64,000 bases of DNA from Planctomycetaceae bacterium (GTDB taxonomy: Bacteria; Planctomycetota; Planctomycetia; Planctomycetales; Planctomycetaceae): the NCBI GenBank assembly GCA_024742875.1, contig JANSXP010000018.1:1-64000 (forward strand), in the 5' to 3' direction. Shown here piece after piece: positions 1 to 64,000 of this stretch. Below the pieces are notes generated by a model. It did not search any database and was not told where the DNA came from. It saw only the letters and a program-made list of their open reading frames with translations. The position numbers and the translations under genes are program-made. The stretch's first letter is position 1. Each line of letters begins with the position of its first letter.

Positions 1-102
1 CAGCAGAGCGGCCCCGGCATAGAGCACCCGCCAGAAGCCCGTCACCTGTGGGGGCGTTTCTGCGGCAGGAGGATCGCCGGATTGGGAGCGGGTTGCGTTC
101 AT
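1..102 (-). CDS. N-terminal fragment of an unidentified protein
   Basis: Reading the minus strand from an ATG at 102 gives an open frame of 34 codons that runs off the window edge. It has a polar, proline-rich N-terminus and then turns hydrophobic (FWRVLYAGAALL), as in a membrane protein whose first helix begins near residue 23. It lies downstream of aroDE on the same strand, so it could belong to the same transcription unit. Too little is visible to name a family. Confidence 0.45.
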   Translation of the reverse strand, partial: MNATRSQSGDPPAAETPPQVTGFWRVLYAGAALL

Positions 103-168
103 AGGCAAAACGACCGACAGGCGGATTTCCGAGCGGGACGCAGGGCGGGACAACTTCCGGACGGAGCC

Positions 169-227
169 GTCTGCCCGGTGAGTAGGGCCGCGGACGCCGT
201 TTGCCGCGTCCCTACCGTGCGGCAGAC
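169..227. repeat. Large imperfect inverted repeat at the aroDE 3' end
   Basis: Three nested complementary blocks face each other: GTCTGCC (169-175) with GGCAGAC (221-227), GTAGGG (182-187) with CCCTAC (210-215), and CGCGG (189-193) with CCGCG (204-208). Together they give about 18 paired bases around a 10-base loop. The structure spans the aroDE stop codon at 212-214. Neither side has a T-tract, so it is more likely a REP-like palindrome or an mRNA-processing hairpin than a classic intrinsic terminator. Confidence 0.6.
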
Positions 228-1696
228 AGATAGCGACGCAGTGTTTCCGTCATGTATTCCCGCGGCGCCTCAGAATCTGTGAACAACTCAAACTGACGAG
301 CCGCCTGACGAACGAACATCTCGATGCCGCTCGCCGTGCGGCATCCGCGTTCCTTCGCATGTTTCATCAGCAGCGTGTTTTCCGGGGTATAGACCGTATC
401 AAACACAACCATGGATTCATGCAGCCAGTGCTGCTCATACGGTGACTCGTTGACGTTAGGCTGCATCCCGACAGACGTGCAGTTAATTAACACGTCCAGC
501 TTTTCGGCGCCCCGATTTTCCCAGGGAACCGTCAAACAGCCGATTTCTTCGGCCAGTTCCTTCGCCCGCGCTTTGGTGCGGTTGGATACCACCACACTGG
601 CCCCCTGCTGCTGCATGGCACACGCGGCTGCCCGAGCCACTCCACCGGCCCCCAGTATGAGCACCCGTTTGTCTTTCAGAACGGGGCCGGACGTGCGTTC
701 GTCACTGATTGCCGCCGTCAGCGTTTCGATAATCGCATCATAATCGGTGTTGGTGGCCTGCCAGGCCCCCTCTTTGCGAAACAGCGTGTTGGAGGCTCCG
801 ATCAGATCCGCCTGAATGTCGGGCTGATCGGCAAATTCGATGGCCGCCTGCTTGTGGGGAATGGTCACGCTGTAGCCGTCGATTCCCAGATCGTCGAAGG
901 CTTTCAGGGTTGCCTCAAACACATCAGCCGGGACACGCAGCGGCAGATAAACACCGTCAAACTTCTGTTTGCGAAAGGCCGTGTTGTGCAGCAGCGGACT
1001 GAGACTGTGGGCGATCGGATCACCCAGCACACCGAACACTTTTGTCTTTTCCGTAATTCGGTCAAAGCGATAGAGATATCGCATTTCCTCGTACGTCAGC
1101 TGGCCGGGTGCCATTTCCCGTTCCCGGCTGAATCCGGCGTAAGTGAACGGGGCGCCTGTCCGGGCACAGAGCACTCGGCTGGGCAGTCCCATCTCACCCA
1201 TACAGAAGGCAACGGTCGGTACGTCCGCATTTTTTGCCAGCTGCAGCAGCCGAACATTGTCCAGCGGCGAATTGGCCATCGTGACAATCTTGATGATGTC
1301 CGGATCGCATTTGGTCATGCGACCGTAGATCTTTTCCAGATCATCGGGTGTCTCATCGAAGTTGTGATAACTGACAATGCGTTTCGTATCGCCGTAGCGG
1401 GGGATCGATGGAGCGATGTCTTCTTCGATGTCGACATACTCAGCCCCGGCAATGATGGCTTCCCGCAGCAGCGTCTGCCGCTGTTCTTCGGTGCCTTTCC
1501 ACAGCCCTTTGTCTTCCCGACGACGACAGGTCACAACGACCGGTGTGGGACGATCGGTCAGCAGTCGGCCGATATCGGGGCGTTTCCGCATCCAGTCCAC
1601 GCGGAGCTCGACCAGCTCGGCCTTTTTCTCCGCAAGCAGTTTGTGCCCCTCCAGAAAGGCGGAGTGGCGGGTTCTTCCGAGGCTGACGCAAATCAT
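212..1696 (-). CDS. aroDE: Bifunctional 3-dehydroquinate dehydratase (type I) / shikimate dehydrogenase
   Basis: Fusion of two consecutive shikimate-pathway enzymes in 494 residues. Residues 1-210 form a type I dehydroquinate dehydratase: His111 (SYHNF) and Lys136 (DIIKIV) match the catalytic His and the Schiff-base Lys. Residues 215-494 form shikimate dehydrogenase: substrate-binding SLSP (231-234), catalytic Lys282 in TIPHK, NTDYD (316-320) and the NADP-binding GAGGVARA (349-356). The protein should dehydrate 3-dehydroquinate and then reduce 3-dehydroshikimate to shikimate in the cytoplasm. The same domain order is known from plants and some bacteria, including planctomycetes. Both active sites look intact. 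The ATG start directly precedes the first barrel strand (MICVSLG). Confidence 0.93.
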   Translation of the reverse strand: MICVSLGRTRHSAFLEGHKLLAEKKAELVELRVDWMRKRPDIGRLLTDRPTPVVVTCRRREDKGLWKGTEEQRQTLLREAIIAGAEYVDIEEDIAPSIPRYGDTKRIVSYHNFDETPDDLEKIYGRMTKCDPDIIKIVTMANSPLDNVRLLQLAKNADVPTVAFCMGEMGLPSRVLCARTGAPFTYAGFSREREMAPGQLTYEEMRYLYRFDRITEKTKVFGVLGDPIAHSLSPLLHNTAFRKQKFDGVYLPLRVPADVFEATLKAFDDLGIDGYSVTIPHKQAAIEFADQPDIQADLIGASNTLFRKEGAWQATNTDYDAIIETLTAAISDERTSGPVLKDKRVLILGAGGVARAAACAMQQQGASVVVSNRTKARAKELAEEIGCLTVPWENRGAEKLDVLINCTSVGMQPNVNESPYEQHWLHESMVVFDTVYTPENTLLMKHAKERGCRTASGIEMFVRQAARQFELFTDSEAPREYMTETLRRYLSAAR

Positions 1697-1836
1697 CTGA
1701 ACAGAACGAAGCTCTTGTCTAATGGGTAGGGTCGGTGAGAATTCGGGGCGGCGATTCTAAGCGGGCGTGCACCACGAAGAGAGTCGGAAATCGCGAATTC
1801 CTAAGGCGAAACGAAATCAGCGCAGGCAGGATGGGC

Positions 1837-3812
1837 TTACCCCAGGCGACCAAACTGTTTGTCCAGAGTCTGACGTGTCAGGTTCATGGATGTCGGCCGA
1901 CCGTGTGGACAGTGGTGAGAGTCCGCCACTTCGTGACGCTGAGCAAGCAACTCCTGCATCTCTTCGGGCGCCAGTCTCTGTCCGGCCTTGATGGCCCCCC
2001 GGCAGGCCATGGTGTGCATCATGTTGTCCAGCAGGTCCCGCCGCGAAGTCTTCCCGTCTGATTCTTCCAGCTGAGCCGCCAGATCGCGGACAATCTTCAC
2101 CAGACCACCTCGCGGCAGCATCACCGGATGAGCATTGAGCAGGACAGTCGTGCCTCCGAAATCCTCGATTTCAAAGCCAATCTCTCCCAGCAGCTCCTGA
2201 TACTCCAGCAGCGTCGCCGCTTCACCGGCCGAACATTCGATTGGTTCAGGAATGAGCAGTTTCTGACGTTCGACACTGCCGTCCAGCACTCGTTTCCGCA
2301 GATACTCGTACAGGATCCGCTCATGCAGAGCATGCTGATCGATAATCTCCAGACCATCATCGCCAGCGACGACCAGATAACAGTCGTGAATCTGAAAGGC
2401 GCGAAAATCTTCCCCGACCACAATCGCGGGCGGTGTGAGTGCCGAGTCTGTCTGATCCATCGTGGCGGAGGAGTGGGCCAGGTCGGCGGACATCTCCGCA
2501 ACACTGCTGATGGCATCCCGTTCTGCCGTCTGCGGATCCGTGCGTTCCACGGCAACCGGACGCAGCGCTGCGGTCACGCCAGGATGAAAGGCGGCCGCTG
2601 CAGAAGCGTGTCGCGGTCCTGATGCGTCTTCTGTCGTTTGACGACTGCGTTCCGGGCCGCGGTTGCGGACCAAAGCTGGTTGGCTGGAAATCGGAGCCGC
2701 GCTGGACCAGATCGCCAGATCCTTCTGCACGGTGGTGGCGGCAGCGTCCGACGGAGCAGAAGGCGCAGCTCCGGCGTTAGTCGCGGGGACCTGCAGTTCT
2801 GACTGAAACTCCAGCTGCCGGAATTTGTCACGCAGGGTATGCAGCAACTGGCGATACAGCGACTGGCTGTCCTGAAACCTGACTTCCGTTTTTGTGGGAT
2901 GTACGTTCACATCCACAAGGTGGGGGGCACCTCCAGAAACAGAAAACTGACAGGATGCCGGCCCACCATCTGCAGACCGCGGTAAGCCTGCCCCAGCGCA
3001 TGCTGCAGGCTGCGATCCTGAATGCAGCGACCATTGAGAAACAGGTACTGATCCTTGCGGGTCCCTTTGCTCAGCGAGGGCTCTCCCACATAACCCCACA
3101 ATCGAATCGTGCGGCCGTCCTCCGCCTCCATCTCGGATTCCACGGCGATCAGCTTGTCCGCCACGGCACCGCCAAAAAATCGCCGGATACGTTCCAGCTG
3201 ATCGGTTGTGGCTGGCAGCTCGTAAACCAGCTTGTCATTGTGTCGCAGCACCAGGTGCAGATTGGGATTGGGCAAAGCCACCTTGGCAAACTGCTCACTA
3301 ATGCGGCCGAATTCTGTGGACGGTTTCTTCAGGAACTTGCGACGGGCGGGCGTGTTGAAAAACAGATTGTGCACTTCGATTGTGGTGCCCGTGCGACAGC
3401 CACATTCCCGCAGCGTTCGAATCTCCCCACCTTCACACTCCATCTCCTGACCGGTTGGCTGACCGTCACGTTTGGTACGAATGCGGAAACGACTGATGGA
3501 TGCAATGGACGCCAGTGCCTCGCCCCGAAACCCGAGGGTGGCCACTTTTTCCAGATCCTGATCGCTGCGAATTTTGCTGGTGGCATGGCTGGTCACGGCC
3601 AGCTCCATATCCTCCGGATGCATGCCCTCACCGTTGTCACTGATACGAATCAGTTCCGTCCCGCCGACAGAAATGTCCACTTCGATTCGCGTTGAGAGCG
3701 CATCGACGCTGTTCTCCATCAACTCCTTCACCACACTGGCGGGGCGTTCGATGACTTCACCGGCCGCAATGCGGTTGATCACGTGAGGGTCGAGTTGCTG
3801 AATCCGAGACAT
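1837..3812 (-). CDS. mutL: DNA mismatch repair protein MutL, interrupted by an apparent -1 frameshift
   Basis: MutL couples mismatch recognition by MutS to strand nicking. The N-terminal GHKL ATPase is clear ([29 protein letters not shown]). The C-terminal half carries the nicking-endonuclease motif DQHA(x2)E(x4)E and zinc-site elements ACRGAIKAG and CPHGRPT. The frame breaks at the G6 run 2922-2927: the first part ends FLEVPP then TLWM-stop, while the next frame continues [16 protein letters not shown], the normal MutL sequence. One more C in the coding strand would restore about 658 residues. Cause unknown: assembly or sequencing error, real mutation, or slippage. I chose ATG 3812 ([11 protein letters not shown], with an AGGA upstream) over TTG 3833. 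Confidence 0.85.
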
Positions 3813-4017
3813 ACCGATGTTCCTGCTGGTCAAACCGCCATTCTAGCAGGATTATCTGAGGACGCACCCATCCGCGCACAGGGGCCGGGCGTCCCTGGAT
3901 TACAGCCGGCCACCGCCCGCGGCCGCCGCATTTTCCGGCCGATTTATCGCCTGGTTTGCCACGATTCACGGTCGGAAACGAGGATACCCGGCAATCCGCC
4001 CACTCAGACAATTACAA

Positions 4018-5076
4018 CTACTCAGACGACTCGGATGTCTGCGGAGAATCGCCGTCAGCCATTTGCTTATCGGCAGCCGTTGTCTTCCCGGACGATGGCC
4101 CTGACTCGTTCGATGGCACGACAGGCGGAGTCGCCTGCTGCGGATGGGCCGCCGGAGCCCCGTCCGCACCAGTTTCCGGGGTGCCGCCTGCCACTGTCAT
4201 TTCGTCTTCCGTGTTTTCAATCTGAAACTCTTCGATCAGTTCACGACGCCGTACGGCCACAGCCCGGTCAAACTCTGACAGCACATCCAGTGCGCGATCA
4301 CGTGAGGTCACCAGTCCGATAATCAGATACTGCGTGATAGCCAGCAGATAGCAGCACCAACCGACCAGCCAGCGTTCCCGGTGCCGCTGCACGGTGGAGT
4401 GCAACTGGCGAACTTCGGCGTACCTGCGCTGAGCAGACGGCCAGACTTCCCGAGAGAGATCGACAGCCAGAACAGCCTGCGCGGGCACAAACTGACCAAC
4501 CGGCTGCATGTAGGACCAGTTCACCACATTGGCATCATCCAGACGCTGATGGTCGACTTCGGAAAGGGTCATCAGCTGTGCGCCCACAATCGCGGCCATC
4601 ATGGCCAGCACGGGCGAGGAACGGTTCAGATGCTGACAGACGAAGCCTTTCAGAAACTGCCATTTCTTCAGCCAGAACTCCTTCAGCACACTGCGACCAG
4701 GTTTGATTTTGGGAGGACCGGGGTGAATGACGGCAAACAGCTCCTGATCCGGCATGGCCTCAATCACACCGATGGCCAGCATCAGCCGCAGCCCCATAGT
4801 CAGCCAGTCGGCCCGGTCCATCCAGTCGATTTTTGCCGTCCAGCCAAACAGCAGATGCTCCATATTGGCCGTCGCAGCCAGCAGCAGCAGCGCACCGCGG
4901 AACCACTCTTCCAGGTCCTTCTCCAGCTCTTCGTCCAGATCCTGCAGACGGAAGATCCGCCGCATGATGAATCGGAAAATGGGAATGGCGATCACGCCCA
5001 CAATCACGCGGGTAATCGGGCGCAGCGCCGATTTGAGTATCGGCAGGTTCATCAGCGCTCGAAAAACACCACCCAC
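4018..5076 (-). CDS. Uncharacterised membrane protein
   Basis: 352 residues, family not recognised. Residues 10-40 hold a hydrophobic segment (VIVGVIAIPIF). Next come an acidic stretch (QDLDEELEKDLEEW) and hydrophobic segments near 60-75, 90-105, 155-170 and 240-260. The last 80 residues are a hydrophilic tail rich in Pro, Ser, Thr and acidic residues with no predicted fold. The profile suggests a multi-pass inner-membrane protein with a disordered C-terminus. The listed start is GTG 5076; ATG 5052 (MNLPILKS) is an alternative. The gene is divergent from the M50 protease at 5280. Confidence 0.7.
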   Translation of the reverse strand: MGGVFRALMNLPILKSALRPITRVIVGVIAIPIFRFIMRRIFRLQDLDEELEKDLEEWFRGALLLLAATANMEHLLFGWTAKIDWMDRADWLTMGLRLMLAIGVIEAMPDQELFAVIHPGPPKIKPGRSVLKEFWLKKWQFLKGFVCQHLNRSSPVLAMMAAIVGAQLMTLSEVDHQRLDDANVVNWSYMQPVGQFVPAQAVLAVDLSREVWPSAQRRYAEVRQLHSTVQRHRERWLVGWCCYLLAITQYLIIGLVTSRDRALDVLSEFDRAVAVRRRELIEEFQIENTEDEMTVAGGTPETGADGAPAAHPQQATPPVVPSNESGPSSGKTTAADKQMADGDSPQTSESSE

Positions 5077-5279
5077 GACTGCGCTACTTTCCGCTTCCTC
5101 CCGGAGCCCGTGTGGAACGCCGGCTTGTCAAATTCGTTCCTTCCCGGCACCCACCCGGAAGGCAATTCTCATGGCCGGAATGTATCCTCTGAGCTAGGAT
5201 TCGACGAGGCAGAATTCATGGTGAGGGATCCAGTCTTCCTCAGGCTCATACGCTCGACTGGAAACAAAGGATCACAGGA

Positions 5280-5960
5280 ATGCTGGGACCGGTTGGCGAA
5301 ACCGAATTTGACCTTCGTTTTTACTGTTTTGGCGTGCCCGTCCGTGTGCACCCTCTGTTCTGGCTGGTTTCCGTCTTCATGGGATGGGGAAGCGGAGATG
5401 CCAAATCCATCATCACGTGGGTGACGTGCGTGTTCCTGTCCATTCTGGTGCACGAGATGGGGCACGCGATTGCCATCCGCCGCTACGGTTTTCCGTCAGA
5501 AATCGTGCTGCACGGCATGGGGGGCTATGCCACCAGCCGCGGATTTACCACCTGGCGCAACGTGTGGGTGTCGTTTGCCGGCCCACTGGCCGGATTCCTC
5601 TTCGGTGGCGTCGTGGTCGTGGTTGAGCTTCTGATCCTGCAATATCGCCGTGACTGGCTGGCCAACAGAGATGTCTGGCTGTTCTTTGAGTTTCTGAAAT
5701 TCATCAACTTTTACTGGGGGCTGGTGAACCTGCTGCCCGTGCTGCCACTCGATGGCGGGCACATCATGCAGGCACTGATGATGAAATACTGGCGGAAGAA
5801 ACCGCAACAGCGGGTGCTCGAGATCTCTATTATCGCATCCGGCGGGATGGCCTACTGGGCGTACCACAGCGGTGAACGGTACGTTGTGATTCTGTTTATT
5901 CTGCTGTGTGCCAACAGCGTAGTGCAGTACAACGAATTGAAGAATCATCGTCGCTGGTAG
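5280..5960 (+). CDS. M50-family (site-2-protease-like) membrane metalloprotease
   Basis: 226 residues, strongly hydrophobic. The zinc-binding HEMGH motif (His58, Glu59, His62) lies in a membrane helix. The second M50 motif, NLLPVLPLDGGH, is near residues 150-161 with Asp158 as the third zinc ligand. This is the compact group of M50 proteins without a PDZ or CBS domain, close in layout to SpoIVFB-like peptidases. It probably cleaves a membrane-spanning substrate within the bilayer, but no substrate is suggested by the neighbours. An AAAGGA lies about 8-12 bases before the ATG. Confidence 0.85.
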   Translation: MLGPVGETEFDLRFYCFGVPVRVHPLFWLVSVFMGWGSGDAKSIITWVTCVFLSILVHEMGHAIAIRRYGFPSEIVLHGMGGYATSRGFTTWRNVWVSFAGPLAGFLFGGVVVVVELLILQYRRDWLANRDVWLFFEFLKFINFYWGLVNLLPVLPLDGGHIMQALMMKYWRKKPQQRVLEISIIASGGMAYWAYHSGERYVVILFILLCANSVVQYNELKNHRRW

Positions 5961-5991
5961 GCAGACGTTCGGCAGGAGAAGGCGGGAGTCG

Positions 5992-7620
5992 TCACGACCG
6001 CTGTGCGGGTAGAAACGGAGTCTTCAGCAACTGCCGGGGTGAGACACCCAAAACCAGCAGACCACCTCCGTAGATCAGCACCGCCACCGCCACAGGCGCC
6101 GCCACGCGCAGCAATCGCACTCCGACGGCCAGTGATTCCTCACTGGTCGGAAATGCATCGAGAACAGCCATCACAGCAATTGTCATCACTGTCGCGCAGA
6201 TCAGCACGCGGAACAGCAGCGGCAAAAAAGCATCCCGGCCAACCTGCAGAAAACGTTTGCGGAGAACTTCGATCGCCAGCCCCAGCTGAAAACAGGTCGC
6301 GAGGATGCTCGCGCAGGGCAGGGCGGTGGCCCCCTGGATGGGCAGCAGCAGGACATCAAACATCAGATTCAGTCCCACACACACCAGCCCCTGCCGCATG
6401 GGAGTCATCTGGTCGCCGGCTGCGTAGAACACGCGGTTGATAATTAACAGACCACTGAACACAACCACACCCAGACCGTGAGCGGCCACCATTTCTGACG
6501 TCATCTGCGCGGCCACCGCATCAAAGTTCTGATAGCGGAACAGCAGATCAGTAATGGGAGCCGCGAGGACCCACAGCCCGATTGTCGCCGGCAGACCGAT
6601 GACCAGCACAAGCTGCAGCCCGTGCACCACGTCGTGACTGAGGCCCTGCAGATTACCCTCCTGCAGATCTTTGGCAAACCGCGGAAACAGGACGGTCCCC
6701 AAAGCCACGGCCACGACTCCCATGGGAAACTGAAACAGCCTTTGGCCCAGATACATAGCCCCGGCGGTCCCTTCGGGCAGGCGACAGCGTTCCAGTTCAG
6801 GAAGGTGATCGAGCAGTGACGAACTGAGGCCCAGCGCCAGAACGTTGTCCACCAGAGCGTTCACCTGAGTGATGGACAGACCAATCAGGACCGGCAGCAT
6901 AGAACGAAATACGGCGCCCGCCTGTTGGCGCGCCGAAGGCGTGGGCTGTCCGAGGCGTATCCGAAAACGGCGAGCGGTGCCTGCCAGCAGGAGCAACTGC
7001 AGCGCAGAACCTGCAACGATCGCCGCGCAAATCAGCTGAACGACCGATGTATCAGCAGATACAAAGACGACAGCCGCGATGCCGCCGCACAGCCAGCAGA
7101 CATTCAGCACAACAGGCACCAGAGCGGGGATGAAAAAGTGCTGCACCCCATTCAGGGCGGCTGCATAAAATCCTGACAGACAAATGAGAAGCAGAAATGG
7201 CAGCAGAATCATCGTCAGCTGACAGAGCAGGGCCGTGCGATCGCTGAGTGTGAGCCCCAGATATGCGGCCGCCACAACACCTTCGCCAGCAAGAACCACC
7301 AGCAGCAGCACACGAATCAGGCGCCAGCCCACGGCCGAAAACAAATCAGAAGCCGCCGCCCGTCCGTACTGCTGATCGGCCCGCACAAACTGCGGCAGGA
7401 AGGCGGCCGTCATGGCGCCTTCGCCAAACAAACGACGAAACGTATTCGGCAGTCGAAATGCCAGGCTGAACGCATCCAGAATCCAGCCGGTGCTGAACAG
7501 TGACGCCATCAGCGCGTCACGCGCCATCCCCGTAAAGCGGCTGCAGAGCGTCAGCAGACTGACTGTGGACAGCCCCGCCAGTCGGGATTTCGATTCCGGC
7601 TCGGACACGCCACCCTCCAT
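5992..7620 (-). CDS. murJ: Lipid II flippase MurJ (MviN family)
   Basis: A MATE-like polytopic protein of about 542 residues with many hydrophobic helices, the size expected of MurJ (about 14 helices). The N-terminal LLTLCSRFTGMARD followed by LFSTGWILDAFSLAFRLPNTFRRLFGEGAM is the MurJ/MviN signature (family norm: SR..G..RD, ... RLPN..R.LF.EGA). It would move lipid-linked peptidoglycan precursor to the outer face of the inner membrane, in line with peptidoglycan now being known in planctomycetes. I prefer ATG 7620 over GTG 7635. It starts 24 bases after the sugar permease stop, so it may be co-transcribed with the ABC transporter. Confidence 0.92.
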   Translation of the reverse strand: MEGGVSEPESKSRLAGLSTVSLLTLCSRFTGMARDALMASLFSTGWILDAFSLAFRLPNTFRRLFGEGAMTAAFLPQFVRADQQYGRAAASDLFSAVGWRLIRVLLLVVLAGEGVVAAAYLGLTLSDRTALLCQLTMILLPFLLLICLSGFYAAALNGVQHFFIPALVPVVLNVCWLCGGIAAVVFVSADTSVVQLICAAIVAGSALQLLLLAGTARRFRIRLGQPTPSARQQAGAVFRSMLPVLIGLSITQVNALVDNVLALGLSSSLLDHLPELERCRLPEGTAGAMYLGQRLFQFPMGVVAVALGTVLFPRFAKDLQEGNLQGLSHDVVHGLQLVLVIGLPATIGLWVLAAPITDLLFRYQNFDAVAAQMTSEMVAAHGLGVVVFSGLLIINRVFYAAGDQMTPMRQGLVCVGLNLMFDVLLLPIQGATALPCASILATCFQLGLAIEVLRKRFLQVGRDAFLPLLFRVLICATVMTIAVMAVLDAFPTSEESLAVGVRLLRVAAPVAVAVLIYGGGLLVLGVSPRQLLKTPFLPAQRS

Positions 7621-7644
7621 GCGACACTCGCCCACAGCGGGCCG

Positions 7645-8658
7645 TTACTCAGCACCCGCAGCCACAGTGGCCTGCTGTCGCGCTCGACGTTTTGCCACCA
7701 CACGTTTAACAATGACGTCAATGATGACGCCCAGCAGGATCACAAACCCGATCACAAACTCTTCCAGCGCATCGCTCACACCCAGCATCTGAATCGAATT
7801 CATCAGCAGCCGCATCAGCGCGGCCCCGAGAATAACGCCAAAAATGGATCCTTCACCACCACGCAGACTGCAGCCGCCCAGCACAGCGGCGGCAATCGCA
7901 TACAATTCGTAGAAGCTGCCAAACGTGCTCGGTTGCACGGAAACCACATCGAGGGCAAACAGCAGAGCCCCAAATCCACTGGTCACCGAACACAGCACGT
8001 ACGCGAGGATGATCATCTTTGTGGTGTTGATACCGCTCAGATGGGCGGCTTCGCGATTGCGTCCCAGGGCCATCAGATCACGGCCGTAAATCGTGCGATT
8101 CAGAAAGACGGCCGCCAGCACGCCAATCACGATCATGATCAGCAGTGCCACCGGCACATGCCTGGCCCAGGCCTGACCCTCAAACCAGGGCAGTTCGGAA
8201 AGTCGACCCACCATGAGACTGAGCGGCTGAAACCGTTCATCGGAATAGCCCATGGTACTGTCCGACACCAGATGCCGCGCCACCCCACGATACATCATGA
8301 GAGTACACAACGTGACCACGAACGGCTGCAGATCCAGCTTCGTCACCAGCAGCCCGTGAAACAGCCCCGCGCACACCGACATCGTCAGCAGCAGCAGCAG
8401 GCCGGTCGTCAGCGAGACATTGTGACCAATCACGAGAAAGGGAAACGTGACGGCGCACAACCCGATGAACGAGCCGATCGACAGGTCGATGCCACCTGTC
8501 ACGATCACAAATGATACGCCAATGCCGATGATTGCATACAGCGAGATGCGTTCCACGAGGTTGTACAGATTGAATGCAGACAGGAATCCGTCTCCACCGA
8601 TCGCGGTCACAATAAAGACCACGGCAATAACGGCAAGAATTCCAAGGTTCTTCTTCAT
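7645..8658 (-). CDS. Ribose-type sugar ABC transporter permease (RbsC-like)
   Basis: 337 residues with about ten hydrophobic helices and the BPD_transp_2 signature region: GGIDLSIGSFIGL near residues 60-72 and AAAVLGGCSLRGGEGSIFGVILGA near 235-260. It forms the membrane channel of a carbohydrate importer with the ATPase and binding protein encoded just upstream. An AGAGAA sequence precedes the ATG. Substrate cannot be told from the permease; ribose, xylose, allose and related systems share this family. Confidence 0.9.
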   Translation of the reverse strand: MKKNLGILAVIAVVFIVTAIGGDGFLSAFNLYNLVERISLYAIIGIGVSFVIVTGGIDLSIGSFIGLCAVTFPFLVIGHNVSLTTGLLLLLTMSVCAGLFHGLLVTKLDLQPFVVTLCTLMMYRGVARHLVSDSTMGYSDERFQPLSLMVGRLSELPWFEGQAWARHVPVALLIMIVIGVLAAVFLNRTIYGRDLMALGRNREAAHLSGINTTKMIILAYVLCSVTSGFGALLFALDVVSVQPSTFGSFYELYAIAAAVLGGCSLRGGEGSIFGVILGAALMRLLMNSIQMLGVSDALEEFVIGFVILLGVIIDVIVKRVVAKRRARQQATVAAGAE

Positions 8659-8723
8659 GGTTCTCTTTCGAATCTGGTCAGCGGCCGAGCCACCTGTCGA
8701 GACTTTCGTCAGACGCTCAGGAC

Positions 8724-10226
8724 TCAGCCACCGGTTGCCAGCTGCATCACGCTCTGTTCGGTCAGTTGTTCACGGGGCAGCTCTCCTGTGATGCGACCTT
8801 CGTGCATCACAATCACCCGGTCCGACATGCCGATGATTTCTTCCATTTCGCTGCTGACGAACAGAATCGCCATGCCGGCTGCTGCCAGCTGGTCCATCAG
8901 CGTGTAGATTTCGTGTTTGGCACCAATGTCGATACCCCGCGTGGGCTCATCGAGCAGCAGCACCGTCGGCTCCATGGCGAGCCATTTGCCCAGCACCACT
9001 TTCTGCTGGTTACCACCAGATAAAAACTGCACGGTCTGCAAATCGCCCGGCGTTTTGATCCGCAGCTTTTTCACCATGGCGGCGCTGTCAGCTTTTTCCT
9101 GCGCCTCATTCAGGAAGGCGCCCAAACGGCGATGTCGCCTCAACCCTGCCAGTCCGATATTAGTGCGAACGGCCAGTTCGAGAATCACGCCCTGCTTCTT
9201 GCGATCTTCCGGCACAAGCGCCAGCCCTGCTTCCACGGCATCCACGGGAGAACGCAGCCGCAACTGGCGGCCCCCCACTTTGACGTGCCCCTGCAAAGTG
9301 GGCCGTACTCCGAAGACGACCTCCAGCATTTCGGACCGTCCGGCCCCCACCAGTCCCGACACGCCCACAATTTCTCCCTGACGCACCTGAAAACTCAGGC
9401 GCTGACCAGGGTCCAGAGGCGATGTGATTGCGGACACTTCCAGCGCAACGTCGCCAGGAGGATGCGGTTGTCGGGAATAGAATTGAGACACATCGCGGCC
9501 GACCATCAGCTGGACCATGCTGTCGTGCGTCATTTCTTCACGCGTGAGTTCGCCGGCATTCTCACCATCACGAAAGACGGTCACTCGGTCGGCCAGCTCC
9601 ATCACCTCCCGCAGGCGGTGCGAAATGTAGATCACACTCACACCGTCGCAGCGCAGTTCTTTCACCACCTGCATCAGGCGTTCGGTCTCATGCTGACTCA
9701 GACTGGAGGTGGGTTCGTCCATGATCAGCACCCGGGCGTCGACCGACAGGGCACGAGCGATTTCCACCAGCTGCTGCTGACCGATGGGCAGATGATCGAC
9801 CAGTGTGTCCGGATCGACATTCAGTCCGAGGCGTTTCAGGAGCGCGCGCGACTTTTTTCGAATGGTGTCCTTGTCAATCAGGCCGAAACGCCGCGGCTCG
9901 CGTCCCAGGAAAATGTTGGCGCCCACATCCAGATTACCGGACAGATTGAGCTCCTGATGAATCAGAGCAATCCCCTGCGACTGCGACGTGTGAACCGAAT
10001 CCAGCGTCACAGAGTTTCCGGCAACCCTGATCGTTCCTTCGTCGGGCAGCTGCACCCCGGCGAGGATCTTCATCAACGTGCTCTTGCCCGCCCCGTTTTC
10101 ACCGATGAGCGCCAGCACTTCCCCCGGCTGGAGTGACAGGCAAACGTCTTTGAGCGCGGTCACGCCGGGGAAACGCTTCGTCACCCGATCGACGGACAGC
10201 AAGGGGGCGGGTTCCGATTCAGACAT
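8724..10226 (-). CDS. Ribose-type sugar ABC transporter ATP-binding protein (RbsA-like, duplicated ATPase)
   Basis: 500 residues with two tandem ABC domains, as in RbsA/XylG/MglA. First domain: Walker [10 protein letters not shown] near residue 40, signature [15 protein letters not shown], Walker [12 protein letters not shown]. Second domain: degenerate Walker [10 protein letters not shown] near 286, signature [15 protein letters not shown], Walker [12 protein letters not shown]. The degenerate second site is normal in this family. It powers sugar uptake with the permease 65 bases downstream and the lipoprotein receptor 66 bases upstream. Confidence 0.93.
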
Positions 10227-10292
10227 GTCGCAAAGAACTTCTGCAAAACAGGGCAGTCAGTGCATGCTGACAGCCAGTCTCAATTCAACGGG

Positions 10293-11390
10293 CTATTGGC
10301 TGTCAGTCTCTGACACTGCAGCGGCATCCGCTTCGGTTGCCTCATCGGACCCTTCTTCATCCCCGCTGTCCGCAGCGGGTGCGGTGGACGTCAGCCGATC
10401 CAGTTCCGCGCGAAACTCATCGACGTTGTCTTTGCGAATCTGCCGGGCGGGAATATCCAGAAAGCCGTCTTCAGGAATCACGCTCTTGTCGCCGCGAGCG
10501 AGAGCCGACAGCACTCGGACCGACTCAAACCCATAGCGATAAGGGTTCTGCACGACGGTGCCGTAGACTTCGCCGTCCTGAATTCCCTGAAGCGTTTCGG
10601 CTTCTTCATCAAAGCCAATCACCTGAATCTGCTCCAGCTTGTTGGCTTCCCGCACGGCATCCAGAATCTTGGGCGGGTTGTAGGCGAACAGCCCGACCAT
10701 CCCTTTGAGATTGGGATATTTGGAAATCGCATCCTGCGCTTGAGCTTTCGCTTTCGCAAAGTCGAATCCATCCGTTCGCGTATCGAGGACCGTGTATTTG
10801 CCCCCCTCGTTGATGGACGTACCTGGCTCGTCGTAACGGCTGCTGTCGTGAGAGCGATCCATCAGTTCATCGATCACACCCTGTCGACGCAGTCGGGCAT
10901 TTTCCTGCCCCAGCCGCCCCACAAAAATCATGATTTCACCACCTTCCGGCAGTGCCTCCTTCACGAGTGCCCCGCACATCCGGCCGGCCGTGTAGTTATC
11001 CATACCGATGTAGCACAGACGATCGCTGTCTGGTGCATCAGAATCATGGGTAATCAGTGTGGTCAGCTCCGAAATCTGCTTGAGCAACTGAGCCTGATTG
11101 GCGGAGTCAATGGGGCTGATGGCGATCCCGTCGGTGCCGCGGGCCAGCAGGTCTTCGCATTTGCGTTTCTGATCTTCCACATCCTTAGGCATGATGACTT
11201 TGACGTCGGCATCAAACTCTTTTGCCCCGTCGAGAGCCCCTTTTTCGGCGATCACCCAGAAGCTGGCCACACCATTGGTCACATACGCCACGCTCGGTTT
11301 GTCGCTGCTGTCATCAGAACATCCGGCGAATGTCACCAGCGACACGGCCATCATCAGCGCGACCAAGCGGGTGAGTTTCAATTTCAACAT
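10293..11390 (-). CDS. Sugar ABC transporter substrate-binding lipoprotein (RbsB-like)
   Basis: Periplasmic-binding-protein type 1 fold receptor of about 365 residues. The start at ATG 11390 (MLKLKLTRL) gives a textbook lipoprotein signal ending in LVTFAGC, with the acylated Cys near residue 23, and is preceded by GAGGTCC as ribosome binding site. Longer upstream starts would bury this signal. Inside are [29 protein letters not shown] and [14 protein letters not shown], typical of Peripla_BP_4 sugar receptors. The C-terminus is an acidic, low-complexity tail rich in Ala, Glu and Asp, not part of the usual fold. First gene of the receptor-ATPase-permease operon. Confidence 0.9.
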
Positions 11391-11666
11391 CAGGGACCTC
11401 GCCGTAAAACAAGAAGACACAACCGAATCAGATTTCACGCGGCAGGGATTGCCGGAGGATGACAATCCATCTCAAATTTCTTTTCACCCGCGTTTGGAAC
11501 GGACCACGATACAAACGTGTTTTATGCAAGTCAACGAGGGCAAAAACGGCTTTCGCGTGTCCAGAAGAGACACGTTGTGACCACCGGAGACCGCCGCTAT
11601 AGTGGCCGGCTCAGGAATCGAAACAGACGTCGATGGGCACACACCGCGTCTTTGCACAAATTGTTG

Positions 11667-12518
11667 ATGAGTTCTTTCATGTCCGCCCTGCAACAGTTCG
11701 AAAAAGACGAGCAGTTCCTGCGTCTGGTCCGACGAGAACGAGACGTTGACCTCATCGTCGCCGGACTGGAAATTGCCAGGGACAGCCAGCCGGATCTGGA
11801 GTTTGAACCCACGCTGCAGAAACTGCGCACCGCCGTGTCGCAAATGACGCGCGCAATCGCCATGGCGGGCGATGAAATGGCAGAGCTGAACATTCTCGTG
11901 CAGTACATGACGGAAGAGCTCAACCTGCACGGAGACGAAGACAGCTACGACTGTGCCGAGTCTTCCTTTCTGAATCACGTGATGGAAACCGGACGGGGAA
12001 TTCCGATTTCACTGTCGCTGATCTACATGGCCATTGCCAACAACCTCGGCATTCCTCTGGTGGGCGTTTCCGCGCCATCCCACTTTCTGACGCAGCTGCC
12101 GACTGACTATGGAGTCATGTATATCGACCCGTTTCGTCACGGTCACATCATGACAGAGCCGGAATGCGTTGACTGGCTGCACGCGTTGACAGAAATCCCA
12201 ATTGAGGAAATTCGCCCCACGCTCCGACCGGCCAACGAACGCCGAATCATCGTGCGGATGCTGAATAACCTGAAATCGGTGTATGGCGGTAACAGCCAGT
12301 GGCAGCCGGCGTGGCGGGTGCAGCGACGGCTGGTTTTGCTCAATCCAGGTTCCTATCGAGAGAAACGCGACCTGGCACTGCTTGCTCTGCGGGCCGGACG
12401 ACCGGGCGAGGCCATTGAACCGCTGGAAGAATGCCTGACGGTGTGTGCTCCCGATGAAACCCCCATGCTGCAGCAGGCGCTGCGGGACGCCCTGCGAGAT
12501 TCGCCCAACTACAACTAG
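11667..12518 (+). CDS. SirB1-family transglutaminase-like / tetratricopeptide protein
   Basis: About 283 residues from ATG 11667. The centre matches the SirB1/YchA family (Transglut_core2): YDCAESSFLNHVMETGRGIPISLSLIYMAIANNLGIPLVGVSAPSHF, with the conserved P-I-S-L and the later YIDPF. The C-terminal 80 residues (RIIVRMLNNLKSVY, then LALLALRAGRPGEAIEPLEECL) form TPR-like helices. The biochemical role of the family is unsettled; it is often described as a transglutaminase-like scaffold. The frame is open back to 11517 but that extension is Arg-rich without family similarity. Divergent from the sugar transporter operon. Confidence 0.85.
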   Translation: MSSFMSALQQFEKDEQFLRLVRRERDVDLIVAGLEIARDSQPDLEFEPTLQKLRTAVSQMTRAIAMAGDEMAELNILVQYMTEELNLHGDEDSYDCAESSFLNHVMETGRGIPISLSLIYMAIANNLGIPLVGVSAPSHFLTQLPTDYGVMYIDPFRHGHIMTEPECVDWLHALTEIPIEEIRPTLRPANERRIIVRMLNNLKSVYGGNSQWQPAWRVQRRLVLLNPGSYREKRDLALLALRAGRPGEAIEPLEECLTVCAPDETPMLQQALRDALRDSPNYN

Positions 12519-12663
12519 CAGGGAACGGGTAGCCTGTCCCCGAACGCACGTAAGCAGCGGCGTGAGCGTCGGCAATTGGGACGGTCCGCAATACGCGAGG
12601 CGCGAACCACGAAATGCGCGCTGCTCCAGACTTGGGCGTGAGCAATGGCTGACAGCCGTGCCG

Positions 12664-13794
12664 TCAAACCGTGGGGCTTTCCGTCTGCTGGTCGCTGGTT
12701 TCCGCATCTGTACGCAGGGCTGGACGCACCAGCCGCACGCAGATGGCCATCAGCCCCACATTCACCACCGTGAACAGCACAAACAGCCAGAAACCGCCCA
12801 CACTCGCAGCCGACTTTGCATTGCGGGCCACACCGGACGCATCCACCTGAACAAACCGCAGCAGCTCTCGCAGAAAACCTGCACCGGTGAGCATCAGCAA
12901 ACATCCGCCCGTCACTAGACTCAAAGAAGACGTGGACAACTGACCGTTTTTGCGCATCAGCCACCAGCCATTGAGCTGTACAACGCTGCCCAGCGCCACG
13001 GCCATCATCCACGGCCCCCCTTGACTTCCCAGCAGTGCACTTCGCGTATCAGCAGTGAGCGTCGCCAGATAGCCGCCGGCGCAAGCCAGCGTTAGAAGAA
13101 TGCCCACCGAAGCAACCATCGATAACGCACGCAGGCCGCCGACCTGCGATGCTGGCCGTCCGTCCCTGTCACTGTAATAGCGCAGCTGCCAGGCAACAAA
13201 AATACTCATGCACGGAAAAGCGCCGGCGACCCACATCGCCAGACGTATAGTCAGAGCCCCCAGACTGGCCACAACCTGCCCACTTTCATAAACCTGCGGC
13301 CAGCGCGCAGACTGGATGCCCAGCAGGTGATTGGTCGTCCAGCAGAAGGCTACGAACAGAAAGCAGGCCGAAATCACGGTGACCAGAGCAATGCGGACCG
13401 GCAAAGGCCAGTTGGAAATCAGTCGACTTTTCACCACATACAGCAGGTAAAAGCCAACCACCAAAACGGGCACGACCATCAGCCATCGCCAGCCGAGCAG
13501 CAGGTTGGACGTGTAGAATTCCTGACGATAAATGATCTGCACAAACAATAGCGGCGCGACACCGGCTGTGATGGCAGCACTCAGCGCGAAGGGCATCCAC
13601 TCGCGGAGGATCTTCGCCACTGCCGAACGGGCGCGCGGCGTTTCTTCGCTTCCGCGGAACACGGCCGCCCATGCCAGATACAGACTGCCGGCAAGCACAT
13701 AAGTCATAAAGATCGCGTGCAGCACCAGGGTGAGGACATACACGATCAGATAAAACGAAACAGTGGGCGGCTGCGCGAAGGGGAAGACACTCAT
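12664..13794 (-). CDS. Membrane subunit paired with the bd-like oxidase (probable subunit II)
   Basis: About 376 residues with eight or nine hydrophobic helices. It begins with a short cytoplasmic segment (FPFAQPPTVSFYLIVYVLTLVLHAIFMTYVLAGSLYL). ATG 13794 overlaps the stop of the upstream gene as ATGA, so translation is probably coupled. Cytochrome bd-type enzymes always have a second membrane subunit encoded directly after subunit I; position, size and coupling fit that role. The N-terminal half also has His residues in or beside helices (VLHAIF, TNHLLG). I do not recognise it as canonical CydB, so the assignment rests mainly on context. Confidence 0.7.
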   Translation of the reverse strand: MSVFPFAQPPTVSFYLIVYVLTLVLHAIFMTYVLAGSLYLAWAAVFRGSEETPRARSAVAKILREWMPFALSAAITAGVAPLLFVQIIYRQEFYTSNLLLGWRWLMVVPVLVVGFYLLYVVKSRLISNWPLPVRIALVTVISACFLFVAFCWTTNHLLGIQSARWPQVYESGQVVASLGALTIRLAMWVAGAFPCMSIFVAWQLRYYSDRDGRPASQVGGLRALSMVASVGILLTLACAGGYLATLTADTRSALLGSQGGPWMMAVALGSVVQLNGWWLMRKNGQLSTSSLSLVTGGCLLMLTGAGFLRELLRFVQVDASGVARNAKSAASVGGFWLFVLFTVVNVGLMAICVRLVRPALRTDAETSDQQTESPTV

Positions 13795-15203
13795 GGCGAC
13801 CACTCCTCTCCGGCAAGCGCCAAAGAAGAAGCCTCTGTGCCCGCTTCGTCCAGCCAGATTTGAATCTGTGCCAGAACGGCATCGTCCCGCTGATAATCAA
13901 ACGGCGACGGACGATCATCCAGGACCCAGCGAATGTAGTGCACCAGGGCATCCAGTTCCTGCGGTGTGCCGGAGAACGGCGGCATGTAGGGTTTCGTTTG
14001 TTGCAGCTTGGCGATGTTCAGTCGCATCTGACTGAGGTCCCAGGTCTGCGTCAGATGGGCCACTCCGTTGGTGCCTTCCATTGTGTGGCAGACGGCACAC
14101 TGCCGACGAAACACTTTCGCCCCCAGCAGGACCGTCGGATTGGGACAGTCTGGTTCGTTAGTGACGGGATAAGGATCGTTCGTCACTGACCCGATTTCCC
14201 GAAGTCGCCCGACTTCTTCGGGGATGATTCCGCTGGAGTACACGACGTAACGAATGGAGTAGGGCTTGCGCGATCCTTCACGGACAAATTCTCCGCCGGC
14301 GGTGGCACCAAAGGCCAGCAGCAGCAGTAACGTGGCGGTTGCTCCGTTGATATACAATCGCTGCAGCCACAGGCCCAGCAGCGCGTATCCGCCAATCGCG
14401 ACCGAAGCGCCGACGGAAATCATGAAAAACATCATCATGGCCGGACTGCCACCCAGCACCCAACTGCGGCTGTCAGCCGGCATGGCCCAGAGAAACCACG
14501 CTCCCAGAGCGGGCATCAACAGCATGGGCAGCATGAGGTGGGCCGCCCGGTTGATCAGCGAACGCTGCGCGTCGCGATCCAGATCCGGGATCAGATTGAC
14601 CACCACGCAGCCGACCAGTGAGGCCAGAGTCAGACAGACGACCGTCCGGAAAAACAGGCTTGGCCAGAAACTGGGGTTGAAGAACCCATCGATCAATTCA
14701 CGCGACTGCACCCAGTCGCCAGGTGTCAACTGCCAGGACAGGATGCCGTTGATCCAGAACAGGCTCATCCACGCAGCGAACGTATACAGCACCAGCAGTG
14801 TCAGGGACGTGCGATCAGACAGTCTCTGGTGGTACCGATAAAAGCAGTAGCCTGCAACAATTTCCAGACAGAAGAAGGTCCACTCTGTCGCCCAGATCCA
14901 GTGAAAGTTAAACACCATTTCACCGATGGTGGCCGCACTGATCTGAATGGATGTGAACCAGATGCCAACGCCCGTCAGCGCGCCCATGACGAAACTGATC
15001 ATCAGCAGGATCTTGAAAAACCCCTCCACGAACCGCCGGGCGTATTCATTGCGGCCTGTCATCGCCAGCCACTGAAAATAGCACAGGAGAAATCCACCAC
15101 CGACGGCAAACTGCGCCAGAAAGACGTGCAGAATGGCAACGCCCGCCATCACCAGCCCAGGCATCAGCGGGCCATAATCGTTGACGGGAAACACGGAACT
15201 CAT
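13791..15203 (-). CDS. Cytochrome bd-like oxidase subunit I with C-terminal c-type heme domain
   Basis: 470 residues. Residues 1-310 resemble CydA: His26 in the first helix (ILHVFLAQFAVGGGF) matches the first heme ligand, LMISFVMGALTGVGIWF matches the second helix, WATEWTFFCLE holds two acidic residues, and EFVREGSRKPYSI resembles the CydA GRQPW segment. By eye Arg186 (SLFFRTVVCL) sits where E. coli CydA has heme ligand His186. The C-terminal 110 residues form a soluble cytochrome c: CAVCH (369-373) and Met407 in MPPF. This matches the cytochrome-c-bearing OR-C class described in bd-superfamily surveys. It may accept electrons from c-type carriers rather than quinol. Activity is unproven. Confidence 0.85.
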   Translation of the reverse strand: MSSVFPVNDYGPLMPGLVMAGVAILHVFLAQFAVGGGFLLCYFQWLAMTGRNEYARRFVEGFFKILLMISFVMGALTGVGIWFTSIQISAATIGEMVFNFHWIWATEWTFFCLEIVAGYCFYRYHQRLSDRTSLTLLVLYTFAAWMSLFWINGILSWQLTPGDWVQSRELIDGFFNPSFWPSLFFRTVVCLTLASLVGCVVVNLIPDLDRDAQRSLINRAAHLMLPMLLMPALGAWFLWAMPADSRSWVLGGSPAMMMFFMISVGASVAIGGYALLGLWLQRLYINGATATLLLLLAFGATAGGEFVREGSRKPYSIRYVVYSSGIIPEEVGRLREIGSVTNDPYPVTNEPDCPNPTVLLGAKVFRRQCAVCHTMEGTNGVAHLTQTWDLSQMRLNIAKLQQTKPYMPPFSGTPQELDALVHYIRWVLDDRPSPFDYQRDDAVLAQIQIWLDEAGTEASSLALAGEEWSP

Positions 15204-15667
15204 AGCGGGAACCGATCACTCGAAAGCACGGACGACGGGGCACGGGTCTCACCTGCTCCCCTGTCCGTACGTTGTCGTCACATTCCCCAAGACAATCAAC
15301 CGACTGGTGGGCATTCCGAATCTCCGGAAACCCATGCCCCGATGAGTCGAACTGCGGCCACCGGCTGACGACCACCTGTCGACTCCTGCAAGGCAGGGGG
15401 GTTCGGTGCGGTATTCTGCGCGCAAAAAAGGAAGCCTGGCGAAAAGACGACCCACTCAGGTCATCCTGTGAAGCAGCAGAAAATCGCCCGGCTTCCTGTG
15501 GATACTGGGCACCGACAGAGGGGCCACGTTCCACCTTCAGTATCGCGGGAGCCGGCACATTCCTCCAATGCATCTTCGTTCTATGGTCGATGCCCGGAAT
15601 GCATGACCCATTTCGGGTATAACGCGTCAGGTCTTCGCGCCCGAACTGACAAACAAGAGAACCTCTG
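15204..15667. other. 464-base intergenic region between bd-like oxidase and oxyR
   Basis: This divergent spacer must hold the promoters of both flanking genes. I found no convincing ORF or RNA gene. A GTATAAC box near 15617-15624 could be an oxyR -10 element, but no clear -35 element stands out. AAGAGAAC just before the oxyR ATG is a plausible ribosome binding site. No textbook OxyR site was seen. Confidence 0.4.
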
Positions 15668-16555
15668 ATGGATATCGAACAGCTGAGATACTTTTTGAAG
15701 GTGGCCGAACACGGCAATTTTACGCGTGCGGCTGGGGAAATCGGCATCTCTCAGCCAGCACTCAGCCGGTCGATTGCAAGACTGGAGCAGGAACTGGAGC
15801 AACCCGTTTTTGAGCGGCAGACTCGTGGGCTGCAGCTGACCGAAGCCGGGGTGCTGCTGCAGGGGCGGGCGCAGCAGATCGTCACCCTTGTGGACGACAC
15901 TCGGGCGGAAATCACGGACGACGGCGTATCGGGACGGGTTCGCGTCGCTGCGATCCCCACCATCGCTCCCTATTTTCTGCCTGATGTCCTCCGCCAGTTT
16001 TCGGACGAATTCCCGGCCGCCGTCGTGTCAGTGCAGGAAGACACGACCGACCACTTGCTCAAGTCCGTCAGTGACGGGGCCGTGGATGTTGCCATACTGG
16101 CCCTGCCTCTGGAGGCCCGCTACCTCGATATTGTGGAACTGCTGGAAGAGGAGTTGCTGCTGGTGGTTTCACCGGAGCACACGTTGGCGACCAAAAAACA
16201 GGTCCGTCTGGCAGATATCGAGCCACACCCGTTTGTTCTGCTGGGGGAAGCGCACTGCCTGTCGGACAACATTGTCACGTTTTGCCGCCAGAAGTCTTTT
16301 CACCCGGTGAATGTAGAAAGAACGAGCCAACTGGCCACCGTTCAGGAGTTGGTCGCGCTGCGACACGGCGTCAGCATGATTCCGGAAATGGCACGTCGTC
16401 TGGACAACAGCAAATCACGCGTTTACCGATCACTGAGCGGCACACGCCCCACGCGCCACGTCGTGGCCGTCACGAACCCCTATCGTTTTCAAAGCCGACT
16501 TGTGCGGTCGTTTGTGGAACATCTGCAGCAGGCCACCGGCTCGGAAAACGGCTGA
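15668..16555 (+). CDS. oxyR: OxyR-like LysR-family hydrogen-peroxide sensor
   Basis: 295 residues. The N-terminal winged helix-turn-helix ([30 protein letters not shown]) is typical of LysR regulators. The effector domain carries [11 protein letters not shown] with Cys197 and Cys206 at the exact spacing of OxyR Cys199 and Cys208, the pair that forms a disulfide on peroxide oxidation. Most other LysR proteins lack this pair, so peroxide sensing is a reasonable call. It is divergent from the bd-like oxidase genes, and LysR proteins often regulate the divergent neighbour, so control of that oxidase is a testable idea. Confidence 0.87.
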
Positions 16556-16748
16556 ATCGGGCGATCGTCTTCGGGATTGCAGTTTGCAGAGAAATCCTGA
16601 AATCTGCCGAATCGGACCGGTGAGGACGCCAAAGTGCTCTATTTCCCTGGGTAAACTCGCAGAGGAAACTGAATGTTGAGTTGAGAACGACGAGCAAACT
16701 GGCCGAAAGGGAGGGCGGGTTCAGATTGTTCCCATTTGGAACGAGCGA

Positions 16749-18485
16749 GTGGACGAATCTGTTGAGTTACCAGGACAGCTTCAGTTTTTTTGGGAGGACA
16801 GTCCCCAAAAAGAAGCGGTCTCCAAGGCCTCCCCGGACGCTGACAGCAAATTGAAGGCGAAGGCCACCCAAGCGCGCTCCAAAAAGAAGGCACGTCGGAA
16901 ATCGTCCGCACCGTCAACGGCTGGTAATGCGACGGCCGTTCATTCGACAGCGGCAAAATCGGCAGTGACCAAAGCCGCGTCGAAACGAAAGTCCGGAAAG
17001 GCGTCGACTGCCAAAACACAGGCGCAAGACGGGCAGACGGGAAACACGCAGGCTGTTACATCAGCGGCAAAAAAGACCGTGACCCCTAAGCGGGGGGCGA
17101 GAGGAAAGAAGGACGGGAAGTTAGTTCCCGCAACAAAGCGTGCTGAGAAAGTCACCAGCAGCGAGGCATCCTCAACTTCCAATTCCACAAAAGAATCAGC
17201 ATCCGGAAAGTCCGCCGCCGCAAAGTCGGTGGCTTCCCAAAAAACTGGCAGGAAAACGACAGGCGATCCTGCCACATCCCGTTTGAAAAAAAACACCAAG
17301 GCGAAGACAAAGGCTCCGAAAGTGGCAAAGAAAGCATCCACAAAAAAGAAGACGACCAAAAAAGCGGCCGCCAAGAAGACGGCCCCCAAAAAGACGGTCG
17401 CGACAAAGGCGACCCCAAAGAAAGCGGCCAGCAAAGCTGCGGCCAGCAAGGCTGCGGCAGCGGCCCCCGCTCAGCCTGTGGCTGCCAGCGTCGACTTTGC
17501 CGATCAGGTCGAATGCTTCAGCATGAAATGGGGCGCCCAGTTCCCAAAAGTTGGTCTGGGATTCTGGAAGGTTGAAGAAGAAAAGACGGCTGATGTCTGC
17601 ACGGAAGCCATCAGAGTCGGCTACCGGCACCTGGACTGTGCGTGTGACTACGGCAACGAGGTGCAGGTCGGCAAAGGTATCGCCAACGCCGTTAAAAGGG
17701 GCTACTGCGATCGCGAAGATCTGTGGGTGACGTCCAAGCTCTGGAACACCTACCATGCGGCCAATCATGTGAAGATGGCTTGTGAGAAATCGCTGGAAGA
17801 TTTGGGGCTGGACTATCTGGATCTGTACCTGATTCATTTCCCCATCGCGCAGCGATTCGTACCAATCGAAAAACGCTATCCACCCGGCTGGTTTTTTGAA
17901 CCCAAAGCATCCGAACCGGTGATCGAAGAAGCCAGCATTCCACTCATGGAAACGTGGCAGGCGATGGAGGAGCTGGCGAAGTCCGGCATGGTCCGCAACA
18001 TCGGAATCTGCAACGTCGGCACCAGCCAGCTGCGGGATCTGATGACGTACGCCAAAATCAAACCAGCCGTGCTGCAGGTTGAATCTCACCCGTATCTGAC
18101 ACAGGACAAACTGCTGCGATACTGCAACGAGCAGGGCATCACTTACACGGCCTTTTCACCGCTGGGCGCAGAGAGCTACTTTAGCCTGGACATGGCCAAA
18201 CCATCAGAAGCCGTTCTGGAACATAAGACCATCAAGACCATTGCCAAAGAGGTGGGACGCACGCCCGCTCAGGTACTGCTTCGCTGGGGTGTGCAGCGGG
18301 GCACATCGGTCATTCCCAAGACCTCGTCTCCGGAGCGGCTTGTGGAAAACATCAATGTGTTCGATTTCCAGCTGACTCAAAAACAAATGAAGGCCATCTC
18401 CGCCCTGGATCAGGGTCGACGCTTCAACGACCCGGGCGATTTTGGGGAAGCCGCATTCAACACGTTTCTGCCAATCTACGAGTAG
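16749..18485 (+). CDS. Histone-H1-like tail fused to an aldo/keto reductase
   Basis: 578 residues from GTG 16749. Residues 1-20 are acidic and polar. Residues 22-247 are a low-complexity Lys/Ala/Ser/Thr stretch with many KKA, AKK and TKK units, like eukaryotic H1 C-terminal tails and bacterial H1-like proteins. Residues 255-578 are a full aldo/keto reductase with the catalytic tetrad Asp296, Tyr301, Lys330 (TSKLW) and His363 (LIHFP), and a C-terminal IPKTSSPERL nucleotide-binding segment. The frame is continuous and no ribosome binding site precedes the internal ATG 17523, so a single fusion protein is most likely. The tail could tether an NADPH-dependent reductase to DNA or RNA. An intrinsic terminator follows. 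Confidence 0.85.
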   Translation: MDESVELPGQLQFFWEDSPQKEAVSKASPDADSKLKAKATQARSKKKARRKSSAPSTAGNATAVHSTAAKSAVTKAASKRKSGKASTAKTQAQDGQTGNTQAVTSAAKKTVTPKRGARGKKDGKLVPATKRAEKVTSSEASSTSNSTKESASGKSAAAKSVASQKTGRKTTGDPATSRLKKNTKAKTKAPKVAKKASTKKKTTKKAAAKKTAPKKTVATKATPKKAASKAAASKAAAAAPAQPVAASVDFADQVECFSMKWGAQFPKVGLGFWKVEEEKTADVCTEAIRVGYRHLDCACDYGNEVQVGKGIANAVKRGYCDREDLWVTSKLWNTYHAANHVKMACEKSLEDLGLDYLDLYLIHFPIAQRFVPIEKRYPPGWFFEPKASEPVIEEASIPLMETWQAMEELAKSGMVRNIGICNVGTSQLRDLMTYAKIKPAVLQVESHPYLTQDKLLRYCNEQGITYTAFSPLGAESYFSLDMAKPSEAVLEHKTIKTIAKEVGRTPAQVLLRWGVQRGTSVIPKTSSPERLVENINVFDFQLTQKQMKAISALDQGRRFNDPGDFGEAAFNTFLPIYE

Positions 18486-18523
18486 GCGGGGCGCCGCTGT
18501 GCGGCTCAATCGGAACCGCTGAC

Positions 18524-18556
18524 ACCGGGTGCCGTCCTGCGGACACCCGGTTTTTT
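18524..18556 (+). terminator. Rho-independent terminator after the H1-like/AKR gene
   Basis: An 8-base stem ACCGGGTG (18524-18531) pairs with CACCCGGT (18544-18551), with a 12-base loop and a run of six T (18551-18556). It lies 39 bases after the stop. Because it covers ATG 18529, that ATG is unlikely to start the next gene. Confidence 0.85.
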
Positions 18557-18594
18557 ATGGACGTCTCGCTCTCTGTTTTCCTCTGGGGTGCCGC

Positions 18595-19572
18595 GTGACC
18601 GCATCTGAAACGACTCTCTCCGGACAGCGCCAGGACGACGACAGCTCGGTCTTCCCACTGGTCATCACCCCCGATGACAACCGGATGACAGCGGACGATT
18701 CGCACCAGTGGATTGCCTCCTGCTCAGACGAACTGGTGCAGCGGTCCCGAGAACACGGTGCCATCCTGTTTCGCGGATTTCCCGTTCACACAGATCAGGA
18801 CTTTGATGCGTTTGTGGCTGCCTTCGGGCTCACCAATTTCACCTACGAAGACAGTCTGTCCAACGCGGTACGGACTAATCGCACCGAACGCGTTTTCACG
18901 GCCAATGAGGCGCCGGCACACGTCAACATCTGCCTGCACCACGAAATGGCGCAAACCCCCGTATATCCTTCTCGGCTGTTCTTTTTCTGTGAACAGGCGG
19001 CCGAGAGTGGCGGACAAACGCCCCTTTGCCGCAGTGATGTTCTGTTTCGTCGCATGCAGCAGCAGATGCCACAGTTTACGTCCGACTGCGCGGAAAAAGG
19101 CTTACTGTACACACACGTGATGCCGGCGACGGATGATGCAGGCTCCGGCATGGGTCGCAGCTGGCAAAGCACATGGAAGGCGGCCACCCGACAGGAAGCG
19201 GAGTCCCGCATGCAGGACCTGGATTATTCGTGGCAATGGCTGGACGACGGCTGCCTGAAAGTGACGACTCCCGTTATTCCGGCAGTCATGGAGTTGAGCG
19301 ATGGACGGTCAACCTTCTTCAACCAGCTGATTGCCGCCTTTCACGGCTGGAAAGACGCTCGCAACGATCCTTCGAAATCCATCACATTTGGTGACGGCTC
19401 CGAACTTTGCCAGCAAACGATGGATCAGGTCATTGCCATGGCAGAAGACATCACGTTTGACACTCCGTGGCAGAATGGGGACGTCGCCCTTGTCGACAAT
19501 TTTGTGGCCATGCACGGCCGCCGCACCTTCACGGGAACCCGGAAAGTGCTGGCCTCACTCGTCGCTTCCTGA
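18595..19572 (+). CDS. TauD/TfdA-family Fe(II)/2-oxoglutarate dioxygenase (SyrP-like)
   Basis: About 325 residues from GTG 18595 (VTASETT). The only ATG in frame further upstream is inside the terminator hairpin. Metal ligands are visible: HHEMAQ supplies the His-x-Glu pair and AMHGRRTFTGTRKV the distal His, with Arg residues near the end for 2-oxoglutarate. SRLFFFCEQAAESGGQTPLCRSDVLFRRM follows the pattern of SyrP-like amino-acid hydroxylases used in nonribosomal peptide pathways. It would hydroxylate a small molecule or carrier-bound amino acid. It is 46 bases upstream of a Gfo/Idh/MocA gene and the pair converges on the NRPS cluster, so a tailoring role is possible but unproven. Confidence 0.83.
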   Translation: MTASETTLSGQRQDDDSSVFPLVITPDDNRMTADDSHQWIASCSDELVQRSREHGAILFRGFPVHTDQDFDAFVAAFGLTNFTYEDSLSNAVRTNRTERVFTANEAPAHVNICLHHEMAQTPVYPSRLFFFCEQAAESGGQTPLCRSDVLFRRMQQQMPQFTSDCAEKGLLYTHVMPATDDAGSGMGRSWQSTWKAATRQEAESRMQDLDYSWQWLDDGCLKVTTPVIPAVMELSDGRSTFFNQLIAAFHGWKDARNDPSKSITFGDGSELCQQTMDQVIAMAEDITFDTPWQNGDVALVDNFVAMHGRRTFTGTRKVLASLVAS

Positions 19573-19618
19573 AAGCCGGGGAGTCCATTCCTTCGATCCC
19601 CGCACGTGAGACACATTG

Positions 19619-20659
19619 ATGACGGTCAAAATTGGACTACTGGGCGCGGGCTGGTTTGGTCGCGAAGCCCACCTTCGCAATCTCCTGAAACTCGCGGACG
19701 TAGAGGTGGTGGCAGCCAGCAGTCGCAGTGAAGCCAGCCGGGGGGCCGTGCAGCAGATCGGTGGCGATCAGATCGCCGTCTACGCCGACTGGCGTCAGGC
19801 TCTTAACCACGATGGTCTGGATGCCGTCATCGTGGCCCTGACCAACAACGAACACCATCCCGCCTGCCTCGACGCGTTTGCGCGCGGACTGCACGTGCTG
19901 TGCGAAAAGCCGCTGGGGTTGACGATCGCGGAGTGTGACGAAGTGATCGCCGCCGCGAACGCGGCCGGACGGGTCCTGCAGGTGGGCCACGAAATGCGGC
20001 ATCAGCGTTTGTATGAGCGGATGAAATCACTCGTGAATGACGGACGTGTCGGACGGCCGCGGATCATGTGGTGTCGCGAATATCGTGGACCAATGAGGCC
20101 CGGCTGGCGGTCTTCCGAAGAGTTGACCGGTGGCATGCTGCTGGAGAAGAACTGCCATCACTTTGACCTGTTCCACTGGATCCTCGAGGCGCGCCCGGTG
20201 AAAGTTGCCGCGTTTGGAGGGCGGGAAACGCTCGATCAAACCGAACTGCTGGACAACGCACAGGTCCTGGTCGAATACGAGGGCGGTCAAAGATCGGTCC
20301 TCGAAATCTGTCTGTTCGCGCCGACCGGGGGCGATTGTGAAATTGGTGTGGTCGGCACCAATGGTCGCATCGACACAAAGAACCAGGCCATTCACCTGGA
20401 GTATCACCAGTTTGCACCGGCGGAGCACTTTCAGGAGACAGTTCCTGACCCGGACGATGAGGCGGGATTCCAGGATGCCTCCGGACGGGTGGATCGCGGC
20501 ATCAAGGCGGAACTGGCCCACTTTGTGGAGTGCTGTCAGACAGGCGAACGCCCACTCAACGATGGAGAATCAGCGCGTTGGAATGTGGCCGTGTGCCTGG
20601 CCGCTCAGCAGGCGGTTGCCACCGGACAGGTGGTGAAGATCAGCGACCTGTTGAGTTGA
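19619..20659 (+). CDS. Gfo/Idh/MocA-family NAD(P)-dependent oxidoreductase
   Basis: About 346 residues. The N-terminal Rossmann fold begins with GLLGAGWFG; the family EKP motif is CEKPLG near residue 100; the C-terminal half is the alpha/beta substrate domain (GGMLLEKNCHHFDLFHWIL). Cytoplasmic, with no signal peptide. Members oxidise or reduce sugars, inositols and related polyols; the substrate here is unknown. ATG 19619 is preferred over the in-frame TTG just before it. It follows the TauD-like gene closely, and its stop is 31 bases from the convergent NRPS-cluster end. Confidence 0.87.
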   Translation: MTVKIGLLGAGWFGREAHLRNLLKLADVEVVAASSRSEASRGAVQQIGGDQIAVYADWRQALNHDGLDAVIVALTNNEHHPACLDAFARGLHVLCEKPLGLTIAECDEVIAAANAAGRVLQVGHEMRHQRLYERMKSLVNDGRVGRPRIMWCREYRGPMRPGWRSSEELTGGMLLEKNCHHFDLFHWILEARPVKVAAFGGRETLDQTELLDNAQVLVEYEGGQRSVLEICLFAPTGGDCEIGVVGTNGRIDTKNQAIHLEYHQFAPAEHFQETVPDPDDEAGFQDASGRVDRGIKAELAHFVECCQTGERPLNDGESARWNVAVCLAAQQAVATGQVVKISDLLS

Positions 20660-20690
20660 TCGGGGCCACACACCCGGTGCAGCGGACGCT

Positions 20691-22115
20691 TCACTGATGT
20701 GCGGACAAAGTCCGCACGCGGTCGAGGGCCGCTTCAATTTCGGCGGCCAGCAGCGCGCCCGTTTGCCGCTCGAACAGATCGTCACGTGAGATTGGAACCG
20801 ACACCAGCTGGAGTCGCTCTGATGGCCCACCCCAGCCGTGCAGATCGTCGATTTCCAGATCGGAAAAGTCGGACGTGCCCGCCTTGGTACAGCGAAACAG
20901 GCTCACGTGTCCGTCGTACGGCTGCGGTTGAAAGGCCCAGCCCATATGGGTGCCGGGGCGATTTAAACTCACATCACCGGTTGCCTGCACGCGTTGCTGA
21001 CGACGCGCCCATTTCCACAGACGGACGGCAAGTGCTGGCATCTGGCTGACCAGTCGCAGCGGGTGCACGCCCTGCAGCCGACTGGCGATTCGCTGCCGCA
21101 GATGTTTCTCCCGAAATCCCTGCGGATTGGGCGTGTCGAGAATCCCCACAAAATCGACTCGTTCGCCGGCGGCCGTCAGTCGGCGCGCCAATTCCCATGC
21201 GACAAATGCTCCTTCGCAGTTACCCACAAGACGATAGGGCCCTTGGGGCTGAATTTTTCGAATCTGATCCAGAAACTCGGGCACCACATCTTCCACCACC
21301 GTCGTGTCTTCGGTGTCGTCACTCATCAATACGGGGCAGTAGCAGGTATGATTCCTGACCTGCCTGACAATGTGCTCAAACACCGACGCGGCGCGACACT
21401 TGGGAGGCAGAAAAAACAGAGGGGGACGGGCGTTCTGCTCGCTCAGATAGATCATGTTGCCCCGAGGCGAATCCTCGGTGTGGGCAGGCGAGGGCGGCTG
21501 ATTCTCCGGGTGCGGGTTGCGGCCAGGGACAGTCGGCGAAGCTGCCAACGGGTCCTGGAGACAATTCAGCCACTGCGCCTGAGCGGCCAGGGTCGGGTGC
21601 TCGGCAAACTGCGATGGCGTCATCCGCAGGCCGGCCTCAGACATCATCGCCAGCACGCGAATGACGTCCAGAGAGTCACCGCCGCACGAAAAAAAGTCAG
21701 CGTCATCCGCCACAGATCGTCCCAGTACCTGATGCCAGATCTCACGAATCCGCTCCTGCTGCGGGTGATTTTCGTTTCCGGGCTGTGCTGGCTGACGGAA
21801 CGCAGCGGGCACAGCGGGCGTTGCTGGTGTGCAGTCAACCAGCCGGCGACGATCCAGCTTGCCACTGGACGTACGTGGCAGTCGGTTGACCTGCAGGAGA
21901 CAGTCCGGGCGCATTCGAGGTGGCAGCAGCTCGGCCAAATCCGCCTGCAGGCAATCCGTCGACAGATCGGTGGCATCACAATCCGTTGTGAACCACGCAT
22001 ACAGCTGCTGTCTGGCGGGCAGGCTGCTGTTCTGACGATTGATGCGATCCGCGAGGATCGTGCGCTGACTGGTTGTCAGTTGTGCGAGGCGTGCAGCCAG
22101 GGAGACTGAGGACAT
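20691..22115 (-). CDS. NRPS terminal protein: split adenylation end, carrier domain, atypical thioesterase
   Basis: 474 residues. Residues 35-95 are the C-terminal lid of an adenylation domain: LYAWFTT, LLPPRMRP (A9) and RLPRTSSGKLDRR (A10 with the catalytic Lys near 86). The rest of that domain is in the upstream NRPS. A carrier domain follows (FFSCGGDSLD, Ser near 148), then an alpha/beta-hydrolase thioesterase from about 230. Its nucleophile elbow reads GNCEGA, with Cys near residue 300 instead of Ser (codon TGC). The usual oxyanion HG is replaced by LPPKC, and the usual C-terminal GDH region reads ISRDD, so the catalytic His is not obvious. The protein should complete module 2 and release or modify the product. 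Confidence 0.85.
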   Translation of the reverse strand: MSSVSLAARLAQLTTSQRTILADRINRQNSSLPARQQLYAWFTTDCDATDLSTDCLQADLAELLPPRMRPDCLLQVNRLPRTSSGKLDRRRLVDCTPATPAVPAAFRQPAQPGNENHPQQERIREIWHQVLGRSVADDADFFSCGGDSLDVIRVLAMMSEAGLRMTPSQFAEHPTLAAQAQWLNCLQDPLAASPTVPGRNPHPENQPPSPAHTEDSPRGNMIYLSEQNARPPLFFLPPKCRAASVFEHIVRQVRNHTCYCPVLMSDDTEDTTVVEDVVPEFLDQIRKIQPQGPYRLVGNCEGAFVAWELARRLTAAGERVDFVGILDTPNPQGFREKHLRQRIASRLQGVHPLRLVSQMPALAVRLWKWARRQQRVQATGDVSLNRPGTHMGWAFQPQPYDGHVSLFRCTKAGTSDFSDLEIDDLHGWGGPSERLQLVSVPISRDDLFERQTGALLAAEIEAALDRVRTLSAHQ

Positions 22116-22177
22116 AAAAAGAACTCTCGGAGCAGGATGTAGTGTCGTAAGCTGGGGGGATGCGGCTCAGGAATGAC

Positions 22178-25100
22178 CTAACGGATGGCACGCACGACCA
22201 CCATGGAGTCGGCCCACCACGCATCACGCGTGTCGGCAGGCACATCCAGAGAAATCACTTTCATTTGAATCTCAGAGAAATGACGCAGCAGACTGCGCTG
22301 ATGGCGTCGGCTCAGTGAGTCCATCTCTGTCGTCATGTAAGTAAACACTCCGCGTGGCCGCAGTAACTCGGCAGCGACTTCGAAAAAGTGTTCGGCGTAG
22401 GTGGCGCTGTTGAGCACGTGTTGTTCGAACTCTGTTTCGTTCATGGGAAACGCGTGAAAAAACACCGCGTCAAAATCTTCCAGCTGGCCAAGTGATTCCT
22501 GCCAGCGACCATGAATCAACCGGACACTGCTCCTGGAATGTCTGCGGTGCCACGGGCGAAAATGTGCGTCGATGCTGTGAGCGTTCATTTCGATGATCGT
22601 ATGGGAGTGCACCTTCTGCTGCTGAATGAAGTCCGCCGCCACACCGCGCCCAAACCCGATTTCCAGCACGTCATCCCCACACTGACAGCCATACTCTGCC
22701 ATCGCCTGCATCAGCGGCGTCTGCCAGTCTTCCATAATTTCCTGATCTGTCAGCTGCGCGGCTGCCAGATCACGGGGCAGGTGATGCTCGTCGTTTCCAG
22801 CCACCAGCGAGGGAGCGATGTCATGCAGGTGCTGCAGGTTGTCGACCAGTTCCTTCATGGCCTGACGAATCATCCACCGTCGCTGTCGGGGCCGGGGCGC
22901 TGCGATGAAACCGCCGTGGTGCACATGCAGGTCCACGCTGACCTCATCGGAATGCTCGCGGACAAGCCGATCATCGCGGCCATCATCGGAATCCGTGCGA
23001 GCCGGCGCGGTCCTCTCGTCCGCCGACAACGCCAGCTGCTCCACATCGCTGAGCAGCTGATGGGCCAGCTGCACGTCCATGCCCTGCAGGGCCTGCAGCA
23101 GCGTCTGAACATCACTGGCCACTTCCGGCTCCTCGTTTGCCAGCCCGACGGCCACCTCGTGCACACCAGGCAGAGCTGACAGGACGGCTTCGATTTCTTC
23201 CACCTCAATGCGGTGACCGCGAATCTTGATCTGCGTATCCCGCCGTCCCAGAAACTGGAGGGTGCCATCTGTGGTCAGCCGCGCCAGATCCCCCGTGCGG
23301 TAACACGGCTGACCGTCGATCACAGGAAAACGCTGTCGGGTCAGTTCCTCATCATTACGATAACCTTCCGCCAGTCGTGAACCGGACAGGACAATCTCGC
23401 CCGGCACACCGGCCGGCACTGGCTGCAGGTGACTGTCCAGCAGCTGCACAGAAATTCCCGGGACAGAGCGACCAATCGAAACGGGCACTTTGCCGAGCGC
23501 TGCCGGATCAGGCCGCAGCGCACTGCAGGTGGCCCAGACAGAAGCTTCCGTTGGACCGTACTCGTTGTACAGCCGTGATTGCGGCAGCTTGTCATGATGC
23601 TCAGCCACCAAAGGCGGCGGACACGATTCTCCCGCGACAATCACAGTCTGCAAAGTGTGCAGCAGCACGCCGTCGTTATGCTGCAAAAGCAAACGGTAGA
23701 GGGTGGGCAGACACAGCGTATGACTGACACCGAAGCGTTCGATCAACTCCCCGAGTCTGACCACGTCCTGAATGTCATCATCTGCCGGCAGAACGAGTGT
23801 TCCTCCGGTGGTGAGCGTCCAGAACAGCCCGGCCACGGAACTGTCGAACCAGAGTGGCGAGAGCAGCAGAAATGCGTCCGGATTCTCAGCGTAGAATTCC
23901 TGGCGCGCCATCGTCGATTCCCACAACGCCTGGTGACTGACCTCAACGCCTTTGGGCTGCCCCGTCGAACCTGAAGTGAACATCACATAGGCCAGGTCAG
24001 GCTTCACGATCGCGTCTGCAGGCGGCTGGCTGTCAGGAGCCACAAACTCACCGGGAACGACGACGGGCAGATCGGCGTTCACGCAGGGAGCATAGGTGGA
24101 ATCACAGACGACAGCGGCGATGCCAGCGCCCGCCATCATGCTCTGCAGGCGTGCTGGCGGCTGATGTGGGTCCATGGGCACATAAGCGGCGCCGGCTTTC
24201 AGAATTCCCAGTACAGCCGCCACGGTTTCCCCTGAACGATCCCGCAGCACGGCCACGCTGTGTCCTTCTCTGACACCGCACGCCTGTAACTGGTCACAGA
24301 TGATGCCCGCCCGATCATTCAGCTGAGCAAACGTCAGCCGACCATCTCCTGCCTCGACAGCCACCGCGGCGGGGCGGGCAGCTGCCTGCAGCTCAATCTG
24401 CCGACGGACATCGGCTCGCACCAGAGCGGCCGGCTGTTGCAGCAGACTGCCGTCACGACCGGGACGATTGCACGCTTCGAGAAGACGACGATCGGCATCC
24501 CCCCCAAAGGGCGCCTCACCGACTGGTCGTTCAAACGCACTGACCAGTTGCTCCACAAGCGCACACCAGTGGCTCTGAATGCGTGATACGGTCGCGGCGC
24601 GGAAGACGCTGTCCCGATACTCCAGCTGGCAGGGCAGCACGTCGCTCGACCGGTCGTCCGTCACAAACAAAGTCAGATCAAATTTTGCCGTCTGCAGATC
24701 CCGCACCCGGCTGTGACGAATCGCCACAGATCCAAAGCAGGCAGGTGGTGGAGCAGCCTGCATCACAAACATGGTCTGATAGGGCAACTGCCCGGTCACG
24801 CCGTCGAGCCCCGCTGCCGCCAGAATGTCCGGCACGCTGAGTGTGAATGCACGACTGGCCTGTCGAAACTCGGCTTCCGTGGCAACTACCTGATCCACAA
24901 AACGTGTCTCCGGTTCGATATGACAGGGCAGGGGCAACGCCTCAACCAGAAAGCCAACCGTGTGAAACAGCCGGGCATCCGCCCGTCGTGTCACGGGGAC
25001 GCCCACGGCAAAGTCCGTCTCCTGCGAATAGCGCTGCAGCAGAACCTGCCAGGCAGACAGCAGAACGCTGTTCAGTGTGACCTGATGATCGGCGGCAAAC

Positions 25101-28100
25101 TGCCGCACAGCGCACGTGACATCGGGTGGCAGCTCAAAGTCAAAAAGTCGCCCGCTGGACGGGCCCGCCAGTTCGCTGTCCCAGTCGCGAGGAAGCGGCA
25201 GCCGGGAAACAACGGGCTGCAGTTTTTCCTGCCAGTAAGTTCGATCGGCTACGCTCGCCTGAGCGCGATGCTGCTGCCGCCAGTGGGCAAACTGCGAGGC
25301 GGCAGCAGCGGGTGCTCGCTCGCTGTGTGTCGCCTGGCTGTCTCGTCGTGCGCTATACAGTTGCCCCAGTTCTTCCAGGATCAGTCGAACCGAATACTGA
25401 TCGAGGACAATATGATGCCCCGTAAGCACGAGCACACTGGTCTGCTCGCTAAGAATCACGTGGGCCAGTCGAACCAGCTCCCGTCCGTCCGACAGAAAGT
25501 CCCGCGCGGCCTCGGCACAGACGACAGTGTCAAGCTCCTCCCGGTCAGCTGCGGAAATCACCTCCTTTGCCATCCGAGCCTCCCGACTAACGAACAGCTG
25601 CGGCAGACCGTCCACCGTTCGCAGTCCGGTCGTCAGAGCCTGATGACGATCAATCAGCAGATCGATGCAGGCAGACAGATCGGCCGCATCCAGCAAACCA
25701 TCACATTCACTCACAACCTGCAGCTGATAGGCGGCAGGAGTGGTCGTGTTCTGCAGGACGTACCACAGCCCCTGCTGTGCGGGCGACATTGTCACAGCAG
25801 TGGCCTCCTGAACGGACGCTGTGGGGTCCTTCGCGGGCGTGCGCTGCCCCTCCTGTTCACAGAGCGCTGAGAGCTCACGAATGGTGGGACGGTCAAACAC
25901 GTCACTCATTGACAGCCCTATCCCCAGATCAGCCGCCGTCGCAATCAGTCGCAGCACGTCGAGGGAATCTCCGCCGGACTCAAACAGATTGGTGGTCACA
26001 GAGCAGGTGGTGTCGCCGATAATTTCCCGCCACACCGCCAGCAAACGCTCCTCCGGGCCGGAAGCAGTCGCAACAGTTTCGATGATACAATTGTCTGCCA
26101 TCAGCTGGTGCAAAGACGGCAGGTCGGGTTTGCCGTTGATTGTACGGGGCAAATCCTGAGACTGGACGATAATGCGCGTCGGCACATGAGAACGCGGCAA
26201 CCGCTGCACCAGTTGGGACCTCACCCGATCAGACGTCACGTCGCCACATACCCACGTGACCAGCACAGGCTCTCGCTCTGGCTGTCGCAGGACATCCATA
26301 ACCGCATCACGCACACCCGACAGACTTCGCAGTACTGCCAGAATGCCGGACGGTTCGATGCGATGTCCGCGAATCTTCAGCTGATCATCTGTCCGCCCAG
26401 CAAACTGCAGCGTCCCGTCGCCGCGCAACCGCACAAGGTCCCCCGTGCGATACCATCGCCGCGACCGCGAGTCCGCCCGTACATTCACGAATCGCTGTGC
26501 CGTCAGTTCGGCATTGCCCCGATAGCCGTCCGCCAGACCAATGCCGCCAATCAGCAGTTCGCCCGTCATCCCCGGCGGCACCAGCTGGCCAAACGGATCT
26601 TCAATGCGCAGAACATTTCCACTGACCGGTCGGCCGATGCTGGCGGGAGCCGGCCGATGATCGGCGGGATCAATCACATGCAGCGTGGCGCAGATGGTGG
26701 CCTCTGTCGGTCCATATCCGTTAATCACGGTCAACCCGTCGACGGCCGCAAGGCGGGCCAGCGTTGACTGGGGAATGGGCTCGACGCCCACAAGCAGGCG
26801 TTTTAAAGCGGACTGATTTTCCCGTTCCAGATGGTCGGCAAACGCTTCCACGAAAAACGGTGGCAGATAGGCGGACGTAACCTGCTCACGCGACAGCCAC
26901 GCAAAAAACTGCTGCGGCGAGTTGCGGGTGCGATCATCGGGCAGGCAGAGAGTTCTGCCAAACAGCAAAGCCGAGAATACTTCGTAGATGGCCACATCAA
27001 AGCCCACGTTCGTCCACCACGCCGAACGCTCTCCTGCCTCCGGCGACAGACGTTCAAAATCCGCCAGCAGATTCAGCAGCGACGCGTCACTGACCTGCAC
27101 GGCGTTGGGCCGACCTGTGGTGCCGGACGTTGACAGCACGTAGCACGCCCGATCGTGAGTGTGCGATGTGGACGACGGTGACTGCAAAGCGACCACCACG
27201 GGCTCATCGACCGCCTCAACCACATGCGTGGCGCCGCTTTCGGACAGCAGAGCGGCGATGCGTTCCTGCGGCTGATCCACATCAACCGGCATAAAGGCAC
27301 GGCCTGCCGCCAGAACCCCAAGAAACGCGGGCAGCGCATGCTCGTTTCTCTGACACAGCACGGGCACCACGCCGGCCGAATTTCCAGAGCGGAGAGAAAC
27401 GCCCAGACGCTGTGCGGTATGTCGCAACTGGGCGTACGTCATTTGGGTCCTGTCTGAGGAGATCGCTATCCGCGTCGCACAACCCTCGGCGACGTCCAGA
27501 AAGCGATCCCAGACCCGATCCGCTTCCGGGGCTGGCAGGGCAGGAGTCTGCAGACTGCGTTCGTTGAGGGCCTGCTGCGACTTTGACAGCCAGTTAATGT
27601 CGCCAATGGGCAGATGGCATCCCTCAATCACCGACAGCAGCATCGCGCGAAACTGCTCGATCACTGCCGCATGCTGGGCAAACGGAAAATGCTCCAGATT
27701 GAAATCAAAAATCAGCTCCCAGTTGTCAGTTCCTCCGGACTGGTGGGCGGACACGGTCAGTCGCCGCTCAGGATCTCCAAATCCGTTGTGTCGCCAGGAC
27801 GCGGCGACTGGCAGATCGGCGAAATCTTCCACCGAAAGGTCCAGCAGGTTGAGCGCGACGTCAAAGGCGGTTGCTGTCTCCGGCTGCATGCACCCAGGCA
27901 CTGCATGCTGCAGGAATCCTCGCATTTCGGCGGCCACCCGGTCGGCCACCTGCGCGGGATTATCCTGCGCATCAACACCCACCTCAAACGGCAGCAGCTG
28001 CATGAACAGCCCAATGGTGTTGCGAAACTCGGGCTGTGAACGTCCGTGGCTGGTCACTCCAAAGCGAACCGCCTGACGAGGTCGCAGTCGGAACAGCAGC

Positions 28101-28915
28101 ACGGATAGTGCCGTGGCGAACAGCTGAAACTGGCTCAGCGCGGGAGAAAACTGCCGCCACGGCGTCTGTGTGACGGCCTCATTGATCGCTCGATTTTCGT
28201 CCTCGGTCAAAGAAACGACCACGCGTTTGTGATGCAGCCGCAGTTCCGAATTGCCGGACGCGTACCACGTCTGCAGAGCAAGGGGTGTGGTTCGCTGTGC
28301 CCACCATTCCTGGTGGGACGCCATCATGGTGGACTGCAGTTTTTCGGTTTCATATTCGTGGTAGGCGGCATACTGAGGCAGCTCAGGGGAGGGCAGCTCA
28401 TGCAGGAGGGCCTGATAATGCTCAGCCAGATGCCGCACCAGCAGGTTGGTATTCCAGCCATCCGTAATCAGGTGGTGCAGCTTCAGATACCACTGCCAGG
28501 TGGACTCACCTGTTCGAATCAGGCAGCTGTCAAACAGACAGTGCGTCGGTCTCAGAGGTCGGACGATGCACGCACGCACATATTCTTCGGCAGATAAGTC
28601 CGCTCGCGCGTCAGCCGAGTAATCGAGAAATCGACAGGCCTCCGGCACCCGACTGGCCGTGCCGATGTCAGACCAGTCGCGATCGGTGGCCACGATTCGC
28701 AGCAGTTCGCACGACTGCACCAGACGGCGAAACGCCGCCCGAAACACGCCCACGTCCAGCGTACCCTGCAGGTGAAACACATAGGGCACTTCGTACAGCG
28801 GCACATCAGGATGCTTCTGCTGGCCCAGCCTGATCAACTGCTGATTGGAAGTCAGTTGTCGTCCGTGGGACAGCGGATCTGTCAGAGGAGAAGCGGACAC
28901 GTCCATCGTACTCAT
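22178..28915 (-). CDS. Two-module nonribosomal peptide synthetase with embedded GAMT-like methyltransferase
   Basis: About 2245 residues from ATG 28915 (MSTMDVS, GGTGA upstream); longer starts would overlap the preceding gene. Domain order: C1 20-440 (HHLITDG at 147-153), A1 460-930 (TSGTTGRPN, where the usual Lys is Asn; NGYGPTE; RTGDL), carrier 955-1020 (Ser984), C2 1042-1470 (HHIVLDQ instead of HHxxxDG), A2 1502-1930 (FTSGSTGQPKG, NEYGPTE, RTGDL, up to RGHRIEVEEIE), linker, then a class I SAM methyltransferase 2057-2245 (VLEIGFGRG). That domain follows guanidinoacetate N-methyltransferase: EIMEDWQTPLM, HTIIEMN, FHAFPM, LLRPRGVFTYM. By-eye specificity residues: A1 D-V-Y-Y-L-G-G-I-C, A2 D-S-A-L-I-A-E-V-W; substrates not assigned. 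A2 has no A9/A10; the next gene supplies them. Confidence 0.92.
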   Translation of the reverse strand: MSTMDVSASPLTDPLSHGRQLTSNQQLIRLGQQKHPDVPLYEVPYVFHLQGTLDVGVFRAAFRRLVQSCELLRIVATDRDWSDIGTASRVPEACRFLDYSADARADLSAEEYVRACIVRPLRPTHCLFDSCLIRTGESTWQWYLKLHHLITDGWNTNLLVRHLAEHYQALLHELPSPELPQYAAYHEYETEKLQSTMMASHQEWWAQRTTPLALQTWYASGNSELRLHHKRVVVSLTEDENRAINEAVTQTPWRQFSPALSQFQLFATALSVLLFRLRPRQAVRFGVTSHGRSQPEFRNTIGLFMQLLPFEVGVDAQDNPAQVADRVAAEMRGFLQHAVPGCMQPETATAFDVALNLLDLSVEDFADLPVAASWRHNGFGDPERRLTVSAHQSGGTDNWELIFDFNLEHFPFAQHAAVIEQFRAMLLSVIEGCHLPIGDINWLSKSQQALNERSLQTPALPAPEADRVWDRFLDVAEGCATRIAISSDRTQMTYAQLRHTAQRLGVSLRSGNSAGVVPVLCQRNEHALPAFLGVLAAGRAFMPVDVDQPQERIAALLSESGATHVVEAVDEPVVVALQSPSSTSHTHDRACYVLSTSGTTGRPNAVQVSDASLLNLLADFERLSPEAGERSAWWTNVGFDVAIYEVFSALLFGRTLCLPDDRTRNSPQQFFAWLSREQVTSAYLPPFFVEAFADHLERENQSALKRLLVGVEPIPQSTLARLAAVDGLTVINGYGPTEATICATLHVIDPADHRPAPASIGRPVSGNVLRIEDPFGQLVPPGMTGELLIGGIGLADGYRGNAELTAQRFVNVRADSRSRRWYRTGDLVRLRGDGTLQFAGRTDDQLKIRGHRIEPSGILAVLRSLSGVRDAVMDVLRQPEREPVLVTWVCGDVTSDRVRSQLVQRLPRSHVPTRIIVQSQDLPRTINGKPDLPSLHQLMADNCIIETVATASGPEERLLAVWREIIGDTTCSVTTNLFESGGDSLDVLRLIATAADLGIGLSMSDVFDRPTIRELSALCEQEGQRTPAKDPTASVQEATAVTMSPAQQGLWYVLQNTTTPAAYQLQVVSECDGLLDAADLSACIDLLIDRHQALTTGLRTVDGLPQLFVSREARMAKEVISAADREELDTVVCAEAARDFLSDGRELVRLAHVILSEQTSVLVLTGHHIVLDQYSVRLILEELGQLYSARRDSQATHSERAPAAAASQFAHWRQQHRAQASVADRTYWQEKLQPVVSRLPLPRDWDSELAGPSSGRLFDFELPPDVTCAVRQFAADHQVTLNSVLLSAWQVLLQRYSQETDFAVGVPVTRRADARLFHTVGFLVEALPLPCHIEPETRFVDQVVATEAEFRQASRAFTLSVPDILAAAGLDGVTGQLPYQTMFVMQAAPPPACFGSVAIRHSRVRDLQTAKFDLTLFVTDDRSSDVLPCQLEYRDSVFRAATVSRIQSHWCALVEQLVSAFERPVGEAPFGGDADRRLLEACNRPGRDGSLLQQPAALVRADVRRQIELQAAARPAAVAVEAGDGRLTFAQLNDRAGIICDQLQACGVREGHSVAVLRDRSGETVAAVLGILKAGAAYVPMDPHQPPARLQSMMAGAGIAAVVCDSTYAPCVNADLPVVVPGEFVAPDSQPPADAIVKPDLAYVMFTSGSTGQPKGVEVSHQALWESTMARQEFYAENPDAFLLLSPLWFDSSVAGLFWTLTTGGTLVLPADDDIQDVVRLGELIERFGVSHTLCLPTLYRLLLQHNDGVLLHTLQTVIVAGESCPPPLVAEHHDKLPQSRLYNEYGPTEASVWATCSALRPDPAALGKVPVSIGRSVPGISVQLLDSHLQPVPAGVPGEIVLSGSRLAEGYRNDEELTRQRFPVIDGQPCYRTGDLARLTTDGTLQFLGRRDTQIKIRGHRIEVEEIEAVLSALPGVHEVAVGLANEEPEVASDVQTLLQALQGMDVQLAHQLLSDVEQLALSADERTAPARTDSDDGRDDRLVREHSDEVSVDLHVHHGGFIAAPRPRQRRWMIRQAMKELVDNLQHLHDIAPSLVAGNDEHHLPRDLAAAQLTDQEIMEDWQTPLMQAMAEYGCQCGDDVLEIGFGRGVAADFIQQQKVHSHTIIEMNAHSIDAHFRPWHRRHSRSSVRLIHGRWQESLGQLEDFDAVFFHAFPMNETEFEQHVLNSATYAEHFFEVAAELLRPRGVFTYMTTEMDSLSRRHQRSLLRHFSEIQMKVISLDVPADTRDAWWADSMVVVRAIR

Positions 28916-28937
28916 AGGTTCACCGTGACGAAATTCT

Positions 28938-29828
28938 TCAGACGGCTCGATCGGGCGTCTGTGCGACAACAAAAAAGAACGTTGGCTCAGCCCCCTCACC
29001 GGACTCCACGTGCTGGATCCGCAAACCAGCCTGCTGCAGTTCGCGACGAACCTGAGTCACAGACAGGTGATGCCAGAACAGACCGGAGTAAAGCCGTTCG
29101 CCGAATTCCGTGGCCGTATTCCCGAGTGTCAGCCACGACGTGAGCCGCGCAACGGCAAATCGCAGGGTCGTGCCGGGTAATGATCGGGCAGGCCGGCGGA
29201 CGGTCGAAAAAACGATCAGACCGCCGTCTGCACACAGCTGGCAGCAGCGGTGCAGAAAGGCGGACCGGCGATCGGCGCCCTGCTGCGTTGAGTACATCCA
29301 GCTGGATGAATAGACCACATCAAAACCGGGACTCACATTCAGCGCTTCAAAATCGGCCACCACAAAGTTGGCCGCGAACGACTGCTCGGCCGCAAACCGC
29401 TGCGCGGATTCGATCATGGCCGGCATGCGGTCAACCCCCGTGACATCAAATCCGCCGCCGGCAAACACTTCTGCCTCGCGTCCCTGACCACAGAATGCAT
29501 CCAGCATTCGCGGTCCCGGAGCATATGATTGCAGCACCGGCAGGATGCGGCTTTCGTACGGCGGCTGATAGTGCCGGGGATCATAGTGACGTGTGTGTGT
29601 CTGGTAGGTATTCGCCACCAGATCATCGACATCTGTGCGCCGCATCAGTCCCAGCGAAATCCCCTCGGTCAGGACAGACAGGGCGGGGATCAGCAGGCGA
29701 CTGATAAACGCCGGAAATCGACGAACCCCGTTTGTGCAGGCCAGCAGCCCCGAGGACAGTCTGACCCGCCAGCTGCAACCTGCAGGTTTCGATTCGGTGG
29801 TGAGAAAATGAGAAGCAGTCACGCTCAC
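28938..29828 (-). CDS. Class I SAM-dependent methyltransferase in the NRPS cluster
   Basis: 296 residues. Motif I is MLDAFCGQGREAEVFAGGG near residues 108-126, followed by the acidic ribose-binding position in VTGVDRMPAMIESA and motif II-like FDVVYSSSWMYS. The C-terminal half carries GGLIVFSTVRRP and ends with a strand FFFVVAQTP. The first 70 residues are an extra helical region. The start overlaps the carrier-protein stop as ATGA and the stop is 22 bases before the NRPS start, so it is translationally tied to the cluster. Probably a tailoring N-, O- or C-methyltransferase; the acceptor cannot be inferred. Confidence 0.85.
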   Translation of the reverse strand: MSVTASHFLTTESKPAGCSWRVRLSSGLLACTNGVRRFPAFISRLLIPALSVLTEGISLGLMRRTDVDDLVANTYQTHTRHYDPRHYQPPYESRILPVLQSYAPGPRMLDAFCGQGREAEVFAGGGFDVTGVDRMPAMIESAQRFAAEQSFAANFVVADFEALNVSPGFDVVYSSSWMYSTQQGADRRSAFLHRCCQLCADGGLIVFSTVRRPARSLPGTTLRFAVARLTSWLTLGNTATEFGERLYSGLFWHHLSVTQVRRELQQAGLRIQHVESGEGAEPTFFFVVAQTPDRAV

Positions 29829-30106
29829 AAGGCACCTTCCTGTCGTTCGCAGATGAGTGCGGCAATCGCCGACGCATTCAGAAAATTCTCCATCGTGACA
29901 TCTTCGTGGGCGATCGTGACGGCAAACGCAGCCTCCAGAAATGCCACCAGACGCATCACGCCCAGTGAGTCGACGGTGCCGGAGGCCAGCAGATCAGTAT
30001 CCGCCTGCAGTGTGACCGGACCGCTGCCGTTGAGCAGTTCCTCATGGAGAAACTGCAGGATCTGACGGGTGGCCTCCGTCCGGCTGAATGAGGACTGATC
30101 GATCAT
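29825..30106 (-). CDS. Stand-alone carrier protein (PltL-like)
   Basis: 93 residues, a single acyl/peptidyl carrier domain. GTVDSLGVMRLVAFLE contains the phosphopantetheine attachment Ser47 and closely follows the motif of PltL/RedO-type prolyl carrier proteins (D-S-x-G-I/V-M-R-L-V-x-F-x-E). It should receive the amino acid activated by the adjacent AMP ligase and present it to the dehydrogenase, then to the first condensation domain. The start sits one base after the ligase stop and the end overlaps the methyltransferase start. Confidence 0.9.
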   Translation of the reverse strand: MIDQSSFSRTEATRQILQFLHEELLNGSGPVTLQADTDLLASGTVDSLGVMRLVAFLEAAFAVTIAHEDVTMENFLNASAIAALICERQEGAL

Positions 30107-30107
30107 G

Positions 30108-31712
30108 TCATGACTCCTTTTTGTTGTGGGTCGTTAGTTCGGCCGCCATTTGCTGCCCCTGGCGACGATGATCAATTTTTCCGCTGGTGGTACGGGCGAA
30201 AGTCGGCACCCGCTGAATCACACTGGGGACGGCCCAGCGGGGCAGTTCCGACTGCAGCCAGCGCTGCAGCGGGGCGTCCAGTGCCTGCCGGTCCACACTG
30301 GTGTAGACGGCATGCAGCTGCTGACTGCCATCAGCCGGCACACAGCTCACACTGGCTTCAAGCACGCCCGGAAATCGCGTCATAGCGTTCTCCACAGCGT
30401 CCAGCTCGACACGATGCCCGCGAACCTTCACCTGCCGATCCTGCCGTCCGACAAAGACAAGTTCGCCGTCAGCGTTCTGTCGCACCACATCTCCGGTGCG
30501 ATAAAATCGCCGCCCTGTGGCCGGGCAAAAACAGAAGGTGGGCTGATCATCAGCGGAATGGCCCAGGTAGTGGCTCATCACGGTCCCGCTGCTGACCAGC
30601 AGTTCTCCGGCCTCCCCCGGCTCGACGACAACATCGTCCGCGTCAACCACGCGACACAGACCATCACCCCATGGTCGTCCAATGGGGATTTCTGAACGAT
30701 CCGGCTCAGCGCATTCCTGCCAGGGGACGAAATGCCGCACACAGCAGACGTTGGTTTCCGCTGGTCCGTAAGCATTGCTGAATGCCACGTGGCACAGTCG
30801 ACTTCGCAGATCCTGCAGCGATCGCAGCGGGAACGTTTCCCCGGCAAAAACGATCCAGCGCAGTGAATCCAGTAAACGCTGGTCCAGTACTCCACGCTCG
30901 AGCAGCTGGATCAGCAGATACGGAACGCAGTACAGAACGGAGACCCGATGCTGTTCCAGCTGCAAAGCGAAACTGGCAGGAAATCGCAGCACGGGGGCCG
31001 GAATCAGCACTGTCCGTGCGGCCGCATGCACGGAGGCAAACAGCGCAAATGTTGACATGTCAAAGTGCAGAGGACAGACACCGGCCACCATATCGGCTGA
31101 CGAGAGGCGATAAGCGGTTGCAGTCAGTTCTGCGTACTGCCCGGCTGACTGATGAGTGTGCACGATGCCCTTCGGACGCCCCGTCGAGCCAGATGTGAAG
31201 ATCACATAAGCCGGCTGACGGGGAGTCGTCGCAGGACGTACGAACGGATCGCGACCGGATGCCGCCAGAAACCCGGAGAAGCAGACAACCTCCAGTCGCG
31301 ATCGTTGTTCGGGTTGATTTTCGCCACTCACAACCAGACGCAGTGACGGTGCGTGAGTCTCTAATGTGTGCCGCGTATTGAGTGACAGCGCTGTGATGAC
31401 AAGGACAGTGGCGTCACATTCCTCGATCAGCGCGCAGAGCCGCTGATCACTGGATGAGTGATCAACGGGAACGTACACCGCGCCGGCTTTCAGACAGCCA
31501 TAGATCGCGATCACTGCTGGCAGCGACAGGTCAGCACAGATAGCCACATGGTCCCCTGGCGTCACGCCAGCGTGCTGCAGCGCCACGGCAAATGCCGTGC
31601 TTTGTTCGTCCAGCTGTCGCCAGGTGAGACGGTCCCTGCCGCACACAAACGCAGTCTGCTCCGGCAGCGCCTGGGCGGCACGCTCCAGGTTTTGGTGCAG
31701 CAGAATCGTCAT
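30108..31712 (-). CDS. Stand-alone amino-acid AMP ligase, probable prolyl-AMP ligase (PltF-like)
   Basis: 534 residues, a complete ANL adenylation enzyme: A3 FTSGSTGRPKG (172-182), A4 region CPLHFDMS (213-220), A5 NAYGPAET, A8 RTGDV, A10 TTSGKIDHR with the catalytic Lys. The HFDMS segment resembles the HFDLS of PltF/PigI/RedM L-prolyl-AMP ligases. It lies directly between the dehydrogenase and the carrier protein, the same trio found in pyrrole pathways. It would activate L-proline (inference) and load the carrier. The ATG overlaps the upstream stop by one base (TGATG). Confidence 0.88.
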   Translation of the reverse strand: MTILLHQNLERAAQALPEQTAFVCGRDRLTWRQLDEQSTAFAVALQHAGVTPGDHVAICADLSLPAVIAIYGCLKAGAVYVPVDHSSSDQRLCALIEECDATVLVITALSLNTRHTLETHAPSLRLVVSGENQPEQRSRLEVVCFSGFLAASGRDPFVRPATTPRQPAYVIFTSGSTGRPKGIVHTHQSAGQYAELTATAYRLSSADMVAGVCPLHFDMSTFALFASVHAAARTVLIPAPVLRFPASFALQLEQHRVSVLYCVPYLLIQLLERGVLDQRLLDSLRWIVFAGETFPLRSLQDLRSRLCHVAFSNAYGPAETNVCCVRHFVPWQECAEPDRSEIPIGRPWGDGLCRVVDADDVVVEPGEAGELLVSSGTVMSHYLGHSADDQPTFCFCPATGRRFYRTGDVVRQNADGELVFVGRQDRQVKVRGHRVELDAVENAMTRFPGVLEASVSCVPADGSQQLHAVYTSVDRQALDAPLQRWLQSELPRWAVPSVIQRVPTFARTTSGKIDHRRQGQQMAAELTTHNKKES

Positions 31713-32860
31713 CAGGCCACTCCCAGCATGGAGGAGATGATGTTCCGCTGGATGTCTGAGGTGCCCGCGTAAAAGACGCCCCCCATCGCATCACGCAGGT
31801 CTCGTTCCACCTCGTACTCAGCCATGTAACCACGTCCACCGTGGACCCGCATGGCGTCCATACTGCTGTCCACAAATGACTCGCTCAGGTGCAGCTTCAG
31901 TGCGGCGGTTTCTGCCAGCGCCGACTTGTTCTTCGACTTCAGCCAGGCAACCCGGTAGAGCAGCCAGCGGCAGGTTTCCAGACGCACCTTCATATTGGCC
32001 ACTCGATGGGCGACCGCCTGAAAACTGCCAATGGGACGATCGAACTGCCGACGCGAACGAGCGTAAACCACGCAGTCTTCCAGCTGTCGCTGCATGGCGC
32101 CCACCTGGCAGGCCAGAATGCAGCAGCGTTCGACTTCCAGCAGTCCGTGCAGCGCCGCCATTTCGCCTTCACTGCCCAGTCGCGCGTCGGCGGCCACACA
32201 GCATTCACTCAGCGACAGCCGACCGAAGGGAACCGTTCGCAGTCCCATTTTCGCATCGGCCACTCCCACTTTCAGGCCTGGGTTGTCACGGCGAATCAGA
32301 AATGTGGCCAGCCCCCAGCGGCCCTTGTCCGGATCCACTGTGGCGGTCACCAGAAACAGGTCAGCCAGCGGCGCCAAAGTCACCATGCACTTCTCTCCGC
32401 ACAGCACATAGCCGTCCGACGTTTTGCGGGCGGTGGTCTGAATACCGAAAGCGTCTGATCCAGCCTCGGGCTCCGTCATGGCGTGAGCCGCCTTCCACTG
32501 GCCAGAGCACAGTCGGGGCAGGGTGGACTGTTTCTGCGCTTCGGTGCCCAGTCGCAGCAGGGGCAGCTGTACGGACCACATCTGAGCGTTCAGCGCCAAA
32601 AGCAGGCCCGCATCCCGACAGGCGGCCCCCAGCATTTCCATGGCAGCAACGGACATCAGAATGTCGGCCGAAGCACGCCCGCCATACGCGGCATCCACAT
32701 TCATTCCCTGGATGCCGAAGTCGGCACACTTCTGCCACAGAGTCTGAGAAAAACTCCCCGTGTGATCCCGGCGGCAGACATCGTCGACCAGATTCTGGCG
32801 GGCAAAGGCGGCCACCTGATCTCGATACTGCTGCTGCTGCTCTGTCCACTCGAACTGCAC
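31712..32860 (-). CDS. Acyl-CoA-dehydrogenase-like flavoenzyme, probable prolyl-carrier-protein dehydrogenase (PltE-like)
   Basis: 382 residues with the full acyl-CoA dehydrogenase layout: helical N-terminus, AMTEPEAGSD flavin-binding region near 128, beta domain, and C-terminal helices with RQFDRPIGSFQAVAHRVANM, HGGRGYMAEYEVERDLRD and FYAGTSDIQRNIIS. Resemblance to PltE/PigA/RedW is close in spacing and in details such as CRDAGL and SGQWKAAHA. These enzymes oxidise carrier-bound proline to pyrrole-2-carboxyl using FAD. A generic acyl-CoA role is less likely given the ligase and carrier directly downstream. First gene of the cluster; 33 bases separate it from the upstream membrane protein gene. 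Confidence 0.88.
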   Translation of the reverse strand: MQFEWTEQQQQYRDQVAAFARQNLVDDVCRRDHTGSFSQTLWQKCADFGIQGMNVDAAYGGRASADILMSVAAMEMLGAACRDAGLLLALNAQMWSVQLPLLRLGTEAQKQSTLPRLCSGQWKAAHAMTEPEAGSDAFGIQTTARKTSDGYVLCGEKCMVTLAPLADLFLVTATVDPDKGRWGLATFLIRRDNPGLKVGVADAKMGLRTVPFGRLSLSECCVAADARLGSEGEMAALHGLLEVERCCILACQVGAMQRQLEDCVVYARSRRQFDRPIGSFQAVAHRVANMKVRLETCRWLLYRVAWLKSKNKSALAETAALKLHLSESFVDSSMDAMRVHGGRGYMAEYEVERDLRDAMGGVFYAGTSDIQRNIISSMLGVA

Positions 32861-32893
32861 GCTGCTGTCCTCCTGTTAGTGCTGGAAACGCCC

Positions 32894-34072
32894 TTAAAAT
32901 GCGAACGCTCGTTCCACGAACCAAAAGCAGGCCACGGCTGCGATGACGGCGGAACCACCTCGCAGCACCACGGGCACGTAGGTCCAGTGTCGGCGAATCA
33001 GGTAAATCAGAGGAAACACGACCGCCACGATGGCCAGTTGCCCCAGTTCCACCCCCACATTGAAGCCAATGAGAACTTTCACCAGATTCAGCATGCGAAA
33101 CGGCAGTTCACTCATCACAGAGGCGAACCCCATGCCGTGAAACAGACCGAAGCCAAAGATCACGATCCATGTTTTGTCACGAAACCGGGGCGAAATCGTG
33201 TTGATGGCCACCAGAACAATCGACAGGGCGATGACGGACTCCACGATCCACGACGGAAGCTTGACCAGCCCCAGTGCGGCCAGGCTCAGCGTGATGGAGT
33301 GAGCGACCGTAAAAATCGTGACGATGCGGATGATATTCCAGAAGGCCGTCTTGAAATCGCCGACTGGTCGCCACGACAGATCCTGATACATCAGCACAGC
33401 AGGTAACAGCAGCGTGATGATGAACAGGATGTGGTCGTAGCCAATCCAGATATGCAGGACACCCTGCCAGATAAAGTCCCGTGGTCGCAGCAGCAGCTCG
33501 ATATTGGTCAGGTCCAGCTCCTGTGTGCGATTGTGCGAGCCAAACACCATGGCGGCAAACTCGCCCTCGAACGTCTGTCCCGATTTGTCATTGCGTTCCA
33601 CACAAACCAGACTGCGGTGGATGAAATCGTCATCGACAAACATGGAGTTGGTCACCGTCACTTTGTCAGGAACAGCGGTGTCTGCTGCGGACTGATAGAA
33701 GTACTGTGCGTAGCGTCCCTCGTCGTCGGGCAGGTCAAGAATGCCGAGCGTTGTAAACTCCAGAGGAATCAGCTCGCCGTTCGCTTCGAGTCGGTAGTGC
33801 TGGCTGATGTACTCGAGCACCTGCTCTCGCGTCGCTTCCAGCACAGCCATGCGACCATCACCGGTTTCCTCGATTTCGATGTTCAGTTTCTCCCGCAGAT
33901 CTCGCAGGTTGATTTCCACCCGACCGGTGATCCGCTCCTGTTCCACATTCAGCCAGACATACGTTTCACCGGTGGTATGAGCGTTCGCCGTAGCGGACGC
34001 GGCGACAATGGTCGCCACCGTCAGCAACAACAATTCGCACAGGCGACAGGCGACTCCACGAAAAACAGGCAT
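32894..34072 (-). CDS. HupE/UreJ_2-family membrane protein
   Basis: 392 residues. An N-terminal signal peptide ends near ANA, leaving an exported domain that starts with His and spans about residues 32-190. Six or seven membrane helices follow, with HupE/UreJ-type His motifs: HIWIGYDHILFI, AHSITLSLAALG, FGLFHGMGFA and NVGVELGQ. The family is linked to transition-metal (nickel/cobalt) handling in its HupE and UreJ relatives, but this exported-domain subgroup has no settled role. It is on the same strand and 33 bases upstream of the NRPS cluster, so co-transcription is possible. Confidence 0.85.
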   Translation of the reverse strand: MPVFRGVACRLCELLLLTVATIVAASATANAHTTGETYVWLNVEQERITGRVEINLRDLREKLNIEIEETGDGRMAVLEATREQVLEYISQHYRLEANGELIPLEFTTLGILDLPDDEGRYAQYFYQSAADTAVPDKVTVTNSMFVDDDFIHRSLVCVERNDKSGQTFEGEFAAMVFGSHNRTQELDLTNIELLLRPRDFIWQGVLHIWIGYDHILFIITLLLPAVLMYQDLSWRPVGDFKTAFWNIIRIVTIFTVAHSITLSLAALGLVKLPSWIVESVIALSIVLVAINTISPRFRDKTWIVIFGFGLFHGMGFASVMSELPFRMLNLVKVLIGFNVGVELGQLAIVAVVFPLIYLIRRHWTYVPVVLRGGSAVIAAVACFWFVERAFAF

Positions 34073-34132
34073 AGCAAACTCCGTCCTGCAGCTGCCTCAC
34101 GGCAACTCAGGTCAAAAACAAGACAGGGGACA

Positions 34133-34157
34133 GGCACCGCCGGGCGGGGGCGGTGCC
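34133..34157 (-). terminator. Perfect 9-bp hairpin between the DUF1559 gene and the HupE-like gene
   Basis: GGCACCGCC (34133-34141) pairs perfectly with GGCGGTGCC (34149-34157) around a 7-base loop. On the minus strand it lies 24 bases after the DUF1559 stop. The T-run (TTGTTTTT) comes some 13 bases later, so it could be a weak terminator or an attenuator rather than a canonical intrinsic terminator. Confidence 0.5.
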
Positions 34158-34180
34158 AATAGCAGCAGGTTCAGCGGGCG

Positions 34181-35140
<960 letters not shown>

Positions 35141-35437
35141 ATTCCGGCCTCCTCAAATTAGGTATCACGTTTCGTGGAAAAAACGTCTGGTCAAAGGCCA
35201 GACAAATTGGCGTTCACAGACACCTGTCGGAACCCGGTCATCCAACTACATCTTTTTGAAAGAACTTTTTTCTGTAAGAAATCCGAGGGTTTCCGCGTCG
35301 TTCTGGCCAGAGTCAGTCAGAGAACTCACACCGGCTGAATAAAGTCAGAACAAAACGTTCGCTTCTGAGGGTCACACGACGTACCACACAGCGGCGGCTG
35401 TCAGCGGACAGCAATCTCTCCCACAGGACCCAGATCA
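35141..35437. other. 297-base divergent intergenic region
   Basis: Spacer between the DUF1559 gene and the sigma-factor gene, AT-richer than its flanks (for example TTTTTGAAAGAACTTTTTTCTGTAAG around 35251-35278). It must hold both promoters. I saw no ORF, RNA gene or repeat, and could not fix promoter boxes with confidence. Confidence 0.4.
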
Positions 35438-36328
35438 ATGATTGAACCCATCTACCCTGACCGCTGGATTGAACAGCACGCCGGTATCATCTTTCGCACG
35501 TGTCGACGGATCACTTCCAGCGAAGATGCCGCCTGGGAGGCATTCCAGGAAACCTGCCTCGCGTTTGCCAAACGGAAAGACACGTTGGACCTCACATCCG
35601 ACCCCGAGCGCTGGCTCAAGGAAACCGCGCGTCGCTGTTCCCGCGCCATCGTGCGGCGTGACGCGCAGCGGCGCGGTCGTCAGACAGATCAAAAGGTGGA
35701 AGACATCACGTCTGAGGGCATCTCTCAGATTGACTCGGCCTGTCTGCAGGAGACGGTGTCTGCTTTGCACGAGGAACTGGAGCAACTTTCCGGTGAGGAC
35801 CGTGCTCTGCTGCGATGCCTCTATGTTGACGGCATGAGCCACCTGAATACGGCACGGCAGCTGCGGTGTTCCGCCGGCAGCGTGCACGCGCGAGCAGAGC
35901 GTGTACGCGGACAGCTTCGTCGTCGCATGCAGCGACGCGGCATCGCCGTAGGTATGCTGTTGCTGCTGTTCCTGCTGAATGAAGATGCGCATGCCTGTTC
36001 CCCACGACTGGTACCGACCAAAAAACCGGTGTTTGTCAAATTTGCGGCCGTCACAGCGCTGTCCATTCTGGGCGCGCTGACGCTGAGTGCGGCCGACGAC
36101 CCGGCCACGCACCCGGAGGGATTTGCCTCAGTGGCGAACTCCGATCAACACTGGGAGCCGGTGGCCTTCGACGACGACACCATGTGCGAAATCGAAGTGG
36201 ATTTTGGTTACGAAGATGCCGGGGCCGATGACAGTCAAGCCGAAAGAGACAGTTCGTCTGACGGTCAGGAAACGGCAGCCAGCGGCCTGGATCAGCAACA
36301 GTTTCTGGCCGGAGGCTCCCACAGGTAG
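35438..36328 (+). CDS. ECF-type sigma factor with C-terminal membrane-spanning extension
   Basis: 296 residues. Residues 1-75 fit sigma region 2 (AAWEAFQETCLAFAKR, WLKETARRCSRAIVRRDAQRR). Residues 105-165 fit region 4: LSGEDRALLRCLYVDGMSHLNTARQLRCSAGSVHARAERVRGQLRRRM, with a clear helix-turn-helix. Beyond it is an unusual 125-residue tail with hydrophobic segments at about 169-180 (AVGMLLLLFLLN) and 197-212 (AAVTALSILGALTL), then an acidic, polar end. The tail may attach the factor to the membrane and act as a built-in anti-sigma or signal input. No separate anti-sigma gene is adjacent. A terminator follows. Confidence 0.82.
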   Translation: MIEPIYPDRWIEQHAGIIFRTCRRITSSEDAAWEAFQETCLAFAKRKDTLDLTSDPERWLKETARRCSRAIVRRDAQRRGRQTDQKVEDITSEGISQIDSACLQETVSALHEELEQLSGEDRALLRCLYVDGMSHLNTARQLRCSAGSVHARAERVRGQLRRRMQRRGIAVGMLLLLFLLNEDAHACSPRLVPTKKPVFVKFAAVTALSILGALTLSAADDPATHPEGFASVANSDQHWEPVAFDDDTMCEIEVDFGYEDAGADDSQAERDSSSDGQETAASGLDQQQFLAGGSHR

Positions 36329-36388
36329 TCCGCTTTGCCATAACGTGTGTGGCGGGGCCGTCAACGCTTTGGGCATTCAAATTACGGG

Positions 36389-36424
36389 AACCTGAAGTTC
36401 GCAGTGCGAGCTTCAGGTTTTTTT
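36389..36424 (+). terminator. Rho-independent terminator after the sigma-factor gene
   Basis: AACCTGAAG (36389-36397) pairs perfectly with CTTCAGGTT (36411-36419), followed by a run of seven T (36418-36424). It lies 60 bases after the stop and argues against starting the next gene upstream of it. Confidence 0.9.
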
Positions 36425-36502
36425 GCTGCGCCACAGCATATGAGTGTCACATCGGTTAAGCTCGAACGCTTCGCCACGACCCACTGGTTAACGACTCTCT
36501 TC

Positions 36503-37966
36503 ATGAACGACACGCCGTACGACCCACCGCAGGATGCCCCGCCATCTGATTTGAATGCACCTGAATCCTCCCGATCTGCCCCCGGGACGGCTCCTGTGCC
36601 TGGCGATGAGAGCACACTGAAATGGAATCAGGGCATCAACAGCTATCAATGGCTGGTCCTGGTTGTCGCTTCGCTCGGCTGGGTATTCGACATTTTTGAA
36701 GGGCAGATTTTCGTCGCCAGCATGCGGGACGCCATGCCGCAGCTGCTGGGAGTGGCATCCGCCGACAGTCCGGACGTGGACTTCTGGAATAATCTCGCGC
36801 TTGCCTCCTTCCTGCTGGGAGGAGCATTCGGCGGCATTCTGTTTGGCGTCGTCAGCGATCGAATTGGGCGATCCAAAACGATGATCATCACGATTCTGTT
36901 CTACTCGGTCTTCACCTGTGTGACGGCCTTTGCCGGCGCCGCGTGGCAAATGGTGTTGCTGCGATTTCTGGTGGCGATGGGAGTGGGCGGAGAGTGGGCA
37001 GTGGCCAGCGCGATGGTGGCCGAAGTGATGCCCAAACGCTCCCGCGCGGTGATGAGTTCGATTTTCCACGCCTCCAGCGTTTTCGGCACACTGATGGCGG
37101 CAGCCGTGGGTTACTTCATCATCAGCGCCCGGCCATGGGGCGATGACACCTGGCGTCTTGGCTTTCTCATCGGCATCGTGCCGGCTTTGCTGGTGGTGGT
37201 CATCCGCTGGAAGATGAAGGAACCCGAGCAGTGGCAGCAGGCCAAACAGCGGGAACAGGTTGATGCCACACAAACCACGGGGACCATTCTGGAACTGTTC
37301 AACGAACAGAATCTGCGGAACACATTCGTCGGCGTCACACTGGCGACCGTAGGGCTGGTGACCTTCTGGGGCAGCCATATCTACGGCAAAAACGCGCTGC
37401 TGCGTTCTGCCCAGAACTCTGCACTGGAGACTGCGGGCATCGCGGCTGACGCAGAAAAGGCTGTGAAACAGGCGGCATTCAAAAACAGCGAACAGCAGAT
37501 CAAGCAGGCGGAAATGCTCAGCATGTGCCTGAACACCATCGGGGGAGGACTGGGACTGGTGCTGTTTGGATGGATCTCCAACATGCTGGGGCGTAAAGGT
37601 GCGTTCATCTTTTATCACGCAGGCGGATTCGTCATGGCGATGCTGATGTTCCTGGTGCTGATTCCGATGAACGCACCGTACATGGTTCTGTGTCTGGCGC
37701 TACCAGTATTTGGTTTCCTGACGCTGGGGATGCACGCCGGTTACGCGGTTTACTTCCCCGAACTGTTCCCCACACGTCTGCGGGGCACGGGAACGGGCTT
37801 TTGCTTCAACTCCGGTCGCTTTGGAACGGCGGCCGCCATGCTGCTGGCCGCGTCCATGGGCTGGGCGCCCAACCAGACGGCGACCTACCTGGCACCGTTG
37901 TACGTTCTGGGTATCGTCGTCACTCTGATGGCCCGCGAAACCCGGGGCGAAGAACTGCCTGTCTGA
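36503..37966 (+). CDS. Major facilitator superfamily transporter
   Basis: About 487 residues from ATG 36503 (MNDTPYD); earlier in-frame starts lie before or within the terminator. A Pro-rich cytoplasmic leader of about 45 residues precedes twelve hydrophobic helices. The loop 2-3 motif is GVVSDRIGRSKT, and VGGEWAVASAMVAEVMPKRSRAVM resembles the sugar/aromatic-acid symporter subfamily. A helical insertion near residues 285-335 (RSAQNSALETAGIAADAEKAVKQ) interrupts the second half. C-terminal PELFPTRLRGTGTGF is the matching second-half motif. The substrate cannot be inferred; the gene is 25 bases from a secreted oxidoreductase gene. Confidence 0.88.
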   Translation: MNDTPYDPPQDAPPSDLNAPESSRSAPGTAPVPGDESTLKWNQGINSYQWLVLVVASLGWVFDIFEGQIFVASMRDAMPQLLGVASADSPDVDFWNNLALASFLLGGAFGGILFGVVSDRIGRSKTMIITILFYSVFTCVTAFAGAAWQMVLLRFLVAMGVGGEWAVASAMVAEVMPKRSRAVMSSIFHASSVFGTLMAAAVGYFIISARPWGDDTWRLGFLIGIVPALLVVVIRWKMKEPEQWQQAKQREQVDATQTTGTILELFNEQNLRNTFVGVTLATVGLVTFWGSHIYGKNALLRSAQNSALETAGIAADAEKAVKQAAFKNSEQQIKQAEMLSMCLNTIGGGLGLVLFGWISNMLGRKGAFIFYHAGGFVMAMLMFLVLIPMNAPYMVLCLALPVFGFLTLGMHAGYAVYFPELFPTRLRGTGTGFCFNSGRFGTAAAMLLAASMGWAPNQTATYLAPLYVLGIVVTLMARETRGEELPV

Positions 37967-37991
37967 TTCTGTCGAAAATGGAAGGTCTGAG

Positions 37992-39014
37992 ATGAAAGTC
38001 GTTTCCGCGCTGTCTGCGCTGCTGCTGACCGCCTCAACGTGTTGTGGCCAGGACCAGGAGGCCATCATAAAAGTGGGCATGATTGGTCTGGACACGTCGC
38101 ACTGCATCGCATTTACAAAGTTGCTGAATGACGAAGCTCAGAAGGACTTCATCCCTGGCTTTCACGTGACAGTCGTTTATCCCAAAGGTTCACCAGACAT
38201 CGAATCGAGCATCAGTCGCGTTCCCAAATACACGGTCGACATTCAAAAGCTTGGCGTCGAGGTGGTCCACGACCTGCAGCAAATGATTGATCAGGTAGAC
38301 GCCGTACTGCTGGAAACCAACGATGGCCGGCCGCATCTGGAACAGATCGTGCCCGTGCTTCGCGCCGGCAAGCCGTGTTTTGTCGACAAACCCATGGCCG
38401 GTTCACTGGCGGACTGCATCGCCATGTTCCGGCTCGCGGAACATTATCAAACACCCATATTCAGCTCTTCGTCTTTGCGTTACGGTAAATCAACCCAGGC
38501 TGTACGCAACGGTTCCATCGGACAGGTGACCGGCTGTGACACATGGTCACCGTGCAAGCTGGAGCCAACCCACCCGGACCTGTTCTGGTACGGAATCCAC
38601 GGTGTGGAGAGCCTGTTCACGGTCATGGGGAAAGACGTAGTGAGTGTCGTCCGCACGCAGACAGATTCGACGGACGTCGTGGTTGGCACCTGGGCGGACG
38701 GTCGCATTGGCACGTTTCGCGGACTGCGATCCGGCAAGGCGGGCTACGGGGGAACGGCCTTCGGCAGCAAAGCCCAGGTGGCTGTCGGCAGTTACGACGG
38801 CTACGCGCCACTGGTGAGTGAAATCACAAAGTTCTTCCGCTCCAAAGAAACGCCCATCGACCCCGCGGAGACACTGGCCATTTATGCGTTCATGGAAGCC
38901 GCCGATGAATGCGCACGGCAAAACGGACGGCGGGTGACGATTGAAGACATGATGCAGCGGGCCAGTGCGGAGGCTGATACGAAGGTCCGTGGAATTCTCA
39001 GAGCCAGCCGATAA
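37992..39014 (+). CDS. Secreted Gfo/Idh/MocA-family oxidoreductase
   Basis: 340 residues. The N-terminal signal peptide ends near CCGQ. The Rossmann start reads VGMIGLDTSHC, departing from the usual GxGxxG. The EKP motif appears as VDKPMAG near residue 135. A C-terminal substrate domain follows (WYGIHGVESLFTVMGKDV). Exported Gfo/Idh/MocA proteins are a large planctomycete expansion; whether they bind NAD(P) outside the cytoplasm is unsettled. The altered glycine motif makes reduced or different cofactor binding possible. It follows the MFS gene closely and may be co-transcribed with it. Confidence 0.83.
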   Translation: MKVVSALSALLLTASTCCGQDQEAIIKVGMIGLDTSHCIAFTKLLNDEAQKDFIPGFHVTVVYPKGSPDIESSISRVPKYTVDIQKLGVEVVHDLQQMIDQVDAVLLETNDGRPHLEQIVPVLRAGKPCFVDKPMAGSLADCIAMFRLAEHYQTPIFSSSSLRYGKSTQAVRNGSIGQVTGCDTWSPCKLEPTHPDLFWYGIHGVESLFTVMGKDVVSVVRTQTDSTDVVVGTWADGRIGTFRGLRSGKAGYGGTAFGSKAQVAVGSYDGYAPLVSEITKFFRSKETPIDPAETLAIYAFMEAADECARQNGRRVTIEDMMQRASAEADTKVRGILRASR

Positions 39015-39073
39015 GGTGTGGAGGTTGTGCAGGTGAGACACTGCTCGCTTCCCTCCTTGTTCGGACCTCCATC

Positions 39074-40789
39074 ATGAAACACCTGGCCACGGTCTGTTGC
39101 TGCGCCGCCGTTTGCTTTTCCTCCCTGCTGACAGGCCGCACTCACGCCGGTGATCGTCCAACGGGGCGTCAGTTTGCAACTCGCTCTGAAGTGATTGCGC
39201 GCCACGGCATGGCGGCGACCAGCCAGCCACTGGCGACGCAGGTGGCCATTGACGTGCTCAAAGCAGGCGGTTCTGCCGTGGATGCCGCCATCGCGGCCAA
39301 CGCCACGCTGGGACTGATGGAACCCACGGGCAATGGTATCGGCGGCGATTTGTTTGCCATCGTCTGGGATGCAAAGACACAAAAGCTGTACGGCCTGAAT
39401 GCCAGTGGTCGTTCGCCCGCCAGTCTCACCATGGAGGAGTTCCGCAAACGCGATCTGAAGGCGGTGCCGCCGTTTGGCCCGCTGCCCGTGACGGTGCCCG
39501 GCTGCGTGGATGGCTGGTTTGAGCTACACGGAAAGTTTGGGCGACTGCCGATGCAGGATGTCCTGAAGCCGGCGATCGATTATGCCAATGACGGCTTCCC
39601 CGTGTCGGAGATCATTTCGTACTACTGGCGGGGCAGTCGCCGCACATTCGAGAAGTACCCCGGGTTTCTGGAGACATTTTTCCCCGATGGAAAAGGTCCC
39701 GGAACGGGCGACATCTTTCGCAATCCGATGCTGGCCCGCACACTGCAGACCATTGCGACAGAGGGTCGAGACGCGTTTTACAAAGGCGACATCGCCCGCA
39801 CGATTTCTGACTACATGGCAAAACACGGTGGCTATTTGAGCTACGACGATCTGGCCGCCCATCAATCGCAATGGGTGGAGCCGGTGTCGACCAGTTACCG
39901 TGGCTACGATGTGTGGGAACTTCCTCCCAACGGGCAGGGCATCGCCGCGCTGCAGATGCTGAACGTGCTGGAAGGCTATGACCTGAAAACAGCGGGCTTT
40001 GGCAGCGCCAACCATGTCCACTGGTTTGTGGAAGCCAAGAAACTGGCCTTTGAAGACCGCGCCCGTCTTTATGCGGACATGGACTTTGCCGATGTGCCTG
40101 TGGAAACACTGATCTCCAAAGAGTATGGCAATCGCCGCCGCGCTTTGATTGATGACGAAAAAGCGGCTGATGAATACGACCTGGAACTGCCGCACGCCCT
40201 GGAGGAAGGTGACACGATCTACCTGACGGTCGCCGATAAAGACCGCAACATGGTGTCACTGATTCAGAGCAACTACCGTGGCTTCGGCAGCGGCATGTGC
40301 CCGGACGGACTGGGGTTCTGCCTGCAGGATCGCGGTCAGCTGTTTGATTTGACGCCCGGTCGATTCAACAGCTATGCCCCGAAGAAACGCCCGTTCCACA
40401 CGATCATCCCGGCCTTCGTCACCAAAGATGGTGAGCCGTTCATGAGCTTCGGCGTGATGGGGGGCGCGACACAGCCGCAGGGGCACGTGGAGATCATCAC
40501 CAACATGATTGACTTTGGCATGAATACCCAGGAGGCCGGTGACGCTCCCCGCATCCTGCACCAGGGGTCCTCACAACCCACCGGCGAACAAATGACGGAC
40601 GGCGGCACGGTGGCCCTGGAAAACCTGTTTGGGCGCAAACTGCGAGCCGAACTGGAACGCCGTGGGCACAAGCTGAAGTACGCCAAAGGCAGTTTTGGCG
40701 GCTATCAGGGGATTCGTTACGACGCGCAGCGTGACGTCTACTTTGGCGCCTCAGAATCACGCAAAGACGGCATGGCGGCTGGATACTGA
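39074..40789 (+). CDS. ggt: Gamma-glutamyltransferase
   Basis: 571 residues with an N-terminal signal peptide (ends THAG). The large subunit carries AATSQPLATQVAIDVLKAGGSAVDAAIAANATLGLMEPTGNGIGGD, the family hallmark. The autocatalytic cleavage site and nucleophile are in EEGDTIYLTVADKDRNMVSLIQS: Thr after Asp starts the small subunit. MGGATQPQGHVEII and the C-terminal region complete the N-terminal-nucleophile-hydrolase fold. It hydrolyses or transfers gamma-glutamyl groups, for example from glutathione, in the periplasm. Length matches the family. Confidence 0.93.
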   Translation: MKHLATVCCCAAVCFSSLLTGRTHAGDRPTGRQFATRSEVIARHGMAATSQPLATQVAIDVLKAGGSAVDAAIAANATLGLMEPTGNGIGGDLFAIVWDAKTQKLYGLNASGRSPASLTMEEFRKRDLKAVPPFGPLPVTVPGCVDGWFELHGKFGRLPMQDVLKPAIDYANDGFPVSEIISYYWRGSRRTFEKYPGFLETFFPDGKGPGTGDIFRNPMLARTLQTIATEGRDAFYKGDIARTISDYMAKHGGYLSYDDLAAHQSQWVEPVSTSYRGYDVWELPPNGQGIAALQMLNVLEGYDLKTAGFGSANHVHWFVEAKKLAFEDRARLYADMDFADVPVETLISKEYGNRRRALIDDEKAADEYDLELPHALEEGDTIYLTVADKDRNMVSLIQSNYRGFGSGMCPDGLGFCLQDRGQLFDLTPGRFNSYAPKKRPFHTIIPAFVTKDGEPFMSFGVMGGATQPQGHVEIITNMIDFGMNTQEAGDAPRILHQGSSQPTGEQMTDGGTVALENLFGRKLRAELERRGHKLKYAKGSFGGYQGIRYDAQRDVYFGASESRKDGMAAGY

Positions 40790-40817
40790 CCGGCCGCAGT
40801 CGGGACAGTCGGCGTTC

Positions 40818-41081
40818 CTAGCGAAACAGTTCGAGTGCCTGCTGGCCCGTCATGCCCACGTTCACGCCCAGCGCGGTGGCCGCCTCGCTGACGTCCTGAA
40901 CTTCGGCGGTGAGCATGTCGTCGAAATCCGCCACGCCGCGAACGATGGCCGCCGCATCGCCAAGTTTATTGAGCGCGTCCAGGCTTACATAGCCGCACGT
41001 GAGCGCCCCACGACTGCCGGAAATCACCAGCAGGGGACGATTGAGTTCGTGACGTGTGGTCTGAAAATCATCAAGGTTCAT
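40818..41081 (-). CDS. DUF1805-domain protein
   Basis: 87 residues from ATG 41081. The DUF1805 (YunC-like) pattern is clear: LLVISGSRGALTCGYVSLDALNKLGDAAAIVRGVADFDDML and the ending LGVNVGMTGQQALELF. YunC-type proteins are small soluble dimers of unknown function. It starts 13 bases after the FAD oxidoreductase stop, so it appears to be the last gene of the carbohydrate operon running from 46644. Confidence 0.82.
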   Translation of the reverse strand: MNLDDFQTTRHELNRPLLVISGSRGALTCGYVSLDALNKLGDAAAIVRGVADFDDMLTAEVQDVSEAATALGVNVGMTGQQALELFR

Positions 41082-41094
41082 AGCGGGTTCCGGA

Positions 41095-43182
41095 TTAATT
41101 CTGGGGCAGCCACTGGACGGCGTCGGCGATGACATATCCGTCGGCACCTTCCGTTGTGACGATCACGCGCCCGGTGGCCTCGAAACGGAAGGTTCCCAGC
41201 GACAGAAACAGGCCGTCCACGGGTGGCACTTTTCGCTGGTCGATGGTGATCTGTTTGCGGCCATCGGCGTGTTCCACGATGACAGCAACACGACTGGCGC
41301 GGTTGGGGTTGGGCGTGTAGGCCAGTCGACATTCGAAACGCCCAGGCGTCGGCAGTGTGGCGACAAACGTCACACTGGCGTCCCCGGCTTTGTTGCCGCC
41401 ATTGTGTTCGTAGCCGTGAGCCACGTACGGCCCCACCGATGAACTCTTTGTCCATTTTCCCGTGTGAACAGCCGCTTCATTATCAACGACAACGCCTGGC
41501 AGTTTCGCTGGATCAACGCCCTGACCGCTGGCGCGAACCTCGTAACTGAGTACCTGCCCGTCGTCGAGCAGACGCTGTCGCAATGCGTCGTAGTCAACAT
41601 CCTGCACGTGCTGATCCGCGTCAATCGCCATCACGGCGGCCGTGGCCGCACTTTGGCCGAGAATCATGAAGACCGGCTCCATCCGAATCGATCCGAATGC
41701 AATGTGAGAGCTGGACACACACACGGGCACCAGCAGATTGGTGCATTCGGTCCGCCGAGGAATCATTGATCCATAGGCGATTTGATAGGGGCGACATTTC
41801 ACCCCGATGTCACCTTCGTTCTGCACGTAGCCATCAGCCGTGATGTAACGCTGCACGTTGTGACTGTCGATCGTGTAACTGCCCATGCCGACAGACTGGG
41901 GTGTGGGGCGTTTTTGCAGCAGTTCGTTTTCTGTCATCACAAAGTGGCCCACCATCCGCCGTGCTTCGCGAATGTATAGTTGATGCGACCAGTGGCCGTT
42001 GTCCGCAAACTCATCCTTCGGCAGTCCCCAGGTCTGCATCTTTTCGCGAATGTCAGCCGGTACGCGGGGATCGTGGGACAGATACCACAGCCAGCCCTGC
42101 TGATACTGCTCGTGCTGGCGAATGATAGCGCGTCGCTGCTCGTAGGTCGCTTCAGGATAGTCGTAGTTGCGGCCAATGTTGTCCGTGCTCATCGGGCCGT
42201 GATTGTTGGTGTCGGTCTTGTGGTTGGGGATCGGATCAAACTTGCCAAACACGTCCCGCCAGCCGGCATCCAGAATCCGTCCCAGCAGTTCGTAGTTGGC
42301 AGCGTCGTAGTTTTCGGGCTTTTGAAACGGGATACGGTTCTCCGGATCGTTGGTCAGGCACATCCGAAAACAGTACGCCTGCACGCGGTGATCACCGGCC
42401 CGTTTCTTGCCTGGTGGATCAGCGCTGACGCCGGCGATGACACCACTGGACGGATCACCGGGCACCACATAGGGGTCGATTCGTGTCTTTTTCGGAATGG
42501 CATCGAAGTGATGCCGGTGGTGCAGCACGCCCGTCTGCACGCCGTTCCAGTCTTCGCCGTAGACCTCACTGCTTTCACGTCCCACATGGTACGTGATGCC
42601 GGCGGTCGCCATCAAATCGCCCTCATACGTGGCGTCGATGAACATTTTTCCAACAAACGTTTTTCCGCTCAGCATGGTGATCGACTGCAGGCGACCGTCA
42701 GTCTTTTCAACACCCGCCTGACGATTCAGCCATTCGTCACGGTACACGGGAATGTCGAACTCCCGGACGTAGTCGTGGAAGACCTTTTCGGCCACACGCG
42801 GCTCGAAAATCCACATCGTGCGATTCGCGCCGTCGACCGCCGGAGTCCCCTGGCCGCGGCCGCCGTAGTCTTCCGCCCGCTGGAACTTCCACGTGGCCGG
42901 CTGCTGATATTTTTTCCAGATGCGGTGATAAAAGTCCCGCGCCAGTCCACCGATGACCTCTTTGCGGCCCGTGTCGGTCCAGCCCAGCCCGCCGCTGGAC
43001 AGCCCGCCCAGATGACGGTCAGGTCCGACAATCACGACGGAACGCCCCATTGTTTTTGCCTGCACGGCCGCAATCACGCCCGCCGATGTACCGCCATAAA
43101 CAACGACATCGGCCTCAATCTTCTCGGCCGCCCCACAGCGGGGCCCCAGCAACAACATCACAATGGGCAGAATACGAATCAT
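41095..43182 (-). CDS. Secreted FAD-dependent oxidoreductase with C-terminal golvesin-like domain
   Basis: About 695 residues from ATG 43182, where a signal peptide starts (MIRILPIVMLLLGPRCGAAE). FAD-binding Rossmann motif VVVYGGTSAGVIAAVQA follows, with GGLSSGGLGWTD and the C-terminal FAD contact FGSIRMEPVFMILGQSAATAAVMA. This is the FAD_oxidored family often annotated as xanthan-lyase-like or FAD-dependent oxidoreductase. The last 130 residues (AAVHTGKWTKSSSVGPYVAHGYEHN to the end) match the golvesin C-terminal-like beta domain thought to bind carbohydrate. The frame is open a further 95 codons upstream but without family similarity. It probably acts on an extracellular sugar. Confidence 0.85.
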   Translation of the reverse strand: MIRILPIVMLLLGPRCGAAEKIEADVVVYGGTSAGVIAAVQAKTMGRSVVIVGPDRHLGGLSSGGLGWTDTGRKEVIGGLARDFYHRIWKKYQQPATWKFQRAEDYGGRGQGTPAVDGANRTMWIFEPRVAEKVFHDYVREFDIPVYRDEWLNRQAGVEKTDGRLQSITMLSGKTFVGKMFIDATYEGDLMATAGITYHVGRESSEVYGEDWNGVQTGVLHHRHHFDAIPKKTRIDPYVVPGDPSSGVIAGVSADPPGKKRAGDHRVQAYCFRMCLTNDPENRIPFQKPENYDAANYELLGRILDAGWRDVFGKFDPIPNHKTDTNNHGPMSTDNIGRNYDYPEATYEQRRAIIRQHEQYQQGWLWYLSHDPRVPADIREKMQTWGLPKDEFADNGHWSHQLYIREARRMVGHFVMTENELLQKRPTPQSVGMGSYTIDSHNVQRYITADGYVQNEGDIGVKCRPYQIAYGSMIPRRTECTNLLVPVCVSSSHIAFGSIRMEPVFMILGQSAATAAVMAIDADQHVQDVDYDALRQRLLDDGQVLSYEVRASGQGVDPAKLPGVVVDNEAAVHTGKWTKSSSVGPYVAHGYEHNGGNKAGDASVTFVATLPTPGRFECRLAYTPNPNRASRVAVIVEHADGRKQITIDQRKVPPVDGLFLSLGTFRFEATGRVIVTTEGADGYVIADAVQWLPQN

Positions 43183-43364
43183 GTCGACAGCGTTTCGCGG
43201 AGTCCGGGAATCATCCAGCAGCATGCCAGAATATCGAATTCGTTGTGCCTGTCCATGCGGCCCGACTGTCCAGGCGTTCCGGCTTGCCTGGTGCCGCAGC
43301 GGCCCGGGGCCCTTTCGACGTGGCGTTCTGCTATGGCCTGGGCACGAAGAACTCAGCAGGCAGG

Positions 43365-44684
43365 TCAGATGAGTTCCGCAGCAATTCGCGCAGCGCCCAT
43401 GGCGGCTTCGCCCTGTCCGGCACGAAGCACGGGCACCTGCAGATAGCGTTCTCGAATACGCCGCCACGGCGCGTTCATCGCACCTCCGCCTGCCGTCAAC
43501 ACACGTTTGACGGCAGGGGCCCCCAAATCGGAAAGAGCCGAGTAGCCTTCTGCTTCCACGCGGGCGATGCCTTCCAGAATGCCCTGCAGAAAGCGGCTGT
43601 CTTCCTCCGGACGGGGTGACAGTCGCGGTGGCAAACTGTCATCAGCCACCGGGAATCGCTCCCCCGGCGCCGGCAGCGGGTAGTAGTTCAGTTGCGTATC
43701 TTCTTCCGGTGTCATCAGTGGCTGCAGATCCAGAATCTGCGATGCGTTGAAAAACTGCCGCAGCGTCGCGCCTCCCACGTTGGACGCTCCACCGGCCAGC
43801 CACATTTCTTTGATGCGATGACTGTAGATGCCGCGGGCCGGGTCCACCACCGGATGGTCGGACAGCAGTTTGATGGCCAGTGTCGTCCCCAGCGATGTCA
43901 CGCCGTCACCCACCTCTCGGGCGCCGGTCGCCAAAAACGCGGCGTTGCTGTCTGTGGCCCCCGCCCGCACGACGCAGTCGGCAGACAGGCCATATTCGGA
44001 TTGCGCTGCGGCCCCCACACCTCCGGTGGCGTCTCCCACAGGCACGACCTGTGGGAGCAGATCAGTGCGAACACCGCAGGCCGCCATCCAGTCCGGCCAG
44101 CAGCGCGACTGCACGTCATACCCGGTCTTCAGAGCGTTGGTCTCATCCGAGACAAACAGCGCACCGCGAAGTCGGGCGGCAATCCAGTCAGCCTGATGCA
44201 TCAGAGCCACCGCACGACTGTCGGCCACACTCTGCAGATAAAGCATGCGTGCCAGAGCTGAGCCGCTGCCCTGAACGATCGACCCGGGATCCGCGTGCCG
44301 GGCAATCACGATGGCCTGCTCATCGAACCCCGCTGAGTTGTACATCAGGGCAGGGGACACCACATTCAAATCCGCGTCCACCAGCATCATGGTGCCCGAT
44401 GTCCCGTCCACCGCGATCGCCTCGATGTTGCCGGCCGCACAGCCCACTTCCTGCAAGCTGGCCGTTAGCCGCTGCAGCTGCTGATGCACCGCCAGCCACC
44501 ACAGATCCGGCTGCCCGCATGGTCGACCATCGATCAGTTCCGGCTGTGGCACAGACTCAGAAGAAGACAGCAGCAGATCGCCATTCTGGTCAATCAGCAC
44601 CAGTCGCACGCCGGAGGTGCCGATATCAATGCCCAGAAACAGGCGGGCGTTCTCTGGTGTGACAGCATCAGGTTCAGGATTCAT
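43365..44684 (-). CDS. FGGY-family carbohydrate kinase
   Basis: 439 residues from ATG 44684 (MNPEPDAV), which overlaps the upstream aldolase stop by 11 bases. The phosphate-1 motif FLGIDIGTSGVRLVLID, the region IAVDGTSGTMMLVD and the C-terminal RVLTAGGGAMNAPWRRIRERYLQVPVLRAGQGEAAMGAA give the actin-like sugar kinase fold of xylulokinase and relatives. AGATDSNAAF supplies the catalytic Asp. It should phosphorylate a sugar or polyol that the adjacent class II aldolase then cleaves. The exact substrate is not clear from sequence. Confidence 0.9.
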   Translation of the reverse strand: MNPEPDAVTPENARLFLGIDIGTSGVRLVLIDQNGDLLLSSSESVPQPELIDGRPCGQPDLWWLAVHQQLQRLTASLQEVGCAAGNIEAIAVDGTSGTMMLVDADLNVVSPALMYNSAGFDEQAIVIARHADPGSIVQGSGSALARMLYLQSVADSRAVALMHQADWIAARLRGALFVSDETNALKTGYDVQSRCWPDWMAACGVRTDLLPQVVPVGDATGGVGAAAQSEYGLSADCVVRAGATDSNAAFLATGAREVGDGVTSLGTTLAIKLLSDHPVVDPARGIYSHRIKEMWLAGGASNVGGATLRQFFNASQILDLQPLMTPEEDTQLNYYPLPAPGERFPVADDSLPPRLSPRPEEDSRFLQGILEGIARVEAEGYSALSDLGAPAVKRVLTAGGGAMNAPWRRIRERYLQVPVLRAGQGEAAMGAARIAAELI

Positions 44685-45705
44685 GGGATTTCTCGTTTCG
44701 TTTGGCCAGTTGCTGCCGATATTTTTCCGCGTCCCAGTTGAGTAGTTCTGCCTCCGCATCCTGACCAATTGGGATCAGCCGCCAGTCCTGCGGCACCCGA
44801 ACCAGGACATCATGCACACACTGCAGCATGGCGCGATGAGCGGGTGAAGCGGAGTCGCGAATCATCACTCCATACCCATCCACCACGACCACGGGAAACT
44901 CCAGCTCAGATTCATCAGCCTGCTGAAAGCCGCGTTCGGTCAGCACCGGCAGCCCTGGCCCGAGAAACACAACATGGTCCGGATAGTACGTGCCCTCAAC
45001 GGCACGCTGGCGTACCAGCGCATGCAGGCTGAGCGCATCCACATCTTTCGCACGCTGCCAGCCGGTTCGCAGTGTGTCCGGAGAGGTTCCCACTTCAGGT
45101 ACAGCCTGAGCAACGTGTGCGATGGATCGCTGCAGACGGGACTCGACCTCGTCAATCAGGCTGTCGATCCGCGGCAGTTCGTCACCAACGACGATCACCC
45201 CGTGGTTTTCCAGCACGATGACTTCCACAGCACCGAGTTCTGTGTGACTGAGTACAGCCTCACGAATGGCGCGCGACAGTGGGATACCCGGCTTTCGATA
45301 AGGGGCCGCCACCCAATTCAGGCCAGCCAGTCTTTCCGACAGCAGCGCGCGTCCCTGCTCGGCGATGGCATGCACAATCGTGTTAACAGAATGGAAATGA
45401 AACACGTAACGCTGTGGCAACATGGCATGGAAGGTGGTCTCAATCGAGGGTCGCAGTCCACCGTCCGGATCCACCAAAGCGCTGCGGCAGGATCCGTCGC
45501 CCACTCCGTCAAGCTCTGCTAACGCGCGATCGACATCCACTTCCACAAAAATGTCATTGCTGATCGCGTCTGCCAGGACCGTTCCGGACGCCTTAATCCA
45601 CATCCGGCCGGCCTGCTTGACCGACGTGTTGCCGCCGGGCCCCTGAACCAGCAGCGGGGCACGGCCGATGCGTGCTGACAGCTTCAAAAATTCAGAACAG
45701 ATCAT
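44674..45705 (-). CDS. Class II aldolase/adducin-family protein
   Basis: 343 residues. The N-terminal half follows the class II aldolase fold: GPGGNTSVKQAGRMWIKASGTVL, ETTFHAMLPQRYVFHFHSVNTIVHAI (zinc-binding His pair HFHS) and ENHGVIVVGD (third His). The last 100 residues extend beyond the minimal aldolase, as in the aldolase half of RhaD/YuxG-type proteins. It probably cleaves a phosphorylated ketose into dihydroxyacetone phosphate and an aldehyde. Coupled to the FGGY kinase by an 11-base overlap. Confidence 0.87.
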   Translation of the reverse strand: MICSEFLKLSARIGRAPLLVQGPGGNTSVKQAGRMWIKASGTVLADAISNDIFVEVDVDRALAELDGVGDGSCRSALVDPDGGLRPSIETTFHAMLPQRYVFHFHSVNTIVHAIAEQGRALLSERLAGLNWVAAPYRKPGIPLSRAIREAVLSHTELGAVEVIVLENHGVIVVGDELPRIDSLIDEVESRLQRSIAHVAQAVPEVGTSPDTLRTGWQRAKDVDALSLHALVRQRAVEGTYYPDHVVFLGPGLPVLTERGFQQADESELEFPVVVVDGYGVMIRDSASPAHRAMLQCVHDVLVRVPQDWRLIPIGQDAEAELLNWDAEKYRQQLAKRNEKSHES

Positions 45706-45765
45706 GCGTCCGTCTCACAGGAAATGTAAAGTGTTGGTCGAAACCGCGAGCGTTTCGAATGCCTG

Positions 45766-46644
45766 TCAGCAGAAAAAGTGAATGCTGAAATCCGGCGCTG
45801 CAGCATGACGGCTGTCTCGCAGCCGATCAATCGTCGCGGCAATGACCGCCTCGTCGGCGTCCGGAGGGAACTGCGTCTCATGCAGACCGCCACGAACAAA
45901 CAGTGACCGCACACCCACTCGCTGAGCGCCCGCGATATCATGTTCCAGACTGTCACCCACCATGAGGATGCGATCACGGGGGACATCACGGCAGTCGCGC
46001 AGCACAGCCCCAAACACTTCAGGTTCCGGTTTTCCGTACCAGATGACATGCCCTCCGAGGCCTTCGTAGCGGTCCGCCAGCGCGCCGGGAGAAATGACCA
46101 GTCCGCCTGGACGCGGCGACTGACGATCGGGATTCGAGCAGATCAGCGGCAGCTGAAACCGGCGGGCGGCGGCCAGTACGGTGTCATAGTCCGACAGCGC
46201 GATGCCGTCGGCCACTCCCATCAGCAGCACAGCGTCCACCGTCTCATCAATGCTGTCCGCCAGTTCAAACTCCGTGGCATCCGCCCGCCACGCCGCCGCA
46301 TCTTCCGGCTGGCCACACAGCACATGCAGTCGCTGCGGAACAGTACCTCCGGTCTGCAGCCGACCGTCACGCAGATCTTCCCACAAGGCCTCACCGGACG
46401 TCACCACGCGGCGCAGACCGTTGACTGGCAGTCCCTTATCGGCGATGCGGGAAAGATTGACGTCAGCCCGCTTTCCGGAATTGGACAGCACGTAGACGCG
46501 TCGCTCGGCGGCAAACAGCGTGTTCATTGCCGCCGCGGCGTCTGGGTACGCCGTGGTACCATTGTGCAGCACGCCCCACTGATCGAGAATAAAGACGTCG
46601 AACTGCGACAGAAGTGATGAGACGGATGAAATCAGACGAGTCAT
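45766..46644 (-). CDS. HAD-superfamily IIA hydrolase-like protein
   Basis: 292 residues. HAD motif I reads ILDQWGVLHNG, so the nucleophile Asp is present but the usual second Asp is Trp, a feature of the TIGR01459-type HAD-IIA subgroup. Motif II is YVLSNSGKRA, the lysine is in WYGKPEPEVF, and motif IV is ILMVGDSLEHDIAGAQRVG. The second Asp normally acts as general acid/base, so catalysis may be altered. It precedes the aldolase by 60 bases and is probably the first gene of the carbohydrate operon. Confidence 0.87.
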   Translation of the reverse strand: MTRLISSVSSLLSQFDVFILDQWGVLHNGTTAYPDAAAAMNTLFAAERRVYVLSNSGKRADVNLSRIADKGLPVNGLRRVVTSGEALWEDLRDGRLQTGGTVPQRLHVLCGQPEDAAAWRADATEFELADSIDETVDAVLLMGVADGIALSDYDTVLAAARRFQLPLICSNPDRQSPRPGGLVISPGALADRYEGLGGHVIWYGKPEPEVFGAVLRDCRDVPRDRILMVGDSLEHDIAGAQRVGVRSLFVRGGLHETQFPPDADEAVIAATIDRLRDSRHAAAPDFSIHFFC

Positions 46645-46752
46645 GCGCGGTTGATAGAATTCGCGAAGCAGGAAAGCAAGCCGCAGGGAGTTGATGTGGG
46701 TGAAATCGATCGGCCGCAGAACTGATCAGCCGAATCCGAAAAGAGAATCAGC

Positions 46753-47427
46753 ATGTCAGATCTGACAGACACCCCCACACCAGCGCCCCTGGCGATACTG
46801 GCGGCCGAACTGCAGCAGCAGATTCTGGAGAGCCAGTCCACATACTGGCTGGGCATCGCCGGTCCGCCAGGCAGTGGCAAGAGCACGCTGGCCGACCTGC
46901 TGGCAGAACAACTGTCGGGCTCTGTGATCATCCCCATGGACGGTTATCACCTGTACCGATCGGAGTTGGACGCCCTCGATCATCCCGCCGAGGCGCACGC
47001 TCGCCGCGGGGCCCCGTTTACCTTCAACGGACGGCGATTTGTGGAGGATCTGCAGAATGCCAAAGCATCGGGACAGGGTCGTTTTCCGGACTTTGAACAT
47101 GGCACGGGGGATCCGGTGGAAAACGCCATCTCACTCACTGTTGGCACGAAAATGGTTATCGTCGAAGGGAATTACCTGCTGCTTCCTGAAGCCCCCTGGT
47201 CTTTGCTTCGCCATGTGTTTGACGAAACGTGGTTTGTGGACGAGCCACTGGACGTGTGCTGCCAGCGGATCATTGCGCGGCACCAGCGTGTGGGACGCAC
47301 GGCCGAACAGGCACAGCATCGTGTGGCGACCAACGATCGACTCAACGCGGAACTGGTGATCACAGCATGTCGCCACCGTGCGGATCGGCGTGTGCGTCTG
47401 GCAGACCAGCGGCCCCTTACTGAATGA
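46753..47427 (+). CDS. P-loop nucleoside/sugar kinase-like protein (uridine kinase/YggC-like)
   Basis: 224 residues. Walker A is GIAGPPGSGKST near residues 34-45, followed by IIPMDGYHLYRSELD and GAPFTFNGRRFVEDL, typical of the uridine-kinase/pantothenate-kinase-like family that includes YggC and a described fructokinase. VIVEGNYLLLPEAPW and an Arg-rich lid (RIIARHQRVGRT) complete it. Substrate unknown; nearby sugar genes make a carbohydrate substrate plausible. Divergent from the HAD-led operon with a 108-base spacer. Confidence 0.85.
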   Translation: MSDLTDTPTPAPLAILAAELQQQILESQSTYWLGIAGPPGSGKSTLADLLAEQLSGSVIIPMDGYHLYRSELDALDHPAEAHARRGAPFTFNGRRFVEDLQNAKASGQGRFPDFEHGTGDPVENAISLTVGTKMVIVEGNYLLLPEAPWSLLRHVFDETWFVDEPLDVCCQRIIARHQRVGRTAEQAQHRVATNDRLNAELVITACRHRADRRVRLADQRPLTE

Positions 47428-47454
47428 CTTGCCTGAAGTAATGCGGATGACGTT

Positions 47455-48690
47455 TCAAAAGCTCAGCTTCATCAGCCGGTTCTGATCTTTGATCAACAGT
47501 CCGTCTGGCAGGACCACAGGCGGTGCCCACGTCGGCCGATCGGAAACCGTCCAGCGGCCAGCCTCCTGCAGTCCATTCCCACTGGCCCGGATGACCTGAA
47601 GACGCCCCGTGTCATTCAAGGCCACAACGAAATCTGAGACCGTCAGAAAGGTGGCGTTGGCCCCGTAGCGTCCTTCGCCCTGCCAGAGAATCTGCCCGTT
47701 GTCCGGATTCACGCAGAACAGCCGACCACGGCCAAAGTGAGACAGGCCAAACAACAGATCGTTACAGATCACAGCGGAACTCATATCCAGCCCCACACGG
47801 TCCTGCGACCAGACCTTCTGCACAGTCCAGCGGCCATTTGCCAGCTGAGGGTGGAAGCAGTGCAGGCCGCGATTTTCCGCGCCCAGCAGAATGCGTCCCT
47901 GATGGAGCGTCGGCGTGGGCATATTCTGATTGTGCTCCTGGTGGGCGAACGGTGTACTCCACAGCTTTTCTCCAGTCTCCAGTTCCACGCCAACCAGTTC
48001 CAGATGGTTCCACTCGACCACCTGCTGCACGCCCTCGATCTCTGTCACCAGAGGAGACGAATACGATGCCCCCGCGGAACCTGACGTCCAGATTTCGGCG
48101 CCGGTTTCTGCATCGAGAGCTGCCAACTCGCCCCGATCATCATTGCCAAAATGCACAATGACTCTCCCTTCATGAACAACGGGCGAACACGAGGCTCCCC
48201 AGTGCGGATGATTCTGCTGATACCTGCGGCCATAATCAGATCGCCACAGCAGGCGCCCGTCGTCCGCCGACCACGCAATCAGATCGCCTGTGATCGTGAG
48301 AATGAAGACGCGACCGTCCGCGTAAACGGGGCAGGCCTTGGGGCCTTTGCCATGAAACTCACCTCCTCCGCGAACACGGAACGGCACCGACACCGACTTC
48401 TTCCAGATCACCTCACCGGTGGACAGATCAACGCACAGCAGCACTTCGTCTTCCCCAGCGCGAGCGTGCTGAAAGACACGGTCACCGACGACCAGCGGCG
48501 TTCCATAGCCAGTTCCCACATTCACCGCCCAGACGGTGCGGGGACGTTCGGGCCAGGGCTGGGGAAGCTGCACTCCCGTCACGCGGCCGTTACGAGTCGG
48601 TCCCAGCCAGCCCGTCCAGTCACCCGCCAGTACGGGAAACTGACACATCAGGACAGCCGTGACTCCAAGAATTTTCCAGGTGTGTCTCAT
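47455..48690 (-). CDS. Secreted PQQ-like beta-propeller repeat protein
   Basis: 411 residues with signal peptide (ends VLAG). It begins with the planctomycete-typical WTGWLGPTRNGRVTG, and repeats follow: VGDRVFQHARAGEDEVLLCVDLSTGEVIWKK, LIAWSADDGRLLWRSD, ELAALDAETGAEIWTSG, LVGVELETGEKLWSTP and LFCVNPDNGQILWQGEG. These are the pyrrolo-quinoline-quinone-like or outer-membrane BamB-like propeller blades. No catalytic site can be confirmed; such proteins are abundant in planctomycetes and may be scaffolds or dehydrogenase-like. Transcribed convergent to the P-loop kinase. Confidence 0.87.
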   Translation of the reverse strand: MRHTWKILGVTAVLMCQFPVLAGDWTGWLGPTRNGRVTGVQLPQPWPERPRTVWAVNVGTGYGTPLVVGDRVFQHARAGEDEVLLCVDLSTGEVIWKKSVSVPFRVRGGGEFHGKGPKACPVYADGRVFILTITGDLIAWSADDGRLLWRSDYGRRYQQNHPHWGASCSPVVHEGRVIVHFGNDDRGELAALDAETGAEIWTSGSAGASYSSPLVTEIEGVQQVVEWNHLELVGVELETGEKLWSTPFAHQEHNQNMPTPTLHQGRILLGAENRGLHCFHPQLANGRWTVQKVWSQDRVGLDMSSAVICNDLLFGLSHFGRGRLFCVNPDNGQILWQGEGRYGANATFLTVSDFVVALNDTGRLQVIRASGNGLQEAGRWTVSDRPTWAPPVVLPDGLLIKDQNRLMKLSF

Positions 48691-48924
48691 GAAAGTTTCC
48701 TCCGGTTCTGCCAGGCTTCGCGGCTGCGAGTTTTCCGGATCAGCAGTTTGCCCCCCGTCATCGCGTTAAACTGAGTTGACTCTGTCGTCTATTGTTCGAA
48801 TCATCACCATTGTGCCAGACCCCCAGGAGTCGGGCAATGGGTCGCGGCGTTTGCGCGCCGGACGATCCACGCTGGACCACTCGGCAAATTACTCCCTGCA
48901 GGCTCACTGGAAACGGAGCACCCA

Positions 48925-50541
48925 ATGTTATCACTGACTGCCGCCACACCACGGCGACTTTCCGTCTGTCGTCTGCTGATCGCCTGCGTGGTTGGCGGCA
49001 GCCTGCTGACAATCCCCCCCGCCTGTCACGCACAAAGTGGCGAGGACATTGCCAAAGGCCTGCTGCGTGCACTCATCGAATCGCAGCTGGAGAAATCGCG
49101 TCGCAAAGCAGACTCACGATTTTCACCGCCGCCCCCCGGCCGACCAGGTTTTGGAGGTCCGCCGGCGGAGACTCAGGAAATTCTGCAGCTGCGGCCGATT
49201 TCCGCCAGCCTGTCTCAGGAGTCCGCCACGCTTGTCACGCTGCTGCAGACAGACGCACGACGCAGTTTTGCCGCTCGTCCATTTCTGGCAGACGCCATTC
49301 GACTGCAGGCCAGTGCCGCAGCGCTGCGGCAGCGGTCCGCCGGTATCCGCAGCCACCTGCTGGTGCAGGATGATTTCCGCGGCTTCAATAACGACTGGTC
49401 GGCCCTGTCGTTTCATCTGAATGAGTGTCAGGGCATCAGCAATCAGACGCGCGCGTGCATGAAACGCATTGCCGCACTCGATCAGAAATACTGTGCTCTG
49501 CTGGGCATACAGGAACAGTTCAACAACCGCGAACTGGTACGCGCCGCCTACACACTGACCACCTACACGACCGATCTGATCGACGATGTGCGGGACACCT
49601 ATCGGCCCGGCAATCGCCATCGGCAGGTCGTGCGGGATGTGGGGCGATTCGCGCAGAAGGCGGACTATTTTGCCTCGCAGGTGTCTCAGGGGAATCCTTA
49701 CGCAACCGTCGTTTCGTCGCTGCAGGATCTGTACGAAGACTGGCGTCAGCTGGAATCACGACTGGCTGAGTACAACGGTCATTCCACAACCCGCACGGCC
49801 AGCCGCATTCAGCAGTCCTTTCGCGATATCCATGACTTACTGCGACTGGAAATCGGCCTGAATAAGGATCAGGTCCTGCACCTGGTGCACACCATCGACA
49901 CGGAAGTGTCTGATATCTTCCGCACGATTACGCTGGAGCAGTTGATGACGCTGCCTGACAGTCAGGCGGTTCCCGGCGCGGCCGATGCGCTGTACGGCAC
50001 GGTGCAAAACCTCGATGATCTGATTCGGCGGGATCAAAACCCGCAGGAAATCGGGGAGGCGTGGGTTTACGCGGACGAAGCCTGGAAGGAATTTGAGTAC
50101 TTTCTGGGCCCCATCCAAAACCCTCAGACGGCTGTCCGGCTGCGAAAAATTGGTGACTCGATGCGGTCGCTCAAACAAGCGCTGGGCGTCACCGTGCAGT
50201 ACGACCGACAGGCACTGGTCCGCAGCGCTTCGACGATGGAATTTCTGACCAATCAGCTGCTGCGGACCGTGCAGAAATGGCATCAGCGGAGCGGTCAAAA
50301 CCGCCAGCTGCAGGTCCGCATTCAGCAGCTGGAAGCCGCCCTGAATCGCATCGAACAATCACTGGCAGCGGGCGGCAACCAGCGGAACCACCTGCGGGAC
50401 GTTGATCAGGCCATTGCCCAGTGGCAGCAGATCCGTCCTGAACTCAAGGCCTGTGACACGGAGGAACGCATCGAACTGGAACAGCTGGCCGGCAGCATCA
50501 CCAGTGAAGGCATTCGTCTGCGGACCATGCTCACGCAATAG
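48925..50541 (+). CDS. Secreted alpha-helical protein of unknown function
   Basis: 538 residues. A signal peptide spans about residues 14-36 (LLIACVVGGSLLTIPPACHAQ). The mature part is nearly all helix-forming, rich in Gln, Arg, Leu and Glu, with coiled-coil-like stretches near the C-terminus (VRIQQLEAALNRIEQSL, VDQAIAQWQQIRPEL). A Pro-rich linker (FSPPPPGRPGFGGPP) follows the signal. No membrane helix after the signal and no recognised domain, so a periplasmic structural or binding role is only a guess. The next gene starts 20 bases later. Confidence 0.75.
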   Translation: MLSLTAATPRRLSVCRLLIACVVGGSLLTIPPACHAQSGEDIAKGLLRALIESQLEKSRRKADSRFSPPPPGRPGFGGPPAETQEILQLRPISASLSQESATLVTLLQTDARRSFAARPFLADAIRLQASAAALRQRSAGIRSHLLVQDDFRGFNNDWSALSFHLNECQGISNQTRACMKRIAALDQKYCALLGIQEQFNNRELVRAAYTLTTYTTDLIDDVRDTYRPGNRHRQVVRDVGRFAQKADYFASQVSQGNPYATVVSSLQDLYEDWRQLESRLAEYNGHSTTRTASRIQQSFRDIHDLLRLEIGLNKDQVLHLVHTIDTEVSDIFRTITLEQLMTLPDSQAVPGAADALYGTVQNLDDLIRRDQNPQEIGEAWVYADEAWKEFEYFLGPIQNPQTAVRLRKIGDSMRSLKQALGVTVQYDRQALVRSASTMEFLTNQLLRTVQKWHQRSGQNRQLQVRIQQLEAALNRIEQSLAAGGNQRNHLRDVDQAIAQWQQIRPELKACDTEERIELEQLAGSITSEGIRLRTMLTQ

Positions 50542-50561
50542 CGCAAGCCGACGGAAATTTG

Positions 50562-51497
50562 ATGACTCAGGTTCTGCTGCTGACTTTCGATCGCCTGCCT
50601 AACAGGCAGTTGACCGGAGACGACGCTGCGCTTACGCAGGCTTACGAAACGCTTGATGCCGTTTCCGCCAGCTTTGAAAATCACTACCTGCAGCAGCCCG
50701 GTGTTCACGGTGTTCTGTCTTCGCCCGCATGGCCGCAGCTCATGCAGGCGCTGCAGAACAGCAGTGCAAACGTTCAGCTTTTGCAGGATGAAGCCAGCGT
50801 ATTGCCGCTGGCTGAAACGGAATCCACCTTCCGGGCAGTCAGTTCCCCCGAGGTAATAGAAGCGGTCAGGGAGAAACCGGAGGGCCCCACCCTGAGGTGG
50901 GTGCATGTGGCGCTTTCTGTCAGTGACGACGCGGCCGCCGCGCGATTCACGCAGCTGACCCAGGCAGTGTCCACGGCCAAATGGACGACAGCACTGATCA
51001 CTTCTCTCACTGGTGACGACGCACCCGTTTCCATGCGATTTCAGTCCCCCTGCTTTGAATCACTGATCAGGGTACCGCTCTGGCTCACGGGAAAGGACGG
51101 GGACTGCCGCCGCATCCAGGCCGTCACCGGCAGCTTTGATATGGCCGTGACCATCGCTGAACTGTTTGAACGGATGGTCGTCAGCGAAGCTGCCAGGGAG
51201 CCCGGCGCCCCGGCGGACGGTGGCGAGCTGAGACAACTGCATGGCCCCATGAATCTGCTGGCGGCGGCGGCGACACCCGGCCAGTCCCTCGATCGCAATC
51301 TGCTGATCGAATCCAGCACGGCCCGAGCCATACGTTCCCGCTCGTTTTTGTTCGTGGCACCACACGGACAGACAGACGCATTCCGCACAGGGCTGTATGT
51401 GAAACCGGCTGATCACTGGAACGTCAATGACGTGAGCGCTGAGTATCTGCAGCAGACGCAGGATTTCGAAAACCTGCTGGAGACCGCTGACGCCTGA
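50562..51497 (+). CDS. Degenerate sulfatase/alkaline-phosphatase-like protein
   Basis: About 311 residues from ATG 50562. Parts of the sulfatase fold are recognisable: FESLIRVPLWLTG (compare the family G-IRVPL), a MAVTIAELFE helix (compare D-x-x-PT-L-E-L) and the ending GLYVKPADHWNVNDVSAEY, common in planctomycete sulfatase-like proteins. The Cys/Ser-x-Pro-x-Arg nucleophile motif and the N-terminal metal-binding Asp pair are not visible, and the protein is much shorter than true sulfatases. It may be an inactive relative. It lacks a signal peptide, unlike the gene before it. Confidence 0.68.
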   Translation: MTQVLLLTFDRLPNRQLTGDDAALTQAYETLDAVSASFENHYLQQPGVHGVLSSPAWPQLMQALQNSSANVQLLQDEASVLPLAETESTFRAVSSPEVIEAVREKPEGPTLRWVHVALSVSDDAAAARFTQLTQAVSTAKWTTALITSLTGDDAPVSMRFQSPCFESLIRVPLWLTGKDGDCRRIQAVTGSFDMAVTIAELFERMVVSEAAREPGAPADGGELRQLHGPMNLLAAAATPGQSLDRNLLIESSTARAIRSRSFLFVAPHGQTDAFRTGLYVKPADHWNVNDVSAEYLQQTQDFENLLETADA

Positions 51498-51847
51498 CAG
51501 CGAGTGTCGCAGCCCGCTCGCATGCGCGACCAAACGCCAGAACGCTGCATAAAAGCAACAGGCCCGATTATCAGCAACGAACCCGGCAGGGTGCCCGTGG
51601 CCCCGGAAAAACGGGCTTTATGGCGACCAGTGAGTGTGTCAATTTGGCGCAGTCAGTGATGCGCCAGGGCAACATTTCCCACCCATCGGTTGTTTGGCTG
51701 GGCGGCTCCTTCGTGTTTTGTGCGCAGTCGGTTTTCGTGCTGTCTTCGAGGGTGATCAGCTTGAATACTCCCTACTCGAAGGATCCCACCCAGGCGACGG
51801 ACCGTCACTGCATGGCAAGCGGACAATTGATAAGTAGAGAGCAGAAC
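51498..51847. other. 350-base intergenic region before the repeat protein
   Basis: The space holds a likely terminator (51593-51619) and must hold the repeat-protein promoter. The frame of the repeat protein is open back to 51620, but that stretch shows no protein-like features and the better start is 51848. I found no small gene or RNA. Confidence 0.4.
51593..51619 (+). terminator. Possible terminator hairpin after the sulfatase-like gene
   Basis: GCCCGT (51593-51598) pairs with ACGGGC (51611-51616) around a 12-base loop and is followed only by TTTA. The short stem and weak T-tract make this tentative. It lies 96 bases after the stop. Confidence 0.4.
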
Positions 51848-54800
51848 ATGAAGAATCATAAAGTCGAATCATTCGAACAGATGATCCTGATGTCCGCTTC
51901 CGGAGCGGATACGGACATCACAGGAACAGAAGCCGCGGACATGCTGGTTTCTGACGCCGATAACCAGACCCTCATCGGCCTGGGTGGCAACGACACCATC
52001 GAAGGCGGCCTGAACAGCCTGATTTCCGGTGGAGAGGGAGACGATCGCATCATCACCAAAGACGGCACCAATGTCGTCGACGGCGGTGCGGGATTCGACA
52101 CCCTGCAGCTGACCAGCAGCCAGCGTTCTGATTTTCACGTGATCGACCGCGGATTTGGTATTGTCGAAATCTGCAGTGACACGCAGCGAACTTTCGTCAC
52201 CGACGTGGAAGCCGTGCAGTTCAGCGATGGCACCTTCACGATTGAGCAACTGCTGGGCGGCGGTTCCGGTGGCAACACCCCCCCCATGATTGTCGATCCG
52301 ACCAACACCCACATCAGCATTGACGAAAACACAACCTTCGTCGTGGATGTCAATGCCACCGATCTGGATGGCGATGACATCACCTATTCGCTGAAGGACG
52401 ATGCAGACAGCGCGGCCTTCCAGATTGACCCATCCACAGGCGAACTGTCGTTTAAAGCGGCTCCGGATTTTGAAAACCCGACGGACACCGACGGCGACAA
52501 CACTTATGACGTGACGGTCATTGCCAGCGATGGCACCGACCAGGTGGAAATCACTCTTTGGGTGACCGTCAATGACGTTGCCGAAGGTGGTGGCAATACA
52601 CCTCCGGAATTCTCCAACATCACCGAAGATCAGATGATTCTGGTGGACGAGAACCAGACAGCGGTCATCGACATCGACGCCACAGATGCGGATGGCGACA
52701 CGCTGACGTATTTCTTCTCTGATGGCCTGGGCGTGCCCGGCAGCGGCTTCAACGAAGATACCGGCAGCTTCAACCTGGATCCCAACACAGGCGTGCTGTC
52801 ATTCAAAACTGCGCCCGACTTTGAAAATCCGGGCGATGCCGATGGCAACAACGAGTACCTGCTGACAATTGTGGTTTCTGACGGCCAGAGTGCCCGCGAA
52901 CGCAACATCGTCGTCAAGGTGCAGGACGTGAATGAAGGCGGCGGCAACACGGCCCCTGAGTTCACCAACGTCCAGGAAGGCGAAGTCGTTCAGGTCATGG
53001 AGAACACCACGGCGGTCGGTGATGCGGACGCCACCGATGCCGACGGCGACACACTGACCTACAGCATTTCCGGCGGAGCAGACGCGAGCCTGTTCGACAT
53101 CGACGCGGCCACAGGAGTGGTCAGCTTCAAGACCGCTCCGGACTTTGAAACTCCAGGCGATGCCGACGGCGACAACCGATACGACCTGCAGCTGACCGTG
53201 GCTGATGGCAATGGTGGCACCGATGTGAAGAATGTGATCATTAAGGTCACCGATGTCAGCGAAGGCGGCTTCAACAACGCCCCCGTCTTCACCAACGTGC
53301 AGGAAGGCGAAGTCGTCCAGGTTGTGGAAAACACGACAGCTGTCGGTGACGCTGACGCCACCGATGCGGACGGCGATACGCTGACCTACAGCATTTCCGG
53401 CGGAGCGGACGGCAGCCTGTTCAACATCGACGCGGCGACAGGAGTTGTCACGTTCAAGGCGGCCCCTGACTTCGAAAATCCGGGCGATGCCGATGGCGAC
53501 AACCTGTATCAGCTGCAGCTGACCGTGGCGGACGGCAACGGTGGATCAGACATCAAAAACGTCATCATTAAAGTGGTCGACACCAATGATGGTGGATTCA
53601 ACAACGCCCCGGTCTTCACCAACGTGCAGGAAGGCGAAGTCGTTCAGGTTGTGGAAAACACAACAGCCGTCGGTGATGCCGACGCCACCGATGCAGACGG
53701 CGACACTCTGACATACAGCATCTCAGGCGGGGCGGACGCCGCGCTGTTTACCATTGATGGGGCGACTGGTGTCGTCAGTTTCAGCGCCGCTCCGGACTTT
53801 GAAAATCCGGGGGATGCCAACAGTGACAACCGCTACGAACTGCAGCTGACAGTGTCCGACGGCAATGGCGGCAGCGATGTGAAGAACGTGATCATCAAAG
53901 TCACCGACGCCAGCGATGGCGGTTTTAACAACGCCCCCGTGTTTACCAACGTGCAGGAAGGCGAAGTCGTTCAGGTCGCTGAGAACACAACGGCCGTGGG
54001 CGACGCCAACGCGACCGACGCTGATGGCGACACTCTGACGTACAGCATCTCCGGCGGAGCGGACGGCAGTCTGTTCACCATTGATGCGGCAACCGGCGTG
54101 GTAAGCTTCAGTGCGGCTCCGGACTTTGAAAATCCGGCAGATGCCAACGGTGACAATAGCTACGAACTGCAGCTGACCGTCTCAGACGGCAATGGTGGCA
54201 GCGATGTGAAGAACGTCATCATTAAAGTGACCGATGTGAACGATGGCGGCAACAACACGGCCCCTGTGTTTACGAACGTGCAGGAAGGCGAGATTGTTGA
54301 TGTGGCTGAGAACACCACGGCTGTCGGTGATGCCAATGCGACCGACGCTGATGGCGATACTCTGACCTACAGCATCAGTGGTGGTGCGGACGCTTCTTTG
54401 TTCAGCATCGACAGTGCAACAGGCGTTGTGAGCTTCGTGGCGGCTCCGGACTTTGAAACCCCGGGAGATGCCGACAGCAACAATCGCTACGAACTGCAGC
54501 TGACCGTCTCTGACGGCAATGGTGGCACAGACGTGAAGAACGTCATCATTCGCGTCACAGATGTGGGCGAAGGCGGCGGCAACACGGCTCCGACGTTTAC
54601 CAACGTGACTAATATGGAGTCCGTGGCGGTCGCCGAAAACACGACCTTCGTGGGTGACGCCGATGCGTCTGACGCAGACGGTGACACGCTGACCTTCAGT
54701 ATCTCCGGCGGAGCGGACGCCAGTCTGTTTACCATTGATTCGTCCACGGGCCGACTGTTCTTTGTCAACGCCCCGGACTTTGAGAACCCCGGCGATACCA

Positions 54801-55219
54801 ACACGGACAATTTCTACGAACTGACCCTGCGTGTGTCAGACGGCACAGCGTTCCAGGAACGCAGTGTCTTTGTCCAGGTCGATGATGTGAACGAAGGCGG
54901 CAATCAGGCGCCTCGATTCACCAACGTTCAGGTTTCCGAGTTCGTCAACGTCAACGAGAACACCACGTTCATCGGCGATGCTGACGCCACTGACGCGGAC
55001 GGAGACACTCTGTCGTTCTCCATCGTGGGCGGATCAGATGCCAGTCTGTTCACCATCAATGCCACCACGGGCGTGCTGTCCTTCGTCAACGCCCAGGACT
55101 TTGAGAACCCGGGCGATTCCGATGGGGACAACAGCTTTGGGGTGATCATTCGCGTCTCTGACGGCACTTCCTACCAGGACCGACTGGTCTGGGTGGAACT
55201 GGTGGATGTCGCAGAATAG
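51848..55219 (+). CDS. Cadherin-like repeat surface protein with LEPR-XLL-like N-terminus
   Basis: 1123 residues from ATG 51848, preceded by AGAGAGCAGAAC. The N-terminus (MKNHKVESFEQMILMSASGAD) matches the planctomycete LEPR-XLL-type leader, a basic start with a degenerate LEPRxLLSA block linked to export. Residues 20-135 resemble hemolysin-type calcium-binding repeats (GLGGNDTIEGGLN, SGGEGDDRI, DGGAGFDTL). Nine cadherin-like domains of about 105-109 residues follow, each with the pattern N-x-APxFTN, VxENTT, DADATDADGDTLTYSISGGAD, FxIDxATGVVSF, APDFENPGDADGDN, LQLTVSDGNGG and VTDV. The Asp-rich loops should bind calcium. No C-terminal anchor was seen. Likely an adhesin or matrix component. 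An intrinsic terminator follows. Confidence 0.9.
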   Translation: MKNHKVESFEQMILMSASGADTDITGTEAADMLVSDADNQTLIGLGGNDTIEGGLNSLISGGEGDDRIITKDGTNVVDGGAGFDTLQLTSSQRSDFHVIDRGFGIVEICSDTQRTFVTDVEAVQFSDGTFTIEQLLGGGSGGNTPPMIVDPTNTHISIDENTTFVVDVNATDLDGDDITYSLKDDADSAAFQIDPSTGELSFKAAPDFENPTDTDGDNTYDVTVIASDGTDQVEITLWVTVNDVAEGGGNTPPEFSNITEDQMILVDENQTAVIDIDATDADGDTLTYFFSDGLGVPGSGFNEDTGSFNLDPNTGVLSFKTAPDFENPGDADGNNEYLLTIVVSDGQSARERNIVVKVQDVNEGGGNTAPEFTNVQEGEVVQVMENTTAVGDADATDADGDTLTYSISGGADASLFDIDAATGVVSFKTAPDFETPGDADGDNRYDLQLTVADGNGGTDVKNVIIKVTDVSEGGFNNAPVFTNVQEGEVVQVVENTTAVGDADATDADGDTLTYSISGGADGSLFNIDAATGVVTFKAAPDFENPGDADGDNLYQLQLTVADGNGGSDIKNVIIKVVDTNDGGFNNAPVFTNVQEGEVVQVVENTTAVGDADATDADGDTLTYSISGGADAALFTIDGATGVVSFSAAPDFENPGDANSDNRYELQLTVSDGNGGSDVKNVIIKVTDASDGGFNNAPVFTNVQEGEVVQVAENTTAVGDANATDADGDTLTYSISGGADGSLFTIDAATGVVSFSAAPDFENPADANGDNSYELQLTVSDGNGGSDVKNVIIKVTDVNDGGNNTAPVFTNVQEGEIVDVAENTTAVGDANATDADGDTLTYSISGGADASLFSIDSATGVVSFVAAPDFETPGDADSNNRYELQLTVSDGNGGTDVKNVIIRVTDVGEGGGNTAPTFTNVTNMESVAVAENTTFVGDADASDADGDTLTFSISGGADASLFTIDSSTGRLFFVNAPDFENPGDTNTDNFYELTLRVSDGTAFQERSVFVQVDDVNEGGNQAPRFTNVQVSEFVNVNENTTFIGDADATDADGDTLSFSIVGGSDASLFTINATTGVLSFVNAQDFENPGDSDGDNSFGVIIRVSDGTSYQDRLVWVELVDVAE
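52943..54577 (+). repeat. Five tandem 327-bp coding repeats
   Basis: Five copies in exact 327-base register start at 52943, 53270, 53597, 53924 and 54251. Each encodes 109 residues of a cadherin-like domain. Blocks such as GTGCAGGAAGGCGAAGTCGT recur nearly unchanged, so the copies are close at DNA level as well as protein level. The flanking domains are more diverged, and the next one is 321 bases long. Confidence 0.9.
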
Positions 55220-55260
55220 CGTTCCGCTTCCGGCATGAGGCCGCCATTCGATTGCCTTCC

Positions 55261-55295
55261 GGCCCACTCGCGCTCGCTGCGGGTGGGCCGTTTTT
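55261..55295 (+). terminator. Rho-independent terminator after the repeat protein
   Basis: GGCCCAC (55261-55267) pairs with GTGGGCC (55283-55289), with a 15-base loop and a TTTTT run (55291-55295). It lies 41 bases after the stop. Confidence 0.88.
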
Positions 55296-55491
55296 CGTGT
55301 GTCCAGATACCTTCCACCGCCCCTGGGGGGACGAAATGCGAGTTCCGTGATGTGGGAAGATTCTTTTTGGGTCGTCATTTGCCTATGATCGACCAGCACC
55401 GAGTGGCGAAATCGGTGTTCTTTTACTGCGTCAGCCGCAGCGCTGACACGTTTGTTTTGAACCCAACGGTGCTCAGGTACCGGAGATGTCA

Positions 55492-56541
55492 ATGTCGGAT
55501 ACAGCCGAAGTATCGCGAGAATCCATCGATCTGCTTCATCACGCGCACGAGCAGCTGCGGGAACAGATATCCAAAGTCATCGTCGGTCAGAGTGATGTGA
55601 TCGACCAGCTGCTGATCGCACTGTTCAGCCGCGGCCACTGCCTGCTGGAGGGTGTCCCGGGCCTGGCCAAGACGCTGATGATCAGCACGGTGTCTCGCTG
55701 CCTGTCGATGAGCTTTTCGCGCATTCAGTTCACACCAGACCTGATGCCCGCGGACATCACGGGAACGGACGTACTTCAGGAAAACCGTGACACGGGGCAG
55801 CGTGAGTTTCGCTTCATTCCCGGACCTCTGTTTCACAACGTCGTCCTGGCTGACGAAATCAACCGCACGCCTCCCAAGACACAGGCCGCGCTGCTGGAAG
55901 CGATGCAGGAACGCCAGGTCACAGTTGGCCAGACGATTCACAAGCTGGCTGTGCCGTTTTTCGTGCTCGCTACGCAGAACCCCATTGAGCAGGAAGGCAC
56001 TTACTCTCTGCCGGAAGCTCAGCAGGACCGCTTTATGTTTAAGGTGTTTGTCCGCTACCCGACGTTTGAAGAAGAGCGTCAGATCGCCCGACAAACCACG
56101 TCGACGGACGAAGCCGAAATTCAGCCCGTGCTTTCGGCCGAACAGGTGCTGGAAGTTCAGCAGGTTGTCAGGCAGGTCCCGGTCTCTGATCACGTGATCA
56201 ATTACGCTCTGGCGCTGGTGCGGCAAACGCGCGTGGGCGAGCCAGGCACTCCCGAATGGATTAACGAGTGGCTCGGTTGGGGGGCAGGTCCCCGTGCCAT
56301 GCAGAACCTGCTGCTTGGCGGCAAAGCCCGCGCCCTGCTGATGGGCCGCACCCACGTTTCCACTGAAGACATTCAGGCGCTCGCCGCGCCCGTACTGCGA
56401 CATCGAATCACTCCCAACTTCACGGCCGAAAGTGAAGGCGTCACGTCTGACACCGTCATCGAACGCCTGATTGCCGAAACCCCCGATAAGGAAAGCGAAC
56501 TGACCAGTGACCCACGACTTGGAAAGATTTTTGCAGCCTGA
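55492..56541 (+). CDS. MoxR-family AAA+ ATPase
   Basis: About 349 residues. GGAG at 55482-55485 is spaced six bases from ATG 55492 but touches ATG 55486, so the second ATG is the better start. Walker A is [11 protein letters not shown], Walker [10 protein letters not shown], and the sensor/arginine region is [23 protein letters not shown]; the C-terminal lid ends in [16 protein letters not shown]. MoxR ATPases act as chaperones for von Willebrand factor A proteins, and two or three such proteins are encoded directly downstream. It opens the MoxR-DUF58-BatA-VWA operon. Confidence 0.95.
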
Positions 56542-57409
56542 CGAAATCGCCAAGATTTCGCGTCTGGAGCTGCGAGCTCGAAAAGTTGTCGAAGGGTTCG
56601 TCTCCGGATTGCACCGAAGTCCGTATTTTGGTCAGTCGATTGAATTTGTGCAGCACCGGGAGTACGTCCCCGGTGATGACACCCGGCGTATCGACTGGAA
56701 GGTCTGGTCCCGCACCGATAAGTACTATCTGAAGCAGTTTGAAGAAGACACCAATGTGCGTGTCGTACTGCTGGTGGATGGCAGCGAATCGATGCACTTT
56801 GGGTCAGGCAACTTTTCCAAATTCGACTACGCGCAGACCGTGGCCGCCGCACTGGCCACGCTGGTACTCAAACAGAATGATTCTGTTGGAGTGGCGCTGT
56901 TCGACAACCAGATCCGCAGTCTGATTCCCGCCAGCAGCCGCCACAATCACCTGCAGACAATTCTGCAGGGACTGTCGGCAGAAACGGCAACCGGAGAAAC
57001 AGACATCCGCAGTGTGCTGCGGCGGTGTGCCGAAATGATGACACAACGCAGCATTGTCGTGCTGATTTCCGACCTGTTCTGTGATCGGGAACACCTGTTC
57101 AAAGGTCTGCAGCTGCTGCGTCAGCGCAAACACGAAGTGCTGATCGTGCACACCATGGACGACCAGGAGCTGGACTTCGATTACTCGGGCACACTGCGGT
57201 TTGAGGGTCTGGAAAATGCCGGGCGGCTGACATGCGATCCGGCCGCCCTGCGCTCCGGTTACCTAAACGCCGTGGAAAGCTTCCTGAATACAATTCGTCA
57301 GCGTTGCGCGGGCAGCCTGATTGACTATCGACTCACACGGACCACCGAAAACCTGGGGGCCGTGCTGTCCCACCTGTTGAACTACCGTCTGGGCATGAAA
57401 CAACGATAG
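56507..57409 (+). CDS. DUF58-domain (VWA-like) protein
   Basis: 300 residues from GTG 56507, overlapping the MoxR gene by 35 bases. The DUF58 signature [33 protein letters not shown] is complete, followed by the metal-ion-dependent adhesion motif [13 protein letters not shown] (DxSxS) and VLISDLF. No membrane helices, so this is a cytoplasmic partner of the MoxR ATPase. The family is thought to assist assembly or activation of target complexes; the target is unknown. Confidence 0.93.
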
Positions 57410-57457
57410 GACGGGCGGTCATCAATGACCGCTGGCCCACACTTCGAGACACTGATT

Positions 57458-59725
57458 ATGCAATGGCTTTCGCAGTTTTTCCTCAACCCCGGCTTTGTAC
57501 TGCCGGGTGCTGCGCTGGCCAGCGTGCCGATCGTTATCCATCTGCTGAGCCGCCTGCGATACAAAAAAGTGCGATTTGCAGCGATGGAGTTTCTGCTGCA
57601 AAGTGATGAGCAGAACCGCCGTCGGCTGATCATTGAGCAGTTGCTCCTGTTGCTGCTGCGTGTGCTGGCCGTCATTTTGATCGGTCTGTTGATCGCTCGG
57701 CTTATTCTGGATCCCTCCAGCATGCTGCTGATGCGGGGCGCCACAACGCACCACGTCATTGTCATTGACGACACACTGTCCATGCGGGCAATCTCCAGCG
57801 AACAGCCACTATTCGATGCGGCCGTGGACACCGTCCAGAGAATGACATCGCAGGCGGGAGGGCGGCCAGGCGCTCAGCGCGTCACGGTGATCACCATGTC
57901 CGAGCCCGATCGTCCACTCGTCATGGATCGTGCCCTGGACGCCACTCTCATGCAGGACCTGGGCCCGCGACTGAGTAATCTGAAGTGTTCGTGGCAGAGT
58001 GTTTCTCCGGTCACCGCATTGCAGGCAGCCGCCAACGTCATCAATGGCGGCGCAGGCGTGGCCCCACAGGTGCACGTGGTGACGGACCTGCGGAAATCCG
58101 ACTGGCAGGATCGACCGGACGTGACCGAAGCGCTCGAGAGCCTGGCAGAACTGGAAGCCGAAGTGAGCCTGATCCAGGTGGCCGAAGAATCGCTGGGCAA
58201 CGTCAGCCTGTCGGAACTGTCTGCCGACAACCTGGCGGTTGCTGTGGGTATTCCGTGGCGAATGAAGCTCTCGTTTACCAACGATGGCAGCCAGATTGTC
58301 ACAGGCCTGCGCGCCGTGGTGATGATTGATGGCAACACTCTGCCGGTGAAGGTCCTGATCCCGGATATTGAAGCGGGAGAATCCGCCGAACTGGCCCACG
58401 ACATTACGTTTGATGCGCCCGGTCTGCATGCAGTGCAGGTCCGGCTGGAGGACGATTTGCTCAACGAGGACAACAGTCGATTTCTGGCCGTCGAAGTCAC
58501 CACCAGTCGCCGTGTTCTGGTGATTGATTCCGAAGCCAGTCAGGATGACGCTCAGTTCCTGTCGCTGGCAATTTCTGATCCGGATCTGACGGGTCGAGCG
58601 GCCGAAGTCCGCACAGCCGACGTACTCACGGCCGCCAGCCTTTCTGATTACGACTGTATCTATCTGCTCAACGTCCCGGAACTTCCGGCGGATGCCGTGG
58701 AACGACTGCGTCAGTATGTGGAATCGGGCGGCGGACTGGCCTGGTTTCCTGACGAGCGGGCCAACACCGGCTGGTATAACGCGCTGGCCGAGAAAAACGT
58801 GCCCTTATTTCCGGTCAAGCTGACGTCGGTCCACAAACAGGAGACAGCCGACGAGGCGGACTCCGCGGAGCGTCCCTATCCGGCATTTGAGCAGCATCCG
58901 ATTTTCCTCACTTACAACGATCCGGAAGCCCGACTGGCGGATGCGCTGCGGTTTCGCCAGTGGTATTCGGCGACAACACTCGACGATGACCGGGCCAGAG
59001 TCCTGTGTCGTATGAGCAGCGGAGATCCCATCATTTTCGAACACACGGTGGGACGGGGCAGGGTGATGACATTCCTGACGACTGCCGGACGCCGGTGGTC
59101 CAACTGGCCCATCGCCGACGCGCCCGGATATGTTGTCACCCAGATGCTGCTGGCCGAATATCTGCAAAAGCCAAGTGGAAGTGTGGCCGATCAGGAAATC
59201 GACAACGGATTGACGTTCTCCTGGCCCATCAGCCAATACAGCGAGACGCTGGATATTTATCTGCCGGAGTCGCCTGACGAGGACGCGGAGGAAGACACGT
59301 TTCTGCGACTGCAGGCCGCTCCGGAACAGACGGACCCTGCGGTCCTTCCCGACCAGCCGGGAGGTGCTGAGGGTCCCACAGCCGACTCAGAGGAACGGCT
59401 GACCGTTCCTGTCCCTCAGGCGCGACGTCCGGGCGTCTATCGCATCAAACAATACCAGCTCGACGGAGAACCGTCGGAGCGACTGCTGGCCCTGAACGTA
59501 CCAGCCACAGAGAGCGACCTGACCGCGGCCGACCCGCAACAGGTGGTCGCACAATCGGAGTCTGGTCATGTGCGCGTGGTGCCCGCCAGTACGTCAGATG
59601 AGCTCTCAGAGACGGATGCCGGTCGCGAGTTGCGGTGGCTGCTGATTGGTCTGCTGACACTGGTGCTGCTGTGCGAGCAACTGCTGGCGCTGCGACTTAG
59701 CTTTCATCCGGAGGCTGCCGCATGA
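57458..59725 (+). CDS. BatA-domain membrane protein with VWA-like module
   Basis: About 755 residues from ATG 57458 (MQWLSQFFLNPGFV), which matches the usual BatA/aerotolerance start; ATG 57425 is an alternative. Two N-terminal helices (LPGAALASVPIVIHLL and LLLLLLRVLAVILIGLLIARLIL) flank the R-YKKVRFAAMEFL motif. A VWA-like region follows (HHVIVIDDTLSMRA), then CARDB-like and glutamine-amidotransferase-like regions (IYLLNVPELPADAVERLRQYVESGGGLAWFPDE), and a C-terminal helix. Ser in the second MIDAS position is Thr, so metal binding may be altered. Third gene of the operon, ending in an ATGA overlap with the next. Confidence 0.87.
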   Translation: MQWLSQFFLNPGFVLPGAALASVPIVIHLLSRLRYKKVRFAAMEFLLQSDEQNRRRLIIEQLLLLLLRVLAVILIGLLIARLILDPSSMLLMRGATTHHVIVIDDTLSMRAISSEQPLFDAAVDTVQRMTSQAGGRPGAQRVTVITMSEPDRPLVMDRALDATLMQDLGPRLSNLKCSWQSVSPVTALQAAANVINGGAGVAPQVHVVTDLRKSDWQDRPDVTEALESLAELEAEVSLIQVAEESLGNVSLSELSADNLAVAVGIPWRMKLSFTNDGSQIVTGLRAVVMIDGNTLPVKVLIPDIEAGESAELAHDITFDAPGLHAVQVRLEDDLLNEDNSRFLAVEVTTSRRVLVIDSEASQDDAQFLSLAISDPDLTGRAAEVRTADVLTAASLSDYDCIYLLNVPELPADAVERLRQYVESGGGLAWFPDERANTGWYNALAEKNVPLFPVKLTSVHKQETADEADSAERPYPAFEQHPIFLTYNDPEARLADALRFRQWYSATTLDDDRARVLCRMSSGDPIIFEHTVGRGRVMTFLTTAGRRWSNWPIADAPGYVVTQMLLAEYLQKPSGSVADQEIDNGLTFSWPISQYSETLDIYLPESPDEDAEEDTFLRLQAAPEQTDPAVLPDQPGGAEGPTADSEERLTVPVPQARRPGVYRIKQYQLDGEPSERLLALNVPATESDLTAADPQQVVAQSESGHVRVVPASTSDELSETDAGRELRWLLIGLLTLVLLCEQLLALRLSFHPEAAA

Positions 59726-62211
59726 GTGCTTCATGGAATCTTCTGGCGCAAACGGCCGACTCGTTTCGCACAATAGAATATGACCTGCCGCATTCCACGC
59801 TGGGCATTCTGGCCGTCATTGGTGGTCTTGTGCTGCTGTTTGGACTGGCCATTCGCACGTCGCTCAGGGACAGCCGATTTCTGCATCGCGGCTGGCGGGG
59901 AACGCTGCTGGCTCTGCGACTGATCGCGTATCTACTGATTCTGTTCATACTGCTCAATCCCAGAGAGCGAACCCAGACCACTCAGATCCAGCCGTCACGC
60001 GTGGGTGTCCTGATCGACACCTCGCTGTCGATGGCTTACCCGGTGGACCCTTCGGGAGATGAGTCCAGCCAGCAGATTCGCGCCGACGTCGTCCGCGAAC
60101 AACTGGTGGACAATCAGCTGCTGGACGAACTGTCCAAAACGCACGCGGTTTCTGTCTATACGTTTGACTCGGCCCTGCAGGGGCCGGTGGCCCTGATTTC
60201 CGACGGTGAAACGACGTTTTTAAGCAGCACCGCGAGCATCGAAGAGGGAGAGTCCGGGGTGACCGCCCCCGACGCCGCCCGGATCACACTGGACGCGCCG
60301 GAGGAGACCGGCGTCACGTGGCCGGAACTGCTGCAGCCGCGAGGGACTGAAACACGTCTGGGCGAATCGCTGCACCAGACTCTGGGACAGCTCTCGGGCC
60401 GCACGCTGGCTGGCGTCGTGGTGGTTTCGGACGGTCGTTCCAATGCGGGTCTGGATGTGGAAGTGGCCCGAATGCGGGCTGAGCGCAGTGGCACCCGCAT
60501 AATCAGCCTCGGTGTGGGTAGTCCGGATCCTCAGGTGAACCTGTGGCTTGCCGGGATGCAGTCTCCTTCGGACGTTCACCGAGGTGACCCATTTGATATT
60601 GCCGTGATTGCGCAGGGCAGCGGGCTGCAGCAGCAGAAAGGACAGATTGTCCTGTTCCAGCAGTCGGCCGGCAGCAACGGCAGTGATCGCCAGGAGGTGG
60701 CTCGGATGCCGTTTGAATTTGGCGACGACGACATTCCAGCTGAAGTGTCGTTCCAGCAGAAGCTGAACGTTCCCGGCAAGTACGAGTTTGTGGCTGTGGC
60801 CGAACTGGCGGATGGTCGCCTGAAGGAACTGACACTGGAGGACAATCAGCGCAGACGTGAGGTGGAAGTCACGGATCGTCGACAAAAAGTGCTGATCATT
60901 TCCAGCGGCCCCATGCGGGAGTATCAGTTTGTCCGCAATACTCTGTTTCGCCACAGCGGCATCGACTCGGACGTCTGGCTGCAGACAATCCAGAAAGACA
61001 ACGTTGGCATGGTGTCGCAGGAGTCGACTCAGCTGCTGACCGAATTTCCCGCCACGGAGGCGAAGCTGTTCGAATACGACGTGATTGTGGCCTTTGATGC
61101 CGACTGGTCGCTGCTGTCGGGCGAACAGCAGGAATACCTGAATCGGTGGGTCGACGAGCATTCCGGTGGAATTGTGTTTGTCGCCGGCGAGATTTTCACC
61201 CCCGAACTGGCCCGTACGCCGGAGAAGTTTCGCGACATCGGCGTGTTATATCCTGTTGTGCTCAACCGCATGCTGGCCGAACTGAAGGTGACACAGCGAG
61301 CTGACAAACCGTGGCCCATTCTGCTGACTCCGGAAGGCCGAACGAGCGAGTTTCTGAAGATCTCCGATGAAACGGGCAAGGCAGACGTGGAGTTGTGGAA
61401 GAAGTTTAAAGGCATCTTCCGCTCTTACCCGGTGAAGTCCGTGCGGGACGGAGCCGTGGTGCTGGCCAAATACGGAAATCCGCGCGCGAGTACGGCCCAG
61501 GGGCTGCCCGCGTTTTTGGCCAGCCAGTTTTACGGCAAGGGCCGCACGATGTTTGTCGGTTCGGCGGAGACATGGCGTCTGCGGGCAATCAGCCCGGAGG
61601 GACACCAGCGATTCTGGACCAGCCTGATCCGTGAAGTTGGGCAGGGCAGACGCAGTCGCGGGCGATCCCGGGGTGTGCTGCTGCTGGACAAATCTGAAGT
61701 TTCCCCCGGCCAGACGGTCACTGTGCGGGCCCAGTTGTTTGATGCGCGCATGCAGCCACTGCAACGAGACTCGGTGCGGGTGTCCATTATCGACGACCAG
61801 GGACGCCCCGTCAGTGTACCACAGGTGCTGCGCGCCGATCCGAGACGTCCGGGGCAGTTCGTGAATGTTTTCCGCCCCTCTCGGGCGGACAGCTACCGCA
61901 TCAGCGTTCCCGTTCCCGAATCCAGCGATGTGCTGCAGGCGGGAGTGGAAGTGGTCGTTCCGAATCTCGAGTCGGAAGATCCCTCACAGAATGTGGCCCT
62001 GCTGACCAGCGTGACTGAGCAGACTGAAGGCACCTACCTGCCTCTGGAAGACGCCGTCAGTCGATTGCCAGACCTGCTGCCCGACTGCAGCGAGCCGGTT
62101 GTCGTGGACGAACAGACACGCACCCTGTGGGATCGTCGCTGGCTGATGTACCTGATGGTGGGCCTGCTGGGACTGGAATGGGCCCTGCGGCGGCTCGTCA
62201 AACTGTCCTGA
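59722..62211 (+). CDS. Large VWA-domain membrane protein
   Basis: 829 residues. Two N-terminal membrane helices (LGILAVIGGLVLLFGLAI, LLALRLIAYLLILFILL) lead to a VWA domain with an intact MIDAS motif (GVLIDTSLSMAYP) and VVVVSDGRSNAG. An Ig-like region follows, then a glutamine-amidotransferase-like region (YDVIVAFDADWSLLSGEQQEYLNRWVDEHSGGIVFVAGE), and a final helix (WLMYLMVGLLGLEWAL). The layout puts the soluble modules between membrane anchors at both ends. Fourth gene of the MoxR operon; function in the complex is unknown. Confidence 0.87.
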   Translation: MSASWNLLAQTADSFRTIEYDLPHSTLGILAVIGGLVLLFGLAIRTSLRDSRFLHRGWRGTLLALRLIAYLLILFILLNPRERTQTTQIQPSRVGVLIDTSLSMAYPVDPSGDESSQQIRADVVREQLVDNQLLDELSKTHAVSVYTFDSALQGPVALISDGETTFLSSTASIEEGESGVTAPDAARITLDAPEETGVTWPELLQPRGTETRLGESLHQTLGQLSGRTLAGVVVVSDGRSNAGLDVEVARMRAERSGTRIISLGVGSPDPQVNLWLAGMQSPSDVHRGDPFDIAVIAQGSGLQQQKGQIVLFQQSAGSNGSDRQEVARMPFEFGDDDIPAEVSFQQKLNVPGKYEFVAVAELADGRLKELTLEDNQRRREVEVTDRRQKVLIISSGPMREYQFVRNTLFRHSGIDSDVWLQTIQKDNVGMVSQESTQLLTEFPATEAKLFEYDVIVAFDADWSLLSGEQQEYLNRWVDEHSGGIVFVAGEIFTPELARTPEKFRDIGVLYPVVLNRMLAELKVTQRADKPWPILLTPEGRTSEFLKISDETGKADVELWKKFKGIFRSYPVKSVRDGAVVLAKYGNPRASTAQGLPAFLASQFYGKGRTMFVGSAETWRLRAISPEGHQRFWTSLIREVGQGRRSRGRSRGVLLLDKSEVSPGQTVTVRAQLFDARMQPLQRDSVRVSIIDDQGRPVSVPQVLRADPRRPGQFVNVFRPSRADSYRISVPVPESSDVLQAGVEVVVPNLESEDPSQNVALLTSVTEQTEGTYLPLEDAVSRLPDLLPDCSEPVVVDEQTRTLWDRRWLMYLMVGLLGLEWALRRLVKLS

Positions 62212-62311
62212 GGCAGCACGGCGCCCCACACCACCCTCGTTCTTCACCGCTCCTGTTCAGCACCACAAACGGTCAACACAGCAGTCTGCAGAGCGGCCTC
62301 TCCAGGCGGAC

Positions 62312-62854
62312 TCACTTCTTGCGGGGACGAAACGCGACGATGCGTTCCGGGTTGGTCTCCCAAAATGGTCCACCGATCAGATCAATACAGTAGGGAATCG
62401 CCGGGAACACGGCATCCAGGCACTCGCCAATTGCTTTGGGCTGGCCGGGCAGATTCACGATCAGTGATTGACCTCGAATTCCGGCTGTCTGGCGAGACAG
62501 AATCGCTGTTGGCACCTTCTCCAGCGACACCTTTCGCATGAGCTCGCCAAATCCGGGCATCATCTTGTCGCAGACAGCCGCTGTGGCCTCTGGTGTCACG
62601 TCGCGTACGGCGGGGCCAGTCCCACCTGTGGTGACTATCAGACTGCAGTTTTCCTGATCCGCCAGTCGCTTTAAAGCGTCTTCAATTTCAGCCTGATCGT
62701 CGCTGATGATCAGCCGTACTGCCCGCCATGTGGTGGTGAGCACTTCCTCCAGATACTGGCGGATCGCCGGGCCGCCCCGGTCCTCGTATTCGCCTCGGCT
62801 GGCTCGGTCCGAGACGGTGAGAATGCCAATGGGGGCTGAGTCGGAATTTGTCAT
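62312..62854 (-). CDS. mog: Molybdopterin adenylyltransferase
   Basis: 180 residues, a single MoCF domain. IGILTVSDRASRGEYEDRGGP starts the fold, SLIVTTGGTGPAVRDVTPEA is the molybdopterin-binding signature, and GIRGQSLIVNLPGQPKAIGECL is the C-terminal part. MogA adenylates molybdopterin before metal insertion; MoaB is the close relative. The C-terminus (GGPFWETNPE) is more like MogA. No other molybdenum-cofactor gene is in the window. Convergent with the VWA operon. Confidence 0.9.
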   Translation of the reverse strand: MTNSDSAPIGILTVSDRASRGEYEDRGGPAIRQYLEEVLTTTWRAVRLIISDDQAEIEDALKRLADQENCSLIVTTGGTGPAVRDVTPEATAAVCDKMMPGFGELMRKVSLEKVPTAILSRQTAGIRGQSLIVNLPGQPKAIGECLDAVFPAIPYCIDLIGGPFWETNPERIVAFRPRKK

Positions 62855-63017
62855 GATGCAATCGTCATTTGTCGTTGGGAAGCGGAAGCAGAAGGCTTTT
62901 CTTTGAGTATACTCTGTCTATCATTCACGGCTGCTTACGGCGTCAAATCGTCACGGATTCGTGCGAAACCGGTCGGTGGATTCAGAACACCGACACCACC
63001 AAAATGACAGTTAACTC

Positions 63018-64000
63018 ATGACAGATCCGTTGTCTCACCAACCGGCTGCCGCCCCCACCTTTCTGGACAGCTCTCCCTCGCCGGCACCAGCGTCAAAAAA
63101 GTCGCCCACACAGCTGAGCACGCAGAGCCTCGCCTTTCTGGAACACCAGTACGCCAGCTTCCTGCACGACAGAAATTCGGTGTCCCCGGACTGGCGTGAC
63201 TATTTTGACGACATCCACACAGGGCACGAGGAAATCACGCCATCGGTCCTGCAGGCGCCCTTCCCGCACGACAGTATTTTCCACAAGCAGACGGGCCTGC
63301 CCACGGGTGGATCGGCGGCCCCCGCTCCAGTCAGCGGCTCCGCGGCCGAAACCGTCGTGCTGCAGGAGAAGCTTGATCAGCTGATCCGCAATTATCGCGT
63401 GCGCGGTCATATGATCGCCGGCATTGACCCTCTGGAAGCCAAACGCCCCGTGCCTCCGGAACTGGATCCTGCGTTCTACGGATTCACAGAAGAGCACATG
63501 GAGATGGAATTCTCCACCCGCTGGTTTGGCGGCGCCGAATGCCGCACGCTGCGGGACATGATCGAATGGCTGAAGATGACGTACTGTCGCTCCATCGGGG
63601 TGCAGTTCATGCATATCGACAGCCTCCAGGCGCGATCATGGCTGCGTGATCAGATGGAACGCTCGGGCAACCGGCTGACACTCTCCCGGGACGAGCAGAT
63701 TCGCATCCTGCGACGGCTGTCAGATGCGGTCATGTTTGAGGAATTTGTGCAGAAAAAATACGTCGGTGCCAAGAGCTTTTCGCTGGAAGGTGCGGAGAGT
63801 CTGATTCCCCTGCTGGACATGGCCATTGAGCGGGCGGGCACCCAGGGCATCGACCTGATTGTCATGGGCATGGCGCATCGCGGACGCCTGAACGTGCTGG
63901 CCAACATCATGGCCAAAGCGCCCAGCCGCATCTTCCGCGAATTTGAAGACTGCGATCCGGAACGGCAGATGGGCCGCGGTGACGTCAAGTATCACCTCGG
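63018..64000 (+). CDS. sucA: 2-oxoglutarate dehydrogenase E1 component, N-terminal part
   Basis: Open from ATG 63018 to the window end, 327 codons, with no stop. The N-terminal segment [27 protein letters not shown] matches the E1 subunit-docking region. Then come [28 protein letters not shown] and the catalytic-core start [21 protein letters not shown], with [20 protein letters not shown], a hallmark of SucA/KgdA. It decarboxylates 2-oxoglutarate using thiamine diphosphate in the TCA cycle. The C-terminal two thirds lie outside the window. Confidence 0.93.

Follow-up and report, generated by a model that had tools for sequence, protein, structure and literature searches.

The adenylation (A) domain of a non-ribosomal peptide synthetase (NRPS) is generally regarded as an enzyme of one chain, with a lid that moves in cis around a hinge. 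In a 64,000-nt stretch of DNA from a Planctomycetaceae bacterium (contig JANSXP010000018.1), hereafter the window, the second A domain (A2) of a large NRPS lacks part of its lid, and a lid piece with the catalytic Lys is encoded by the next gene. Do these two genes make one working adenylation enzyme, or are they the trace of an error or of decay? The features of the two genes and of their junction are the following.

22178..28999, minus strand: gene 1, an NRPS of 2273 aa, C-A1-PCP-C-A2 (core to A8)-linker-methyltransferase (MT)
23147..24403, minus strand: A2 core, residues 1533-1951, code DSACIAEVW, without a lid in the same ORF
23189..23221, minus strand: A8 hinge motif of A2, RGHRIEVEEIE
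23126..23203, minus strand: part of the A2 lid subdomain kept on gene 1, namely its first half, a helix and a strand (inferred secondary structure) that follow A8
22910..23125, minus strand: linker from half-lid to MT, of low conservation
22181..22909, minus strand: GAMT-like SAM methyltransferase domain, residues 2031-2273 (GAMT-aligned part 22262-22753)
22454..22456, minus strand: His2182, aligned with the Asp at chain position 134 of GAMT 1xcj_A
22116..22177, minus strand: intergenic gap of 62 nt, containing a GAGAG run 8 nt upstream of the start codon (ATG) of gene 2
20691..22115, minus strand: gene 2, 474 aa, leader, second half of the A2 lid, PCP and thioesterase (TE)
22008..22115, minus strand: gene 2 leader, about 36 residues, aligned-family consensus RI..LS...R.LL...L
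21840..22007, minus strand: second half of the A2 lid (other strand, A9, A10), on gene 2
21858-21860, minus strand: A10 catalytic Lys86 of gene 2, motif RLPRTSSGKLDRR
21567..21755, minus strand: PCP of the split module
20694..21422, minus strand: thioesterase, with Cys replacing the usual nucleophile Ser (GNCEG)

A preliminary description of the locus had A2 ending after A8, followed by an MT and the end of the protein; domain anatomy and a stop codon immediately 3' of the MT agree with this. The next gene indeed begins 62 bases on, in another frame. The same description placed the fission directly behind the MT insert and let the A9-A10 lid with its catalytic Lys open the next gene. The stop does follow the MT and this part of the lid is on gene 2, but the cut falls inside the lid subdomain, as A8 and the next helix and strand (about 23126-23221) are retained on gene 1, and the leader comes before the lid in gene 2. 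This division of helix and strands between the genes is a reading based on the usual fold of A domains. Lids and cores tally in the window: A1 is complete with a lid, and gene 2 encodes a lid but no core to go with it. The intergenic gap exceeds that of most relatives. No sigma-70-like promoter was found within 21900-22400, and three terminator-like matches (22283-22363) all lie within the MT coding region.

To see how widely this arrangement occurs, we analysed 60 loci with this MT among the 80 returned by an MT search, leaving aside 20 partial, weak matches (L084-L099, L101-L104). Homologues with the region as a single gene, which the preliminary description had named as counter-evidence, were looked for; the lid was in the MT reading frame in none of the 60 loci, 55 of which are fully informative (three MTs run off the contig and two frames are broken). 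A lidless A-core lies directly beside the MT in 48 loci, one of them (L082) being cut off inside the MT so that its lid is unseen, and a few kb away in one more. The lid-PCP gene is the next same-strand gene in 45 of these 49 loci; three run off contigs and one has it on the other strand. In 27 loci the A-core is a separate third gene. With the window, the split A-cores amount to 50; those of the survey carry 14 named phylum labels, to which that of the window is additional, and some labels may be wrong because many loci are metagenome bins. As to whether the gene split is conserved in related clusters, it recurs, including in the close relatives L025, L026, L170 and L172, and also in L067 and L058, whose records are titled complete genome or chromosome.

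Survey loci not counted as split are cut by contig ends (L036, L079), broken (L033, L041), have no split A-core near the MT (L053, L072, L077, L078, L080, L081) or, in the case of L100, show upstream of the MT an A domain that includes its lid. L171, apparently the same sequence as L026, and L105, in the L025 genome, were not recounted. Five A-cores away from the MT (L069, L073, L074, L076, L078) are without a lid detectable by a small lid model, and four run off contigs. The same MT query returned from 148 close relatives only the window's own genome and a stand-alone MT (G047). Among 392 genomes of the phylum it gave ten matches, namely the window, G047, another stand-alone MT (G171) and seven around A8 only, and it had no match in plasmids.

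Both halves of the split domain are conserved. Split cores conserve motifs A3, A5, A7 and A8 as cis cores do and, with the exception of the truncated L082, none has a lid in the ORF that encodes it. Of 48 split lids, 47 show a readable A10 Lys motif (L076 does not), and the PCP Ser is invariant across 33 aligned rows. Purifying selection acts on the lid in relatives: comparison of L025 with L026 gave a dN/dS of 0.26 for the lid half, and four other pairs gave 0.15-0.20 for the lid-PCP part. The leader (about 0.86, 36 codons) and the linker (about 0.71, 64 codons) are the fastest-changing parts compared between L025 and L026, which is of no help to the docking idea. In 41 of 48 loci the lid gene could start between -4 and +14 nt from the MT stop, a generous count in that the candidate nearest the stop was taken; these positions suggest coupled translation.

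Our preferred reading, which we hold with considerable confidence, is that of a naturally split interrupted A domain whose pieces on two proteins assemble into one domain with the Lys acting in trans. One protein would comprise the A2 core, half-lid and GAMT-like MT, and a second, encoded next in the same operon, would supply the remaining part of the lid together with the PCP and the TE. These proteins would assemble, probably via the gene 2 leader and the linker or MT of gene 1, restoring one adenylation domain with its catalytic Lys supplied in trans. A2 would probably activate histidine (or beta-hydroxyhistidine) and load the gene 2 PCP, on which the MT would methylate the amino acid; the TE would set the product free. 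By analogy with Crz1.2 and Crz2, discussed below, we infer that a lid may well act in trans across two polypeptides.

Three other explanations were weighed. In the first, which we regard as improbable, the module is decayed: A2 is dead, the gene 2 lid is a remnant, and either the module is bypassed or its amino acid comes from a different A domain. Trans-feeding of modules with no A domain or an inactive one is known from syringomycin and albicidin, according to excerpts of a review (PMC8949500), and a candidate feeder exists among the neighbouring genes, the operon including a stand-alone A enzyme.

28938..29828, minus strand: upstream gene for a separate SAM methyltransferase (L025 has a similar one before its NRPS gene)
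29825..30106, minus strand: stand-alone carrier protein, 93 aa, assigned by eye
30108..31712, minus strand: stand-alone adenylation enzyme, lid in cis
31712..32860, minus strand: acyl-CoA-dehydrogenase-like protein, scoring below the cut-offs of its two nearest NCBIfam models, PigA and RedW (prolyl-PCP dehydrogenase type)

Nevertheless, the A2 motifs and code, the lid Lys and the PCP Ser are kept across many phyla, L076 excepted, and the dN/dS of the lid is well under 1. The second explanation, for which we see very little room, denies the gene 2 lid any role as a subunit of A2 and lets it serve the PCP alone, as an extension at the N-terminus or for docking. The leader and half-lid are short and N-terminal, and docking elements are often found at that end. 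Against it stand the retention of the A10 Lys and the absence of lids from the ORFs of the split cores; in addition, the equivalent piece restores activity in the corallorazine system (excerpts of PMC11342130). Lastly, an assembly error or frameshift within what is one gene in the cell is barely credible: the genome that contains the window is a draft assembly in 168 contigs and frame breaks do happen in such data (L041 and, by eye, L194), but numerous assemblies made independently show the same split, among them those of L067, L058 and the four close relatives, the gene 2 frame has a stop 5' of its ATG with, by eye, no MT-like or lid-like continuation, and the window MT ends at the C-terminus shared by its family, so that a simple frameshift is not supported and, given the same cut in distantly related bacteria, a working multi-part enzyme is more likely than a sequencing error.

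The A2 of the window has a substrate code of the histidine type. We placed the code positions by motif, after the GrsA numbering. The A2 code DSACIAEVW agrees with the His code DSALIAEVWK at eight of the nine core-encoded positions, the tenth (Lys) being on gene 2. One passage of one paper (PMC12283262) lists DSALIAEVWK among His codes, also accepting the beta-OH form, and is the source of the assignment; the substrate of A2 is thus probably histidine or beta-hydroxyhistidine, as judged from the code. In the open-licence PMC literature, the code string was found in one paper, and a search for bleomycin histidine found none. The DSxxxAEVW pattern occurs in 34 of the 50 split cores, which form a single clade (SH-aLRT 100) in an A-core tree that excludes the L076 core.

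The MT matches GAMT (PDB 3orh, 1xcj) with an E value of 2e-17 over residues 110-273 of the 300-aa MT query. It differs from GAMT by its fusion to an NRPS and by His and Gln in place of Asp134 and Glu45 (1xcj_A positions), Asp134 being catalytic in GAMT according to excerpts of PMC12471008. In the MTs of the DSxxxAEVW clade, Gln occupies the Glu45 position in 34/34 and His the Asp134 position in all 32 that are readable; those of the remaining 16 split cores have Asp (16/16) and Glu (15/16). Two active-site residues of the MT track the code type of A2, a covariation that is weak evidence for function because essentially one deep branch carries it. L100 has a Gln/His-type MT, yet no split A-core adjoins it. 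No GAMT-like MTs associated with NRPSs were found in the open-licence PMC literature.

Are there precedents for such a cut? The interrupted A domains of TioS, KtzH, McyA and PchF have their lid in cis, on a single polypeptide. As in the window, their MT lies between A8 and A9, combining adenylation and methylation in one module (excerpts of PMC8949500 and PMC11355689). The window differs in that the two sides of the lid are on separate genes, with a stop after the MT, making two polypeptides (three in 27 relatives) instead of one. A closer match is corallorazine Crz1/Crz2 of Corallococcus coralloides, the only split A domain among the matches listed in the open-licence PMC literature. Excerpts of PMC11342130 report that Crz1.2 is inactive with Gly alone and active when mixed 1:1 with Crz2; they present the split as unique, an erroneous recombination event being one thought on its origin. 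Both systems have a C-A-T-C-A-MT protein that stops after the MT, the MT following A8, and an adjacent gene for A9/A10, a T domain and a release domain. According to the same excerpts, Crz differs by an A2 that takes Gly, thioreductase release and a lipodipeptide product, and no three-gene form is described there, in contrast with 27 loci of the window type. Function in trans was measured for Crz, which shows that a split of this sort can work.

Two Crz-type Streptomyces loci (L234, L235) carry a classic NRPS N-MT, and their lid genes are devoid of the RIxxLS leader. The window MT is not of this classic type: phmmer found no match between it and the N-MTs of L234 and L235, and its comparison with the L020 N-MT gave an E value of 0.092. 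Judging from these look-alikes and the wording of the paper, Crz itself probably has a classic N-MT. As the Crz-type loci found here carry an unrelated MT, fission probably arose at least twice. These loci were found by the coincidence of N-MT and thioreductase matches and therefore are not a random sample. A thioreductase-domain search of 150 Streptomyces genomes (20 regions, many limited by contig ends; 50 loci) recognised no split.

As a control, we analysed 32 loci of classic N-MTs, i.e. the 30 best matches in 150 Streptomyces genomes and two in 148 relatives of the window, whose weak matches were left out. The lid is in cis in 31 of the 32, a control that leans towards fused forms because the search started from a fused N-MT and the loci analysed were those that matched it best. 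The exception, L194, is by eye a frame break, and in L184, one of the 31, the lid scored very weakly and an A-core was not seen.

Splits of the Crz kind were already known, and the form with a GAMT-like MT is wider than that precedent suggests. Tentatively, and with somewhat more doubt than belief, we propose that the multi-subunit adenylation enzyme is a design of long standing and stability among NRPSs, found over at least 14 phyla, with two subunits here and three in Bacteroidota, among others. The lid would be completed by inter-protein strand complementation, and the GAMT-like MT at the joint would suit the amino acid that is activated, with histidine as its substrate and the side chain as a possible site of methylation. 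With a separate fission in the Crz type next to an unrelated MT, the MT/lid joint would then be a natural site at which NRPSs are cut and recombined. The 50 split cores, in two- and three-gene forms, make the trans lid a general, testable design and offer natural split points for NRPS engineering. They raise the question of how a half-lid on the PCP-bearing protein finds its core. Automated annotation may also be affected, since split modules could look broken or devoid of an A domain. Outside the 60 loci, a Streptomyces contig (L111) has this MT behind a complete, unsplit module, A (with its lid in cis)-PCP.

The second adenylation domain (A2) of the NRPS in the window is distributed over two consecutive genes:

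22178-28999, minus strand: gene 1, C-A1-PCP-C-A2-MT, then stop
20691-22115, minus strand: gene 2, leader of ~36 residues, A9/A10 part with Lys86, PCP, TE

As the preliminary description had reported, the reading frame of gene 1 shows A2 ending soon past the A8 motif, followed by a methyltransferase (MT) and the stop codon. The lid, i.e. the C-terminal subdomain with A9, A10 and the catalytic Lys, had been said to open the next gene. Gene 2 does start 62 nt past the end of gene 1 in a different frame, but its leader precedes the lid. Upstream of the gene 2 ATG, this frame contains a stop, and no MT-like or lid-like sequence was found in it by eye. In the standard A-domain fold, A8 is followed by a helix and a strand, the next strand, A9 and A10. 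By this fold, the helix and strand after A8 would lie on gene 1, and the following strand, A9 and A10 on gene 2. The cut thus falls inside the lid subdomain, at a point where MT domains are described as insertions (PMC8949500). A sequence search matched the MT to guanidinoacetate N-methyltransferase (GAMT) in the PDB (E 2e-17), and Pfam named no family above its cut-off.

An MT scan limited to one genome per species yielded 80 loci, of which 60 were analysed in detail. Searching these 60 for homologues with the region as a single gene revealed none with a lid in the MT reading frame. The MT frame ends 0-7 residues past the matched domain in 55 loci; the remaining five are broken (L033 and L041; L-numbers denote loci compared with the window) or reach the contig end (L079, L082 and L083). 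The A-core, i.e. the A domain without lid, is fused before the MT in 21 loci, including L082, whose contig ends inside the MT. In 27 loci the core is encoded by a gene of its own directly upstream of the MT, and in L054 by one a few kb upstream. With that of the window, these 49 make 50 split cores, with no lid seen in their own frame. The poorly aligned core of L076 was kept in this count and omitted from the A-core tree. On that tree, the A-core/MT joint switches between fused and separate at least four times, yet the MT/lid joint is closed in none of these loci.

In 45 of the 49 split-core loci (L035 included), the next same-strand gene codes for a lid and a PCP, with no A-core before that lid. 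Three others stop at the contig edge (L030, L082 and L083). In L029 the lid-PCP-TE gene (2722-4191) lies on the strand opposite to its A-core-MT gene; it may be a genuine trans unit in its own right, or the metagenome contig may be misassembled. By label, the split cores fall into 14 named phyla: Bacteroidota, Nitrospirota, Planctomycetota, Pseudomonadota, Actinomycetota, Rhodothermota, Calditrichota, Verrucomicrobiota, Acidobacteriota, Gemmatimonadota, Candidatus Krumholzibacteriota, Cyanobacteriota, Chloroflexota and Thermodesulfobacteriota. Since many loci come from metagenome bins, an individual label could be mistaken.

Of the 48 split lids, which include L033 and L041, 47 have a readable Lys motif, and the leader shows a shared pattern. 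A possible lid-gene start is found -4 to +14 nt from the MT stop in 41 of 48, with a script that prefers the nearest start. Between L025 and L026, close relatives of the window locus, dN/dS values of 0.29 (A2 core), 0.16 (MT) and 0.26 (lid half) contrast with 0.71 for the linker and 0.86 for the leader, the last two over few codons. In four other pairs, the lid-PCP part gave 0.15-0.20. At the sequence level, these comparisons establish the split, its conservation and selection on the lid in relatives. In L076 (8429-9382, Streptomyces), the A10 Lys motif of the split lid is unreadable and the A-core aligns poorly; this split module may have decayed.

In total, 104 A-cores were found across the window and the MT loci. 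Apart from the 50 split cores, 45 have a lid in the same frame, directly in 35 cases (two in the window) and after an insert of ~360 residues in 10. Four run off contigs, and a small lid model found no lid for five (L069, L073, L074, L076 and L078). The unsplit, insert-bearing A domains precede the MT module (L040:786-5003, L100:3594-7613 and others). Their insert gave a QueC-like PP-loop Pfam match in both cases tested (L040 and L100), and their codes resemble DLTLIGEVG, close to DLTKIGEVGK of the Asp/Asn group (PMC12283262). As these 10 A-cores show by keeping their lid in frame, a split does not follow from an insert alone. Classic N-MT-interrupted A domains have the lid in cis in 31 of 32 cases, one of them weak, and the last has an apparent frame break. 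Two loci count against a strict rule linking this MT to a split. L111 (1-1448), a contig from one of 150 Streptomyces genomes, two of which have the full-length MT, encodes A-lid(cis)-PCP-MT in one frame with the same MT family and nothing split, and L100 has a window-type MT with no adjoining split A domain.

The A2 code of the window is DSACIAEVW. DSxxxAEVW codes occur in 34 of the 50 split cores, which form a single clade (SH-aLRT 100). MT residues were read by pattern at positions aligned with 1xcj_A, where 45 is Glu and 134 is Asp. Glu45 of GAMT binds the guanidino group. A role of Asp134 is described in PMC12471008. In the 34 DSxxxAEVW loci, the MT has Gln at position 45 (34/34) and His at position 134 (32/32 readable), whereas the other 16 split cores go with Asp at 134 (16/16) and Glu at 45 (15/16). 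Among the MTs that lack a counted split core, those of L033, L036, L079 and L100 belong to the Gln/His type, and those of L053, L072 and L078 to the Glu/Asp type. As the MT type tracks the code, the sequences suggest that MT and A-core are matched, a covariation that mostly corresponds to one split in the tree. DSALIAEVWK is listed with histidine codes, beta-hydroxylation being accepted (PMC12283262), and histidine is the putative A2 substrate.

The corallorazine proteins Crz1 and Crz2 have the same layout as genes 1 and 2; with Gly as substrate, the Crz A domain shows activity only when Crz2 is present (PMC11342130). By this precedent, A2 and the gene 2 lid would catalyse adenylation in trans. 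The two proteins would dock through leader and linker, the MT may act on the residue bound to the gene 2 PCP, and the TE would release the product. In its abstract, the corallorazine paper describes the split as unique, and an erroneous recombination event is discussed as a possibility in its conclusions (PMC11342130). Two Crz-type Streptomyces loci (L234 and L235) encode A-PCP-C-A-N-MT, then lid-PCP, then a thioreductase match; the lid gene could start at -4. The MT of both is a classic N-MT that phmmer does not match to the GAMT-like MT of the window, and the leader pattern is absent from their lid genes. Because of these differences, the split at this one joint probably arose independently in the window-type and Crz-type families, the latter represented in the comparison by these two loci.

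The TE (20694-21422) has a Cys at the nucleophile position (GNCEG), as does that of the close relative L170. Similar motifs have Cys in L027, L041, L057 and L068, and Ser in L029, L031, L033, L035, L040 and L065; the pattern found no such motif in several loci, e.g. L025 and L026. Cys-TEs are associated with beta-lactone formation, as in obafluorin.

Ahead of the NRPS, 29825-32860 encodes a stand-alone A enzyme, a carrier protein and a dehydrogenase nearest to prolyl-PCP dehydrogenases, below family cut-offs; a pyrrole-type starter pathway is possible. The operon also harbours a second MT, and our guess is that its content fits a short peptide with a modified starter. In L025, a 419-aa gene without a Pfam match follows the lid-PCP gene (10134-11393), with a 489-aa ORF at the matching position in L026. 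Convergent with the window cluster, 18529-20659 (plus strand) encodes a TauD-family dioxygenase, weakly similar to VioC/GntD hydroxylases, and a Gfo/Idh/MocA oxidoreductase, neither of which was among the three L025 downstream genes tested. In L111, the MT is followed by a frame that looks dioxygenase-like by eye.
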